The position numbers were made by a program, and so were the translations under genes. 64,000 nt of DNA from Henricia sp. BOLD:AAB3569 (lineage: Eukaryota > Echinodermata > Asteroidea > Spinulosida > Echinasteridae), in contig JBBELK010000975.1 of NCBI GenBank assembly GCA_037783545.1, positions 196,001-260,000 on the forward strand, given 5' to 3'. The notes under the pieces were generated by a model, which was given only the letters and a program-made list of their open reading frames with translations, was not told where the DNA came from and made no database searches. Positions within the stretch are counted from its first letter, which is position 1. Every line of letters starts with the position of its first letter. Positions 1 through 64,000 of this stretch are shown in pieces.

Positions 1-35
1 GTCGCTTGTGTCAGGCTGCCAGGGCTGCGTGTGGG

Positions 36-480
36 AGCGCGTGTGGTCTAGTGGGTATGAAGCGGGACTCCCAGTCAGAGGTTGGGGGTTCGAGCCCCAC
101 TTCGACCAACGTGTCTGTGTCCCTGGGCAAGGCACTTAATCCCAGTTGCCTCGTCAACCCAAGCGATATATGGGAAGCTGTTAAGGGGAATGCCACAATC
201 TAACTGCTGATAGGATTGTGCGCCTTGGCCGGGTTGCACACCTAGTTGAAGCGGAATGGTTCTGGTGATTTCCTGATGGCAGCGGTAATAATGGCAACAG
301 CCGCCTCGGAATATGTTTACATAGATAGATGGCGCTTTACAAATGCATGTGTTATTATTATTATTATTATTACTCCCCAGGGAGTTGTGCCCAATGACTA
401 GGGTAATTATATTGTAAAGTGCCACGAGTGTCCCACAGGATACATGTAGATATGTGCGCTATATAAAATGCCATTATATT
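36..480 (+). mobile_element. tRNA-derived SINE
   Basis: tRNA-like head with box A (tggtctagtgg) and box B (ggttcgagccc), a unique body and (ATT)n at about 351-372 followed by more body. It is not a functional tRNA because the acceptor stem does not close. Confidence 0.75.
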
Positions 481-1191
481 TGGTGTACCTAAGATTTCTG
501 CTGCGGGAACCAATGTGCTGTACAGGTTTCCTGGCCAGTTTCATTTAGTTGTTACAATCAGTTTTAATATTGGTGAAATTGAATATACATTAACAGTCTT
601 GTTTCTGTTCAGTGAAAGGTCATGCTATTTTGTTGTGCATGTAGAATGTTATCTTTCCAATTTGGAAAGGTAACCAAGATTGCTGCAATGAGAACAAATG
701 TTGCAATGAGAACCAATTTCACAAGTTGTTCATTTAGTTTATATGCACAATGATTTACCGGTAGCCAGTTTTGAGTCAAATTCAAAATACTCCAACAATC
801 TCGTTTCTGCAGCGAAAGGTCAAGCTGTCTTATTCTGCTTGTCTGAAACAAAATGGTTATCTTAACAAATTGATCTGCCGGCTGCTGCAAGGAATGTTTA
901 CTAAAAAAACAATTATAATGGAATAGACTAGAACATTCTCCACATGATCTACTGTATTTTGAAATTGAAATCTCTGAAGCGGAATCAAATGCTCTAGTTC
1001 ACAAAATGTTAAGGCCACCTAAAATTGTGGGGGAATTGAATGCAAATTGTATTGAACTTGTGAACTTGGCCATAGAAAACCTGCATTACTAATGAATAGC
1101 TACATTAAATGACTTAAACATTTAAACGTCGAGCGTCCAACTCGGTGCAATTCAATTTAATTTAAACCTTTACAACTTTTCTTTAAAACAG

Positions 1192-1232
1192 GCACTGAGA
1201 TCTGGCACCCTGACTGCAGTAAAAACCTTAAG
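1192..1232 (+). CDS. ABLIM: abLIM exon: end of last LIM domain
   Basis: Acceptor ctttaaaacag, donor gtaagg. Read in phase 1 it gives TEIWHPDCSKNLK, the WHPxC end of the fourth LIM zinc finger, whose Cys/Asp ligate the second zinc. It ends on a codon boundary. The rest of the LIM domains must lie upstream of the window. Confidence 0.85.
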
Positions 1233-4200
1233 GTAAGGATTCACTGCATGGTGAGGATCCTATTTATTTTGAAGGTCTGATTTATGACATTTTTAAATTT
1301 CCACAGTACAAACTCAAAACGTTGAACCTGTTCCCTTGTTGACTGAGCTAATGAGATTTCACTGCCATATGTCTTTGTTTTGGATTAGTTTGTGCAAAAG
1401 TTCATTCTAAAGTGATTATTACTTTGGCAAACGGGTACTGAAGCTCTGTAATTTTGTTTGATACTTTATAGATATTAGACTTATCGCCTTTGAAGATGAA
1501 GGAGAATGCTTTGCTCTATGATTACAATCGCAATCGACTGGTAAGTCGGCTCAAATTTCATTTCAATTAGTTACACAGATACATGCTCAGAACAGTGAAC
1601 TGCTGTTTGTTGTACTATTTTGCGCAAAGTGCTGCCCTATAGCAGAAGAGCAGTCAAATGCGTAGCTTTACATGGTTGAGGGCAGCTGTATCTTTGAACA
1701 TTTTTTGTTGGCCGCTTCAGATGCCCCCAGAGTGCGTTCCTTATCTCCCAGTAGTAGCTGATTCCACTCTCCATCCGTTACTCCAACGTGCTCCTCAAAC
1801 AGTCTCGGTCCACAAAGTCCTAACTTTGCTCATAGTTACCATTATATACCTCATGCGTAGATTCCAGTCATCTGATTGGTTAAAAGTGGGGGCATTGAAT
1901 CGGCTAGACCCGGCGCGTATGCCAACTGGTCAATAGTCTTTGCCATGCCCCGGGCATAGTCATTTAGCGGGTTCCGGATGCGCGCATTACATGTGTTAGC
2001 ATATAGCTAGTTGTGCACCAACTATGCAGCTGGGCATAGTCATTTAGCGGGTTCCGGCGCGCGCATTACATGTGTTAGCATAGCTATAGCTGTGCACCAA
2101 CTATGCAGCTGTGCGCTTCGCGTAAACATTCATCAGGACGGTAATGGCGGAATCTCGACGTCATTTTGTCGTCTGTCGTAGATGATGAAGTCCTTAAGAA
2201 AGTAAGAGAAGTGGCCTACAGTTAAAACTGTGTCAGGTGAAATGTGCTACTAAAGTGCCAGGTGATTATGCTACAAATGTTTGCTGTAAATATACAACTT
2301 TTCCGCCGTAGACCAGCTTCGGAAATCGAAACTCGAAGGACCACTGTCATGACTGTATGATGTACATGTATATCGTTACTTTTAACCAACCAGATGACAA
2401 AAATCTACACATTCGGTATATAAAACAAATATTGACTGCTGTTTATTCGGGTCATGGTTAAGATTATAGGCCCTCGGTGATCTCGAAGCCATGACTATGC
2501 CCCTCGGCTTCCGCCTCGGGGCATAGTCATGGCTTCGAGATCACCTTGGGCCTATAATCTTAACCATGCCCCTCATTGCAGTCAATACATGTATTTGTAT
2601 ACTATAACACCCCACATTTGTCATGTTTTGGTCGTTTTAGATGCCCCCAGAGCGTGTTCTCTTTCACCCAGTAGTAGCCGGTTCCACTTCCCGTCCGTCA
2701 CTCCAACACGCTCCTCAAAGCTCCTCAAACAGTCTCGGTCCAAAGAGTCCTAACTTTGCTCATAGTTACCACTATAACACCCCACATTTGTCATGTTTTG
2801 GTCGTTTCAGATGCCACCCAGAGCGCGTTCCCTATCTCCCAGTAGTAGCTGATTCCACTTCCCGTCCGTCCCTCCAACACCCTCCTCAAAGCTCCTCAAA
2901 CAGTCTCGGTCCAAAGAGTCCTAACTTTGCTCATAGTTACCACTATAACACCAAACATTTGTCATGTTTTGGTCGTTTCAGATGCCACCCAGAGCGCGTT
3001 CCCTATCTCCCAGTAGTAGCCGATTTCACTCCCCATCCGTCACTCCAACACGCTCCTCAAACAGCCTCAGTCCTCAGAGTCCTAACTTTGCTCATAGTTA
3101 CCGCTATTATTACACCCCACATTTGTCATGTTTTGGTCGTTTCAGATGCCACCCAGAGCGCGTTCCCTATCTCCCAGTAGTAGCTGATTCCACTTCCCGT
3201 CCGTCCCTCCAACACCCTCCTCAAAGCTCCTCAAACAGTCTCGGTCCAAAGAGTCCTAACTTTGCTCATAGTTACCGCTATTATTACACCCCACATTTGT
3301 CATGTTTTGGTCGTTTCAGATGCCACCCAGAGCGCGTTCCCTATCACCCAGTAGTAGCCGATTTCACTCTCCATCCGTCACTCCAACACGCTCCTCAAAC
3401 AGCCTCAGTCCTCAGAGTCCTGACTTTGCTCATAGTTACCGCTATTATTACACCCCACATTTGTCATGTTTTGGTCGTTTCAGATGCCACCCAGAGCGCG
3501 TTCCCTATCACCCAGTAGTAGCCGATTTCACTCTCCATCCGTCACTCCAACACGCTCCTCAAACAGCCTCAGTCCTCAGAGTCCTAACTTTGCTCATAGT
3601 TACCGCTATTATTACACCCCACATTTGTCATGTTTTGGTCGTTTCAGATGCCACCCAGAGCGCGTTCCCTATCACCCAGTAGTAGCCGATTTCACTCTCC
3701 ATCCGTCACTCCAACACGCTCCTCAAACAGCCTCAGTCCTCAGAGTCCTGACTTTGCTCATAGTTACCGCTATTATTACACCCCACATTTGTCATGTTTT
3801 GGTCGTTTCAGATGCCACCCAGAGCGCGTTCCCTATCACCCAGTAGTAGCTGATTCCACTTCCCGTCCGTCCCTCCAACACCCTCCTCAAAGCTCCTCAA
3901 ACAGTCTCGGTCCAAAGAGTCCTAACTTTGCTCATAGTTACCACTATAACACCCCACATTTGTCATGTTTTGGTCGTTTCAGATGCCACCTAGAGCGTGT
4001 TCCCTATCACCCAGTAGTAGCCGATTTCACTCTCCATCCGTCACTCCAACACGCTCCTCAAACAGCCTCAGTCCTCAGAGTCCTGACTTTGCTCATAGTT
4101 ACCGCTATTATTACACCCCACATTTGTCATGTTTTGGTCGCTTCAGATGCCCCCAGAGTGCGTTCCTTATCTCCCAGTAGTAGCCGATTCCACTTCCCGT

Positions 4201-7200
4201 CCGTCCCTCCAACACGCTCCTCAAAGCTCCTCAAACGGTCTCGGTCCACAAAGTCCTGACTTTGCTCATAGTTACCGCTATTATTACACCCCACATTTGT
4301 CATGTTTTGGTCGTTTCAGATGCCACCCAGAGCGCGTTCCCTATCACCCAGTAGTAGCCGATTTCACTTCCCGTCCGTCCCTCCAACACGCTCCTCAAAA
4401 GGCCTCAGTCCTCAGAGTCCTGACTTTGCTCATAGTTACCGCTATTATTACACCAAACATTTGTCATGTTTTGGTCGTTTCAGATGCCACCCAGAGCGCG
4501 TTCCCTATCACCCAGTAGTAGCCGATTTCACTCCCCATCCGTCACTCCAACACGCTCCTCAAACAGCCTCAGTCCTCAGAGTCCTGACTTTGCTCATAGT
4601 TACCGCTATTATTACACCAAACATTTGTCATGTTTTGGTCGTTTCAGATGCCACCCAGAGCGCGTTCCCTATCACCCAGTAGTAGCCGATTCCACTTCCC
4701 GTCCGTCCCTCCAACACGCTCCTCAAACGGTCTCGGTCCACAAAGTCCTGACTTTGCTCATAGTTACCGCTATTATTACACCAAACATTTGTCATGTTTT
4801 GGTCGTTTCAGATGCCACCCAGAGCGCGTTCCCTATCACCCAGTAGTAGCCGATTTCACTTCCCGTCCGTCCCTCCAACACGCTCCTCAAAAGGCCTCAG
4901 TCCTCAGAGTCCTGACTTTGCTCATAGTTACCGCTATTATTACACCAAACATTTGTCATGTTTTGGTCGTTTCAGATGCCACCCAGAGCGCGTTCCCTAT
5001 CACCCAGTAGTAGCCGATTTCACTCCCCATCCGTCACTCCAACACGCTCCTCAAACAGCCTCAGTCCTCAGAGTCCTGACTTTGCTCATAGTTACCGCTA
5101 TTATTACACCAAACATTTGTCATGTTTTGGTCGCTTCAGATGCCCCCAGAGTGCGTTCCTTATCACCCAGTAGTAGCCGATTCCACTTCCCGTCCGTCCC
5201 TCCAACACGCTCCTCAAAGCTCCTCAAACAGCCTCAGTCCTCAGAGTCCTGACTTTGCTCATAGTTACCGCTATTATTACACCCCACATTTGTCATGTTT
5301 TGGTCGTTTCAGATGCCACCCAGAGCGCGTTCCCTATCTCCCAGTAGTAGCCGATTTCACTCCCCATCCGTCACTCCAACACGCTCCTCAAACAGCCTCA
5401 GTCCTCAGAGTCCTGACTTTGCTCATAGTTACCGCTATTATTACACCAAACATTTGTCATGTTTTGGTCGTTTCAGATGCCACCCAGAGCGCGTTCCCTA
5501 TCTCCCAGTAGTAGCCGATTTCACTCCCCATCCGTCACTCCAACACGCTCCTCAAACAGCCTCAGTCCTCAGAGTCCTAACTTTGCTCATAGTTACCGCT
5601 ATTATTACACCCCACATTTGTCATGTTTTGGTCGTTTCAGATGCCACCCAGAGCGCGTTCCCTATCTCCCAGTAGTAGCTGATTCCACTTCCCGTCCGTC
5701 CCTCCAACACCCTCCTCAAAGCTCCTCAAACAGTCTCGGTCCAAAGAGTCCTAACTTTGCTCATAGTTACCGCTATTATTACACCCCACATTTGTCATGT
5801 TTTGGTCGTTTCAGATGCCACCCAGAGCGCGTTCCCTATCACCCAGTAGTAGCCGATTTCACTCTCCATCCGTCACTCCAACACGCTCCTCAAACAGCCT
5901 CAGTCCTCAGAGTCCTGACTTTGCTCATAGTTACCGCTATTATTACACCCCACATTTGTCATGTTTTGGTCGTTTCAGATGCCACCCAGAGCGCGTTCCC
6001 TATCACCCAGTAGTAGCTGATTCCACTTCCCGTCCGTCCCTCCAACACCCTCCTCAAAGCTCCTCAAACAGTCTCGGTCCAAAGAGTCCTAACTTTGCTC
6101 ATAGTTACCACTATAACACCCCACATTTGTCATGTTTTGGTCGTTTCAGATGCCACCTAGAGCGTGTTCCCTATCACCCAGTAGTAGCCGATTTCACTCT
6201 CCATCCGTCACTCCAACACGCTCCTCAAACAGCCTCAGTCCTCAGAGTCCTGACTTTGCTCATAGTTACCGCTATTATTACACCCCACATTTGTCATGTT
6301 TTGGTCGCTTCAGATGCCCCCAGAGTGCGTTCCTTATCTCCCAGTAGTAGCCGATTCCACTTCCCGTCCGTCCCTCCAACACGCTCCTCAAAGCTCCTCA
6401 AACGGTCTCGGTCCACAAAGTCCTGACTTTGCTCATAGTTACCGCTATTATTACACCCCACATTTGTCATGTTTTGGTCGTTTCAGATGCCACCCAGAGC
6501 GCGTTCCCTATCACCCAGTAGTAGCCGATTTCACTTCCCGTCCGTCCCTCCAACACGCTCCTCAAAAGGCCTCAGTCCTCAGAGTCCTGACTTTGCTCAT
6601 AGTTACCGCTATTATTACACCAAACATTTGTCATGTTTTGGTCGTTTCAGATGCCACCCAGAGCGCGTTCCCTATCACCCAGTAGTAGCCGATTTCACTC
6701 CCCATCCGTCACTCCAACACGCTCCTCAAACAGCCTCAGTCCTCAGAGTCCTGACTTTGCTCATAGTTACCGCTATTATTACACCAAACATTTGTCATGT
6801 TTTGGTCGTTTCAGATGCCACCCAGAGCGCGTTCCCTATCACCCAGTAGTAGCCGATTCCACTTCCCGTCCGTCCCTCCAACACGCTCCTCAAAGCTCCT
6901 CAAACGGTCTCGGTCCACAAAGTCCTGACTTTGCTCATAGTTACCGCTATTATTACACCAAACATTTGTCATGTTTTGGTCGTTTCAGATGCCACCCAGA
7001 GCGCGTTCCCTATCACCCAGTAGTAGCCGATTTCACTTCCCGTCCGTCCCTCCAACACGCTCCTCAAAAGGCCTCAGTCCTCAGAGTCCTGACTTTGCTC
7101 ATAGTTACCGCTATTATTACACCAAACATTTGTCATGTTTTGGTCGTTTCAGATGCCACCCAGAGCGCGTTCCCTATCTCCCAGTAGTAGCCGATTTCAC

Positions 7201-10200
7201 TCCCCATCCGTCACTCCAACACGCTCCTCAAACAGCCTCAGTCCTCAGAGTCCTGACTTTGCTCATAGTTACCGCTATTATTACACCAAACATTTGTCAT
7301 GTTTTGGTCGTTTCAGATGCCACCCAGAGCGCGTTCCCTATCTCCCAGTAGTAGCTGATTCCACTTCCCGTCCGTCCCTCCAACACGCTCCTCAAAGCTC
7401 CTCAAACAGCCTCAGTCCTCAGAGTCCTGACTTTGCTCATAGTTACCGCTATTATTACACCCCACATTTGTCATGTTTTGGTCGTTTCAGATGCCACCCA
7501 GAGCGCGTTCCCTATCTCCCAGTAGTAGCCGATTTCACTCCCCATCCGTCACTCCAACACGCTCCTCAAACAGCCTCAGTCCTCAGAGTCCTGACTTTGC
7601 TCATAGTTACCGCTATTATTACACCAAACATTTGTCATGTTTTGGTCGTTTCAGATGCCACCCAGAGCGCGTTCCCTATCACCCAGTAGTAGCCGATTTC
7701 ACTCTCCATCCGTCACTCCAACACGCTCCTCAAACAGCCTCAGTCCTCAGAGTCCTGACTTTGCTCATAGTTACCTGTCGCCTGGAGCCTTGGATACTAA
7801 GATGATGTACCCAAAATTGATTCCGAGTGCGAATGAGCCAGCAACAAGCCCAAACTTTCACAGGCCAGGTATGTACGGGTATTCTTAATTGTCATAATCT
7901 CGGGAAAATGTATGATTTTTGTTTTAAATGCTACGGTATGTCAAAACTCAGCCATAATAGCAGAGAAAGATACATGAACAAACAACTTGGAAAGGTATAC
8001 TAACAGAATCTTGATGGACTTGTGGCGGACCTCGCGACAGACTCGTGACAGACTCGCGACAGACTCGCGACAGACTCGTGTCTTAACTAAAATATTTAAT
8101 TCTTTTGTCTTTCTTGTGATTTATGTTCAATTGCAATTTGTTTAACATTGGCTCCAAAGTCATTTCATTTAGAATAGCAAGTGATTTATCTAATTCCTTT
8201 TCTGTGATTTTATTTGACTTTTCATGCTCTGGCTTTTCACACATTCACAACTACTTCAGAATATGTAAACAAAGGTAAATATAATTTCTTCTATTCATCA
8301 CCATTACACTTTTATTGTTTGCAATCTGTTGGATAGTATTTTTTTTCTTTGTCTTCAGTACCATAACATTAATATGCAGGGGCGGATCCAGGAATTTTTC
8401 CAGGAGGGGGTTTTGCCACCAGGGAGGGGTTTTGGCCATCATATTTTTATATCAGCTTGTTTCGGACAGGCGGACACGCAAAAAATGCATTACATTATAT
8501 TTTTTGGTGTCGGAGCAGGGGGGGGGGGGGTTGACCCCCAAAACCCCCCCTCTGGATCTGCGCCTGATATGACACAGTAGTACCTTACCTTACCTTCAGT
8601 ACCATAACATTAACATTTTTGTTTAATTACAAAACTCAAGCATGACTACCTAAAGTGGCAAATTGTCAGTGCGGTTGTCGAACACAAAGGCTCAAAATGT
8701 TGCCCATGGAAACTATTATTTCAATTAAATTCAAATTTTGATTTAACTTGTTCCTGAAGAATATTAACATTTCTCTTGTTGCTTGGTATAAATGTAGTTC
8801 TAAATGTTAGCTGGGCTATTAAATATGCTTTTTATGATGTTACAAGGCCATGTATGTTTATGTTGATGATGTCTTTTGTAAACTGATCAACATTTCACCA
8901 TTGAGCTCCACAGTCTAATGTTAATTGTAAATAAAGATGTAATAAATGTTGATGTTGTTTCAGGAGAAAGCCACAGCTACAAAAGCCCGCCACGGGTCAC
9001 ACCACAACAAGTCAAGAAATGGTCACATGGTAAGATATATGTAGTTTCATTAGAAGGTAGCACTTGTAAGATTAACCTAAAGTGAATTTCTACATGAGCT
9101 TTCACATTGTGATGTTGAAATCCACAAAATCTTATTCCATTAGACACCATGCACATCTCTAGATACTGCTGTTATCAATGGGAAAATATTAAGCCTGCTT
9201 CAGGCCACTTCTGTAACATTGCCGTGGAATTGCTGTTTTTGAAACTTTGTCGTATTTTCTACCACAGAGCGGTTCGGTCGTCCAAGGCCTAAAAGTGCCT
9301 TTGAAAGTTTGATGCCCAAACCCTAACCGGTTACCAATGGGAGAACATACATGTATCCATAGAAGGGAACATCGGCATTAGGTTCAGGCAACTCTTGTAA
9401 CATTGCCGTGAAATTGCACTTTAGCATGTTATTGTGTTTCAAACTTTGTTATATTTTCTACCGCAGGACGGTTCGGTCGTCCACGGCCTAAAAGTGCCTT
9501 TGAAAGCTTGATGCCCAAACCCTAACCGGTTACCAATGGGAGACATCGGCATTAAGTTCAGGCAACTCTTGTAACATTGCCGTGAAATTGCCCTTTAGCA
9601 TGTTATTGTGTTTCAAACTTTGTTATATTTTCTACCGCAGGACGGTTCGGTCGTCCACGGCCTAAAAGTGCCTTTGAAAGTTTGATGCCCAAACCTAAAC
9701 CCTGTAAGGATGAGGAACTGTCCAGCGATCTCGTCAAACAATCCAAGTTCCCTGCTGCCAAGAAACCGCCGCCCAACGAGCTTCCTAAGGTAGAGAGAGA
9801 TGACTGGCCTGGGCCTCCGTTTCCTCCGATTATTAAGCGATGGTGGAGTAAATCTGTTGGTGAGTGGAATTTGTCTTAGCCAGTTAAAAGAAAGACATGA
9901 CCAGTTGCCCTTTGTCAAAGGAGGCGGGTGTGGGGCAGGTGGACCAAACACCCCCTTGGAAAATAGCTGCTTTCCCTGTTTCTCTAATTGGCAAAAACAA
10001 TTAAAATATTTCTTATGGTGGATTACATAGCTGATATTGTGCACCTCTTGCCCCCCTCCCCCAGCATCGAAAACTGGTAACAGTGCTGAAAGACACACGT
10101 CTTGAAATGACACAAATCTTATATTTGACAGAAAGTTGGTCCAAACAATGTAATTTGCAAGATACATGTATTTTAAATACTGACCCTGTTGTAAAAAAAT

Positions 10201-13200
10201 AATCTCTTCAGTTCAGACTATCATTCTTTTACCATCACAAAAAAGTGTGTAATTCTGTTTTACGATATTTTTAAGTTCCGTATGCATGATTTAAATTCGT
10301 TTCAAAAAGCTGTGAGGAATTGATCTAAAACCCTTGTTTCTGATCGACACACCAGGGGACCTTGACTTGGACGCTCGGGAGCGACAAGAAGAAAAAGAAC
10401 TTAAACAAGAAGTTGAAAAGATGCCGTCTGCTCTCGGCAAAGAGATTCTGAAGGAAGAGTTGACCAAGGCCAAGCTGGATAACTTAGACCCTCGTAGCGC
10501 CTCCCGAACACCTTCAGCTAACAAGGAACCCCCAGTCACGCCAAGATATGCATCCTCTGCCAATGCTGGTACAGTATAGAGTAGTTTGACAATGTTTGCA
10601 AGCAAAGCTGGATAACCTAACATTGGTATAGGAATTAGGACGCATTGAACTCGTCATAACCTTTGTGAAATCGATCCCAGGTCTCAGTGGTTAGTTGATA
10701 ATTTGTACTATCTGGCGAGACCTGTCACGTGATTTAACTACATGACCAGGGACCGATTTCACAAAGCGCTAGGACGCGTCTTAGGAAAGGTTACTCTTAT
10801 TTTGGGACGTTGGTATGGGAATTAGGATGCATTGATCTTATGTGAAATTGATCCCTGGAACTCTGGTAAGTCTAATGCAACAATCTGAATCATATCATTT
10901 TTTTTTTTTAAATATCCCTTGTCCAGAACCAATTATTTGACTGCAGAATGAACCTTGCAGAATGAACCTTTCAGAATGAAGAAGCATGCCCAGAGGTCTC
11001 ATGCACATGTAGGATGATGTAGCACCATTCATACTAGTACAGTGTAGCTGAATGTTTGGCTACTTTTAGACACGTATAACTTCAATTTGATGGAAAATTT
11101 CTGTGCCTTCGATCTGTTTCATGTATGTGTCCACAGCACCACTTCGCTTGAGAGAACGAAGAAGCAAATGGCTTGAAGATTATCTCAGAGGTGACTTGAT
11201 ACATGCCTGTGTGCATTGCATGATGTTTGACATGCATGGACCTGAATTGCTGCATTGTGGAACATGTTGTGTTCAAAATGAATTAAATTGATACTAACAA
11301 GACAGTATGCAAGGTCTGAGTTGGTTAATGTCCAAAGCCGCTTTCGTCAGTACGTTTGAGGTCACTTAGTCACTCTCTCTGTTTGACAGAGTTTCAGCTT
11401 ATAAAACTCGCCTTGTTAGTATAAATGCAGTAGTTGTAATGGTGCCTCATTAAAACCAAACTCTGTTAGTGTTCTGTTTAAGTCACCCACAATCGGGCTT
11501 GTAGACTCTTTATCAAGTAAAAAATAAAGAGCTGTAAATGATTGTAGAATTTGCATATATCTTAATTGTTCCTCAACATTCCCAAGCACAATGATGATTT
11601 CATAAAGGAAATATCGCAATTGGTGTGCAAGTCTGGTGCCATTTTGACTAGAGTCCCCTGTGCAGAACATAAATATTTATTGCTGGTGTACGTATTTGCC
11701 CATTACATTGCACACCACAGTCATAGTGAGTATTGTCATACCTTCATTTTTGTGACTGTCACATCTCATTCAAGTTGTCAACATGGTCTTATCATTGTGA
11801 GTCGACACTCGTCGACACTCGTCAGAGTCACTTGTGGCTTTGCAACAGAGTTTTTGTTCAGCAAGTTACATGTAGGCTCAGATGTTCTATGCCGTCATTT
11901 CATCATAATTGCTGCTGCTTATTTTCATTTTTGACAAAACATCAACAGGTGTAACTTGTGACAAGGAGCTTTCATTTTATTATATCACCATCTGTATACT
12001 GTGTGTCAGCCGATCTGCTATATGTGCATCTTACAGACTTTCTGTGTAATTATTATACTTAAAATTTGATAGTTGATTTCAAACTCTGTTCACTTCATAA
12101 CAACACAGCACTAAGATGTTTCCATCATCATTTGTGGAGTTCTGAATGTCTTTTGAAGTGGAATTATTTGTAATACCTTTTGTGGCCGTGTTTGGTGATT
12201 GCCAAATAACCATGCTAATTTGGCTCATGATGGTATATGCAGCACGGGAAGAGTGTGTTGAGGTATAGGGGCGTTAGGGGGGAGTCCCTCTGCCACATAT
12301 CGTGCTGGGTATACATGATGGTACCTTCTAACCCTAACCCTTTTTGTGGCTGTGTTTGGTGATTGCCAAATAACCATGCTAATTTGGCTCATGATAGTAC
12401 CTTCAAAAGGGAAGAAAAGTGCAACATTTAGTCAAAGGAAATGAACGTTTGGTTAACATAACATTGCACGTTCCTGCTGGTAAGTCGATGAAGCATGTGA
12501 GCATGCTAACCTCTGTAGTATGATTATGACAAGTTCAACAATGATGATGAGTTATAAGTTTTGTTCTTGCCTGTTCTTGGCATTTTACAAATACTGTTAA
12601 AACATTCACACAACTACGAAAAGATTATTCACAGTTTTAATTTATCAAAGTCTGTCTTATTACAATTTGAGTCCCTCATTACAATTTATTGTTCTCACAT
12701 TGTCAGAGGAGAATTTTTAGACATGCGCAGTTAATTGTTTTAGAAATGTTGTAGACATTACTTCAACCATGCTTCTAGTCAAGTTTGCATATTCCCCTTA
12801 CACAAGTTGTACTAACCGGCTAATAAGTAATCAGTTTAACTTGTTTCCAAGAGTTTCATTGGTTTCTTAACTAGTTAGCCGTTGCCCAACATGTTTTTAA
12901 GATAATGTTGTTTGGAATTTAATGTCTGCACAACTGCAGACCTTGGACAAAACCCATGATCAATAGTAGTCTTGACTCATTGCAAACTTGTTCAAGTGTA
13001 TGCCAGCCATCTTGAGAACAAGCGCACTTCGTGCTAACCTTATCGCATCACTTAAAGACAGAGGCTCGTCAATGCACGATGAGCTAATTCGTGCCACGAA
13101 ATTCACCACACTCCATACCTTGCCCGAGCTCTTACAATCCCGGAGGGTGCAGGCGCGTCGTGTGTTTGTATGTGGGTCTTTCCATCAGTGCAAAGTGTCC

Positions 13201-16200
13201 ATGTAACTTGCTGATATCATTTTGTGAGCATTTGTCTTTGCACACTGCATGATGAATTTGTGAAATTGGAAGTTACGTTTTACTTCATCCCTTTTTTATT
13301 ACAGTTGGAGGAAGAATTAGTTCTACTTTACCAGCCAATATGCGCAATATGAACCTGGTGAGTACAGTAAACTGCATAGGGAACAGTAATTGATGAACAA
13401 TAATTAGCATGTATAAGAGAAAATATCTGCGAAGACTAAAGCCCGGTTCATTCTCCATGCAAAAGCAAATGCGAAATTGATGTCACAAGTTATCAACTTG
13501 CGTGAATGTTCATCACAAAATGTGTAATGTCAGATTTGCATTTGCATTTACTTTTGCGTGAAGTGTAAACCGGCTTTCAAGATGAAATTGGACTTTCTTC
13601 TACTGAGACAATGGTAAGATATTTGTGTTTGGTTTAATTTCACTTCTGTTTACTCTTTGGACTCTGAAAAAAACTTACCAAGACGGAGTCAAAAGAACTG
13701 ACTTGGATGTGAGGTGACACTTCAGTGATTTTGGCCATAAGGACATGTGGAATCAGTAAAAAGTGTTGGGGCAGTCTTCTTAGGTGGTATAGGGAGTTTA
13801 CAGGCAGGGCAACTTGGGGCAGCCAACAAATGACAGAAACGTTTTGGCCACGGCACTACATGTACTTCCAGCCTGATTTGTCTGGCTTATTGTTTAGAGT
13901 GAAGCTTACAGGAAAGCTAGTTCACAGCCGCTGGATTCTACCCTTTGACAATGCAACCAAACTATAAACTGACACTACACCATGTCTGATTTTCTTCGCT
14001 TATTGTTTAGAGTGAAGCTTACAGGAAAGCTAGTTCACTGCCAATGGATTCCAGAAGAGGCCCTCCCAGTTGGTTCAATGACGGTAAGAACATTTGAGAA
14101 AGAATGTTTACTTCATATAAATCTATACCTGTCAACATTTCCAGCCTAATTGAGCACCGATTGTGCCAGACACGTACTATGGGGAACAAGACAAAGATGG
14201 ACGCACCGTGATAAAGGTCTATATCAGTCCAGGATTCCAAGCCTCTCCCCCAAGCCCCTCCCTCTCCCCCATCACTCTATCTAAGACCCATACTCTAATC
14301 CTCCTTTAGGTCTGTCTGACGGCTACCAGAGTCCCGGAGGCTACTTGAGCCCCCCGGGCTATATGAGTCCAATCAGTCCAGGATTCCAAGCCTCTCCCCC
14401 AAGCCCCTCCCTCTCCCCCATCACTCTATCTAAGACCCATACTCTAATCCTCCTCTAGGTCTGTCTGACGGCTACCAGAGTCCCGGAGGCTACTTGAGAC
14501 CCCCGGGCTATATGAGTCCAATCAGTCCAGGATTCCAAGCCCCTCCCTCCCCCCATCACTCTATCTAAGACCCATACTCTAATTCTCCTCTAGGTCTGTC
14601 TGACGGCTACCAGAGTCCCGGAGGCTACTTGAGCCCCCCGGACTATATGAGTCCAGTCAGTCCAGGATTCCAAGCCCCTCCCTCTCCCCCATCACTCTAT
14701 CTAAGACCCATACTCTAATCCTCCTTTAGGTCTGTCTGACGGCTACCAGAGTCCCGGAGGCTACTTGAGCCCCCCGGGCTATATGAGTCCAGTCAGTCCA
14801 GGATTCCAAAGCCCAAATGGCTACGCTAGTGACGTTGACTTCTCAAGGACGGGATCGTCCGAGGACGAACTGCGCATGTTGAGGATCACAAGAGGGCGCT
14901 CTTTACCCAGCGTCGTCCAGCAAAAGGTAAAAGGCGCAACTGGTGCTGGAATAACTGTCAGTAAAAAGACCCAAGTAAGTTCCTAAATTCCTGTTTTATT
15001 GTAGCAGGGTGATGCATCATGGGAATATTGCCAAATCAGCACTTGTTTTCCTTTGTATGCATTTTGGTAAGATTTTTTTCATAAGCATTCCATTAAAGGT
15101 ACATGGAACAAATTCGTGCCATGAAATTCACCGCTCCATACTTTTCTATGGAGCGGTGAATTTTATGGCACGAATTTGTTCCTCGCGCATGCATTGACGA
15201 GCCTACCTCTTCGTCGCATTGCAGCTGTCAGGACGCTTATAACGTCGTCTGCTGCTGAACAGATCATACATGCCTTCATTTCATCTAGGCTTGACTTCTG
15301 TAATAGTTTACTCATGGGTCTTCCACAAAGTACACTAAAATGTCTCCAATCTGTACAGAATTCTGCCGCTCGATTACTCACACGCTCAAGGATTTCAGAT
15401 CACATAACTCCCATTCTGTTCAAACTTCATTGGCTACCCATTAGGTACAGGATTCAATTTAAAGTTGCATTGTTGACATTTAAAGCCCTTCATGGATATG
15501 CACCATCTTACATTCAAGACTTGCTACAAGTCCGCACAATGAGACCGAGTCTCAGGTCAACAGGTAACACGCTCTATGTCCCTAGAACCCGTCTGGTAAC
15601 CTATGGGGATAGGGCATTTTCTAGTTATGCACCCCGTCTTTGGAATTCTTTGCCAAATGAGCTGAGAGCCACACATGATATTTCTGTCTTTAAACGTCAT
15701 TTAAAGACATTTCTTTTTCACCAGGCTTTTCACAACAATTAGTGACTTTCTTTCTTGACCTGGCGCCTTTGAATGGCCTCCAGATATTGTGCACCTAATA
15801 AGTGCTTTGCTATTATTATTATTATTAATGTACAGTGTAAAGGTGTTTTTATTTAAATGCAGAAATATACCGAGCAACAAAAAAAAGGAAAATTTTCAGT
15901 TTAATCAAAATTTGAAAATGTCTTATTCACATAGCAGCTTCATTATGCAGGAGTGCATAAAACGTTTGAGCGCTAAAAATTCCCACTCTCAGATTGACTA
16001 CTTTTTTTCAATCAAAAAATGGAGAAATATTTTGCATTGCTTTTGTTGCTCGGCATCTAGCTTTTTGGGCTCCCACAGTAAACTGTCTTCAATTGAGTAT
16101 TAAACTAAGAGGTACATGTACTGAGCTTACTTGCACACTGGCTGGTTTTTATTACACATAGCCTTAATCGCACATGGGGCTAATGCCGTTTTTAACGGGT

Positions 16201-19200
16201 CTACTTCTGGCTGGAAAGCTGGCCTCCATTTAATTATGTCACATACATGTACCTTCCGTAGTACAACTTAGAGTTATAGTCTCTGGTTGAACAAAAATGG
16301 ACTTCAAATTCAATTTCTAACGAACTCCATTACCCAGGGGGCACCGGTAAAAAAAATGTGCAGACATCCACTATGGGGGGTAGGTCCTGCCGTTTTTAGA
16401 CCTATTTCAAGTCTGACTTCGATTATAATGTACGGGTTATGCATGGGGTACTTCCCATAATTGGTGAAGTATAAGCGATCTCAGACTTGAAATAAGTCTA
16501 AAAACAACAAAACCTACCCACCGTAATGGATCTCTGCAAATGTTCTTAACTGCATTACCTAATAATTAAAACCGAATATTGCAAACTGCTGTATAAACAT
16601 GTATGTAAGTTCAATGTTCACACAGTTGCAACATTTGACGAGTTGTGTGGTACAAAGCTACAAGCTACTAGGGCATGCACACTGGTATCTCTGAAGGATA
16701 ATTGTGTTTGATTAGCCTGTGCATCCCGCATGCTTGACACCAAGTCACTAACACGATGCCTGGTTTCTATTGACTCACTAACCTCATTTCCTCTCTTATA
16801 CTGACATGCATTGCTTGGTATCAGATGAAAAACTCCAAGGAAACGATTAATCTTTCTGCTAAAGAGAAGGGCAAGTCAATGTCCAACATTCCAGTGGTGA
16901 GTTTCATGCTTCGTGTACGTGTGGGTCTCGACGTTGAACAGACAATTTGCATAGATAGCTCAAAGAGCGACAGCCAAAAGGCATTTTAGTTTACCCATTT
17001 GTAACCTATGCTCTGACATTAACCGAGGCCAATGGCCTAATGCACTACTGAGTTGGCCCCTCAAGATATACACTTTCTGAGGCCAACTTGGCCAGCATGC
17101 CCTATCTATTTGAATTTCATGAGGATTGTATTAAATATCCAGTACACATTTGGAACAAAGTTGGCCATGGTGCCGCAGTTGATAACTCAGACAAAATCAA
17201 GGCTGGCATAATCTGCTACTTATTTACATAGCAGATAGAATGACGGCCAAAAGTCGTGTCAGTTTACCAATTTATAATCTACGGTTAGGAAGTACTCAAC
17301 ATCGACTGAAGATATGATGGGACAAAGATGATAAAATGTGTTGTAATGATCAAGGAGAGTTTTCAAGAAAACACTTAAAAATCCTTTTATACATTTTTAT
17401 AGAACACTTTTACAAAAAAAATGCATGTTGAGTGAATGTTTGGTGTCCAGGCTATCCAAAAATGTGAAAACCCAAAATCGATTTCAGCTTCATTTCCCAC
17501 AATTAAATTAATTTGCCATTTTGGGAACATTCCTCATTTTGCTGTGGAAGATCACATTAACTTATTTTCAGTGCTTACTGTTTGCTCAACATCGGCTATT
17601 CAAGTAGTTGATAGTTTCCAGCTATATTTTGCTTGTCACCAAGGAAGCAACTTCTGCAAATGTAGATGTCCATAATAAGATGCCTAATTTCTGTACTTTC
17701 TCATCACAGAAAACTAATAATGGTTGCATGCTGTATATCATGTGTTAACCACTTTAGACTGTAGCATCATGTTCTGAATAACTGACATGTCTTTTATGTT
17801 AACATTGGTTTATCAAATGGTTCTTTCTCACAGTAATTCACTCTTTCTTTATGATCGCTTCAACTAACTCTTTTCACGCTCTTTCTGCCTACTTCTCATT
17901 GGCTGATTACAGAAACCATCGAGAGAGGTCAGAGTTCGCATGCCATGTAGTAAGAACACTAGAAGCACAAAAAATATAAAACAATGCCATTATAGATTCT
18001 GCACCATTGCTCTGCTAGCCAGCACGCCTTTTCTTTGAGCACAGTCGCCAGAAATAGCTCCCATGAACATATTGTTGTTGTCACATGTAATAGCCCTAGA
18101 TGATAAATGTTTCACAATGCTTGTCTTGGATTCTGTGAAGTGGGTAAAAGTAATTTTTGATCCACATTTTGTAAATATGGCTGGTGTCACAAGTTATGTT
18201 GTGTGCAAATTAGAATTCGTTCCATTGATTAATTTCAAAAATTGAGGGAATATATATATGCAGATGACTTTTGTTTTGCCCATTGTTTTAGCACAAATAC
18301 GTCTAAAGTAACCCGTAAAAAGACTGTACTGTTCATTTGATTCAAGTGATCATGTATTAGATGATTCTTTCTGTAAAAAATGAATGTTAGAAGTTCATGT
18401 ATAAACATGTTGTTTGTAGACATCAAAAACTGTTTTGTGCCGCATAGTGGTCATGACTTGTATATTTTGTGCAGGTCTAGCAGTCGTATCCATTGTTTTG
18501 GGAAAATGTGCTGCATGCCTATCCGTCCCTTCATTGTTTTTTAATTTTGCAAGATATATGCATTACTTTGCATTTTTGCTAGATATATGCTTCAGTAAAA
18601 TAGTGCTGCTTCATTAGATGAGGCCAAGGCATGAGTGTTTGCTGTGCTTGCCAAATAGCTGCAGTGAGAACGTTCATTTGTGTTGTGAATTCACTTATTT
18701 GGTTGATATGATATAGCACATTGTTTGCAGTGTGGTTGTGTGGTTTAAATTGGCCATTTAGTAATCGCGGGCAAAGTAACAAGTCCGTGACAAGTCTCGC
18801 ACAAGTCAAGTAACAAGAAGCAAAGGATGAACATGCACAAAAGAATGCCTTTGTTGGAGTTCATTTGAATAGCTTGTGACTTGAATTAAGACCCAGGGAC
18901 TTAACAAGTGGTGGACTTGTAAAGGTTTGTGAGGACTTGTGATGGACTTGCCTACAACCCTGCAGCTATGGTTAGGCCGTATAATTCTATATAAACTTGT
19001 TCAAAGTGGCAGCTTACATGCAACATTTAAACAACAAAACATGCAGTTCAATGAATGGCCGCTACTGATGGCAGATATACAGAGAACTAGTGATCTACAT
19101 GTACAAGACTTCTGAAACTAACTTGCATACATTAATTTCTTTAGCCCTTTTCTTCCTAATGAATTTTGCATAAATACAAGAGACATAATAATGATATATT

Positions 19201-20111
19201 GCTGTCATTATTTAGAGGAAAAGTGCTCTGCTGTTATATTGAACAAAAGTCTTACATCCGGGTTTGAAGAAATAACTTGAACTGTAATGAATGGTTTTGA
19301 TTTCAGATCTACCCATTGGCGACCCTGTTAACAACAAACTACAGGCTACCCAAGGATGTTGACAGAAATAACTTGGAGGTGAGTAGAAAAAGCAGCTGAC
19401 AATCAAACTTTAGCTGGTTACAAACTTGGACCTAAAACATCGATATTCTAGTCCTGATGTTCAAGATCAATTTTGGGTGGATTCTTTGTGTTCAGTAGCG
19501 CAATACGAATGACATACCAGCATTCTTTCAGCAGTAAAGGTATTGTGAAATATTGTTGTTGATATTCACTGTTGCACATGCCTCGCATAACATAGTAACA
19601 TTGGGTTATTGCTATAGAGAACCAAAGTGCAGATGTCATCTCTTGACAGCTACGTCTTTCTATAAATTAGGGGTCAATTTTCCGTGTTACATGTACATCT
19701 GACATCTTGGTTTTGTAAATTCAGGACACATTCTTTAAATACTTTCCATCTCAAAGAGTGAGTACATAAAGTACAATTCATACAAAATGGTTTAAAAGCT
19801 ATGACACATGTCAGGTGTAACGAGGGACACTAAATGTCACACTTTTGACCCTTAATTTATAGAAAGACCCAGCTGTTTAAACTGATCACTGTGATCATCA
19901 TTCGTCTGTGTTCTTGCAGTAGCTTCTTTATCCAATAGCTCAATGTTTAGAGTTTGTTCACAATGTGCATGTTTTGTATTTTTCATCATTCTCACAGCTT
20001 CATCTGTCTCCTGAAGACTTTTTCCGAGCGTTTCAGATGCCTTATGAAGATTACTTCATGTTGCCAAGATGGCGCCAAGTGGAACTCAAAAAGCTGGCTT
20101 TGTTTTTTTGA
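1192..20111 (+). CDS. ABLIM: abLIM-family actin-binding LIM protein (3' part of gene, spliced)
   Basis: Actin-binding LIM protein: N-terminal LIM zinc fingers (mostly outside the window), a Ser/Pro-rich linker and a C-terminal villin headpiece that binds F-actin. Exons I assign: 1192-1232, 1472-1540, 7655-7868, 8964-9029, 9641-9859, 10356-10568, 11137-11190, 13305-13357, 14011-14083, 14730-14974, 16825-16896, 17913-17927, 19307-19378, 19725-19757 (optional-looking), 19998-20111. All junctions are GT-AG and phases agree, giving about 516 codons in the window. Family landmarks in order are the end of a LIM domain (WHPDC), ILD...YD, FHRPG, SKFPAA followed by DDWPGPP, an acidic/basic helix with GKEILKEEL, LDPRSASRTPS, KGKSMSNIP and the headpiece. 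These match the order in vertebrate ABLIM1/2/3, so I read it as the single-copy ancestral type. The 5' end lies upstream of the window. Four exons are preceded by tandem partial copies (see separate entries). A possible poly(A) signal AATAAA is at 20559; another, better placed by composition, is near 25030. Confidence 0.93.
1472..1540 (+). CDS. ABLIM: abLIM exon: linker start (ILD...LYDYNR)
   Basis: Acceptor actttatag, donor gtaagtcgg, 69 nt, phase 0 to 0. It encodes ILDLSPLKMKEN then ALLYDYNRNRL, which resembles the EILDY...KAIYD.R stretch following LIM4 in vertebrate abLIM. An alternative acceptor 7 nt downstream would break phase with the previous exon, so I chose 1472. Confidence 0.8.
1721..1834 (+). 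repeat. isolated upstream copy of the abLIM repeated exon segment
   Basis: Acceptor-like gccgcttcag followed by a 114-nt segment homologous to the repeated exon part downstream, then gttacc and the first bases of the unit spacer. It carries the one-base deletion (atgccccc) also seen at 2641, 4147, 5140 and 6314. It is separated from the array by about 750 bp of unrelated sequence that appears inserted in its spacer. It is probably the 32nd copy rather than a used exon. Confidence 0.7.
1849..2598. mobile_element. insertion splitting the first abLIM repeat unit, with terminal hairpin
   Basis: The spacer of the first repeat copy (gttaccattatata) stops here and resumes as ctataacacccc near 2600, so about 750 bp looks inserted. 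Inside are an 80-bp direct tandem duplication (1952-2031 and 2032-2111, each beginning gggcatagtcatttagcggg) and a long inverted repeat at 2453-2568. The word catagtcat and its reverse complement recur through the element. No coding sequence is seen. A non-autonomous foldback-type DNA element is likely; its exact ends are uncertain. Confidence 0.55.
2453..2568. repeat. long imperfect hairpin
   Basis: Arms of about 50 nt are near-perfect reverse complements: catggttaagattatagg at the left and cctataatcttaaccatg at the right. The centre is gcccctcggcttccgcctcg. It sits about 30 bp from the first unit of the abLIM exon array. Confidence 0.85.
2590..7772 (+). repeat. 31-copy tandem array of 3' splice site plus exon segment (abLIM)
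   Basis: Each unit is a spacer ending in ttttggtcgtttcag, then a 115-nt segment starting ATGCCACCC, then gttaccgctattattacacc and the next spacer. Unit starts (the ATG): 2641, 2811, 2982, 3146, 3320, 3484, 3648, 3812, 3983, 4147, 4320, 4484, 4648, 4812, 4976, 5140, 5313, 5477, 5641, 5815, 5979, 6150, 6314, 6487, 6651, 6815, 6989, 7153, 7317, 7491, 7655. Period is 164 bp; variants arise from a 10-bp insertion (gctcctcaaa), a 1-bp deletion at the start and a 3-bp spacer deletion. In the exon frame 24 copies are open over the whole segment. Seven (2811, 3146, 3812, 5641, 5979, 6815, 7317) have a stop, usually AGC TGA. Only the copy at 7655 runs on into the unique exon. Long open frames across the array in other frames are by-products of homogeneous repeats and are not proteins. 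Confidence 0.95.
7655..7868 (+). CDS. ABLIM: abLIM exon: Ser/Pro linker, final full copy of the repeat exon
   Basis: Acceptor ttttggtcgtttcag, donor gtatgt, 214 nt, phase 0 to 1. It starts MPPRARSLSPSSS, continues through the repeated segment to FAHS, then reads on as YLSPGALDTK and ends NFHRP(G). The Ser/Pro/Thr-rich run ending FHRPG corresponds to the linker of vertebrate abLIM before its FHRPG motif. It is the last of the repeat copies and the only one with a good donor. Confidence 0.88.
8028..8075. repeat. short 12-bp tandem repeat
   Basis: Four to five copies of a 12-mer like gacagactcgcg inside the intron after the repeat exon. A degenerate relative (acttgtgac/aagtccgtgac words) occurs at 18770-18955. 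Confidence 0.75.
8375..8570. mobile_element. short inverted-repeat element, GGGGCGGATCC family
   Basis: Left end caggggcggatccagg and right end ctggatctgcgcctga are imperfect terminal inverted repeats about 190 bp apart, with a G-tract inside. A second, opposite-orientation member lies at 22612-22951 and shares the internal agcttgtt..acagg word. The host sequence cttcagtaccataacatta occurs just left (about 8353) and again just right (about 8596), which may be a duplicated target or local duplication. Confidence 0.65.
8964..9029 (+). CDS. ABLIM: abLIM exon: linker (GESHSYKSPPR)
   Basis: Acceptor ttgtttcag, donor gtaaga, 66 nt, phase 1 to 1. It encodes ESHSYKSPPRVTP then QQVKKWSH, basic and Ser/Pro-rich. 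I see no recognised motif; placement rests on splice sites and phase. Confidence 0.75.
9240..9640 (+). repeat. two partial upstream copies of the next abLIM exon and its acceptor
   Basis: Copies start at 9268 and 9466, each after tctaccrcag, and repeat the first about 65 nt of the functional exon at 9641 (CGGTTCGGTCGTCC, then AAAAGTGCCTTTGAAAG). Both run into a stop (MPKP then TAA) and intron-like sequence with no donor. Unit lengths are about 198 and 175 bp. The 3'-most copy is the real exon. Confidence 0.88.
9641..9859 (+). CDS. ABLIM: abLIM exon: SKFPAA / WPGPP linker motif
   Basis: Acceptor tctaccgcag, donor gtgagt, 219 nt, phase 1 to 1. It encodes RFGRPRPKSAFES...LSSDLVKQSKFPAAKK then LPKVERDDWPGPPFPP. 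The SSD.I..SKFPAA and D.WPGPP motifs are hallmarks of the abLIM linker. The exon contains an internal cryptic donor-like CCCTGTAAGG near its 5' third, absent from the two partial copies upstream. Confidence 0.93.
10356..10568 (+). CDS. ABLIM: abLIM exon: acidic helix and LDPRSASRTPS
   Basis: Acceptor gacacaccag, donor gtacag, 213 nt, phase 1 to 1. It encodes DLDLDARERQEEKELKQEVE, GKEILKEELTKAK and LDPRSASRTPSANKEPP. The charged coiled helix with LILKEE-like core and the RSASRTPS.N.EPP..PRY string are conserved in abLIM proteins. Confidence 0.93.
10650..10865. repeat. dispersed repeat with gtgaaatcgatccc ends
   Basis: Contains facing copies of ttgtgaaatcgatccc and ccagggaccgatttcacaaag plus repeated ggaattaggaygcattga. 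It looks like a short element or nested pair of the kind common in marine invertebrate introns. No coding potential. Confidence 0.45.
11137..11190 (+). CDS. ABLIM: abLIM exon: short charged linker
   Basis: Acceptor tgtgtccacag, donor gtgact, 54 nt, phase 1 to 1. It encodes PLRLRERRSKWLEDYLRG, a basic/acidic helix. Placement rests on splice sites and phase with both neighbours. Confidence 0.75.
12175..12404. repeat. intronic tandem duplication
   Basis: About 60 bp (tttgtggccgtgtttggtga... to ggctcatgatggta) is repeated at 12342-12404 with two differences; the unit is about 167 bp. Intronic. Confidence 0.8.
13010..13150 (-). repeat. inverted copy of the repeat flanking the LINE remnant
   Basis: Bases 13062-13118 (aggctcgtcaatgcac, attcgtgccacgaaattc) are the reverse complement of 15145-15204. 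This shows a dispersed repeat family rather than coding sequence. Confidence 0.7.
13305..13357 (+). CDS. ABLIM: abLIM exon: short linker
   Basis: Acceptor ttttttattacag, donor gtgagt, 53 nt, phase 1 to 0. It encodes GGRISSTLPANMRNMNL. No motif recognised; supported by both splice sites and by being open in the only frame that fits its neighbours. Confidence 0.75.
13870..13935 (+). repeat. partial upstream copy of the exon at 14011
   Basis: The sequence ttattgtttagAGTGAAGC through aagctagttcac and a diverging tail matches the acceptor and first about 45 nt of the real exon, about 110 bp downstream. No donor follows. It is the second-smallest of the acceptor-plus-exon duplications in this gene. 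Confidence 0.85.
14011..14083 (+). CDS. ABLIM: abLIM exon: SEAYRKASSLPMD
   Basis: Acceptor ttattgtttag, donor gtaaga, 73 nt, phase 0 to 1. It encodes SEAYRKASSLPMDSRRGPPS then WFNDG. Ser/Pro-rich linker. Confidence 0.78.
14222..14729 (+). repeat. three partial upstream copies of the GYQSPGGY exon and its acceptor
   Basis: Units of 149, 135 and 136 bp. Each holds a branch-point-like tctaat, acceptor ctcctytag and about 85 nt of exon (starts 14310, 14459, 14594), then breaks off at ggattccaag into CT-rich intron. The copy at 14730 is the only one that continues into unique exon and a donor. Confidence 0.92.
14730..14974 (+). CDS. ABLIM: abLIM exon: GYQSPGGYLSPPGY linker
   Basis: Acceptor atcctcctttag, donor gtaagt, 245 nt, phase 1 to 0. 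It encodes LSDGYQSPGGYLSPPGYMSP, then FQSPNGYASDVDF, RTGSSEDELRMLR and GRSLPSVVQQK, ending SKKTQ. An internal alternative donor after QQK (gtaaaa, 14926) would shorten the exon in frame by 48 nt. The Gly-Tyr-Ser-Pro repeats give a low-complexity linker. Confidence 0.85.
15105..15182. repeat. near-perfect hairpin
   Basis: ggaacaaattcgtgcca at the left pairs with tggcacgaatttgttcc at the right. Arms are about 36 nt with a 6-nt loop (cttttc). It sits at the 5' edge of the LINE remnant and is homologous to the repeat at 13062-13118. Confidence 0.9.
15200..15830 (+). mobile_element. 5'-truncated non-LTR retrotransposon (CR1/L2-like)
   Basis: A 180-codon open stretch ends at 15742 and encodes the region after the reverse transcriptase catalytic core of CR1/L2-type LINEs: SRLDFCNSLLMGLPQ, LQSVQNSAARLLTRS, HITPILFKLHWLPI, FKVALLTFKALHGYAPSYI, YGDRAFSSYAPRLWNSLP and VFKRHLKTFLF. 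It is followed within 90 bp by (ATT)n, the usual tail. The catalytic part is absent, so it is a dead insertion inside an abLIM intron. Confidence 0.88.
16357..16541. mobile_element. foldback element
   Basis: ggtaggt...gtttttagacctatttcaagtctga is mirrored by tcagacttgaaataagtc...acctacc, with outer arms tgcagacatcca and tggatctctgca. Probably a MITE. Intronic. Confidence 0.75.
16825..16896 (+). CDS. ABLIM: abLIM exon: KGKSMSNIP before headpiece
   Basis: Acceptor cttggtatcag, donor gtgagt, 72 nt, phase 0 to 0. It encodes MKNSKETINLSAKEK then GKSMSNIPV. The SM.N(I/M) string sits just before the headpiece in abLIM proteins. Confidence 0.82.
17913..17927 (+). CDS. ABLIM: candidate 15-nt microexon (KPSRE) before headpiece
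   Basis: Between acceptor ttggctgattacag and donor gtcaga lie exactly five codons, KPSRE, phase 0 to 0, joining NIPV to IYPLAT. Vertebrate abLIM has a Lys directly before the headpiece (KIYPY / KIFPY). Skipping it also keeps frame, so it may be alternatively used. Supported by splice sites and phase only. Confidence 0.55.
18765..18960. repeat. degenerate acttgtgac repeat
   Basis: Irregular repeats of aagtccgtgac, cttgtgac, ggacttgt words in both orientations, similar to 8015-8085. No coding sequence. Confidence 0.4.
19307..19378 (+). CDS. ABLIM: abLIM exon: N-terminal half of villin headpiece
   Basis: Acceptor ttgatttcag, donor gtgagt, 24 codons, phase 0 to 0. It encodes IYPLATLLTTNYRLPKDVDR then NNLE, matching the headpiece N-terminal subdomain (YPYEML...LP..VDR..LE). 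Confidence 0.93.
19725..19757 (+). CDS. ABLIM: candidate 33-nt cassette exon inside the headpiece
   Basis: Acceptor ttttgtaaattcag and donor gtgagt flank 11 codons, DTFFKYFPSQR, phase 0 to 0. Without it the protein reads NNLE-LHLSPEDFF, the normal spacing of the family. With it, eleven residues separate the N- and C-terminal headpiece subdomains. Both forms keep frame. Confidence 0.5.
19998..20111 (+). CDS. ABLIM: abLIM last exon: C-terminal headpiece subdomain and stop
   Basis: Acceptor cattctcacag; ends at TGA. It encodes LHLSPEDFFRAFQMPYEDYF, MLPRWRQVELKK and LALFF. Compared with villin headpiece it keeps the two core Phe, the Trp cap (PxW), the KK pair and a terminal Phe. It has Tyr for the third core Phe, Arg for the Lys after Trp, and one extra C-terminal Phe. 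Confidence 0.95.
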   Translation, partial: LHLSPEDFFRAFQMPYEDYFMLPRWRQVELKKLALFF

Positions 20112-20705
20112 CACTCAACTTGTTTTGTTTTGGTAAGTAAATAATAACAATGTTTAATTTGGAATTAAACATTTCCTGACAGTCCCAATCATCCAACACC
20201 GAGGGATCATCAGTTTTCACTATTATCCCTCAAACCATTTTGTATTTGGTTTACTCTACCTCAGAAATATTCTGTCGGGCAGCCGTGGTATTTCATGCGT
20301 ATTTCCCTCCAGTTCTTCCTCAGTTAATATCGCAAAGTAAGCACCACCAAATGTCACTTTGATTTGTGCTATAGTAGACTGGAACAACTGTACTCACCAC
20401 TGATCTCCACGAGTACACACACACATAAAGTGCAATCGCGTTGGTATATTTAAAATACAGCCATACTGGGACAAATCTAAGGCTAAACCCAAGTGTGTGA
20501 TAATACCCCTTGGTTTTTGCACATTACATGTATACATGTGCGCAAGATGCATGGAAATAATAAAAACAACACACAGTTAAGTTGCTGGAATGGACCAATG
20601 AAATACTGCGGCTGTCTGGTGAATATTCATGAGGCATAGTAGTCATGCTTACCACTAAATCATTTGGTATTTATATCCCTTGTAGCTATGCTGCCACAAG
20701 TTTGC

Positions 20706-21066
20706 CTTGTGGGGTACCGTGGCCGAGTGGTTAGGACCATTGACTCGCAATCATGGGTGAAAACTTGGGGTTGCGGGTTCGAATCCGGCTGCGGTACCTG
20801 TGCCCTTGGGCAAGGCACTCAACCACACTTGCTCCATCCTTCGGAAGGGATGTAAAGCCGTTGGTCCAGTGTGTTAGGTAATGGTAACGCACTCTAAAGA
20901 TCCCAGAGCATTCTTTCGTAAAGAGCAAGGGGATTCCCCGGTGTCTCTGGCCATTTCTAATTCTAATTCTTCATGGGTTTCCTCACGCTTGCGAGTGACA
21001 GTGCAATGAGCACTATTGAGGAATCCTTGGTATGAATACCAGAAAGAAATAATAATAATAATAATA
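20706..21066 (+). mobile_element. full-length tRNA-derived SINE (family A)
   Basis: The head ggtaccgtggccgagtgg...gggttcgaatccgg..cggtacc folds as a tRNA with matching acceptor ends. It is followed by a body with ccttgggcaaggcactcaac and catgggtttcctcacgcttg, ending in (AAT)n. Two relatives are at 35330-35530 (3' part) and 55386-55615. Confidence 0.9.
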
Positions 21067-21269
21067 TCTATGCCACATCTTGCTTAAAGATTCTGACGAG
21101 GACACCTGGGTTTCTGCGTACGCAAGTCATCTGAAATCTCATTTTACCTTCCCCTTAAAACATGAATTCTACAGTAAAAAAAAAAGGCTCAAATACTGCA
21201 CATCATCAACAATGTTGTTTCTGGTGTAGTATGTGAGTTTTTTTCTCATCTTATGTTTGGTTATTTAAT

Positions 21270-21975
21270 CTCAATGGTGATTAGGCACCATACCAAAATT
21301 TAGTTTTTGGTAACTTTGCTTAGTTGCGCATCCATTTAGCACCAAGAGAAAAGTTGGGTTCTTGGGGGAAACATGACTAGGTATACCACTGTGCCTCATA
21401 GCTCAGCTGGTAGAGCATCTGCCCAGTGTGTCAGAGGTCTTGGGGAAAACCTGAGGGAGTATACCACTGTGCCTCATAGCTCAGCCGGTAGTGCATCCGC
21501 CTGTTGTCAGAGGTCTTGAGGAAAACCTGAGGGAGTATACCACTGTGCCTCATAGCTCAGTCCGTAGTGCATCCGCCTGTTGTCAGAGGTCTTGAGAGAA
21601 ACCTAAGGGAGCATATCACTGTGCCTCATAGATCAGCATCTGCCTGGTGTGTTATATGTCTTGGGGAAACCTGAGGAAGTATACCACTGTGTCTCATAGC
21701 TCAGCTGTAGAGCATCTGCCCGGTGTGTCGGAGGTCTTGGGGAAAACCTGAGGGAGTATACCACTGTGCCTCATAGCTCAGCTGGTAGAGAATCTGCCCG
21801 GTGTGTCAGAGGTCTTGGGGAAAACCTGAGGGAGTATACCACTGCGCCTCATAGCTCAGCTGGTAGAGCATCTGCCTGGTGTGTCAGAAGTCTCTGGTTC
21901 GAATCCTGATGAGGACCGTATGATTTTTCTCTCATCCCATGTTGAGATAATACTTGTAATAATAATAAAAAGTGA
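21270..21975 (+). repeat. seven tandem tRNA-like heads ending in a SINE tail
   Basis: A 77-bp unit, tataccactgtgcctcatag then ctcagctggtagagcatctg, starts near 21382, 21459, 21536, 21612, 21680, 21757 and 21835. Only the last has box B (ggttcgaatcc) and the aataataataaaa tail. The others are replaced after the anticodon-arm region by gaggtcttggggaaaacctg. The sequence ggtgattaggcaccat at the left edge is the SINE border also seen at 30880-30895, 31060 and 46325. Confidence 0.85.
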
Positions 21976-22611
21976 TAAAATTGCATGCAAAATTTAACAT
22001 TTTTATCCTATCAACTGTGTTGATTTATTGTCTTGGCAACAGGGTAAAATATATTTACTTACAACTCTAGTATGTGGAATGTTGGTAAAAACTGCAATAT
22101 TCTTTAAATTGGATAGATAATAAGAACACTCTAATTTTCTCAGAAAAAAACAAAATTTTTACACTGTATATCAACTCTGGTTTGCGGAGCTTTTGTACAA
22201 AATAATGCTTGTTAGCGATTTCTCACTGTTAAATATTTAGTTTGGTTTGAGACAAACATTTTAATATAAGTTGTGTAATATTGTAGAATAATATTATTTT
22301 TAAGAGGAAATGTAGAAGAAAATATTTCACGATTTATATTCGTTTACGCATGATGATTACGGAACTTTAAGTACATGTAGTTGTTTTTGAGGATATGAAG
22401 ATCACTGGTTTTATTTTAATATGATCATCGGATAAATAATAAAGTAAATTTTGTTTGTCAAACCCGAAATTTGGAAAAGTAAAATTGAACAGAGAATAAA
22501 ATTAATTCTCTCTACAAATGAAATAAAAATATTTCTGCAGGGTGTTGCATATTTTGGCAATATATCCTTGTAAGGATGTGCAACTTCCTACGTGTAAAGT
22601 TGAACGTACAT

Positions 22612-22951
22612 GCTCAGGCACGGATCCCCACACCCCCCACACACCCCACACACCCCACACCACCACCTCCTGCTGCTCTGACACAAAAACATGTACTGCA
22701 TTTTCTGTGTGTATGCCTGTATGCAACAAGCTGATATAAAAAAAATGTGACTGGCAAACTCCCGCCCCCTTACAAATTTAAACAAATATTGGGGGGGGGG
22801 GGGGGGGGGGTGGGGGTAGGGGAGGGACAAGAAGAGGCCACCTCTCCCCCCAACCCCGGCCCCTCCCCTCCCCCCAACCCCGGCCCCTCCCCCCTGCTGA
22901 GCGACAAACGCCTCCGATCCCTGGAAAAATTATTGGATCCGCCCCTGATGC
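22612..22951 (-). mobile_element. inverted-repeat element, GGGGCGGATCC family
   Basis: Ends gctcaggcacggatcc and ggatccgcccctgatgc are inverted repeats, in opposite orientation to the copy at 8375. The interior has a CCCCACA minisatellite (22626-22665), a 20-bp G run and a CCCCTCCCC-type duplication. Confidence 0.65.
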
Positions 22952-23458
22952 TCTTGTGACATCCCTGAAACGTATCATTAAGATGATAAAACTTAATCAA
23001 TGTGCGAACATTTTTTTGTAAAATGTGAAATACAGCAACTCAGAAAAAGTATTTATTTTAGAGATTAATTTGAGGAATGAATGATATAAGATAAACTGCG
23101 TTTGTTTATCCAAAATTAGCGATTGATGAATGACGCATATTTTTAATATCAGAACTGCACAATTTGTTTCTATTGTCTGAGCAGGCTTTTACTTGCTACA
23201 TTGTTTGCTTAACTTTTTTCTGTGTATGTCAGTTAATTCAAGAAATGGTACATGTATTTTGTTCATTGTGCATGTAATGCTTTATGCTCTTAACAAAATT
23301 TTTAATTGTTGTACATGTATAGGCCTATTGCTTTCTGTGGTGTTGTATATTTGGGCAAACATTATTTGGCGATTTTCACAATCTTAACAATCATTAATTT
23401 TCCATAGTATGTAATGCACCTATCAATTGGCCCCCACCCCCCGGCTGCCCCACCTCTT

Positions 23459-23564
23459 AAGCCTGCCGCACACCTTTGCGATTTACTGGCTAATCGGACA
23501 CCTTTCTGGTATGGGGTACGATGATCCGATTATCCGGTGAATCGCAAAGGTGTGCGGCGGGCTT
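23459..23564. repeat. hairpin nested in a longer repeat
   Basis: aagcctgccgcacaccttt pairs with aaaggtgtgcggcgggctt, arms of about 27 nt. It sits between ctgccccacct and aggtgggga, sequences found around the element at 39421-40028, so it probably inserted in a copy of that family. Confidence 0.8.
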
Positions 23565-24515
23565 TAGGTGGGGAATTGGACACGATTTTCATGCCCCAGG
23601 GTGGGGAATTTGACACAAAGAAATCAAATTTTCTGCGCACCTGGGGGAAAAACATGCATATTTTGCTTTTAGGGGTTGAGATTTCCTCCAGGGGGGGGGG
23701 GGGGGGGGGGGGAAGAAGCGGGAAGCGGGGAGCGCAATTTACAGGTGCATAAACAAGAAACAACCACTTCTTAATCATCCTTGTTTTCGATCGATGTACG
23801 GTGTGTACGTTTCAGTAATCTGGAAATACTTGGTAAGAATATTGGCAAGCATCCGTGTTCTCGATTCATAATTACTTTGTTATATCCCAAAAGCTCAACA
23901 GATATTTGTGGGATCGCTAACTGTGTACATCTAATCACACGAGTCTTTGTGAATATGGAAATGGTTTATTTTTATGTGTAAAATAGATGTAGGCTAATGA
24001 CAGTGCAAAATGCGACAACAAATCCCTCAAATCATGTTTGAAATGTTTATATTTATTGAATCTTGCACAAATTTTGTTCCGAGAGTTTACTTGTTTACAC
24101 GAAAAGATATAAAAGTTTAACTCCACCATAATATACCCTATAGCCTTGACCTATTTTCCTGTGCTAGTTAGAAAGTTGTTTATTATTCACAATTATGTTT
24201 AAACGTGAAATCATCACATTTTTAAATGTCGTTGTAATGGGAGAAATTGATACTTTTGAGCTCATATTCAGTATACTAATTTTCCGCAATGTGTGGATTT
24301 TGGTGAAAGCGTTGGATATTTTGTTAGTTTATTTATTGTGTTGCGTCCTTTAATAATTTTTCATTTTTCATTTTTCATTTTAATATGGATTTGTTTGTTG
24401 TAATGGTGAATACCGCCCCCATTGTTAGACAATTGCCACGTATTAAGTTATTGTTATGTGAGATATTGCTGTATATTTTGCTAATGTCATAGAATGTTAT
24501 GAATATTAAAAGCAG

Positions 24516-24847
24516 TTAAAGGAGCGTGACCAGAGTTTCTGGAACATAGTTTTCGATGTAACTTACCAATATTATCAAGTAACTCCCATACACACCTCCC
24601 AGTAAAAAATTGAACAAAACTATCGAGTATGCTTTCAGCGGATAAACGTTAATACTGGAAAATTAGTTTACAAATAATCGGTGGATTTTCGACGATATCC
24701 TCGGAAATATGCGGCCTAGAAGCGCGGGAGTTTCAGTTTCGTAATCAGAAAAATATAACGGATGTTATGATATAAAAATCTCATGACCCATAAGGAAAGT
24801 CCCGGGGAGTTATGGTTAAAAAAAGTGATCTGGTCACACTCCTTTAA
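24516..24847. mobile_element. TTAA-flanked inverted-repeat element (MITE)
   Basis: Ends ttaaaggagcgtgaccag and ctggtcacactcctttaa are 18-bp inverted repeats with one mismatch, and TTAA occurs at both outer edges. No transposase. A diverged relative lies at 34543-34860, inside the last ERGIC1 intron. Confidence 0.8.
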
Positions 24848-25252
24848 TTGCTGTAAGCTTGCTGTTGTGGGGTGCTTTTTGCAAAATCATTAATTTTTCG
24901 TAGTAATCTCCGCGCTGGCTTACAATTTTAGTTTTCTTATCCCGTTGGGTATTCAGAATGTGATATGTTTAATATTTGAGAATGGATGCATGCATTGTTT
25001 TCGGAATAATATATGCTTTGAAATTTGAAAATAAAACTGGTTCTTGTGTCAATTATTTTGCCTGTGTCTCCTCGCATACGTTATCGATTGAAAATTAACA
25101 TTTTTTGTACCAAAAGTGCCGTTTTCATTACCCCCATTTGTTCCATTGATTACTTTTTATGAAACCACATTTCTTTGAAGTAGAGTTTTTAATACACAAC
25201 TTAATAGAATACACAACTTAATAGTACGGTGAATCATGATCCCCGGGCCACA

Positions 25253-25440
25253 GAACCGCACCCCATCCCCTCCCCTCCCCATCCCCCTCCCCTCTCCTCC
25301 CCATCCCGCTCCCCTCCCATCCCGCTCCCCCCCCCCCCTCCCCCCTCGCCCCTCCCCCCCCCTCCCCCCCACCCCATCCCCATCCCCATCCCCATCTCCA
25401 TCTCCATCCCCCTAGCCTCTCTCATTCCCCCGCCCCGCCT
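25253..25440. repeat. C/T-rich low-complexity tract
   Basis: Almost pure pyrimidine on the plus strand, with ccatcc and cctcccc repeats. Open frames here on either strand are compositional artefacts. A similar tract is at 51533-51620. Confidence 0.9.
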
Positions 25441-26262
25441 CCCCAGCACCCCACGACCGAATGGAAACCCCTTGGGGGCCAATCAAAAGTTACCATGTGG
25501 TTCAGCCTAGGCCGTTTCCGAAACGGTTGGCTTCTTCTCCGGCTCGGTGCATTTCAGAATTTTTGATGCAGTTGAGGAAACGTTCAGCTTCAACATTCTG
25601 AGCACCGCGGCTCTGAGCGTATATTAATGTAACCAAGATGATTTAAGCAAAAAAACCTAAGACAGAAAATCGCAAAGACTGAGCGTAAAGCCGAATCCAG
25701 TGTTTTCGAAGGCAGGATTGCTCTCAAGTTAAGTAGTCTGGTTCCCAACAGACCATCCGGAGTACATAGTACATGTAGCTAGCACAACAAAACAAGCACA
25801 TTATGAGACGGAGACTCACGCTGCATGCAGCGGTCGATCAACAGCAGCTGGCGTGAAAAAAAACAATTCTGACCCATACAATCGTGTATTTCATTTGTTT
25901 TTATCCTTGTTTATTGTTTGTATTTGTAACGACGTGAGGATTTCTGGGAAAAAAATCAAGGAAGGATGGGTTTTGACATTAGACGGTAAGTTAGTAAGTT
26001 TCCGGACAGTGACACTGACAGTGACACTATGTATTCGACCCGTGAACAGGGCCGGGCAGGGCTTCAGAAAATCCTCAGTCGTTTCTAACCCCAAATCTGT
26101 GGCAAATTCACGAAAATGAAATTTGTCCCTTGGCTCTGATATTTGCTAAATAGGTGCATTCACCCCAATGTTCGAAAATTCCGAAGAGTACGCATCGATC
26201 CGATGTCTAGTTTCGGTGAAATCGTGGGGCAAAATTTAGACCCTCCGTGAGATAAACATTTT

Positions 26263-26429
26263 AAAGATTTGTATTCTATTAAAATACAAATCTTTTGCCC
26301 AAAATCAAATATGCGCATGCGCGAGAGCGGAGAGGTCAACACTAGACTGGTTTTCTGTATTCATATTTACTTCCCTTTGTCGTATGTGACGAAGGGAAGT
26401 AAATATAAGGACAGAAATCCAGTCTAGCT
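26263..26429. repeat. two adjacent hairpins upstream of ERGIC1
   Basis: A short perfect hairpin (aaagatttgtatt / aatacaaatcttt, 26263-26295) is followed by a longer one at 26343-26429 (ctagactgg...atatttacttccctt / aagggaagtaaatat...ccagtctag). Likely small foldback elements. They lie 100 bp before the first ERGIC1 exon. Confidence 0.8.
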
Positions 26430-26527
26430 CGTGTTTATTTAATTTATTTATCTCAGAAATGCAACATTTCCAACAAAAAAAACTTTGTTTGATGATTTAT
26501 GTTTGATGTGACGTTTATGCATTTTTC

Positions 26528-26597
26528 ATGGTTAGGTTTGATGTGTATAGGAAGATTCCCAAGGATTTAACACAACCCACGTTAGCAGGAGCTGCAG
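26528..26597 (+). CDS. ERGIC1: ERGIC1 first coding exon
   Basis: MVRFDVYRKIPKDLTQPTLA then GAA; donor gttggt, phase 1 out. The cytosolic N-terminal RFD(V/I)YRK.PKDLTQPT is diagnostic. The ATG is preceded by only a moderate context (tttttc). An AG at 26534-26535 could instead be an acceptor from an upstream exon. Confidence 0.8.
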
Positions 26598-29500
26598 GTT
26601 GGTCATAAAGTTCGTGAAATTTCTGCCATACGCAGACAAAACTTACTGCTTTAACTTGACTTGATCTGACCATAGAGCAAGGAACTATGATCTGACCAAC
26701 ATATTTGAATTGACTCAAATAATCTGATTGACTTAGCATTAACCAATAGTGCTCTAACATTCCATTCTCTCTACAACCACTTTAAATTATTAGGTGCCAT
26801 ATTGCAAGTCTCTGCCTGAATTAATTCCACTAACCTCATTTTGAATGTATTGGAGAACAAATTAGTTTGTGTGTACTATGGAAAATGTTCTAATAGAACA
26901 AGCACTTTTAACATGTTTAATACAACATTCTACTTACAAAAACAAGGCAAATTGTTGGATTATTCCTTGTTGTTCTTTGTTATCATTCCTGATCAATGTA
27001 ACACAAGCTTTCTGTTTATAGGTAATCTGTAAAGTCACAAGGACCTGATAAATGTAATTTGCACATGTATACAAATTACATTTTGGTGCTCCTCTTGAAA
27101 ACATGCTAACAACTCACAGCTTGCTTGAGTGAGACTTAAACTCATAATGACTTACTGCACACTACATGTAGATGTCTTACTGCACACTACATGTAGATGT
27201 CTTAACCACTCAAGGGCCTCTTGAGGTTTCTTTGTAGTTTTGTCAATACACCAAGTCATGCTAGTAAATGTTTTTTTCTATTTTGCAGTGTCAATATGCA
27301 GCATTTTATTTATTGGGTTTCTGCTACTGTCAGAGTTCACCGGCTTTATCAAACCAGATGTGTAAGTACAGTTTCTGAACAAATCAGAACTTTTATGTCA
27401 GAAATTAAAATAGATAAGAAACAGTTTAAGCCTAATGGTACCAAATCCTCCAATTTGTACACGATATCATATTGCACAGACCAAGGGGCTAGTGTTAAAT
27501 AGGCCTTAACATTATTCCAAGGAAAATAGACACTATTCACATGGAAAGACAGTTTAATCATGTCCAATGAATCAGTCCTATAGAGTGTAAACTGCCTATT
27601 GGAAAAATGTCAGACTATTTGTGCATATTGTTATCTGGGTAATATCAGGGCCGCATTCTATAGTGCAATATCTATGCTTACCAACAATATACCTTCAACG
27701 GTGAAGGTATAGGAAAATACCCAATACAAGCGTACGTATTATGCTATTGAACGCGCCCTCGGTTTGGTGTAACGCGCCCTCGGTTTGGTGTAACGCGCCC
27801 TCGGTTTGGTGTAACGCGCCCTCGGTTTGGTGTAACGCGCCCTCGGTTTGGTGTAACGCGCCCCCGGTTTGGTGTAACGTGCCCCCGGTTTGGTGTAACG
27901 CGCCCTCGGTTTGGTGTTGTGGGAAAAGGCTCAATTATATTGACTCTTTAACTGCATCTATTTTTTACCTTTGGTGAAAAAAAGATACACCATATACTTA
28001 AGTACATATATTAACATATTTAAATTCTTATCTGAACAAATATTTGCTAAATTCAACTGACTACCGACATTGCCATTCCTACACTTGCACTTCCTACATA
28101 GTATGTACAGACAGACAGCCAGCCAGTCATGTAGATCCAGATGGCATTGTCAGAATATCATAATGCAAATAACACATTTCGCTTGTTTGCTCAGTGTGTT
28201 AATATTGCACTGATTGTGCATTGAACATGTGCAGCAAGTGATCAACGGAAATCTAAACTGACACGTAGCAGTGTGCAAATTTTGACTGCATATTTGCATG
28301 CATATAATATGATTTTCCCCTTTAAAACTCACACAGGTGATGAATAAGGGCATTATTGAACTATACAAATATCAATCATGTCTTTACAGTAATTGACGCA
28401 CATACATACATGTAGGGACTTATTTTTGAATAGAATGAATTCATTGTTCAGTGGATTGCAAAAAAACTGAAATGACATTTTGAGGTCATTTCATTTTAAA
28501 TCAAAACTGTCCCAAGTTAGAAAGAAAATCAAAGTTATAGATCATCTATAAAGCGCAATTTCAGCCCATCCACATATTTCCGGCCAAAAAAATTAGCAAA
28601 ATGAAACAAAAAAACTCTGTAAATTACAGTGGGTATTTCCAGCATCGATTGAGAACCCATGTTAGCAGTTAAACAGCTAGTCCACATTTTTAAAGTTTTC
28701 CTGTTTATCATGGAGGTGTACATGTATGTGTCTACAACACCTTCACAACTTGTTTTCCACCAAAAATTTACAGCCTTTTGCTTAAAGCGCAAAGCAGTTC
28801 CGACCCTCTTCACCCAAAATTCTGAAACGCTCGAGGTCACTTGGTTTGTTGATAAACAGGGTTTTGACGTCATCCTGAGAAGAACACAAAATGGCCTGTG
28901 CAGTATTGAATGGAAAATACACGGAGTGAATGTTCATTTTGCCTGTTTTGTCCTTGTAATTCAAAATACAAACGTGAAAAACACGGTGAAATTGTTGCTC
29001 ACAATAAAGCTCTTTTGAAGTAAATATACTGGTGCATTGCAATTGCGACCAGTGGTTTTGTCACGGAACGAACGGCATTCACAGCGGTCTGTGTACAGCA
29101 TGTAACGGTCCCTGCGGGCCGTAGTTACCACGGTATGCACATCGGCCGGTACAAGTTAGAACGAGCGAAAAGTTCGTTTTCGATAACCGCACTTTTGCTT
29201 GCCATTTTCCCCCTAAAACAGACAATTTGAAATAAACAGCGGTATAAGTCGGCTGGAGGGATATGTGGACTATCGAAAAAGGTGCAAATGCTGGATTTTT
29301 CGTCAAGGGGGATTCTAGCTCTTTAAGCTACATGTACATGTAAGCTACATGTAAAGGTAACTGTTGCACGTTTCCATGGTTTTACATTGAAGCATAAAGT
29401 GCTTGTAGGATTAATATTGCTAATGCACTATCTTCTCATTTTGTACTAACATTTCTACATGTTGTTTTTTTCAGAGTAAGTGAGCTTTATGTTGATAACC

Positions 29501-32500
29501 CAGGAACAGTTGAGCGATTGGAAGTAAGGCTGAACATCACTCTACCACGATTATCATGCAAAGGTCAGTATTTATCATATAAAGTAGTTATATGAGATTA
29601 CTCTCTCAGTTCATACGAGGTGGTATGTACTATACTTACATGTAGTACTCATGTACGTCAGAGTTAAGGCAAGGGTTTTCAAAATGATTGGAAATACTAT
29701 TGATTGCTTTCGATGACGTAGAACATCCGGGAATGTGTGGTGGGCAACAGTCGCGCGCCAATAGACGCACATGAACACGCAGAAAAAATACTCACCTGCG
29801 TATTTTCATTCGAAGATGCCGCACGCGGGCGTTGTGATACGTTCAAATTATTGAGCATGCACTCGGCTTGTAAAAACGAAAGTGCTTTTAGTTGATCACG
29901 ATTTTTAGCTGCGTTTTTATCTTTATCGATACAACAGCCATGGCGCAACAACATAAAGCAAGGTTAAGCAACAAAGGTAAGTGCAACCAATGCGCTTTTC
30001 TTGCTCTTTTTGCCGGTTATTACTCGAGCCACGTGGGTCATAAAAAATGCCCACCAAAATGGTGGATGGAAGGGGTGACGTCACCGGAAAGCAATCAATA
30101 GCCAAATATTTAATAAATGTTTTAGCCAAAATAATGTGTTTTTTTTAGCCACAGTGATATAGTAAACTAAAATGTTATAACTCCCTAATATAAAGCTCTT
30201 ATCAAAAAATCCTTTTTCTAAGTTCCATTGTCACAGTAGATGCCCGGTGTGCTCAGTTGTTCCAATAGAGCGGTTTCACACTGTCACGAGTCACTAAACA
30301 TCTCCCGTGTTTGTCCTCCACATCAAGAAGATAACAATAGAGCCTCGTGCTTTTCTGCTAGCAGCCACATGCATTTTTGCACGTGGCTCTATTGTTCTCT
30401 CCCCGATCTGGAGGACAAACCCAGGAGGGTTTAGTGACCCGTTGCAGTGTAAAACCGCCCTATACACTATGCAATTAGTGAATATTGCGACGAGTCAGTG
30501 TTACCATATTTAGTCATCAGAACAGCTGAGTTCACTGGTCCTCTATGACCATTGCACCTGTCATTAGCCATCGGTATACATAGGTTATTGCATTCTGAGA
30601 CTGGCATTAGTTTGATCCCTTGAAGAGGGCTATAATGAGAGTTTTGTGAATAATTTCACATTTTCCTTTTGGCCTTTTTAAACTGATCAACCATATTAGT
30701 TCTCTTTACTAATTCAAACTATTTTTGCCTTCTTTAGTACTGGGGTTAGATATACAAGACGATATGGGGCGACATGAAGTGGGCCACGTGGACAATACAC
30801 AGAAGAAACCAATCAACAACTTACAAGGCTGTCAATTTGAGACGACATTCACTATTAATAAGGTACACAATATCTGGTATGGTGCCTAATCAACAATGAA
30901 ATGGTGAAAACCAAACTTGGAATAAGAGAAAAATGATAAGGGCCTTATTACACATGTATTAGGATTCGAACCCGAGACCTCTGACTCACCGAGCAGATGC
31001 TCTACTAGCTGAGCTATAAGGCACAATAAGGAATAAGGAATAAGGAACGCAATATCAGATATGGTGCCTAATCACCATTTAAACGAAACGACCAAGGGCC
31101 TTATTCGGATTCATACCCAAGACCTCTCACACACTGGGCAGATGTTCTGTTAGCTGTACTATAGTACCGGTATAAGGCACAGTGGTATACTTCCTCGGTA
31201 AGGTATAAGAGTTATGTCAATCTTGTATTCCTATAATGGAGATTTAAAGTGCACATCCAGACAGACTCTTATAACAGGGTGACCCGCCAGGCCCTGTTAA
31301 CATTTTATGCCACCCTGTTATATTTATATTTTAATCACAATTTTACAAGGTAATTTATAAGAAAAATAACATTAATCTTTGCTTTATCTACTAAATACTA
31401 ATTTTGCAAAGTACATGTATTAACCTCAAACATCAGTAAATTATAATTGGTAAAGTGCGATTGGTAATCTGCATGTCGGCAAAAAGAAGGTGAATTTTTT
31501 CTGGAAAAGAAATCATTAGAAATTAAAAGAAAATTAGTGAATGTGTTTATTTCTTCACCCACATTTCAACTAATGTCGTTGGATCATAGATCCATTTAGT
31601 GATAATGTACACAATACTGAATTAGTATTCCGCTGTTTCCTTCCCGTACAGGTTCCAGGGAATTTCCACGTGTCAACCCATGCTGCCGGGATGAACCAGC
31701 CTACTAAACCGGACTTTGCACATTTTATTGATCAAGTGTCTTTTGGCGATGATTTATTGGTCAGTATTTATACATTTTAGTGAAAACTCAATAATTCAAG
31801 CCTCAAAGGACAGAATAAGCTCCAATTTTGGTGACAGTTTCGAGTTAAACATGGTAAAATCGTTTGATATACAGTTGAAGTCAAAAGTATAAATACTTGT
31901 ACACTACTACATGTACCATCATCACCCAAACAGGACTACCCGAACCATTGCAAGGTGTGCAAGCTATGTTTTTAAGTACTGCATGCACGTGAGGAATTCC
32001 ACAAAGTAAAGACTGTTACAAAAATGGCGACAACGTAAAAAGTTTAAGCACACCAGTTTTAACACATGGTTGCATACAGTTGCATTTAAACTTCTGACTT
32101 TAACTGTACGTTCAGGGAATGCATAGTTCCGAGATTGCCCAGTTAACCCCGCCCCTTAGATATTGTTGTTATGTGCTCACAAGCCATCGCAAAAAATGGC
32201 GACACACAACGTACAAAGCAACGGGACTCGGCATGGAAAGCACAGATTTATTGGAGAAAACTCAAAGGTATTTATGTTTTAGGGTCGACAGTTACCGTAG
32301 CACACACTGAGCGAAAGGCTAGTAATGCAGGAATGACATATATTCATAAAAATGCGCTTTCCTACCTTTGAACAGCGAATCGCCCGACATTGAAACCAAA
32401 ATTTCATCCGGTCACTGGCGCATACAAACTGTATGGGCAGAAAATCGCTTGATTGTATCACTTTGACCTATGTGGGCGCCGTCTGCTAGCTCTGTTGTGA

Positions 32501-35049
32501 TTGGTCCGCGGGTTCGGCTTGATTGACAGGTCGGAACTATGCATTGGATGTTTGTTTGGAGCTAGCTGGACTTTCATTTTTATAATTCTGCAGATCATTC
32601 TTTGCATAAACACGTTTTCATTATTCAAGGACTGTAGTTGTCATGCCGACTTTCCTACCAATAGTTGAGAAGTCATGATTTGGTGTCTTGAAAACTGACA
32701 ATTTGTTTTTTTGTTTTTTTAGAATTCTTCAGTTGGTCAAAGAGCAGCCTTCAATCCACTTTTAAAAAAAGATAGATTAACTTCAAAACGTAAGTACAAA
32801 TATTTTTTTCTAAAGATACAAATATTGTCTTTGCTCGGGCTCATTTCACCTTTAAACGTAAATTATGCCCAAGAGTTGGACAATTTTGGGCCATAAAAAG
32901 TGCCACTGAAAAAACTGCAAGAATTGCAAAGATGGTCCAAATTAAGACCTTCCAACTTATTACAGTATTGTTACTAATAAATAAATGTTGTGCTTTTGTT
33001 CTCAGCGGAGTCATCCCATGATTATTACATCAAGATTGTCCCCACAGTATACGAGGACCTCTGGGGAAACCAGAACATTTCATATCAGTACACTTTTGCC
33101 TACAAGGTGAGTATTTTCTTTTTATGCCACGAGAAAGTGTTGATCATGACGGTGGTGCGAAATGATTCAAACCGGCCATTCAATACCGGCTAGCTGGGTG
33201 GTCGAGTGTTTAAGACATCTGCCTTGTTTGCAGGAGGTCGTGGGTTCGAGTCCCACCCGAGAACGCTATGAAGTTTTTCATAGTGTCTCGGGAAACCACT
33301 GAGTATACAGTGTTAATAATTACGTCGGCTAAGGGCAAAACAAACCCTAATTAACATTCAGTCTCCCAGACGTAAGCTAAATCGATTTCTTAAGTGGTGA
33401 TCACCTTGGACAATTGGTTTAGCTGTCAGAATGAACTTCGGACAATGTGCATATTTTCATTGAACTCAAAGTGGATTTTCTGGTTGCCAAAATCTCGGTT
33501 ACCGCTAATTAACTACGGTCAAACTTGTCTATAGTGGCCAAACTCGGGACTGTGAAAACTGGCCATTATAAATAGGTGGCCACTTTACAAGGGTTGCATT
33601 ACCATTATACGCATGGCATTTGGGACCAAAGATAGGTGGCCACTATAGACAGGTAGCCTTTTTATCCATTGGCCACTAAAGACAAGATTGTGCTCAGGAG
33701 GGAAAGCTATGTCTTCCAAAATTCATAACTTGTTATCGCGCTATAAGATGGAAGTTTCTGTGGCTTCTCTAATTTTGCACAAAGCACTGTAGGCATATAA
33801 ACAATTCAAGATGCCAGGTAGTAAACCAATATAAACAATTCAAGATGCCAGGTAGTAAACCAATATATCTCATCTTAGTTTTGCCAGTTTTCTTACAATT
33901 AGTCCTACAATTTACTGCAGATACATCTAATATTAGAAGAGTCCTCGGGCTGGGCTGTGTTGTGTGTGTGAGTCATATCACAACTTAAACTGCCTTAACT
34001 TACAACGCTATTAACCGGCACTTCCCATTTCTAGAGGTTGTTAACGGTTGTTGTTTATTGTCATTTAATTGCTAAATAATGGAGACGAGGTCATCTACTG
34101 GATAATGTATCGAACCATTGGTTCGAGGCCTGGTCACTGCAACCATGTTGTCCTTAGACAAGACACTTGATTCTGTATTGTCTCTCTTCACCAAGATTTT
34201 CTCCCATTTGTTGCAGGAATATCAGAATGTTGGCCATGGTCATCGTGTGCTACCAGCGATATGGTTCCGCTATGACATCAGTCCAATCACAGTCAAGTAT
34301 CATGAAAAGAGGGCGCCCTTCTATTCATTTATTACAACCGTGAGTACAAACAAGTTCACATTCTGTTAATTTAAGAAATGAAGCACATACCTTCTTAGAC
34401 TGGTTATTGCTCGGCGTGTGCCTGTCCTTGTATAGCGAGAGCAGCGTAGTGCACATGGACAGGGGACCAGTCTAATACCTTCTCAGACATTGAGTAAAAG
34501 ACACGGATTCCATTATAAGTTGTTTTTGATGCAGTGTCATTAAAGGAGCTGACCATATTTTTCCAAAAATGAATTTTCGTCCTAACCCAACAATCATATA
34601 AAATACCTCCCCAAAATACTATCCATGGAAAGAAAACAAGAAATTTGCAATCCCCAATTTGGATGTGGAAGCAAAAAGGTTGGTGTAATTACTGCACTGT
34701 TTTATGTAACCAGACAAATTAGTTTACTAAACTTGGTGGATTTTTGACAATATCCCTGAAAATATTCAGAATGGTAATGAGAAAAATATGCCACATGATA
34801 TGGTTTTAAAGTCTCAGCACCCATGGGGAAAAATTGCCAACCATATTTCAAACAAAAATATTTTCCTTTGATTTTCAAATGAACAATTGTTGGCAAATCA
34901 ATTCTAAATACTTTATTTATTGACCTGTTTTTGTCATTTAGATTTGTGCAATAGTCGGAGGTACTTTCACAGTAGCAGGCATCATTGATTCCTTAATATT
35001 CTCTGCTACGGAGATCTTCAAAAAAGCTGAACTGGGCAAGCTTCAATAA
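26528..35049 (+). CDS. ERGIC1: ERGIC1 (ER-Golgi intermediate compartment protein 1), nine exons
   Basis: Two-pass membrane protein of the Erv41/Erv46 family that cycles between ER, ERGIC and Golgi, where the family acts in ER-derived vesicle traffic and cargo retrieval. Exons: 26528-26597, 27289-27361, 29475-29563, 30738-30862, 31652-31759, 32723-32789, 33006-33106, 34217-34339, 34942-35049. They sum to 864 nt (287 aa plus stop), against about 290 aa in vertebrates. Motifs in order: RFDVYRKIPKDLTQPT; TM1 ICSILFIGFLLLSEF; ELYVD and LNITLP in the lumenal domain; GLDIQDDMGRHEVGHVDN; GCQFE; VPGNFHVSTHAA; VSFGDDL; DYYIKIVPTVYEDLWG; YQYTFAYK; LPAIWFRYDISPITVKY; TM2 CAIVGGTFTVAGIID; C-terminal AELGKLQ. 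All junctions are GT-AG with consistent phase. I used the ATG at 26528 (MVRFDVYRK). The family start MPFDxR suggests a possible extra 5' exon spliced to 26536 instead, which I did not find. Confidence 0.96.
27289..27361 (+). CDS. ERGIC1: ERGIC1 exon 2: first membrane span
   Basis: Acceptor ctattttgcag, donor gtaagt, phase 1 to 2. It encodes SICSILFIGFLLLSEFTGFI then KPDV, the N-terminal transmembrane helix and SE.TGFI motif. Confidence 0.95.
27750..27917. repeat. 21-bp minisatellite, eight copies
   Basis: Eight head-to-tail copies of aacgcgccctcggtttggtg(t) in exact register, two with ccccc variants. Because 21 is divisible by 3 it is open in several frames; it lies in ERGIC1 intron 2 and is not coding. 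Confidence 0.97.
29475..29563 (+). CDS. ERGIC1: ERGIC1 exon 3
   Basis: Acceptor gttttttTCAG, donor gtcagt, phase 2 to 1. It encodes SELYVDNPGTVERLEVRLNI then TLPRLSCK. NELYVD and LNI(S/T)LP are conserved family strings at the start of the lumenal domain; NIT is a potential N-glycosylation site. Confidence 0.94.
29698..30100. mobile_element. DNA-transposon derivative with 14-bp perfect TIRs
   Basis: Ends tattgattgctttc and gaaagcaatcaata are perfect inverted repeats 403 bp apart, followed inward by similar gatgacgt/tgacgtc and tgggca/tgccca words. Inside, an ATG at 29939 opens MAQQHKARLSNKG and stops at a good donor (gtaagt, 29977), like a leftover first exon of a transposase gene. It lies in ERGIC1 intron 3. 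Confidence 0.75.
30265..30465. mobile_element. foldback MITE
   Basis: Almost the whole 200 bp is an inverted repeat: tagagcggtttcacactg, gtcactaaac, gtttgtcctcca and aacaatagagc each recur in reverse complement on the right side, with a loop at tgctagcagccacatg. ERGIC1 intron 3. Confidence 0.88.
30738..30862 (+). CDS. ERGIC1: ERGIC1 exon 4
   Basis: Acceptor gccttctttag, donor gtacac, phase 1 to 0. It encodes GLDIQDDMGRHEVGHVDNTQ, then LQGCQFETTFTINK. This is the most conserved stretch of the lumenal domain in the family. Confidence 0.96.
30880..31200 (-). mobile_element. two tRNA-like SINE heads, reverse orientation
   Basis: Reverse complements of the tRNA-like unit at 21382-21900: box B ggattcgaacc and box A tagctgagctataaggc at 30960-31024, and a degraded second copy at 31095-31180. 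Bounded by atggtgcctaatcaac. Intronic. Confidence 0.75.
31652..31759 (+). CDS. ERGIC1: ERGIC1 exon 5
   Basis: Acceptor ttcccgtacag, donor gtcagt, phase 0 to 0. It encodes VPGNFHVSTHAAGMNQPTKP then DFAHFIDQVSFGDDLL; VPGNFH.STH and .LSFGD are family signatures. Confidence 0.96.
32723..32789 (+). CDS. ERGIC1: ERGIC1 exon 6
   Basis: Acceptor ttgtttttttag, donor gtaagt, phase 0 to 1. It encodes NSSVGQRAAFNPLLKKDRLT then SK, corresponding to the variable loop before the conserved DYYIKIVPT. Confidence 0.92.
33006..33106 (+). CDS. ERGIC1: ERGIC1 exon 7
   Basis: Acceptor tttgttctcag, donor gtgagt, phase 1 to 0. It encodes ESSHDYYIKIVPTVYEDLWG then NQNISYQYTFAYK; NIS is a potential glycosylation site. 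Confidence 0.96.
33187..33365 (+). mobile_element. tRNA-derived SINE
   Basis: Box A tagctgggtggtcgagtg and box B gggttcgagtcccaccc, followed by a short body (ctcgggaaaccactgag, aagggcaaaacaaacc). ERGIC1 intron 7. A different family from 20706. Confidence 0.7.
33520..33690. repeat. ggccactatagaca degenerate repeat
   Basis: Four to five irregular copies of gtggccact(a)ta(g)acaggt, some as tggccattataaat. Intronic, no coding sequence. Confidence 0.5.
34217..34339 (+). CDS. ERGIC1: ERGIC1 exon 8
   Basis: Acceptor tttgttgcag, donor gtgagt, phase 0 to 0. It encodes EYQNVGHGHRVLPAIWFRYD then ISPITVKYHEKRAPFYSFIT; PAIWFRYD.SPITVKY is the family hallmark before the second membrane span. Confidence 0.97.
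34543..34860. mobile_element. diverged relative of the TTAA element at 24516
   Basis: Shares attaaaggagctgacca at its left end and ggtggatttttgacaatatcc inside with the element at 24516-24847. The right end is degraded. ERGIC1 last intron. Confidence 0.6.
34942..35049 (+). CDS. ERGIC1: ERGIC1 exon 9: second membrane span and stop
   Basis: Acceptor tttgtcatttag; ends at TAA. It encodes ICAIVGGTFTVAGIIDSLIF then SATEIFKKAELGKLQ, the C-terminal membrane helix and short cytosolic tail that in this family carries export and retrieval signals. Confidence 0.97.
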   Translation: MCAIVGGTFTVAGIIDSLIFSATEIFKKAELGKLQ

Positions 35050-35089
35050 TTTGTACTTTTTCAGGGTCCATTATACAATGTAGAGGGTA

Positions 35090-35290
35090 TATTTTCTGTT
35101 AAAGGCCCAATGTATTATTTGCAAACCTTTTACAATTTCCTAGAATGAGGGCATAACATATCTTAAGAAGACTGTTGGTAAACTAGCCTGCAGAAATGTC
35201 AGCTACATAGATGCAGCAATGCTTCAGAAAAACCTTTAAAATCCATGCATGGTTTGTGCTAGGTGAATGGTAACAAAAATGCGTGCCACA
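35090..35290 (+). repeat. dispersed repeat R1, copy 1
   Basis: Starts ttaaaggcccaatgtattat and contains ttggtaaactagcctgcaga, gatgcagcaatgcttcagaa. Further copies at 36655-36765, 37285-37445 and inverted at 44435-44640. No coding sequence; may form part of the ERGIC1 3' UTR. Confidence 0.7.
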
Positions 35291-35329
35291 CATTTTTTAA
35301 ACACCACCTTCAGTTGTTAATTTCTTACA

Positions 35330-35530
35330 TTGGTCCAGTGTGTTAGGTAATGAAAACACACTCTAAAGATCCCAGAGCATTCTTTCGTGAAGAGCAAGGG
35401 GGATCATCCCCGGTGTTTCTGGCCATTTATAATTCTAATTCTAATTCTTCATGGGTTTCCTCACGCTTGCAATGAGCACTATTGAGGAATCCTTGGTATG
35501 AATACCGGAAAGAAATAATAATAATAATAC
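35330..35530 (+). mobile_element. 5'-truncated SINE family A
   Basis: Matches the 3' half of the element at 20706-21066 (gatcccagagcattctttcg, atgggtttcctcacgcttg, caatgagcactattgaggaa) and ends in (AAT)n. The tRNA head is missing. Confidence 0.9.
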
Positions 35531-36479
35531 AAAAGGTTCCATCTTGGACAGAAATATATTCATGTGGTGTTTGTAACCATTGCTATCAACACTTTAAAAA
35601 ATTGGGTCATTTCAAATGATACATTGGACCTTTAAGGTAGCAACTACAACACGGATTGTGTTTGCCTTAAAATACTAAACTGCTGCACCAAGGGTTTTGT
35701 TTTGAGTCTTAATTGAAAAAGGAATCTATTTATAGTTTGTTTCTTCTGACACTTTGTTAATCCACTTACCAGGATCAAATCAACATTCATTCCAGTTTGG
35801 TTTCGGGATTTTGATAGATGTAAACTTACCTTCAAAAATCGGGGAATTCTTTCAAACAACTTTATTTGTCAGGCTCGGTAGTTCAGCACTTTGGTTTCAT
35901 TCTTTATAACAGCAACTGTCAAAACCAACCCAGCTAGTTTCTTTATCTTTTAGTATTAGTCAAACTACAGATTTATCATGGCAATTCTAATGTTTTTTCT
36001 CTACTTTTTGCTAGTGTTTTCTAAGGTAACAAAGCACAAAGAGCACCCTCAATTTACAGAGAAAGTTGTCAAGGTAAATATTGCTACTCTCTTTTCACTC
36101 AACCCAAATAAACGGTTGTTTTTTTCGTGCAGCAATCTTTTACATAATGTTATGCCTTTTATGGGGCTGTCCAAAGTTATGGACATTTTCATGGTTATAA
36201 AAAGCGTGGGAGGGGGGTCAAGGGCCGCATAGGACTTTACATGCAATGTAAAACATTTCATAGTAGTGACAAACATTTTGATAAGTAGTATTTTGTGGGA
36301 GGGAGGGGCGGTCTTGAAAAATACTACGCTCTATTGACTATAGAACTGTGAAAATGTTGACAACTTTGGACGGCCCCCAAGTCCGTGATCATTTTCCTTA
36401 GTTGTAGCTCGACTGTTATCACCTTGCATTCTGAAAATGTCTTGATTGGAGGAGACTAGTTTATCCAATGGAATATAGT

Positions 36480-36765
36480 CCCTTTGCATGGACGGCCATG
36501 ACAGGGGGCAGTCACATTGTCACCGAGCAGAGGCGAATCCAGCCTCATTAAAATATAGTAATACAATGGAATTAAGGGGCTCGGACCCCCTGAAATCCAT
36601 TGTATTCCTGCACTTTGTAGATCTATTGTCAAAACAATTAAATATGAAAACTTGCGCTATTTAAAAGTCAATGTATCATTTGCAAGATGAAACGTTTTAC
36701 AGATTCTTAATATATCTAAAGAAGAACGTTGGTAAACTACGTTGCAGAAATTTCGGGTCGTTGAA
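36480..36765 (+). repeat. ggccatgacaggggg repeat plus R1 copy 2
   Basis: Bases 36480-36660 (ccctttgcatggacggccat, gtcacattgtcac, gatctattgtcaaaac) resemble 37765-37800 and 38520-38645; 36655-36765 belongs to R1. Likely a degraded non-autonomous element. Confidence 0.55.
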
Positions 36766-37284
36766 AATGATACCATGGTGAATTACACAGTTATACTATT
36801 TGATCTTCCAACATATTTTTCTTCATGCTTTTCTATCCTTTTACTGTAATGTTTTATTTTTATATATACATTTTGAAAATCTACTTCACAAAAATACGTG
36901 CCAACAAAATGTGACTTGTACTAGTAAGCTTTAAAGGAATCATTTTGATCCTGTGGATCCAATTCTGATTAGCATATGGCGCCATACTTGTGTGTGGCAT
37001 TCCTTTGTCGTTACTTCTATTTCCAAAATGTTATATTGTCATTCTTGTGCACTAAATTTCTTTAAATTAAAATACCAAAACACAATAGACCTAGCGATAG
37101 GACTAATAAGCTTTGCACGGTGGAGACAGTAGTCAATGTATGGATTTAAGGGGCACTGTGTGTGTTAGAACTGAGAAGTGTAGGTCTGACCTGCATAATG
37201 AAAATTAAGGCTTATAATACTTATAATATTACAATTTTATTATTTTTAACTTTTAAATGGTCACAGAATTGGAACTACATGTAC

Positions 37285-37445
37285 TTAAAGGTAGTATACT
37301 TGTTTGATAAACTATTAAAAATGGCATAATTTCTACTGGTAATTTAAAGCATAGGTCGAGAAAACTACCTTGTAGAAATTTCAGCCACAATAGATGCAGT
37401 AATACCTCCGAAAACCTGCAAAATCCAAGTACGGTTTTTGTGCAT
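37285..37445 (+). repeat. dispersed repeat R1, copy 3
   Basis: Contains gtcgagaaaactaccttgta, gaaatttcagccaca and caagtacggtttttgtgcat. Its reverse complement is at 44435-44640 with high similarity, making a 7-kb-spaced inverted pair around the first GPCR gene. Confidence 0.8.
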
Positions 37446-38757
37446 GAATGAATGGCTCCAAAGATCGCCTATACAGGCAATATAGTTTTGTCATTTTTCT
37501 CATGAATTTGGGCAATTCAGACGAAATAATTTCACAGGATGATTACTACAATTACCATATTGATAACAATAAGCTTAAAGATAATAATTCAGAAGGTAAT
37601 TACCAAACAAGTAGACTACCTTTAAATGGACGTTGTGGGTTTATGTTAATATATGTACTTATACAAATAAAAGGTGTGGGATTTGACTCTTGCTCCACAG
37701 TGTTGTTCTTAAAGATATAGGGGCAGGAGGTACAGGAGGTCACAAACCATGATGGTGTAAACAAATAGACCCTTTACATTGGCGGCCATGACAGTCAACA
37801 GGTTCCATATTTAAATAATGTGACAGATGTTTGTGGACGGGTTTTACTTATTTCAATTACACTACTCACAATAAGTTAGGACCGTTTTCACCTATTCCTG
37901 TGACAAGGTGTCTGTCATGCAGATACAATAGTCTAATCATAAACAAAATCATTCCAGCGGAATGCATACCGCTTATTGGGGTAATCCTGCTGATTGGGGT
38001 ATCAAGTATAGACTGCTGAAGTGAATACGTCATCTTTTGTTGGTTGCCCAGGCAATAGACCGATCCAGTAAGCTCCGCCCATTTTGGAATTGACCAATCA
38101 CAGCCTCAGGTTGAGGTAACCAAAAAGTGGATCTCCATTTTGGTTGCCTGAGTCCTCAAAATTTTGTGCACAGAGCTACGGCGAAATGCAGCACGAGTGA
38201 CACCATAAACATCATTTTTATCAGCAGAGAGGACCCTAGCCGGTTTAAAACGGATTGTATAAGATTATCCTAACCTACTTTTAATCCCTTCATAAATGTG
38301 TTTTTGTGTAAACGGGAAAAACTCACCAAAATTATACACTGAAAATTACTGATCCGTGTCCCTGTGCTTTTAAAATGGTACTTTTTTTCCGACGGCCATG
38401 TTAATTTAGAGCCAATTGCCATGGCAACGCATGTCGCACTTCGGTTGTCTATGTTAAAGATAGTCGCCGTGCGAAACCCCAGAAACGGTGCTATGCAAGC
38501 CCAAAACAGGCGTGCACCTATAGAGCCTTTGCACGGCGGCCATGACAGGGGGCGTCACATTGTCACAGTACGTCAAGCACGAGTAGTCACTTTGTGGATC
38601 TATTGTCACATCATTTAAATATGAAAACCTGCACCCTGTCATGGAAGGGCAAAAGCTCTATTGGACAACATTCGTTGCAGTAATAATATATTACACCTTT
38701 CGGCGCCATTGTGCTTACATTATGCATCAATAATAAATTAAACGCAGTCATAATTAT

Positions 38758-38883
38758 TAATGATGGGGTCTGTCATGCATGAAACCCCGCCCTTCACTGC
38801 AAAACAACATCCTCTATTGTTAATGATGGGGTCTGTCATGCATGAAACCCCGCCCTTCACTGCAAACAAACATCCTCTATTGT
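38758..38883. repeat. 63-bp tandem duplication
   Basis: Two near-identical copies of taatgatggggtctgtcatg through cgcccttcactgcaaa to cctctattgt. Intergenic. Confidence 0.93.
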
Positions 38884-39420
38884 TCGAGAATGCTTTCACT
38901 TTGAGTGGAAATTGTTGTCAAATATTACATTAAGGCAGCAGATAATTTCATTTATGTATATAAACGTATTTTTGGATACAAGGTATACGGTATTCCTTTG
39001 TTTATTTCTTCAATTTATATTATATACGTATACATTGTATAACTTTTGCCTTTTGCAGTAAAACGGCGTTTCATAGAGATAGCGGTTTACTTAAATTATA
39101 TTTTATGTTTGAAGGTCATCTTCAGTTGTTTAATACAAGACCGGGCAGCTATACCTGAAGTTCGTACAAATTACTGCAGTGACACAAAAAAACATATCCT
39201 GGCTCGCGATTTAATGTGATTACATGACAATGGTTGCTTATGGTGGTGGTTTTAAAATGTTTAATGGTAACATCAGTTGGGTAAATAGAAATAATTTAAT
39301 TTTTATGGACTGACATTTTGAATTGTATTCCTTTCCGTTAAAGTTTGTAGTCATTTTCCCGAAATTTGTTTGATGTAATTACGTTACAAAAGCGTCACTA
39401 GGCATGGGCAGCGCAATAAT

Positions 39421-40028
39421 GCACCTATCAATCCTCCCCCCCCCCCCCCTAACCCCCCCCCCCCCCCCCCCCCCCCCCAGGCTGCCCCACCTAAGAGGTG
39501 GGAATTGTCACTTTTCGCGTGACAAAATCCCCACCCCTGGGGCACAATTTAGGTGACAACAATCCCCACCCTCGGGTGCAAAACATGCGCGCCTTGCTAT
39601 TTATGCACAGACATATGTATTTCAATGGGTCAAAATCCCCACCCTTAAGGGGCGTTCACACTATCGCGGAAAAATCACACTTTCGCGCTGCGCTCACCGC
39701 ATTGCATGAGCCCCCAATCGCCGATTATTCCAAAATAGAAAATTCCACTCTGGTAACTTGGGGCTTCTGTGATACCTCATTGGCTGCGCTTTGGTAAGGT
39801 CAGCGCACCGCGGTCAAAGTTCAACAGATTTGAACTTTGACCCAGCTCAAAACGTTTTGCGCGTCGCGATAGGCCGCGCACAAGCGGCAAACCAGTTTGT
39901 GTACAAACCAATGGAACAGTGTGATTTTTCCGCGATAGTGTGAACGCCCCTTTAGGCACGAAAAACGTGACCAAACCCAACCTAAGGGGTGGGGCAGTGC
40001 GGGGGCGAGGGGAACAATTGATAGGTGC
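39421..40028. mobile_element. inverted-repeat element with a second element nested inside
   Basis: Outer ends gcacctatcaat and attgataggtgc are inverted. Next to them are a poly-C tract (39435-39478) and direct/inverted gccccacct / aggtgggg words. Inside, 39647-39952 is a separate element with about 35-bp terminal inverted repeats (ggggcgttcacactatcgcg / cgcgatagtgtgaacgcccc). No transposase coding sequence. The outer family has a fragment at 23416-23470. Confidence 0.8.
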
Positions 40029-40540
40029 CTAATTCATCGTCCCGACCTTTCAATCAAACTGACCCCACGTGATCATTTTTGACCAATCACGACGCAGACA
40101 GTGCAAACCTAGGTCTGTGTATTCGCATATTTACTCACAATATGCACACTTGTGTGCTAAACAGCGCCATGAAATTTGCCCCTGAACATGTGCTGATGGA
40201 ACAAACATGGCGCCGTCCATAACGTGGCACATAAACAATTTGTTACACTCAGTTAAAAACAAATAAAAGTCTCAAATTCCTTAATAAAACACAGCACTAA
40301 TTTACTACAAATTTAGCGAAATCTTAGTGCCGTTTGTTACAGGTTAATTGACGTGCTATTCACGATAGCCTGTAATAGGCATTTCACGTGAATAAAATCA
40401 GGCCAAGTGTAATTGTGCCCTGTATCACCACGCATATGTGCAAGTGGTCGTCATAGGCCACCGTAGCATGGTTCTCAACATTTCGACTAATCAGCGACGA
40501 GCTCGCCACATTTTTAGTGAACAGACGGTTAGATTGGTTC

Positions 40541-40623
40541 CCGATCCCTATAGATTGTTTCGCTTATTGCGAAAATATAGGGATCGGTAAAGGGCAGCCA
40601 TGACGGGCAGAATTCTGCCCGTC
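40541..40623. repeat. hairpin followed by a perfect 22-bp palindrome
   Basis: ccgatccctata pairs with tatagggatcgg at 40541-40587. Then 40602-40623 is a perfect palindrome with half-site gacgggcagaa. Confidence 0.9.
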
Positions 40624-41529
40624 ACGTGGTTATTATTATTTTATTTTTTTCTAGTAAGTGCGCAGATTTTGCATTGACATTTGTAACTTGGCCGTGCGTG
40701 TCGAACATATCCAATTATGTAAATAAAGTACATTGCCTAAAGCAAAGGGCTTGGCCAATTTTTAAATATAAAAAACACATTGCGCACGCGCAAAGACGAC
40801 TTATTACAGATCAAGATGAAGCGCCCTTTACCTGTCTTTATATTCTCCTGTGTGGACGGGAACCAGTCCAACAGACGGTCAGGTTTACGCAAGTAAACTT
40901 TTGGTAGCCCATTTCGGTCGGAGGTTTTTGCCTTATTTTTGCATTTGGACCGGGCCAAAAGACGCGATTGAGTGTTTTTATTCCTGGAGGAAATACGGTT
41001 CTGCATTACACTGCAGAAGGTTTACACTGCGGATGTTCTGATGGATTTTGCTGCATATTAAATGGATTTCCAGTGAGTTGTTAAGTACACCACTTTACGC
41101 GGGAATACTCCCATAAAAAGTGACATGGCCGCGCCGTATGGGAGCTGAGCGGAGGACGTGGGGCGTATGGCACAAAACAGACCGTGAAATTGACGTAAAT
41201 GTTGGTAAGTTGCGGTAACGTTAGCCTTTTTGGAAAGAATTCCGTACTCGGACGTCACTATTTTAGTGCAAATGTAATAAATAAATAAAAACATCGGAAG
41301 GGAAAAGTATGAAGATTTTACAAGGAAAAACTAGGAGAATTCTTCTTTAGTGCAGGTTGGCTTATGTGACGTCCGACTTGTAAAATCTTTCAGCATTTTT
41401 TCCCATAGACAGTCAAGTTATCGATGTGATGTCTCTAAAACGTTTGTTGGGCCTATTAATGGAGGAAGCAAATGGTTGAAATGTGTTAAATTTCACGTGA
41501 TAAGTGTACTATCTCATTCATTCTACATG

Positions 41530-42070
41530 TAGGTTATGTCGTGTATAATTAGTCTAGCTCATTGTATATCTACTGTCACAATAATTTAAATATTAAAGTT
41601 GGAGAGTCTACTCCAAGATGGCCGCCACTGCAAAGTCTTCTGTCTGAACTTCTGTCTCGTACGCTGCCAAAAGTACCAACTTTTGTCCCACGCGAGACTT
41701 TCTTGCGTATGGCGCGGTACAGTGGCGCATGTTTCAAGACAACGGTTTGCTCTCCTTACGAACTCTAGCATTGCATGTAATTCACTCTATCTCATTAATC
41801 ATTATACATGTATGTCGTGTTTAATTAGTATAGCTCATTGTATGTCTAGTGTTATAATGATTTAAATATTAAAGAGCCTGTCCCAAGATGGTCGCCACTG
41901 CAAAGCATATGTGAAGGAATGCTGAGAATGGTCTTACTTCAATGCAGTGGTGACATTGTATCTATAACAACCTCAACTTCTGTCTCGTACGCTGCCAAAA
42001 GTACCAACTTTTGTCCCACGCGATACTTTCTTGCGTATGGCGCAGTACAGTGGCGCCTGTTTCAAGTCAA
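41530..42070. repeat. tandem duplication downstream of the first GPCR gene
   Basis: 41530-41745 and 41807-42070 share tagctcattgtat.tct, aatttaaatattaaag, ccaagatggycgccactgca, then tctgtctcgtacgctgccaa and cttttgtcccacgcga. Unit about 278 bp with indels. Confidence 0.88.
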
Positions 42071-42434
42071 CGATTTGCTTTCCAGAAACCTGTGGTTTGA
42101 AATCGATCACGTTCATAAACAGGCTGACCTAGTCAGTAGCTGTGACATCACCGTCAAAACAAGTCGAGTTAAGCCAAAGGCCTAGGCATCTTCTTGCAAC
42201 GGGGCGCGGCCTCTGTAACGCACTCCTATACCTGATCCTCTATACTCGCAGGTCGATTGCAGAGTGGAAATACCCTGAGCTCTCTCAGGATGAAGCATAG
42301 GCCTTAAAGCGTTTATACGTGAACCAACGTCGTAGAACGTTACCGTTCGGTGCAGTTAACAATAAATAATTATATCTAGGCCCCCGTGAGGTAACCAATA
42401 GATTCAGTGCGCACAACTAGACATAAAGTTTGCT

Positions 42435-43640
42435 TCAGCGTCTTGGTCTCAAACGTCGCAAGAGTCGGCAGCAATCTTGTCTGAAACGTTTATTCATGAT
42501 ACCGTATATGATGGGGTTAGCCACGTGATTAATAGCAAAGCCATTACGAGCGACCCAAAAGATAGGCGCTGTGGCGTTGTTAGCGCTGAAGAAGTGTACA
42601 AAACCTATGCGTTCCAAAAAGAACTGGGCGACCAATGTTGGCACCCAGGCCACGTAGGTAACCACCGTCACGATAGCTAACATAGCTGTAATCTTGTTCT
42701 TCATTTTAACCCTGTGTTGGTTGGGTTCTGTGGTTGAGGATGAAACCACAGAAGATGAAGATTGGGGGAAATCTGGTGTCATTTTGGGATTGGTGATTCC
42801 ATGTTTTACTTTCTTTTCAAGTGTTTGTGTATCCTTTGAGATGTGATCGAGGACCAGGGGTGCTTGTGCGAGCTCTGAACTGCATGGTTTGTTGTCGATG
42901 TCCCCAGTTTCTCGCGTCTTTGGTGGCGGTGTTTCTTTTGGTCCCAGTTTCAAGGTTGTACATTCAGCGAGACCTGCAGCCGTTGTTCCCGTCAACTCTA
43001 TTGTAGAAACACCGGCTTGCATGACTGTCCCGGGTCCAACTTTCGCCCGATGCCTAAGCCTAGCGTAAATACAGGCGTACAGCACCGTTACGATAATAAA
43101 CGAAACACAGTAGGCGATCAAGGCTAGCATGTATAGGGCAAACTCGGAGCTTGATTCGGGGGCGACCCAACAAACAGTTGAATTTGGGAAGTTGGAGAGT
43201 GGAAATTTCCTGATAGACTGAAACACCGGTGTGGTTATAGCTAAGGCCAGAAACACACAAACACCAACACTCATCAGGGCTCTCTTGGGGGTACGCAAAG
43301 AACGCTCCAGCGGTCTGAAGACGGCCAGGTACCGATCTAAGGAGATGGTTGTGGTAATGAACACATTGACGTGGACGACGACGAAAGTAAAACACATGAC
43401 AAGGCGACACATGGAGAGATTGTCATGGCGATATGCCGTTGTCCAAAACCAAATCCAAGCTGGGTTCCAGAGGCATAACACGAGGTCTGTGCAGGCCACG
43501 GCGAGGATTAAGACGTCCGTACTCGTCTTGCGGAGTTTGGTGCCGTAGGCTGCGACCACGAGAGCGTTCCCGGGAATTCCGATGAGTGTCATAAGGCTGA
43601 AGTAGCCAATCAAGACCCATTGGTGAGTAAAAAGATTCAT
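42435..43640 (-). CDS. rhodopsin-type (class A) GPCR, intronless
   Basis: Seven-transmembrane receptor, 401 aa, ligand unknown. Start chosen at the ATG at 43640 in good context (atcaccATGa); the frame upstream has only a TTG. Landmarks: N25 in GNALVV (TM1), D52 in AVACTD (TM2), C78 and C157 for the extracellular disulphide, DRY at 102-104, long basic/Ser-rich third intracellular loop about 195-312, W332-P334 (AWVP replacing CWxP) in TM6, NPIIY at 375-379 followed by NKRFRQDCC. The extracellular N-terminus is only about 7 residues. It shares RKTST before TM2, DRY.AV.RP and the N.RFR.DC tail with the receptor at 47274-48854, so the two are probably paralogues. I cannot assign a ligand class; expanded intronless orphan families are known in echinoderms. 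Confidence 0.93.
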   Translation of the reverse strand: MNLFTHQWVLIGYFSLMTLIGIPGNALVVAAYGTKLRKTSTDVLILAVACTDLVLCLWNPAWIWFWTTAYRHDNLSMCRLVMCFTFVVVHVNVFITTTISLDRYLAVFRPLERSLRTPKRALMSVGVCVFLALAITTPVFQSIRKFPLSNFPNSTVCWVAPESSSEFALYMLALIAYCVSFIIVTVLYACIYARLRHRAKVGPGTVMQAGVSTIELTGTTAAGLAECTTLKLGPKETPPPKTRETGDIDNKPCSSELAQAPLVLDHISKDTQTLEKKVKHGITNPKMTPDFPQSSSSVVSSSTTEPNQHRVKMKNKITAMLAIVTVVTYVAWVPTLVAQFFLERIGFVHFFSANNATAPIFWVARNGFAINHVANPIIYGIMNKRFRQDCCRLLRRLRPRR

Positions 43641-43689
43641 GGTGATTAGCAAACTAGCAGGTTATCGAGGATCTTGTCGGTGTTCGTAG

Positions 43690-44120
43690 GACCAAACTAT
43701 TTCTTTAGTTTATCGTCTGGTACTTTAACCGTACAGTTTCTCCATTGACTCACTGATGTGGTACCTAGATCACTGTAAACGAATATATGTCAGTTCGACC
43801 ACTTTTTCCTGTTTGGCTAGTTGCGAGTGGTTTAGAGTCAGACTGTTGTTGAATAATGCCAAGCGGTGATGTAAAACTCTGTACAGGATGACCAAACTAT
43901 ACCGCGGATTATAATGTATCACTTGGTGCTTCAGTCGTATACATCAGTTTCTCCTGTACTCACAACTATGACACCTAGATCAATGTAAATTAATTTCTGT
44001 CAATTCGACCATCTTTTCTCCTGGTTGCGAGTAGTTAAGACTATTGTTGTACAACATGAAGCAGGGATGTAAAGCTCCGTTCAGGGTGACAAAACCAAGC
44101 TTTTTATACCGCGGATTGAA
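43690..44120. repeat. tandem duplication just upstream of the first GPCR gene
   Basis: Two diverged copies about 208 bp apart share cagtttctcc, acctagatca.tgtaaa, tcagttcgacca, ggttgcgagt and ataccgcggatt (43899 and 44107). It begins about 50 bp upstream of the start codon, so it probably covers the promoter or 5' UTR. Confidence 0.8.
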
Positions 44121-44434
44121 CGTCTCGACAGCGGCTTGGACGATAACCAGTAAGTCAATAAAAGCAAAACAACCAAATGCTCTGAAACGTAGCAAATTAT
44201 TGACCTCGATATAACGTCGCTTAGCAACCGTTTTAAGTCACCGCCTACATGGCATCTGATGAAGAAAACGTTTCTTAAAGGGACTTATTTGGTAATTACT
44301 CTCCAAAAAAAATCTGAATTATTATCTTTATTTTTTATCAAGATGGTAATGGTAGTAATCGTCCTGTGAGGTTATTTCGTCTGAATTTACCCCATTCATG
44401 AGAAAAATTATAAAATTATTTGAATCTCCAAAGT

Positions 44435-44640
44435 GGAGCCCTTCATTCATGCACAAAAACCGTACTTGGATTGTTCAGGTTTTCTGAAGTATTACTGAAT
44501 CTATAGGCCTATGTGGCTGATATTTCTACAAGGTAGTTTTCTCGACCTATGCTTTCAATTACCACTGGAAATCGTGCCGTTTTTAAAAGTTTATATACCA
44601 AACAAGTATATAGCCTACTACACCTTTAACAATGATCGAC
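44435..44640 (-). repeat. dispersed repeat R1, inverted copy
   Basis: Reverse complement of 37285-37445: atgcacaaaaaccgtacttg, acaaggtagttttctcgacc, accaaacaagtata. Confidence 0.82.
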
Positions 44641-46200
44641 AAACTGTACTTGACAACAGAATACTGTATACGGAGCTCTAGAAGTGTCATCCGACAGTAT
44701 TGAGATTCCACAATTAGTTTTCGCGGAAGGGCATCTCTGTATGCATAATGATTAATGAGGTCGCCATATGCTGAGATAAACAGTCACGTGGTATACTAGA
44801 CCTTTGCCCACAAGGGTACTATTTTACACGGGAAAATTTATGTGGTGTTGGTTACCGTTGCTTTTAATTTGTTGGTCAACGCATGAAGTGAAATTTTGGG
44901 TAGCTGCAAATGATGTAATGGGGTTTTAATTTTACGTCGTTTGCATAACAGGTGCACACAGCGCGAACGCAGCGCAAATTTCTCATCATTCTATTTGTTT
45001 GTTTGTTTGTTTTCAGTTAATTTCCAAAAGATGCATAACCTTTCTCGCTTTCTGTACAAATCTTCTTATCAACGAAAGTACATAAGTTATGTGGGAAAAA
45101 GTAAATAAAACAAAAGCAACTAAATAAATAAAATACAATGCGCTGTGAGAAAAGGGAACATAATTTATTCAAAGAACGAGTACAAAGGTGTACGGCTTTG
45201 TTTTAAGAGAAAATATATTCAACAAAGAAGAAAAGCATGCATTAAAAATAGTATTATAATGAGGTTTTAATCCATTTAATAAAACCGTACAGTGCTAATC
45301 AAAGGGCCTGGTTCTTTATTTGTTAGCATGACGTGCATTATCATAATTGTTGCTATCTCCAAGGGAAAATATAAGCTTGAGTGACGCCGCTCGTTTACCA
45401 TAGAAACGGAGCATTATGCACTCCAGTCATACGCTGCAGCCGATGCGTACTCGCAACTGTTGCGAGACTTCTCGGGAGGTCACCTCAACAATAGATCAGA
45501 CTCTATATTATTCTCTTACGGTCAAACAATTGTTTCGTAAAAAGTAATTTCTGATCACTGCCTTAATGTATACTAACAGACAGGCTTTGTTTTTTAAGGT
45601 GAATATTGCATTCTAATACCATACACGTTGTCTGGTACAATTTAATAACTTCACAAAAAAACGTGGGTAATGAAACGGAACATCGCGATGATTAGCATGT
45701 ATGGCGGCGTCTACACCCTCACAATAATTTACAAAACTGATAGTAGCTGAGAAAGTCATGCATTTTATGCAAAAAGATTGAACTCCTTTAAGGGCATAAT
45801 CTGAAAAAAAGAGAAAAAAACATGAAAACAAGACAAAATGCATTTGTTGACGTTTTTAAGTCATATTAAAATTTGAAATATCTTGCGGCGCTATAAAGGC
45901 ACGAATTTTAGTTAGTTTACATGAGTATAGGCCTACTATAATTAATTTGGTTTTGGATGAAATTAAGCAGGTATGTGGGGAATATGGATAAACATATGGG
46001 TCTTAAATTTGCTGTAGTGGAAACATCAAGTGCAGAATACTTTTATATAATACAGACTATGAAAGGCCCATTTTATCATTTACAGTATATCTTAAACAAA
46101 AAAGCCATACAATGTGACTTGGTTCCTGATTCCATAGTGCATGGTAACCGTAATTTGTCCGCGACGAGATTGTAATTAGAACATGACGAGATAATGTAAA
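44641..46200. other. intergenic region between the two GPCR genes, left part
   Basis: AT-rich unique sequence with a (GTTT)n run at about 44995-45015. I see no coding, RNA or mobile feature. Longest open frames are under 80 codons and featureless. Confidence 0.5.
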
Positions 46201-46212
46201 GGAAATTCATTA

Positions 46213-46345
46213 TTAATCCAGGACAACCAAACTTGGGATGAGAGAAAAATCTTATATAAGGGCCTTATCGGGATAAGGCCAGTAAGATTTTTCTCTCATC
46301 CCAAGTTTGGTTGTTTCATTTCATTGGTGATCAGGCACCATTCTA
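46213..46345. repeat. SINE-derived hairpin
   Basis: aaccaaacttgggatgagag...aagggcctta is followed within 30 bp by its reverse complement and then by ggtgatcaggcaccat, the border seen with the tRNA-like SINEs at 21290 and 30885. It looks like two SINE ends joined head to head. Confidence 0.82.
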
Positions 46346-46609
46346 GATGCTGCGTTCGTTAAGACAAAAAGTTCTTAACAAGAAAAATCCTGTGAACCAA
46401 AATGACGCCGTGGCAGAACAAGAAATATCTTGTCACCTTGAAAAGATTTTTGTTTACGTGCATATTATTGGCGTTAAAACGGTATATCAGTATACGATGA
46501 TCATGAAAATAATAAAATAAACGAACGGTTCTTGTGTATACAACATGCATGTCCTGACAAATTGTGATTCACGGGCCTTTTCGTTTTTAACAGCTCACAC
46601 ACAAAATAA

Positions 46610-47011
46610 GGGGTGTTTCAAAATAACTGTCAACCAGAATTTTCAAATTTTAAGTGACTTTAAATAACCATATCTCTACATATTTTAAACCAATTTACAC
46701 CAAATCTTCTGAGAAGTCGCAATGTTTTGGGTATTTTTTATCAAAGTCATAATTTTGTTCAGATAATAGATATCAAAGTAATGCATGGGACATTCTGGTT
46801 GACGCGAAAAGTGTTATAATAGGCATGGGACACACATTTATTTTCAAAACGAAATTTGTATAATTAAATTTGTGAGTACACATAAGCTCGGCAAAGCCAA
46901 ACATACAAGATATTTCAACAACAACAAAACTGGTGAAATAACTGAGAGTTATTGCTAAACAGCCTGTTAAACGGCATGAACTTGAAATTTCACTTTATTT
47001 TGAAACACCCC
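46610..47011. mobile_element. MITE with 17-bp TIRs and ATAA target duplication
   Basis: Ends ggggtgtttcaaaataa and ttattttgaaacacccc are perfect inverted repeats 402 bp apart; ATAA flanks both sides (46606-46609, 47012-47015). No transposase. It ends about 260 bp downstream of the stop of the second GPCR. Confidence 0.9.
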
Positions 47012-47273
47012 ATAACGGTCTCAAAGCATCGTGTTCGGGCCGCATCCATGCTGGCAATATATCTCGTGTCCACAGATAATATGACAAAAGTATACCGACA
47101 ATTTTACAAAAAGACAAAAAAATGATGCGACTTTTCTTTTCCGTATAATTTGCTAAAACTCCGTCACTTTGACGACACAAAAATCACTCTTAGAAATTTA
47201 TTTTAAAAGGAGAAATTTAAACGCCACAAAGTATTTTGAAAAGAACAGTTTTTATCGCGCGCGCGCCGCGGTC

Positions 47274-48854
47274 TTATTTTCCATTTTGATCATTCATCTT
47301 TTTGCGACATTGCTTTATACATTTAGGAAGAGACTTGTTACAGTCCTCTCTGAAACGGCTGTTCATGAGACTATACACGAACGGATTGGTGACGAAGTTA
47401 AAGAGGAATAGCCACCCCATGAAGCACGTGAAGGCTTTGAGCCAGTCGTTTTGTAGGATGAGCCAGTGGTGGATATCAGGTATGACCACTCCTATGACGA
47501 GGTTTGGAAACCATGTTATGACGGCTGTTAAAGCTGCCACCAACAGCATGTTCGTGGTCGTCTTCTGCATTTTTAGATTCATCGCTGTTGCGGCTGCTCG
47601 TTTTTGTAACACCTTGGCAACAGGATTGGGCATGGCCATCTGCCTCCCGTCTACAGGGGTACCTGGAATCGCGATTGGCGACCTTACGCGTCTTGGGCTG
47701 CCGGGAGACTCTCCCACCTGTTGTTTTTCCATATCATGTCCAAGTAAGGACTGTGGTCTTATTTTATTCCAAGCTGTAGGACGCTGATTCGCTCTCTGCG
47801 GCTTCGAAGACAAAGGTGTGAGTTTGTCGTCTGCAGGATCTGGGGGTTCTCCTATGCCTGTGTCTTGATTTAGTTCCATGGATGGAAGGACCGGTCCTGG
47901 TGGCATGGTACCGGCTAGTAACAGGGCCCGCGCGACAGTTTTACCTGTCAGTTGCGTCGTGTAGTCAGAGTTAGGAGTTCCGGGGATGATCGGTGTGTAG
48001 GGTGCGTCAGAGGATCTAGTTGCCGGTTCGTTGTCCACCAAAGCTTCGTCCGCTGAATTATTTCCACCACCCGGGTCTCCGGGTTGGGAGGAGCAGCCGT
48101 TAGCACTGCCAGTCCGGTTAGCGGCAACCGTGAGGTGAGAGATAAACCGAATCACAGGCCGCACCACCCTCATACGAGACGGGTCGCCATCTTCATTTGA
48201 AGCTATCCCATCATGCACCCGCTTTCGTATGGTCAAGTAAATCCTCAGGTACGCCAAAGTCAACACCAAAAACAGCATGGAAAACCAGATGGTGTGGATA
48301 ATGAAAGCGGCTTGGTTAAAGGCTCCTTCCACGTTTCTGCTACAGAATGAGACATTTACCATGGGATTATCGGCTTCAAAATGTACCAAGTTGGCATTTA
48401 TCTCAATCGTATTCACGTCGTATGAGAACAGCGCCATTGTGCTCGTCAGGGTGCCGAGCAAGAGACATGTAGCCGCAACTCCCTGAGCTCGCGCGGTCGT
48501 GATCTTCCACTGATGGGGCCGACACACGGCGTTGTAGCGGTCTATAGCAATGGCTACCGTAATCAGCACAGAACACTGGGCGAAGTAGTGGTAGAAAAAG
48601 CCTACCAGACGGCAGAAGTTTGTGCGTCCTGTCATTTCGTACTCATCACCCCAGGAGACCATCTCTAGCGGGAACGTCAAGCAGAGAGATACTAGGTCAC
48701 TCAGAGCTAGTCCCATGATCAGGATGTGGGTGCTGGTCTTACGTGGTTTGCTAAAATAGATCCTGAGGATGAGAATGTTGCCGGGAGCTCCCAGGAGGAG
48801 AGCCACGCAGTTAATGATGATCATCATCAGCTGATGTGGGGCCATGGCGTACAT
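47274..48854 (-). CDS. rhodopsin-type (class A) GPCR with long third loop, intronless
   Basis: 526 aa from the ATG at 48854 (MYAMAPHQ); an ATG three codons later (48845) has the stronger context (gccATGg), and upstream codons in this frame begin only with GTG. Landmarks: N26 in APGNILIL (TM1), D53 in GLALSDL (TM2), C81-C171 pair, DRY at 105-107, TM5 about 183-205, very long third intracellular loop about 208-432 (Ser/Pro/Gly-rich with RVRSPIAIPGTP), TWFP at 447-450 in TM6, NPFVY at 490-494 then NSRFREDCNK and a Cys/Lys-rich tail. Closest visible relative is the receptor at 42435-43640, same strand. Ligand unknown. Confidence 0.93.
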   Translation of the reverse strand: MYAMAPHQLMMIIINCVALLLGAPGNILILRIYFSKPRKTSTHILIMGLALSDLVSLCLTFPLEMVSWGDEYEMTGRTNFCRLVGFFYHYFAQCSVLITVAIAIDRYNAVCRPHQWKITTARAQGVAATCLLLGTLTSTMALFSYDVNTIEINANLVHFEADNPMVNVSFCSRNVEGAFNQAAFIIHTIWFSMLFLVLTLAYLRIYLTIRKRVHDGIASNEDGDPSRMRVVRPVIRFISHLTVAANRTGSANGCSSQPGDPGGGNNSADEALVDNEPATRSSDAPYTPIIPGTPNSDYTTQLTGKTVARALLLAGTMPPGPVLPSMELNQDTGIGEPPDPADDKLTPLSSKPQRANQRPTAWNKIRPQSLLGHDMEKQQVGESPGSPRRVRSPIAIPGTPVDGRQMAMPNPVAKVLQKRAAATAMNLKMQKTTTNMLLVAALTAVITWFPNLVIGVVIPDIHHWLILQNDWLKAFTCFMGWLFLFNFVTNPFVYSLMNSRFREDCNKSLPKCIKQCRKKMNDQNGK

Positions 48855-51800
48855 GATTCCGTCCTCGATATTCACGCAAATTAGCAATAAAAATGTGCCA
48901 CAGTTACACCGCTTGTAGCTCTTTAAGCATCTCCCGAACGGTGACGCAAGAGTCAGCAGAGCAAAGTTTGTGGCAAAATACAACTCCTTTAAGACTCTTT
49001 CTCGAATCTGAATACATCTGTATATCACTTAATTGTCATGTCTAGTTTGTGTACTTCCTTGTAAACATTGTTATCCTAGTGAAGAGTTGGCTTTCAGAAA
49101 TGCGTTGTTAGCATATTAACAAATTCCAACGTTCATTCCGGCTACCATCTGTATAGTTCCAACTGCATCCATTTTTCGAAATTCAAGATCCACTTTGCCG
49201 GCAAATCAATTTCGACTTTTTATACGGTACCGGACTCTGAAGGATTCATCTCGGCCTTTGATGGCCGGCACGATGGTTGGTCGAGTTCCAAATCAAAGTA
49301 TTTAAAAACGTGGGTCGTGGGTTTGATTTCCAAAGCGGAGAGCGTTCAATGGTTTCACCCTATAGCCAAGAATTTTCAATCTTCACGACGCAAGCCACTC
49401 ATTAACATGTTCCTCTGGCACAGTTTTAATGGCGTCAATTGGTAGGAATTCCAGGGAGAATAACACTGATGTATGAGTTTATGAAGATAAGGAAACTTTC
49501 ACGTAGACGATTCGGAATAAACCAAACACTGAGATGAGTGCATGGTTGTGTTCACATCAGCTATACCAGACGTGAGTCATAAAACTCAACAAGTGGATGA
49601 TGCATGCACTACACGCCATAAGAGATGCAAAGCTCTTGTTCAAACGACATTTGTCAACGACTTTCGTCAAACGACTTTTCGTCAACGACCGTACATTGTG
49701 CTGGTGATCGTCAAAGACACCAAAACAAACAGGACGCCATATTCAAAGTGTCAGACATCAAACGACTCCGCCGACATCACATAAACTGACGAGATTGAAC
49801 AGGCACGCACGGATCGGCGGAGCAGCGATAGCATCACGGTTACACAAATTAGCGCCTTCAGGTATCCATAGTAACGGGCAAGCTATACAATGGTGGTGGC
49901 ATCAACTGGTCTCCCATATATCGACTTTTTACTTTCATTGTTAAACATCGCCATTAACTGCCACTATGGAGCTATACGCTACTGGAGTATCCCAATTATA
50001 TATTGAGCGCGCAGCAGTTGTCTTGGCAACAAGTGGTTCAAATACAAACTTTAATGATCTGGGATGATTTTTTAAATCCGATTCTCGCGTAAGGTTAATT
50101 GCTATAATAATGAAAATGGGAATTTAAAAGTGAATCGGGAAAATCAGCTCTTTCGCGGCAAATTTAGGTTAATGACAATTTTAGATTAAGAAAAAGAACA
50201 TGTTTTCATGGAAACCAGTGACAAAATCATAGGCTACTATACCAGTAATTTTATGGATTAAAATTAAGATATATAGTATAGCGTAGCGTATAGCGTAGGC
50301 CCTATAGGCCTACGTCTTTAGAGCGCAGTGTGAAGTTCTCCAAGTTCTTTATTTCCTTTAAGTTGAAGTTCAAACGCGCATGAAAAATCAACCACAAATC
50401 AATTTTGGTGTGTACGGAGTGCTGTGGCGGAGCGGTCTATAGTGGATCGTATTCAAAACCTGAGTTAGTTCCAAAGGTAGTGGGTTCGAATCCTGGCCCG
50501 GCCCTCCATGGTGCGTGTACCCTTGAGCAAAGTACTGTCACGCAATGCGCTTCTCTCCACCCAGGAGCAAAATGGGTAGGGCTACCTGAGAGGGTATCGG
50601 AAAGTTGATGTGTTTGATTTGCCGTTGAGCGCCTAAGGCAGCCGGGGCTGTATACTCCCCAGAGCTGAGAAGGATTAAGAAATGATACTACTGAGCTCAA
50701 TTACCAGGGGTAATAATGCAGAAAGCGCATTGAGAGTTCCGTCGGATCCGTCGGATCTGAACTGCCTATTATTATTATTATTATTATGTGTTTAGTGACG
50801 GAATATATACAGCCGAAGTTTGACGTGTTGCCATGGTAATTGGCTCTCAGAAACATCATTGCTGAAAAAGTACCATTGCAAAAGCACAGGGACAGTCTAT
50901 TATGTGTGGGGTCGGGGGAAGGGATGGGAAGACCACGGTTATGGGAGCCTCGCTCGGAGAGTTTTGCTTCAGCGATGAAAAACCTCTAGGCCTAATTACT
51001 ATTGGATTATTAATGTATAGATCCCGGCTAGCCAAGCGCGACGGACCATTGCAAGCCATGAATAAAACAAAACAACAAAAACATCTACCAGGGCCTTTTG
51101 TACTTGGCACAGTCACGTGGTATTTTTATAAAGATGCCGCTCGGCGAGAGATCCGCAGCAGCGACTCACAGTTACAACATCATTTTATTTTAAAACTAAA
51201 CATTACGGAAGCGTGGAAGGGACATGTAATTAATTATGACTTATAAGTCATAATTACGCTGTACGATCGGTAAGAAATAGATGTACATGTATCTGCAAAC
51301 TGCAAGAAACTATAATATCGTACCGGATATTATAGTAGCTAATGCATGTGCGTGCAGTCCCGGCCCCGTGAATTTATACGACAGGAAATTCGCGGACTTG
51401 CCAACAATTAAGGAATGTCCCCAAATGGCGTCAGCTCGTGATGTACAGTATGGGTTTGGGGTTTTACATGCTTGGATAGGCATTAAAACGTTTCCCTGGC
51501 ATGTTTACATTTTTCTCCAAAATTGAGCGCCCACTCCCCCTCAACGCCCACCCGTATACCCCTCCCCCCCCCCTCCCCCCTCCCCCTCCCCCACCCACCC
51601 CCCCCTCCCCCCCTCCCCTTTTCACGGCCCCATTGTATTGATCCTTTCCCCAAAACTTCCTTAGCCATAACAACAGCGTCAGTATGCAGTAAGGGACGTC
51701 AATAGATCGATTCCATGCTCGTACTTAATATATTAGGTAATTATTCTTAATTATTATTTAAGACTTTTAAGTCAAGTCCCGGGGTCATGTCATGCAGCGG

Positions 51801-51988
51801 GGAAATTTGAAAGTGACTAAAAATGTAAACAGTATTATTAGCGCCCTCTATCGTGTGGCAGTGGATCGTTTTCGAAATGACTGGCTTCATCTCCGGCTTA
51901 GTACGGAAGCTTAAATGACCATCCGCGTTACTGCGTTACGGAGATAATTTATCGGGGAAACACTGATTTCTGTGATAATAACACGTAC
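48855..51988. other. intergenic region right of the GPCR pair
   Basis: No host gene seen. It contains one SINE (50410-50790), small direct repeats (caacgac/cgtcaa at 49655-49690; tagcgta at 50278-50300) and a CT-rich tract (51533-51620). The remainder is unique AT-rich DNA. The second GPCR's promoter should lie in 48855-49300 but no element is recognisable. Confidence 0.55.
50410..50790 (+). mobile_element. tRNA-derived SINE
   Basis: Box A tgtggcggagcggtctatag and box B gggttcgaatcctggcccgg, body with cccttgagcaaagta and gggctgtatactccccagag, ending (ATT)n at about 50768-50786. Different body from 20706 but a related layout to 36-480. Confidence 0.85.
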
Positions 51989-52608
51989 TACCGAGATACC
52001 GTATCTCGGAAACACGGTTTACCGAGTTACCGTATCTCGGAAACACGTATTACCGAGATACCGTATCTCGGAAACACGGTTTACCGAGATACCGTATCTC
52101 GGAAACACGTACTACCGAGATACCGTATCTCGGAAACACGGTTTACCGAGATACCGTATCTCGGAAACACGTATTACTGAGATACCGTATCTCGGAAACA
52201 CGTACTACCGAGATACCGTATCTCGGAAACACGGTTTACCGAGTTACCGTATCTCGGAAACACGTATTACCGAGATACCGTATCTCGGAAACACGGTTTA
52301 CCGAGATACCGTATCTCGGAAACACGTACTACCGAGATACCGTATCTCGGAAACACGTACTACCGAGATACCGTATCTCGGAAACACGGTTTACCGAGAT
52401 ACCGTATCTCGGAAACACGGTTTACCGAGATACCGTATCTCGGAAACACGGTTTACCGAGATACCGTATCTCGGAAACACGTATTACTGAGATACCGTAT
52501 CTCGGAAACACGTACTACCGAGATACCGTATCTCGGAAACACGGTTTACCGAGATACCGTATCTCGGAAACACGGTTTACCGAGTTACAGTATCTTGGAA
52601 ACACGTAT
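51989..52608. repeat. 31-bp palindromic satellite, 20 units in perfect register
   Basis: Unit taccgagataccgtatctcg plus gaaacacgNNN. Each contains a 19-nt perfect palindrome (arms ccgagatac / gtatctcgg, centre c). Unit 20 starts at 52578, exactly 19 x 31 from unit 1, so there is no indel across the array. The variable triplet is gtt, tat or tac (as ggtt, gtat, gtac). The order tat, tac (with tactgag), gtt at units 6-8 recurs at 16-18, showing higher-order duplication. Long open frames here are a side effect of the repeat. Confidence 0.97.
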
Positions 52609-52729
52609 CTTGGTATCTTGGAATCAAATCATAATTTGTGAGAACTTACAAAGATGTAGATCAGCCACATAGGAATGCACACAACCATGTTTGTGTTCGA
52701 TCATTAGTACGGAGCTCTGGAAGTGCCTT

Positions 52730-53745
52730 CCGACTTGTTGAGATCCCGTGATAATTTATCGCAGGATGACAACATATTCAGCGCAAAATGTCGTCATCCC
52801 GTGATAATTAGTGAGCTTTCGATTGGACGACGGAGAGAAACACGACGGTGGAAAGTCTGACCGCGAACACGTCGTTGCACAAAACGTCCTGTCCTACTTT
52901 TAATCCATTTCGATTTTCACGACGAGTTGAGATCGAGTCATGAGATCCAAAAATGTGTTGTTGAAGGTCAACTGTTACCTAAACGTTGCCGTCGTCGCCA
53001 CAACGTTGATTTTCCCCAACTACCGTCCTAGAAATCAGACGACGACGACATGACAAAGTCGACGCATGCGCAGATGAGTCGGGATAGCAATTCATCCGTC
53101 GTAGAATCATCCGTCGTGCAAATCGAAAACTCCCTATTATCTCAGGAAGACGACATCCAGAATGTATGATGACGACATCCCGAGATACTTTTTTATGGGA
53201 TGGCGACATCCGAAATGTAGGATGACGACATCCCGAGATAACGTATTACGGGATGACGACATCCGAAATGTGAGATGACGACATCCCAATATAATGTATT
53301 ACGGGATGACGACATCCCGAGATAATTTATAACGAGATCCCGAGATAAAATATCACGGGATGACGACATCAAAAATATAGGATGACGACATCCCGAGATA
53401 TTTTATCACGGGATGACGACATCCGAAATGTAGGATGACGACATCCCGATATAATGTATTACGGGATGACGCCATCCGAAATGTAGGATGACGACATCTC
53501 GAGATAATTTAACACGGGATGACGACATCCAAAATATAGGATGACGACATCCCTAGATATTTTATCACGGGATGACGACATTCAAAATATAGGGTGACGA
53601 CATCCCGAGATAATTTATTTTGGAATGACGACATCCAGAATGTAGGATGGCGACATCCCGGGATAATTTACCACGGGATGACGACATCCAAAATATAGGA
53701 TGACGACATCCCTAGATATTTTATCATGGGGTGACGACACCTATA
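52730..53745. repeat. gatgacgacatcc tandem array
   Basis: About eleven irregular units of about 52 bp at 53150-53745, built from gatgacgacatcccgagata and tatcacgggatgacgacatc with caaaatatag or cgaaatgtag. A lone related stretch is at 52740-52800. The cccgagata/tatcacggg arms make each unit partly palindromic and resemble the core of the 31-bp satellite next to it. Confidence 0.9.
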
Positions 53746-53938
53746 GTTGAAGTGAAACGCCGATTCGGCCGAAACAGCGGCCCGCTGTTTCAGCCGCCGA
53801 TTCAGCCGCACATTCGAAAATGATGAAACATCCAGTATACATACACCAGAGGATGTTTACCACACGGGGATGAGGTCAAAACAATTTCATAATTTTCCTA
53901 CGTGTCCGAACAGACTTCTCTTCAACTTAACAATTATA

Positions 53939-54945
53939 ATTGATTCTGATCCAGGACACACCTAATTTTGGTTTCAGCTTCAGCCGCTCACTAATTAGTA
54001 CCTAATTAAGGAGTTAAAGGGACCCTTCCCCAAGGAGCTAAAAAGTGAATATTTGTCACCGAAATAGTCGAACGCACAACTTTAAAACAATTGTTCCCTT
54101 AATTTTGTACAAATTAACATTATAATTGACTCTAGTCCCGGGCACACTTAATTTTGGTTTCAGCTTCAGCCGCACATCATTTAGTACCTAATTAAGGAGC
54201 TAAAGGGACCCTTCCGCAAGGGGCTAAAAAGTGAGAATTTGTCTACAAAACATTTGAACGTACATCTTTAAAACAATTTGTTTCCTTCATGTTGTACAAA
54301 TTAACAACTTTTAATGCATTTTCTAATTGATTCTAGTCCCGGGCACACTCAATTTTGGTTTAAGCTTCAACCGCACGTTGTTTAGTATATAATTAAGGAG
54401 TGAATATTTTTCACCAAAATATTCGAACGCACAACTTTAAAACAATTTGTTTCCTAAGCTTTATGTTTTGTCAATTAACAACTTTTAACGTATTCTCTAA
54501 TTTACTCTAGTCTCAGGTGCACTTATTTTAGTTTCAGCTTCAGCCGCACATTATTTAGTACCTAATATAATTAACGAGTGAAAGGGACTTTCAGCAAAGA
54601 AGCTAAAAATTGATGATTTTTTTAAAACATTTTCGAACGCGCATCTTTAACTTTGTTCCCTTCATATTGTAAAAATGTACAACTTTTAATGCATTTTCTA
54701 ATTGATTCTACTCCCGGGCACACTGATAATTTTGGTTTCAGCCTCAGCCGCACATTATTTAGGACTTAAATACAAGGAGTTAAAAACTATAAAAAGTAAA
54801 GAATTTCACCAAAATATTCGAACGCACAACTTTAAAACAATTTGTTTCCTTCCTTTTGTACAAATTAACAACTATTAATGCATTTTCTAATTTATTGTCG
54901 TTTCGGAAACACTTAATTTTGGTTTCAGCTTCAACCGGTGTTGAC
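53939..54945. repeat. about 190-bp tandem repeat, six copies
   Basis: Copies begin near 53939, 54126, 54327, 54501, 54701 and 54891. Shared strings are ctagtcccgggcacact, aattttggtttcagcttc, agccgcac.ttatttagtac and cgaacgcacaactttaaaac. Diverged 10-25% by eye with indels. No coding sequence. Confidence 0.9.
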
Positions 54946-55385
54946 TAATATAGGTTTCCCCGGACAAATTTGGAAAATGTGTACATTTGTTAGTAAAAGA
55001 AGCATTCGTTTTCGTGCGAAATAGAAATCCCTGTTTCTATTTAACAAATGATAATTCTATTTCCACGAAGGTACATTCAGTCGTAAAAAATCAGCATGCG
55101 ATTTCCCGAATGTGCGTGAATTTAGCCTAATGGCATTTCATTTCAGCTCGAAATCGAAGGCACTTCCGCAATCCTTTTAATTTATCATCAATCTATTTCG
55201 CTATAACGAGCAGCCGATTTCCCGCGCAGTATTACTTAACGTATGCCTGGCCATTTGCAGATGAACATGTATTAATGCATTGGTTCTGCGACAGGTCATT
55301 GGTGGATAGATGATCTAACTGATAAAATGAGAGAGAACTTTAAGGAATGCAGAAAGACATATATACAATTAAAACAAATAACCAA

Positions 55386-55615
55386 CAATGGTACCGTGGC
55401 CGAGTGATTTAGGTCACTGACTCGCAATACTCGGGTGAAAACTTGAAGTTGTGGGTTCGATACCCAGCTGGGGTACCTGTGCCCTTGAGCACATTTGCTC
55501 AATTTTTCGGAAGGGATGTAAGGCCGTTGGTCCAGTGTGTTGTGTAACGCATTATTTTGTGAATAGTTAGAGGATTCTTGGTGTATCTGGCCGTCGGCTG
55601 CCAATGGCGCCACCC
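55386..55615 (+). mobile_element. SINE family A copy
   Basis: tRNA-like head ggtaccgtggccgagtg...gtgggttcgatacccagctg and body cggaagggatgtaaggccgt. The 3' end is missing or degraded compared with 20706-21066. It lies in copy A of the segmental duplication and is absent from copy B, so it inserted after the duplication or was lost from B. Confidence 0.88.
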
Positions 55616-55742
55616 ACCCATGCATATCGATGTTTAGGTGGAAGACACTTGTAAGATTCATGCAAATTTAGCCTACGCGCTGCGAATTGAAGTTCATTAA
55701 ACCCATTAAATAAAGTATGTTTTCCGCACATTTTAATTTTTT

Positions 55743-56027
55743 TCATTCAAATTCATATCCGGTTAACTTTACTTTCGTCCCAAGACGAGTGAAACACACA
55801 AATGTTACAATTGATTTTGTCTTTGGTCTTTCCAATTTATCAATGGTCAACCATCCAATTTTAACAGTTTTCCATCCAATGTCGTAAGATTTCAATTGAA
55901 TTCGTCTCGACTGACGATCATCTACATCACGTAAGGTTTGAATTCGTCTTTGTTTATCCCATTTCATAAATTTATCGCTGAAATTTGTCGGAAGTTCAAA
56001 ATGAATTGGCAAGCTTTTTAAGGACAT
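55743..56027 (-). other. unassigned 94-codon open frame
   Basis: Starts MSLKSLPIHFELPTNFSDKF, is Lys/Arg-rich (RRIQTLRDVDDRQSRRIQ) and ends KLTGYEFE. No recognised domain, no splice support and no counterpart in copy B. It could be a fragment of a transposable element or chance; low confidence that it is a gene. Confidence 0.15.
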
Positions 56028-57093
56028 CTCTAAAGGTCAATTCCTTGCACTTGCTCTCTTGTTTCCGAATCTTCAACAAACTTAACGTCAATGTTATATA
56101 CAGGCCGACGTCAGGCAGCCGTAATCTATGCATGTAAAAATTGCATGTTAAATATGAATACGTGGAAATATCCAATGTTATCATGCAATCAAATAACTTA
56201 TAAGAAACAAATTCAAATGAAATATAAGTGAAATTGATTTCCTAATGACGAAATTGTTCCTTTCGTCGTACGCTTGGCAGCTGCTGACGACGAAATCAAA
56301 TGATCTTTTTTGAAAAAGTGTGAAAATGTACGAAATGATTTGGACAAATTGGACCGATTACGAAATGAAATATGAGAAATACAAAGTTGTGAATTTTCGA
56401 GCCAAAATTTAAGTTAACTGGTTATCATTTGGATGAGTGTGCGATAACACCTATAAATACTCCTCATATGTCATCATTCTCATGATACACGCTTGTTGGA
56501 CAAAAAATGTTCATCAACTAAATAAATGGTGGAATAATTAACTCTTTCGACATCTAATAAAATACCCAACAGTTAGTCAAATTGTCCCCTACCAACATTT
56601 CGGCATGTAGCATACCTCAACAGTTGGGTAATGTTATATGCGTTATTTTGTTGGGTATTTTGAGAATAACCGTTTGTTAAAAAAATGGCTGACTTGCTCA
56701 ACAACTGGACAAAATATCATCCACACTACACCATTTGTTGCCGTGGGAACTAAAATTCAATTTCAATTGACATAAATTTATACACAGTTTTTACACAGTT
56801 TACGACGATTGTTATAAAGGTTTCTCTTGAAGTAAAACTTGCAAAAACTTAATTGATTTCGATTTTTATTGTGAACATTTTAAGAATGTTCCAGTTAGAG
56901 GTATAGCAAAATAGGTAAATCAGGATTATTTCGGGAAAGTGAAACCTACTCATAGAGTGAAAATCACTCTTTCAAGAGCAAAGAGACAGCTCGTTTTCGA
57001 CTGATAATGTCACTCTTTTTAGTGGAGATTTCACTCATTTAGAGTGAGTTTTAACTCGCTTCTAGAGTGAAAAAGCACTCTAAAAGAGCGAAA

Positions 57094-59120
57094 TATAGGT
57101 TTTCACGGACAATTTTGGAAAATGTGTACAATTGTTAGTAAAAGAAGCATTCGTTTACGTGCGAAATAGAATGAACGTTTGAAATCCCTGTTTCTATTTA
57201 ACAAATGATAATTCTATTTCCATGAAGGTACATTCAGCATACGATTTCCCGAATGTGCGTTAATTTAGCATTTTATTTTAGCTCGAAATCGAAGGCACAT
57301 CCGCAATCCTGCAGTGTATTCCTTGTAATTTATCATCAATCTATTTCGCTAACGTGCAGCCGATTTCCCGCGCAGTGTTATTTCGCGTATGGCACAACCA
57401 TTCTCAGACATACATGTATTCTGATGCCGCTTTCCCGTTCCCCTATCCTTGTGGAGACATGGCTTTGTTCTCGTGCACAAACTCTGATGAATGGCTAGAA
57501 TTTGGTTTAAAAATCGTCATAGCAATCCTATTTAAACCAGATTTTTTTTCTCGGGCTGAAATTTCGACCGTACTTTCCTTATTTTATACACTAGATTTTG
57601 TAGCGACCAGAATATTTTGGAAATCCCTCTTTTTTTGAGTAAAATCCATATTTCTATTTAGTGCCATCCTTGTGGAGACCTTTAGAATTGCCTTGTGGAG
57701 ACCTTTACATTCTTTTGTTGCCTATATAACCCATGTCAAGACAGGGTACCGAAAACGGGTCGCCTTGGTACTTAGACAGGTCATTGGTGGATAGATGATC
57801 GAACTGATAAAATGAGAGAGAACTTTATGGAATGCAGAAAGACATAAATATTAAATTAAGACAAAGAACGCAATAGAAACTCCCCTGATATCATGTAACC
57901 CGACACGCCAGTTGGCCAAAAATAATATATAGTTAACTTATCCGACATCTGGGCAAAACATTGCCCATAAACATTGGGCAAATAAAATATAATGTAGCAT
58001 TCCTCAACAGTTGGGTAATGTAAGGCGTGATTTTGTTGGGCATTTTGTGGATAACCGTTATTTTTGGTAAAAAAATTGCTGACTTGCTCAACAACAGGAC
58101 AACATATATCCCACACTGTATGGACAACATTTGTTGCCGTGGTAACTAAAATATCAATGTTGTGTTGGAAGATTCAACGTCTGACTGACATGCCAATGTT
58201 ATATTGTCATAAAACAATCAATTTACACACTTTATACGTATACGTATACAGACATCTTGAATACAGCAATAGACTATGTAAGTTGACCTCGCGAACGTAC
58301 GAGACCGCGCGAGACCACTGTTATTTCCGGGCACAAGACCCTATCTCTTCAACGCACGTCGCGAGCGAAATTCTTGGATTATTTTGTTTACGCAGGTTTG
58401 GTAAACTCAGACGGCCCAAAACGCGTATTTCTAAATAAAATCTTGCATTTCAATTGATGAAGTGGGGTAAATAATCAAAAATAAGCAATCGAAATGTAAA
58501 CATTCACGATCTTTCCTGAGCCGACAAGTCAATCTCTGAAGATCGTAAACTACATGCAGCAAAATATATGCAACACGCACAGGAGCCGACGTACGTAGGC
58601 CCACAGTGTACAAACAGACCTCGCTAGCGATAGGCGAAACGCCATCTACCAAAAGTAGAGCTTGCAGACTTTTGTTTTAGAGTGCCCAAGTTCGAAGCAT
58701 TCATTTTTACATGAATCCACACTTGGGTCATCCATTCCAAATTGGATGAAGAATATGCTAGCAGAGAAATTTATTCAGGTCACAAAATTTTAATAAATTG
58801 TTATCGTTTTTAGAGATAATTATGCATGTATTATATATTGTAAAAAAACATTTTAGTTACCCGAATCACTTTCGGGTCGGTTCTATACTTAAGATTGGAC
58901 ATAAAAATTTATATACAAAAAACAAAATCTCGCCCGTGTTATAGGAATAGGCGTTTTAGTCGTGTTGTGCCCGGAAGCTCAGATTTGACCTTTGCCGCGA
59001 GACTTACATAGTCTATTCAAACATAATTGATTTCTGGTTTTTTTTGTAAACATTTTAAAATGTTCCAGAGGTATAGAAAAATAAGTAAATCATGGTTATT
59101 TCGGGAAAGTGAAAACTACT
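57094..59120. repeat. segmental tandem duplication, copy B
   Basis: Directly abuts copy A and repeats its blocks in order at 57094-57400, 57770-57860, 57985-58145 and 59025-59120. The gap between the last two is filled by a TIR element (58268-59017). Confidence 0.85.
58268..59017. mobile_element. 750-bp TIR element interrupting copy B
   Basis: Ends aatagactatgtaagt and acttacatagtctatt are perfect 16-bp inverted repeats, followed inward by cctcgcg / cgcgag and tttccgggcac / gtgcccgga words. No transposase seen. It lies exactly where copy B departs from copy A, so it post-dates the duplication. Confidence 0.85.
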
Positions 59121-59800
59121 GCTCCCTCGGTGTTGGATGTTTAGGACTACCCCTCTCAGTTTCACGTGTGGAGATTGTCCCAATCTTCAAAAAATTGTGG
59201 ACTAGTAGTTTTTACTACTTGCCCTCAAACCATGTTGTAGTTTGTAGAGGAGTAGGCATGCACGGATGTGTACTACATTTGCACATACACTGTTGCAGTT
59301 CAGTGCAACCGGTCGCCGGCTGCAAAACAATGATGCACTCTTTACAAATCCCCAAATTTACTCTTCAAAACGTTATCACTGCTATTCCTGAAATCAAAAT
59401 TCGGGCTTAAGATACCATCAAAAATGCGTTTTAGCATGTTTTCCTTTACAAAGATCATTTTGATTCATCTTATGAATAAAAGAACAAACAAAATGATGCT
59501 CAATTATGTCTACAATACATTGATTAATTAATCAATCGAAGTTGTATTTTGATATGTATAGGCCTGTATACTTTATTTAAATTGAATGCAAAATATTTTT
59601 AATTTAATTCATAACAAATGAAAAGGAATATTAAATTCAGCCCGTATCGCAATAAAAACTTTTTTTTGGCGAATTGGATTCCACATTCGTAATAAATGGC
59701 AACGTAAAGTGAAACCAAAAGCCTAATAACGTATTTGTAATCCTTTAAATAAAACGTTCTGCACATTCGTTTACTTGGATGACGCAAAATGAAATCAAAT
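59121..59800. other. unique AT-rich stretch
   Basis: No gene, RNA or repeat recognised. Confidence 0.45.
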
Positions 59801-60500
59801 GCTAGTTATTCTGACTCCTGGATGACCCCCTGGAGCGGGGTCTTCAGTTTCCCCCCCGTTTTCGAGGATGCCAAGTCCATTTATGACACTTTCAAAGTGA
59901 CCGGAAGTGGCTATCACTGACTTCCGGTGATCGTATACCAGATTCAATGACATTTTCACACCACCCTCTGGACATTTTGCTACCATGGAGCCATATTGCT
60001 GAAACCTAAGACACTACGTTCACATATCAAGCTTTAATATGGACGCTGTCATGACGTGATAGTCATTAATTTAAAAAAAAACTGGTTTGGTGCACTTTGT
60101 GATATTGTGGCGAAATCGGGAAGACGTGGAAACTAAGACCAAGAGAAATCCCACCGCTGCTACTATTGTGGCAAAAATAAGTGGGGGAGACCGATTTCCT
60201 GGGATCGGTCAGCCGATACGGTATCCGACGATACCCCAATGTAGTGCTGCCAGCCTGCCACCAGGCGAAAACCTAAACTGACGGAGTTCTACCTCTCCAT
60301 TTAAGCTTTCGAAGGCGGTTAATGTGGGTCCGGTTACAACCAATCGTAGCAAGTCTTACAGGTCTTCAGTTCCCCTCCCCTTATTTTCGGCAATAATGGA
60401 CCGATTTACACAATATTATGGTCGTTTTAAGATGTTGTTTTTAAGGATGCCAAGTTAATTTGTAACACTTTCAAAGTGACGGGAAGTGGCTATCGAAACC
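59800..60500. repeat. diverged direct duplication
   Basis: gatgccaag..atttrtrac and actttcaaagtgacyggaag plus tggctatc occur at 59868-59915 and 60438-60495, each preceded by ggtcttcagtt and a C-run (59840, 60362). Offset about 570 bp. Confidence 0.7.
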
Positions 60501-60979
60501 TCCGTTAAAGAGACCAACCATCTCCAGTGACGGCATGGTTAGACGTCATACTTGACGTCTAGTAATAATAAACCTAGACCTAAAATATTTATTTTTAAGG
60601 GTTTGAATGCACTTGAAGTTGACAAGCGCATGTTTTTGTGTGATCTGACCATCCTGTTACAAGGAAATAATATGTTGCGGATTTCTCGTGTGTTACTTCA
60701 GATATAGGAAGCTGAGGAAGACTTGAGAGTATGCATGGTGGAAATCAGTGTGTAAACGGTTTGCAGTTGCACCATGAGAACTACATATTTTGTATGTGTG
60801 GTTCTCAAAAGAACCGGTGGGTGTTAGCAGTGTGCTCTGTTCGTCTTCAGAGGAAGTGCTGGACTCGAGATGATATAGGGCTCAAGTACCAGATGAGAGG
60901 ATTGCTGGAAGAAAGAGTGCACTGAAGAGGAGTGACTTGGGCTTAGATGCTGGTGCGTGGTTAGGCATTGAATCACAAT

Positions 60980-61774
60980 CATGTGCTTGGTTGTTGGTGT
61001 GCTCAGTGATGCATATTTATTGTTGCAGTGGCTGTAGTGGGACAAGGAACTTGGGTATAGGGCCCATCGGTCTGGCTGAGTATAGGGAGTGCCGAATGTT
61101 GGTGATGTTGAAGCCGACGTCTTGGGATACTGTGTTGTGTTTGTTGATTTTGATGGCTTTCTTGATGTGCCATTTTTGATGCTCCCATGCGTCTTGGGTG
61201 CCACCTGTCGACAGGAACAATGAGTTGTACTTCTTTCCGGTTGATAATGTGGACCTCTTTGTGTAAGTGTTTGAATACCGCTGATTTTCCATAGTCCCCT
61301 CCGTGTCCCTCAGCTATGATTTCCTCGAGTCTGGTAGGTAGGTCTCGACCAGTCTTGCCTAAACATACCTTTCCACGTTTGCAGGGGTTCATGTACACCA
61401 TCACCATGGTCGTAGATGTTGTAGGCCCGTTGTACTAGGGGTTTACAGTTGACCGAGAAGTTGATTCTGGGATGATGAAATGATTTGTGGAGATACCGGT
61501 ATGTGTGGGTTGGCTTGTAGACGTCGTGCTTGAGTGTACCTTTTGGACGTCGGAAAAAACTGACGTCCAGGAGGGAATTGCGATGTCCTCGTTTGTGTTC
61601 CATCATGAGCTTGATGCTGGGGTACACGGCGTTCAGATGGTCTATGAATAACTTGAGGTCTTGCGGTACATAATGAAGCCGGATGATGAAGGTGTCATCT
61701 ACGTGGCGAAGCCATGTGCTTGGGGAGCAGTCTGCTGTGAAGTGTGCAGTGGTCTTAAAATTGTCCATGAACAT
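60980..61774 (-). pseudogene. Penelope-like retroelement fragment (RT end plus GIY-YIG)
   Basis: Reading from 61774 leftward: WLRHVDDTFIIR (the catalytic VDD box), LKLFIDHLNAVYPSIKLMME, NSLLDVSFFRRPKGTL and VYKPTHTYRYLHKSFHHPR, typical of Penelope-like reverse transcriptases. After a frame change near 61400 a second frame gives KRGKVCLGKTGRDLPTRLEE, a degraded GIY-YIG endonuclease motif, then low-similarity sequence. The N-terminal RT half is missing and the frames are broken, so it is a dead 5'-truncated copy. Confidence 0.85.
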
Positions 61775-61799
61775 TTGAAGAAATTAGGTAGAAGGGCAG

Positions 61800-62370
61800 A
61801 TAGGCTATAGGCCATGGGCCAAAATCTGTAGGAGGCCTAGAAATTGAGTTCCGTTTTAACTTTTTAGGGGCAACTTAAAATTAACTGATCTTTACCAATT
61901 CGATAGTGCTGAATCCGAATCTGGTTGTTCACATCGTACAAATTTGCACAATAACCCAGGGTGACAATTTTTCTTAATTTTTTGCAGTTTTTGGTAAAAA
62001 AACAGTATTTTTATCATAGTGGATTTGTTATACATCCAAATGCTTTCAAACTTGCCACAGTTAGTTGTCAGTATTAGCATAATACGAGTCACTATTTTTC
62101 ACTCCATGTCGCCGCTAAGGGGCGCTATTTTTATGTTTTCCCCAAATTGTGTGATTTTTGTCAAAAAATTTGACTTTCTAATCTGCAGTAAACTGCATGT
62201 GTCTTGTTTTTTGTCGGCTGTATTTGATCTGTAGATGTAATGGGTGAAATGTTGAGGACTCATTGAGTTTACATTTAAGGTGAAATCTCCCTCATGTATT
62301 AATTTTGGATTATAATATATATGTAGGCCCCCTATACAGTGTATATAAAAAAGTCGGACTCATCAGGAAT
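61800..62370. other. AT-rich, nothing recognised
   Basis: No coding, RNA or repeat feature seen. Confidence 0.45.
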
Positions 62371-62399
62371 AAATTGTACAAATATACATGCTTTCTTTT

Positions 62400-62830
62400 A
62401 AGTTTGTTTCCTCCATAAAAAAAGGCCTGCCCTTTACATGCGGCACAGATAAAGATGAGATGAACTGATAACCGGCAAAAGCTTTAAAGGTGTATGTGAC
62501 ATGGAAATTACTACTGCTTTAAACATATAAATAGAGCAGTGTATTAAATTGCACGTAGTTTTTTGTTTTTTTGGTGGTCCGTTTCTTCCATGAACATTCT
62601 ATTCAACTTTATACAGCACAGATAAAGATGAAATGGACCCTATTTACCGATAACTGACAAAAGCTTTAAAGGTGTATATGTCGTGAATTAATACTCACGA
62701 TTTATAATCGTGTAGTATAATAATAAAAGTCACGGGTTTCAAACTGATTAGTTATACATGTGTTTTTTTGTGGTGGTCCGTTTCCTTCTTGAACATGGTA
62801 TGGTGCCGATAATTTTTAAAAGCTTCAACG
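62400..62830. repeat. diverged tandem duplication
   Basis: agcacagataaagatgaratg, aaaagctttaaaggtgtatr and ggtggtccgtttcytyc each occur twice (about 62445/62617, 62477/62657, 62572/62773), about 180-200 bp apart. Confidence 0.78.
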
Positions 62831-63350
62831 TGCGTTTGTCATTCGATTGATAATTAAAAGGGAACTATAACCCTCTCAGTTGGCAGAAATTCCGTGACTG
62901 CAACCATAGAATAGAAGTTGCTTAATGCCATTCAGCGGGAATTAGTCGAGAAAAATAAAGAATTCACTCAGGAAATCGCGACCATGGTTTAAGCAACCAT
63001 CCTAGGATGTGCCCGCTGCTTTGTTTTTCAATCCAAAGTTAAATGTACATTTTGCCCGCGGTTAGGTGATTTTTGGAGGTATGCCAAAACAAGGCTGTTG
63101 CAGATGTCCTGTTTAATGTATTTGACAGTTTGTGATCTCATTCTGTGTCACGTAAAGTTTAATAAAATACTTTTGAGCGTTTACACTTGACAAGAAAAGA
63201 GGTGTCCGCAACTTGAAAACGGATGTAATTGCCCTTTTTAGTGTATGCAAAATAATACGTAATGTGCCATTACGTTTGTTTTTGACTTTTTAGAACGTTT
63301 TTTCCACTTAAAAGAAAGGCACTGTGGCAAACAAATAATATTTTTGAAAA
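62831..63350. other. AT-rich, nothing recognised
   Basis: No coding, RNA or repeat feature seen. Confidence 0.45.
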
Positions 63351-63371
63351 ATGGGGCCGTATTTTAGCAAA

Positions 63372-63450
63372 CACAAATAGCTCAATTGGTATAGGTCGTC
63401 TGCACGTTGAGCAGAAGGTCCGCAGTTCGAATCCTGGTGGAGCCAAGTTG
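63372..63450 (+). mobile_element. tRNA-like sequence, probably a SINE head
   Basis: Box A tagctcaattggtatag and box B agttcgaatcctg with an anticodon-arm-like tgcacgttgagcagaagg. The ends do not form a clear acceptor stem (caaatagc / gtggagcca is weak), so a SINE head or tRNA pseudogene is more likely than an active tRNA. Confidence 0.55.
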
Positions 63451-64000
63451 CTTTTCACTGCATCCAGATGTCCAAAACTCATGGACATTTGTCAACAATT
63501 GTATCTAATTTATTCACCCCGGCGCGGCCCGGCGGTCCCTGGATTATAATCCCTAAAAAAACAATCTTATTCAAGTTAAGACGAAGCTTAATATTTCTAG
63601 GCCTCTTACAAATTTTGGCCCATCGCCTATATTACGATTGCAGTCACAGAATTATTAATTATTAATTATTAACGGGGATAGACCTACTGACTGCAAATGG
63701 GTTCCTTTTTCCTTCTCAATCATAAAGGCAATACACGTTGGCACAGCCAGGGCACTGAGCTTTATTGAGCCAGTGTGGATCGGGATCTAGTCTATTGTAA
63801 TCCTAACTCGTGTCCAGATTAACGCGACGACACTGCATTTTGCAATGGCAGCGATAGCTCGAGGTTGCGAAAAACCGCGCGAGAAAGCTGCTTAAATAGT
63901 CAATTTTTCTGACCTTTATTTCTACGTTACGTGCAAATGGTTCAAATGTGAACAAGTCAAATACTATTCAGCATGTCTCAAACTACTGGGTACTTATATC
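63451..64000. other. right edge of window
   Basis: Contains a short TAATTAT repeat near 63653-63670; otherwise nothing recognised. Confidence 0.4.

Follow-up and report, generated by a model that had tools for sequence, protein, structure and literature searches.

Tandemly repeated acceptors with adjoining exon starts in a probable sea star abLIM gene resemble the mirage minisatellites of lancelets

In one haplotype of an abLIM gene the acceptor of a coding exon and the ATG behind it are found in 32 copies, 31 of them contiguous and one diverged (unit 0), situated in the window, i.e. the whole stretch of 64,000 nucleotides that was analysed. This raises the question of which acceptor the gene uses and whether the remaining copies are alternative exons, regulators of splicing or a repeat that leaves the protein as it is.

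The host gene and its exon model

The gene was modelled with 13 exons having GT-AG borders and consistent phases (a slash marks an exon border or a break in all sequences below).

1192..20113, + strand: abLIM gene, 3' part, 13 exons modelled
1192-1232, 1472-1540, 7655-7868, 8964-9029, 9641-9859, + strand: exons 1-5
10356-10568, 11137-11190, 13305-13357, 14011-14083, + strand: exons 6-9
14730-14974 or -14926, 16825-16896, 19307-19378, 19998-20113, + strand: exons 10-13
7655..7868, + strand: the Ser/Pro exon 3 in full, beginning in phase 0 and ending in phase 1, its donor CAG/GTATGT, with orthologous peptide in proteins P0010, P0011, P0012 and P0020
8260..8274, + strand: 15-nt microexon EYVNK, phase 1 to 1, ag/AATATGTAAACAAAG/gtaaat, separating exon 3 from the exon at 8964

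Pfam VHP and AbLIM_anchor were both above cut-off in the modelled protein, so that the anchor region and the villin headpiece, the two regions used to test membership of the abLIM family, are present, the headpiece forming the protein end; the four LIM domains expected of the family would be located upstream of the window, except for the end of the last one. A protein search with the model, scoring 8000 candidates, revealed 419 proteins, and among the best 120, which were used, the actin-binding LIM proteins (abLIM) of Patiria miniata (81% identity) and of Asterias amurensis (76%) matched over the whole query, the next after the sea stars being a brittle star protein with 52%. Judging from these matches and domains the gene, already named abLIM in a first-pass annotation, is most likely a sea star abLIM, and a lancelet as host was rejected since the protein is nearest to sea stars and then to a brittle star. 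For a GPCR of the same window only 9 distant matches (22–34% identity) were obtained, which weigh neither for nor against this assignment.

Exon 10 probably has its donor after 14926 rather than 14974, as in the Patiria protein QQK is directly followed by MKN. The microexon has counterparts in Patiria (DYVNK) and Asterias (EYVNK), proteins P0010 and P0012, and the shortest intron of the model is 239 nt.

Architecture of the exon 3 array and three smaller arrays

The repeated regions of the gene are the following.

1721..1840, + strand: unit 0, a diverged and oldest-looking copy of the acceptor and exon 3 start
1841..2600, no strand: insert of ~750 bp between unit 0 and the array, borders approximate
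2601..7775, + strand: exon 3 array of 31 units, the last being the start of the real exon
9199..9859, + strand: exon 5, with the acceptor and the first ~58 nt of the exon present three times (starts 9268, 9467 and 9641)
13873..14083, + strand: exon 9, with the acceptor and the first ~40 nt of the exon present twice (starts 13898 and 14011)
14223..14974, + strand: exon 10, with the acceptor and the first ~85 nt of the exon present four times (starts 14310, 14459, 14594 and 14730), together with a 20-nt remnant at 14224-14243

The 31 contiguous copies reported by the first-pass annotation are real; their exon starts run from 2641 to 7655 and each has ATGCC behind its 3' splice site. The unit comprises 40–43 nt of intron end, including the acceptor, and 121–131 nt of exon 3 start, the exonic part being 121 nt, 131 nt with a 10-nt insertion, or 130 nt in four copies. 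A unit of 164 bp had been proposed, and 164 is indeed the commonest start-to-start spacing (19 of 30 intervals), but the other intervals are 170–174, namely 174 in four, 171 in three, 173 in three and 170 in one. TRF scored the array at 7840 and 7942, and 25-mers seen at least 10 times are confined to kb bins 2–7, one occurrence in bin 1 and a satellite at 51–52 kb. The insert separating unit 0 from the array contains a 60-nt palindrome (2449-2572) and 46-nt inverted arms (1842-1887 and 2378-2423).

When comparing the units with the complete exon, the break between shared and unshared sequence reads CATAGTTACC/TGTCGCC in the last copy and CATAGTTACC/GCTATT or /ACTATA in the others. Since GTTACC is common to the array units and the complete exon, the duplication break falls after it, and the duplicated exonic part is therefore 121 nt long rather than the 115 nt, ending at CATA, that had been suggested, so that the supposed donor CATA/GTTACC is coding sequence. 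As observed earlier, the last copy alone runs on into the full exon, an arrangement that any tandem duplication broken within an exon would give, and the duplicated segment is coding in the last copy only. The frame of the last copy is kept throughout in 20 of the 31 copies and shifted but restored in four (units 1, 10, 16 and 23), while the seven copies already noted to carry in-frame stops are units 2, 4, 8, 19, 21, 26 and 29. The phase 0 start and phase 1 end assigned to the copies fit their neighbours; the exon at 8964, taken to be the next downstream, is preceded by the microexon at 8260-8274. The acceptor duplication was rightly seen in exon 3, whereas those in exons 5, 9 and 10 (3, 2 and 4 copies) had been overlooked.

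Splice signals and turnover of the copies

Splice sites were scored with matrices made from consensus percentages. With these, 27 of the 32 exon 3 acceptors score 6.37, equal to the real one, in line with the earlier statement that every copy has an acceptor; in exon 5 two copies were scored and both reached 8.65. The proposed donor ATA/GTTACC, previously described as poor, scores -2.35, while the 14 donors taken as real (counting both alternatives of exon 10) range from 2.68 to 11.42, and 55% of the 1302 GTs in positions 1-20200 score at least as well as the proposed one. A GT scoring at least 6 before the next copy was found for a single one of the 37 upstream copies in the four arrays, leaving 36 without a donor-like GT, and five of the 37 have one when the limit is lowered to the weakest real donor (at least 2.68). 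The exception is unit 0, where CAG/GTGATT occurs at 2261 within the insert; with a fair donor 541 nt downstream this copy could form an exon, which would contain a stop. Reading through from any upstream acceptor to the real donor, with no further splicing, meets a stop in all 37 cases. The distance to the donor of exon 3 is 214 nt from the last copy, 378 nt from the penultimate and 5228 nt from the first.

Where the introns of a gene are long, the splicing machinery recognises an exon by its acceptor and donor as a pair. As 36 of the 37 upstream copies are without a donor-like site before the next copy they would go unrecognised as exons, and as only the last copy has a donor close by, at 214 nt, its acceptor is most likely used exclusively; exon definition would be the reason for this choice. 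The array thereby offers a natural test of exon definition, with 31 spare acceptors of similar quality upstream of the real one. New introns between the copies were rejected as a candidate, there being no donors, and the spacers, counted by the first-pass annotation as 46–49 nt and correctly regarded as below normal intron size, are shorter than any modelled intron. RNA structure as a selector among the copies was also discarded, since a single folded unit was no better than its shuffles (z = 0.46).

At the protein level the exon 3 peptide is present once in each of four sea star proteins (P0010, P0011, P0012 and P0020), which would fit undisturbed splicing, although these animals may or may not carry the array. 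A longer protein with the peptide repeated was not noticed among the eight sequences read, and residues 300–600 of P0010 as query gave 18 matches with no additional sea star.

To compare the two parts of the unit 30 units were aligned (units 0 and 1 left out), revealing 21 variable columns of 131 in the exon part and 5 of 43 in the spacer, so that conservation is no higher in the exon part than in the spacer; mean divergence was 0.057 and 0.040, respectively. Full neutrality is opposed by a mild synonymous excess in the 20 frame-keeping copies, where 8 of 15 changes are synonymous against 4.5 expected (P = 0.046, with linked events), and by a pN/pS of 0.30 over 8 alleles; ten of these copies, the last included, encode one identical peptide. 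Some copies may be in coding use, but the excess can also be explained by exchange with a constrained last copy, which shares 99.4% identity with each of units 12, 15 and 25 (19 same-length copies compared). Exact blocks of 1150 nt (at 3578 and 5745) and 575 nt (at 2948 and 5443) were found, and the 31 copies comprise 15 exon-part alleles in mixed order and of more than one length class, suggesting that the array grew through exchange of several units at a time or that an assembly fault accounts for part of it. Homogenisation and multi-unit blocks, i.e. the concerted turnover expected of a mirage, are both seen in the array.

Known systems and competing explanations

Two systems resemble the array in part. 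The human interferon-induced gene 6-16 (IFI6) harbours a minisatellite with repeated splice donors, and as in abLIM a splice site is repeated beside a coding exon, but on the donor side and with a far shorter unit. Mutually exclusive exon clusters of the Dscam type share with abLIM the many tandem exon-like copies with acceptors, whereas the abLIM array has no donors, no complete alternative exons and mostly the same peptide. When tested as such a cluster the abLIM copies showed neither a usable donor of their own for each variant nor diverged open peptides, as 7 of 31 contain stops and 10 of 20 encode one peptide.

A closer counterpart is known from lancelets, where tandem copies of intron-exon boundaries are named mirages. 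The passages of PMC3087553 and PMC3902484 consulted describe such repeats in Adh3 (units of 10–72 bp, given via a citing paper), in the globin gene BflGb6 (intron end and exon start, 150–160 bp, one haplotype having 6 units and another 3), in BflGb9 (157 bp), in troponin C and in PGBD5 (60 and 108 bp, with up to 7 units in one assembly, PMC3902484), and in the same passages regular splicing is reported or inferred to be undisturbed. Like these, the abLIM repeats extend across an exon-intron boundary and contain the splice signal in each unit, the exon 3 array shares their concerted turnover, and the abLIM arrays fit this structural class, a kind already described. They differ in copy number, the 31–32 copies of exon 3 being far more than the 6 and 3 of BflGb6, the up to 7 of PGBD5 or any lancelet case for which those passages give a count. 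Further, the abLIM repeats involve four exons within a single gene and acceptors only, while the lancelet mirages, as described there, include donors, and a sea star, the group from which the nearest proteins come, is the most likely host rather than a lancelet. No echinoderm mirage was found among the listed matches from the open-licence literature, judged by title and beginning of the abstract, and for the class both the echinoderm host and the presence of four arrays within one gene seem to be new, which would extend it to a probable echinoderm with four separate events in a single gene. Intron gain by tandem duplication, for which the consulted parts of PMC3087553 give a model and those of PMC4974935 a case in potato, likewise starts from a partial exon duplication supplying new copies of splice sites, but in abLIM no donor-acceptor pair makes a new intron and the spacers are only 46–49 nt.

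The explanation considered quite probable is that the exon 3 array is a mirage minisatellite that has grown by unequal exchange, with the last copy alone present in the mRNA and the others ignored, leaving the protein unchanged. A tandem duplication with one breakpoint in the intron and the other in the next exon would have copied the exon 3 start together with its 3' splice site, and unequal exchange, the likely engine of growth, would together with conversion have raised the number of units to ~32. The upstream copies would keep good acceptors but stay within the intron, unrecognised as exons, so that the mRNA would use the last copy only and the abLIM protein would be unaltered. The array is probably without function, and the neutral satellite growth listed among the alternatives of the first-pass annotation is compatible with the results.

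An unlikely alternative is that the upstream acceptors act as decoys, competing with the last copy and slowing or cutting splicing into it so that copy number tunes the output, or, in a variant, that stop-containing transcripts from them lower abLIM output. The 31 upstream acceptors do score like the real one, and the stop in every read-through is what unproductive splicing requires, but stops are expected also by chance in a long non-coding read-through, and the fold of one 164-nt unit gave no array-specific structure. In C. elegans an intronic minisatellite has been statistically tied to several splicing decisions (the part of PMC4039745 consulted), while the lancelet mirages are reported to leave splicing undisturbed in the passages of PMC3087553 and PMC3902484 cited above.

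That the array is inflated by the assembly, for example by haplotypes being joined or repeats being collapsed and re-expanded, is judged very improbable. The exactly repeated blocks, one of 1150 nt and one of 575 nt, would suit such a fault, and one lancelet mirage was wrongly assembled in a draft genome according to the consulted part of PMC3087553; against this stand the mixed order and the length classes of the 15 alleles, the well over ten copies that remain after removal of one long block, and the three smaller arrays of like structure elsewhere in the gene. Mutually exclusive exons, the leading idea of the first-pass annotation, in which each copy would end at CATA and be joined to 8260 or 8964, are scarcely credible: the phases fit in 24 of 31 copies (20 keeping and 4 restoring the frame) and the slight synonymous excess would agree, but the donor, equalled or beaten by 55% of GTs, lies inside the duplicated coding segment, 36 of 37 upstream copies have no donor-like GT before the next copy, seven of 31 carry stops, half of the 20 frame-keeping copies (the last included) encode the same peptide, and this peptide is single in the four sea star proteins.

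For the exons other than exon 3, BLAST with 100 nt on each side revealed no duplications on the donor side, and the donor of exon 3 (7868) is situated beyond the array end (7775) and so outside the array. Among six repeats of at least 60 nt in the gene four cover an acceptor and none a donor, and random placement of the six gives four or more over acceptors with P ~0.001, which is a hint only, since the set was chosen after the pattern had been seen. The repeats were picked by hand (exons 3, 5, 9 and 10 and those at 1952 and 12171, shorter ones being left out), with a spacing of 164 assumed for the 65-nt repeat at 12171 and the microexon start placed one base off. A process of the lineage, tied to transcription or splicing, that repeatedly and preferentially duplicates 3' splice sites is a tentative idea and rather unlikely; if true, mirages would reflect a mutational process that deuterostomes have in common and that supplies new splice sites, with the abLIM array as a length-variable bank of acceptors. 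The four arrays make 3' splice sites testable as hot spots of tandem duplication, and arrays of this kind may mislead gene prediction.

A tRNA-like tandem array

Two tRNA-like loci were found in the window:

21360-21918, tandem array of a tRNA-like 5' half, seven copies with a unit of about 78 nt
33197-33258, another tRNA-like match (Rfam tRNA, 41.6 bits)

A full tRNA-like element at 21847-21914 (Rfam tRNA, 39.5 bits) was identified as an extension of the last copy of the array, and the geometry is identical to that of the abLIM exon arrays (tandem copies of acceptor and exon start at exons 3, 5, 9 and 10), where likewise the last copy alone runs on. The second match is absent from the output of ARAGORN.

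Further features of the abLIM gene

1841-2600, insert splitting the exon 3 array
8260-8274, microexon of 15 nt (EYVNK)

The insert contains a 60-nt palindrome together with 46-nt inverted arms and is perhaps a small DNA transposon. The microexon has a counterpart in the abLIM proteins of both Patiria and Asterias.

Other repeats and reading frames

51989-52605, minisatellite, 31 nt x 20
53137-53739, minisatellite, 53 nt x 11
15125-15742, open frame
61310-61783, open frame
42435-43661, minus strand, rhodopsin-type GPCR reading frame
47274-49028, minus strand, rhodopsin-type GPCR reading frame

Judged by eye, the two open frames resemble reverse transcriptase remnants, and a Pfam search at E 0.001 returned zero matches for them. 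Both GPCR frames are long, uninterrupted and matched by Pfam 7tm_1, and for the one at 42435-43661 a protein search revealed relatives that are all distant.
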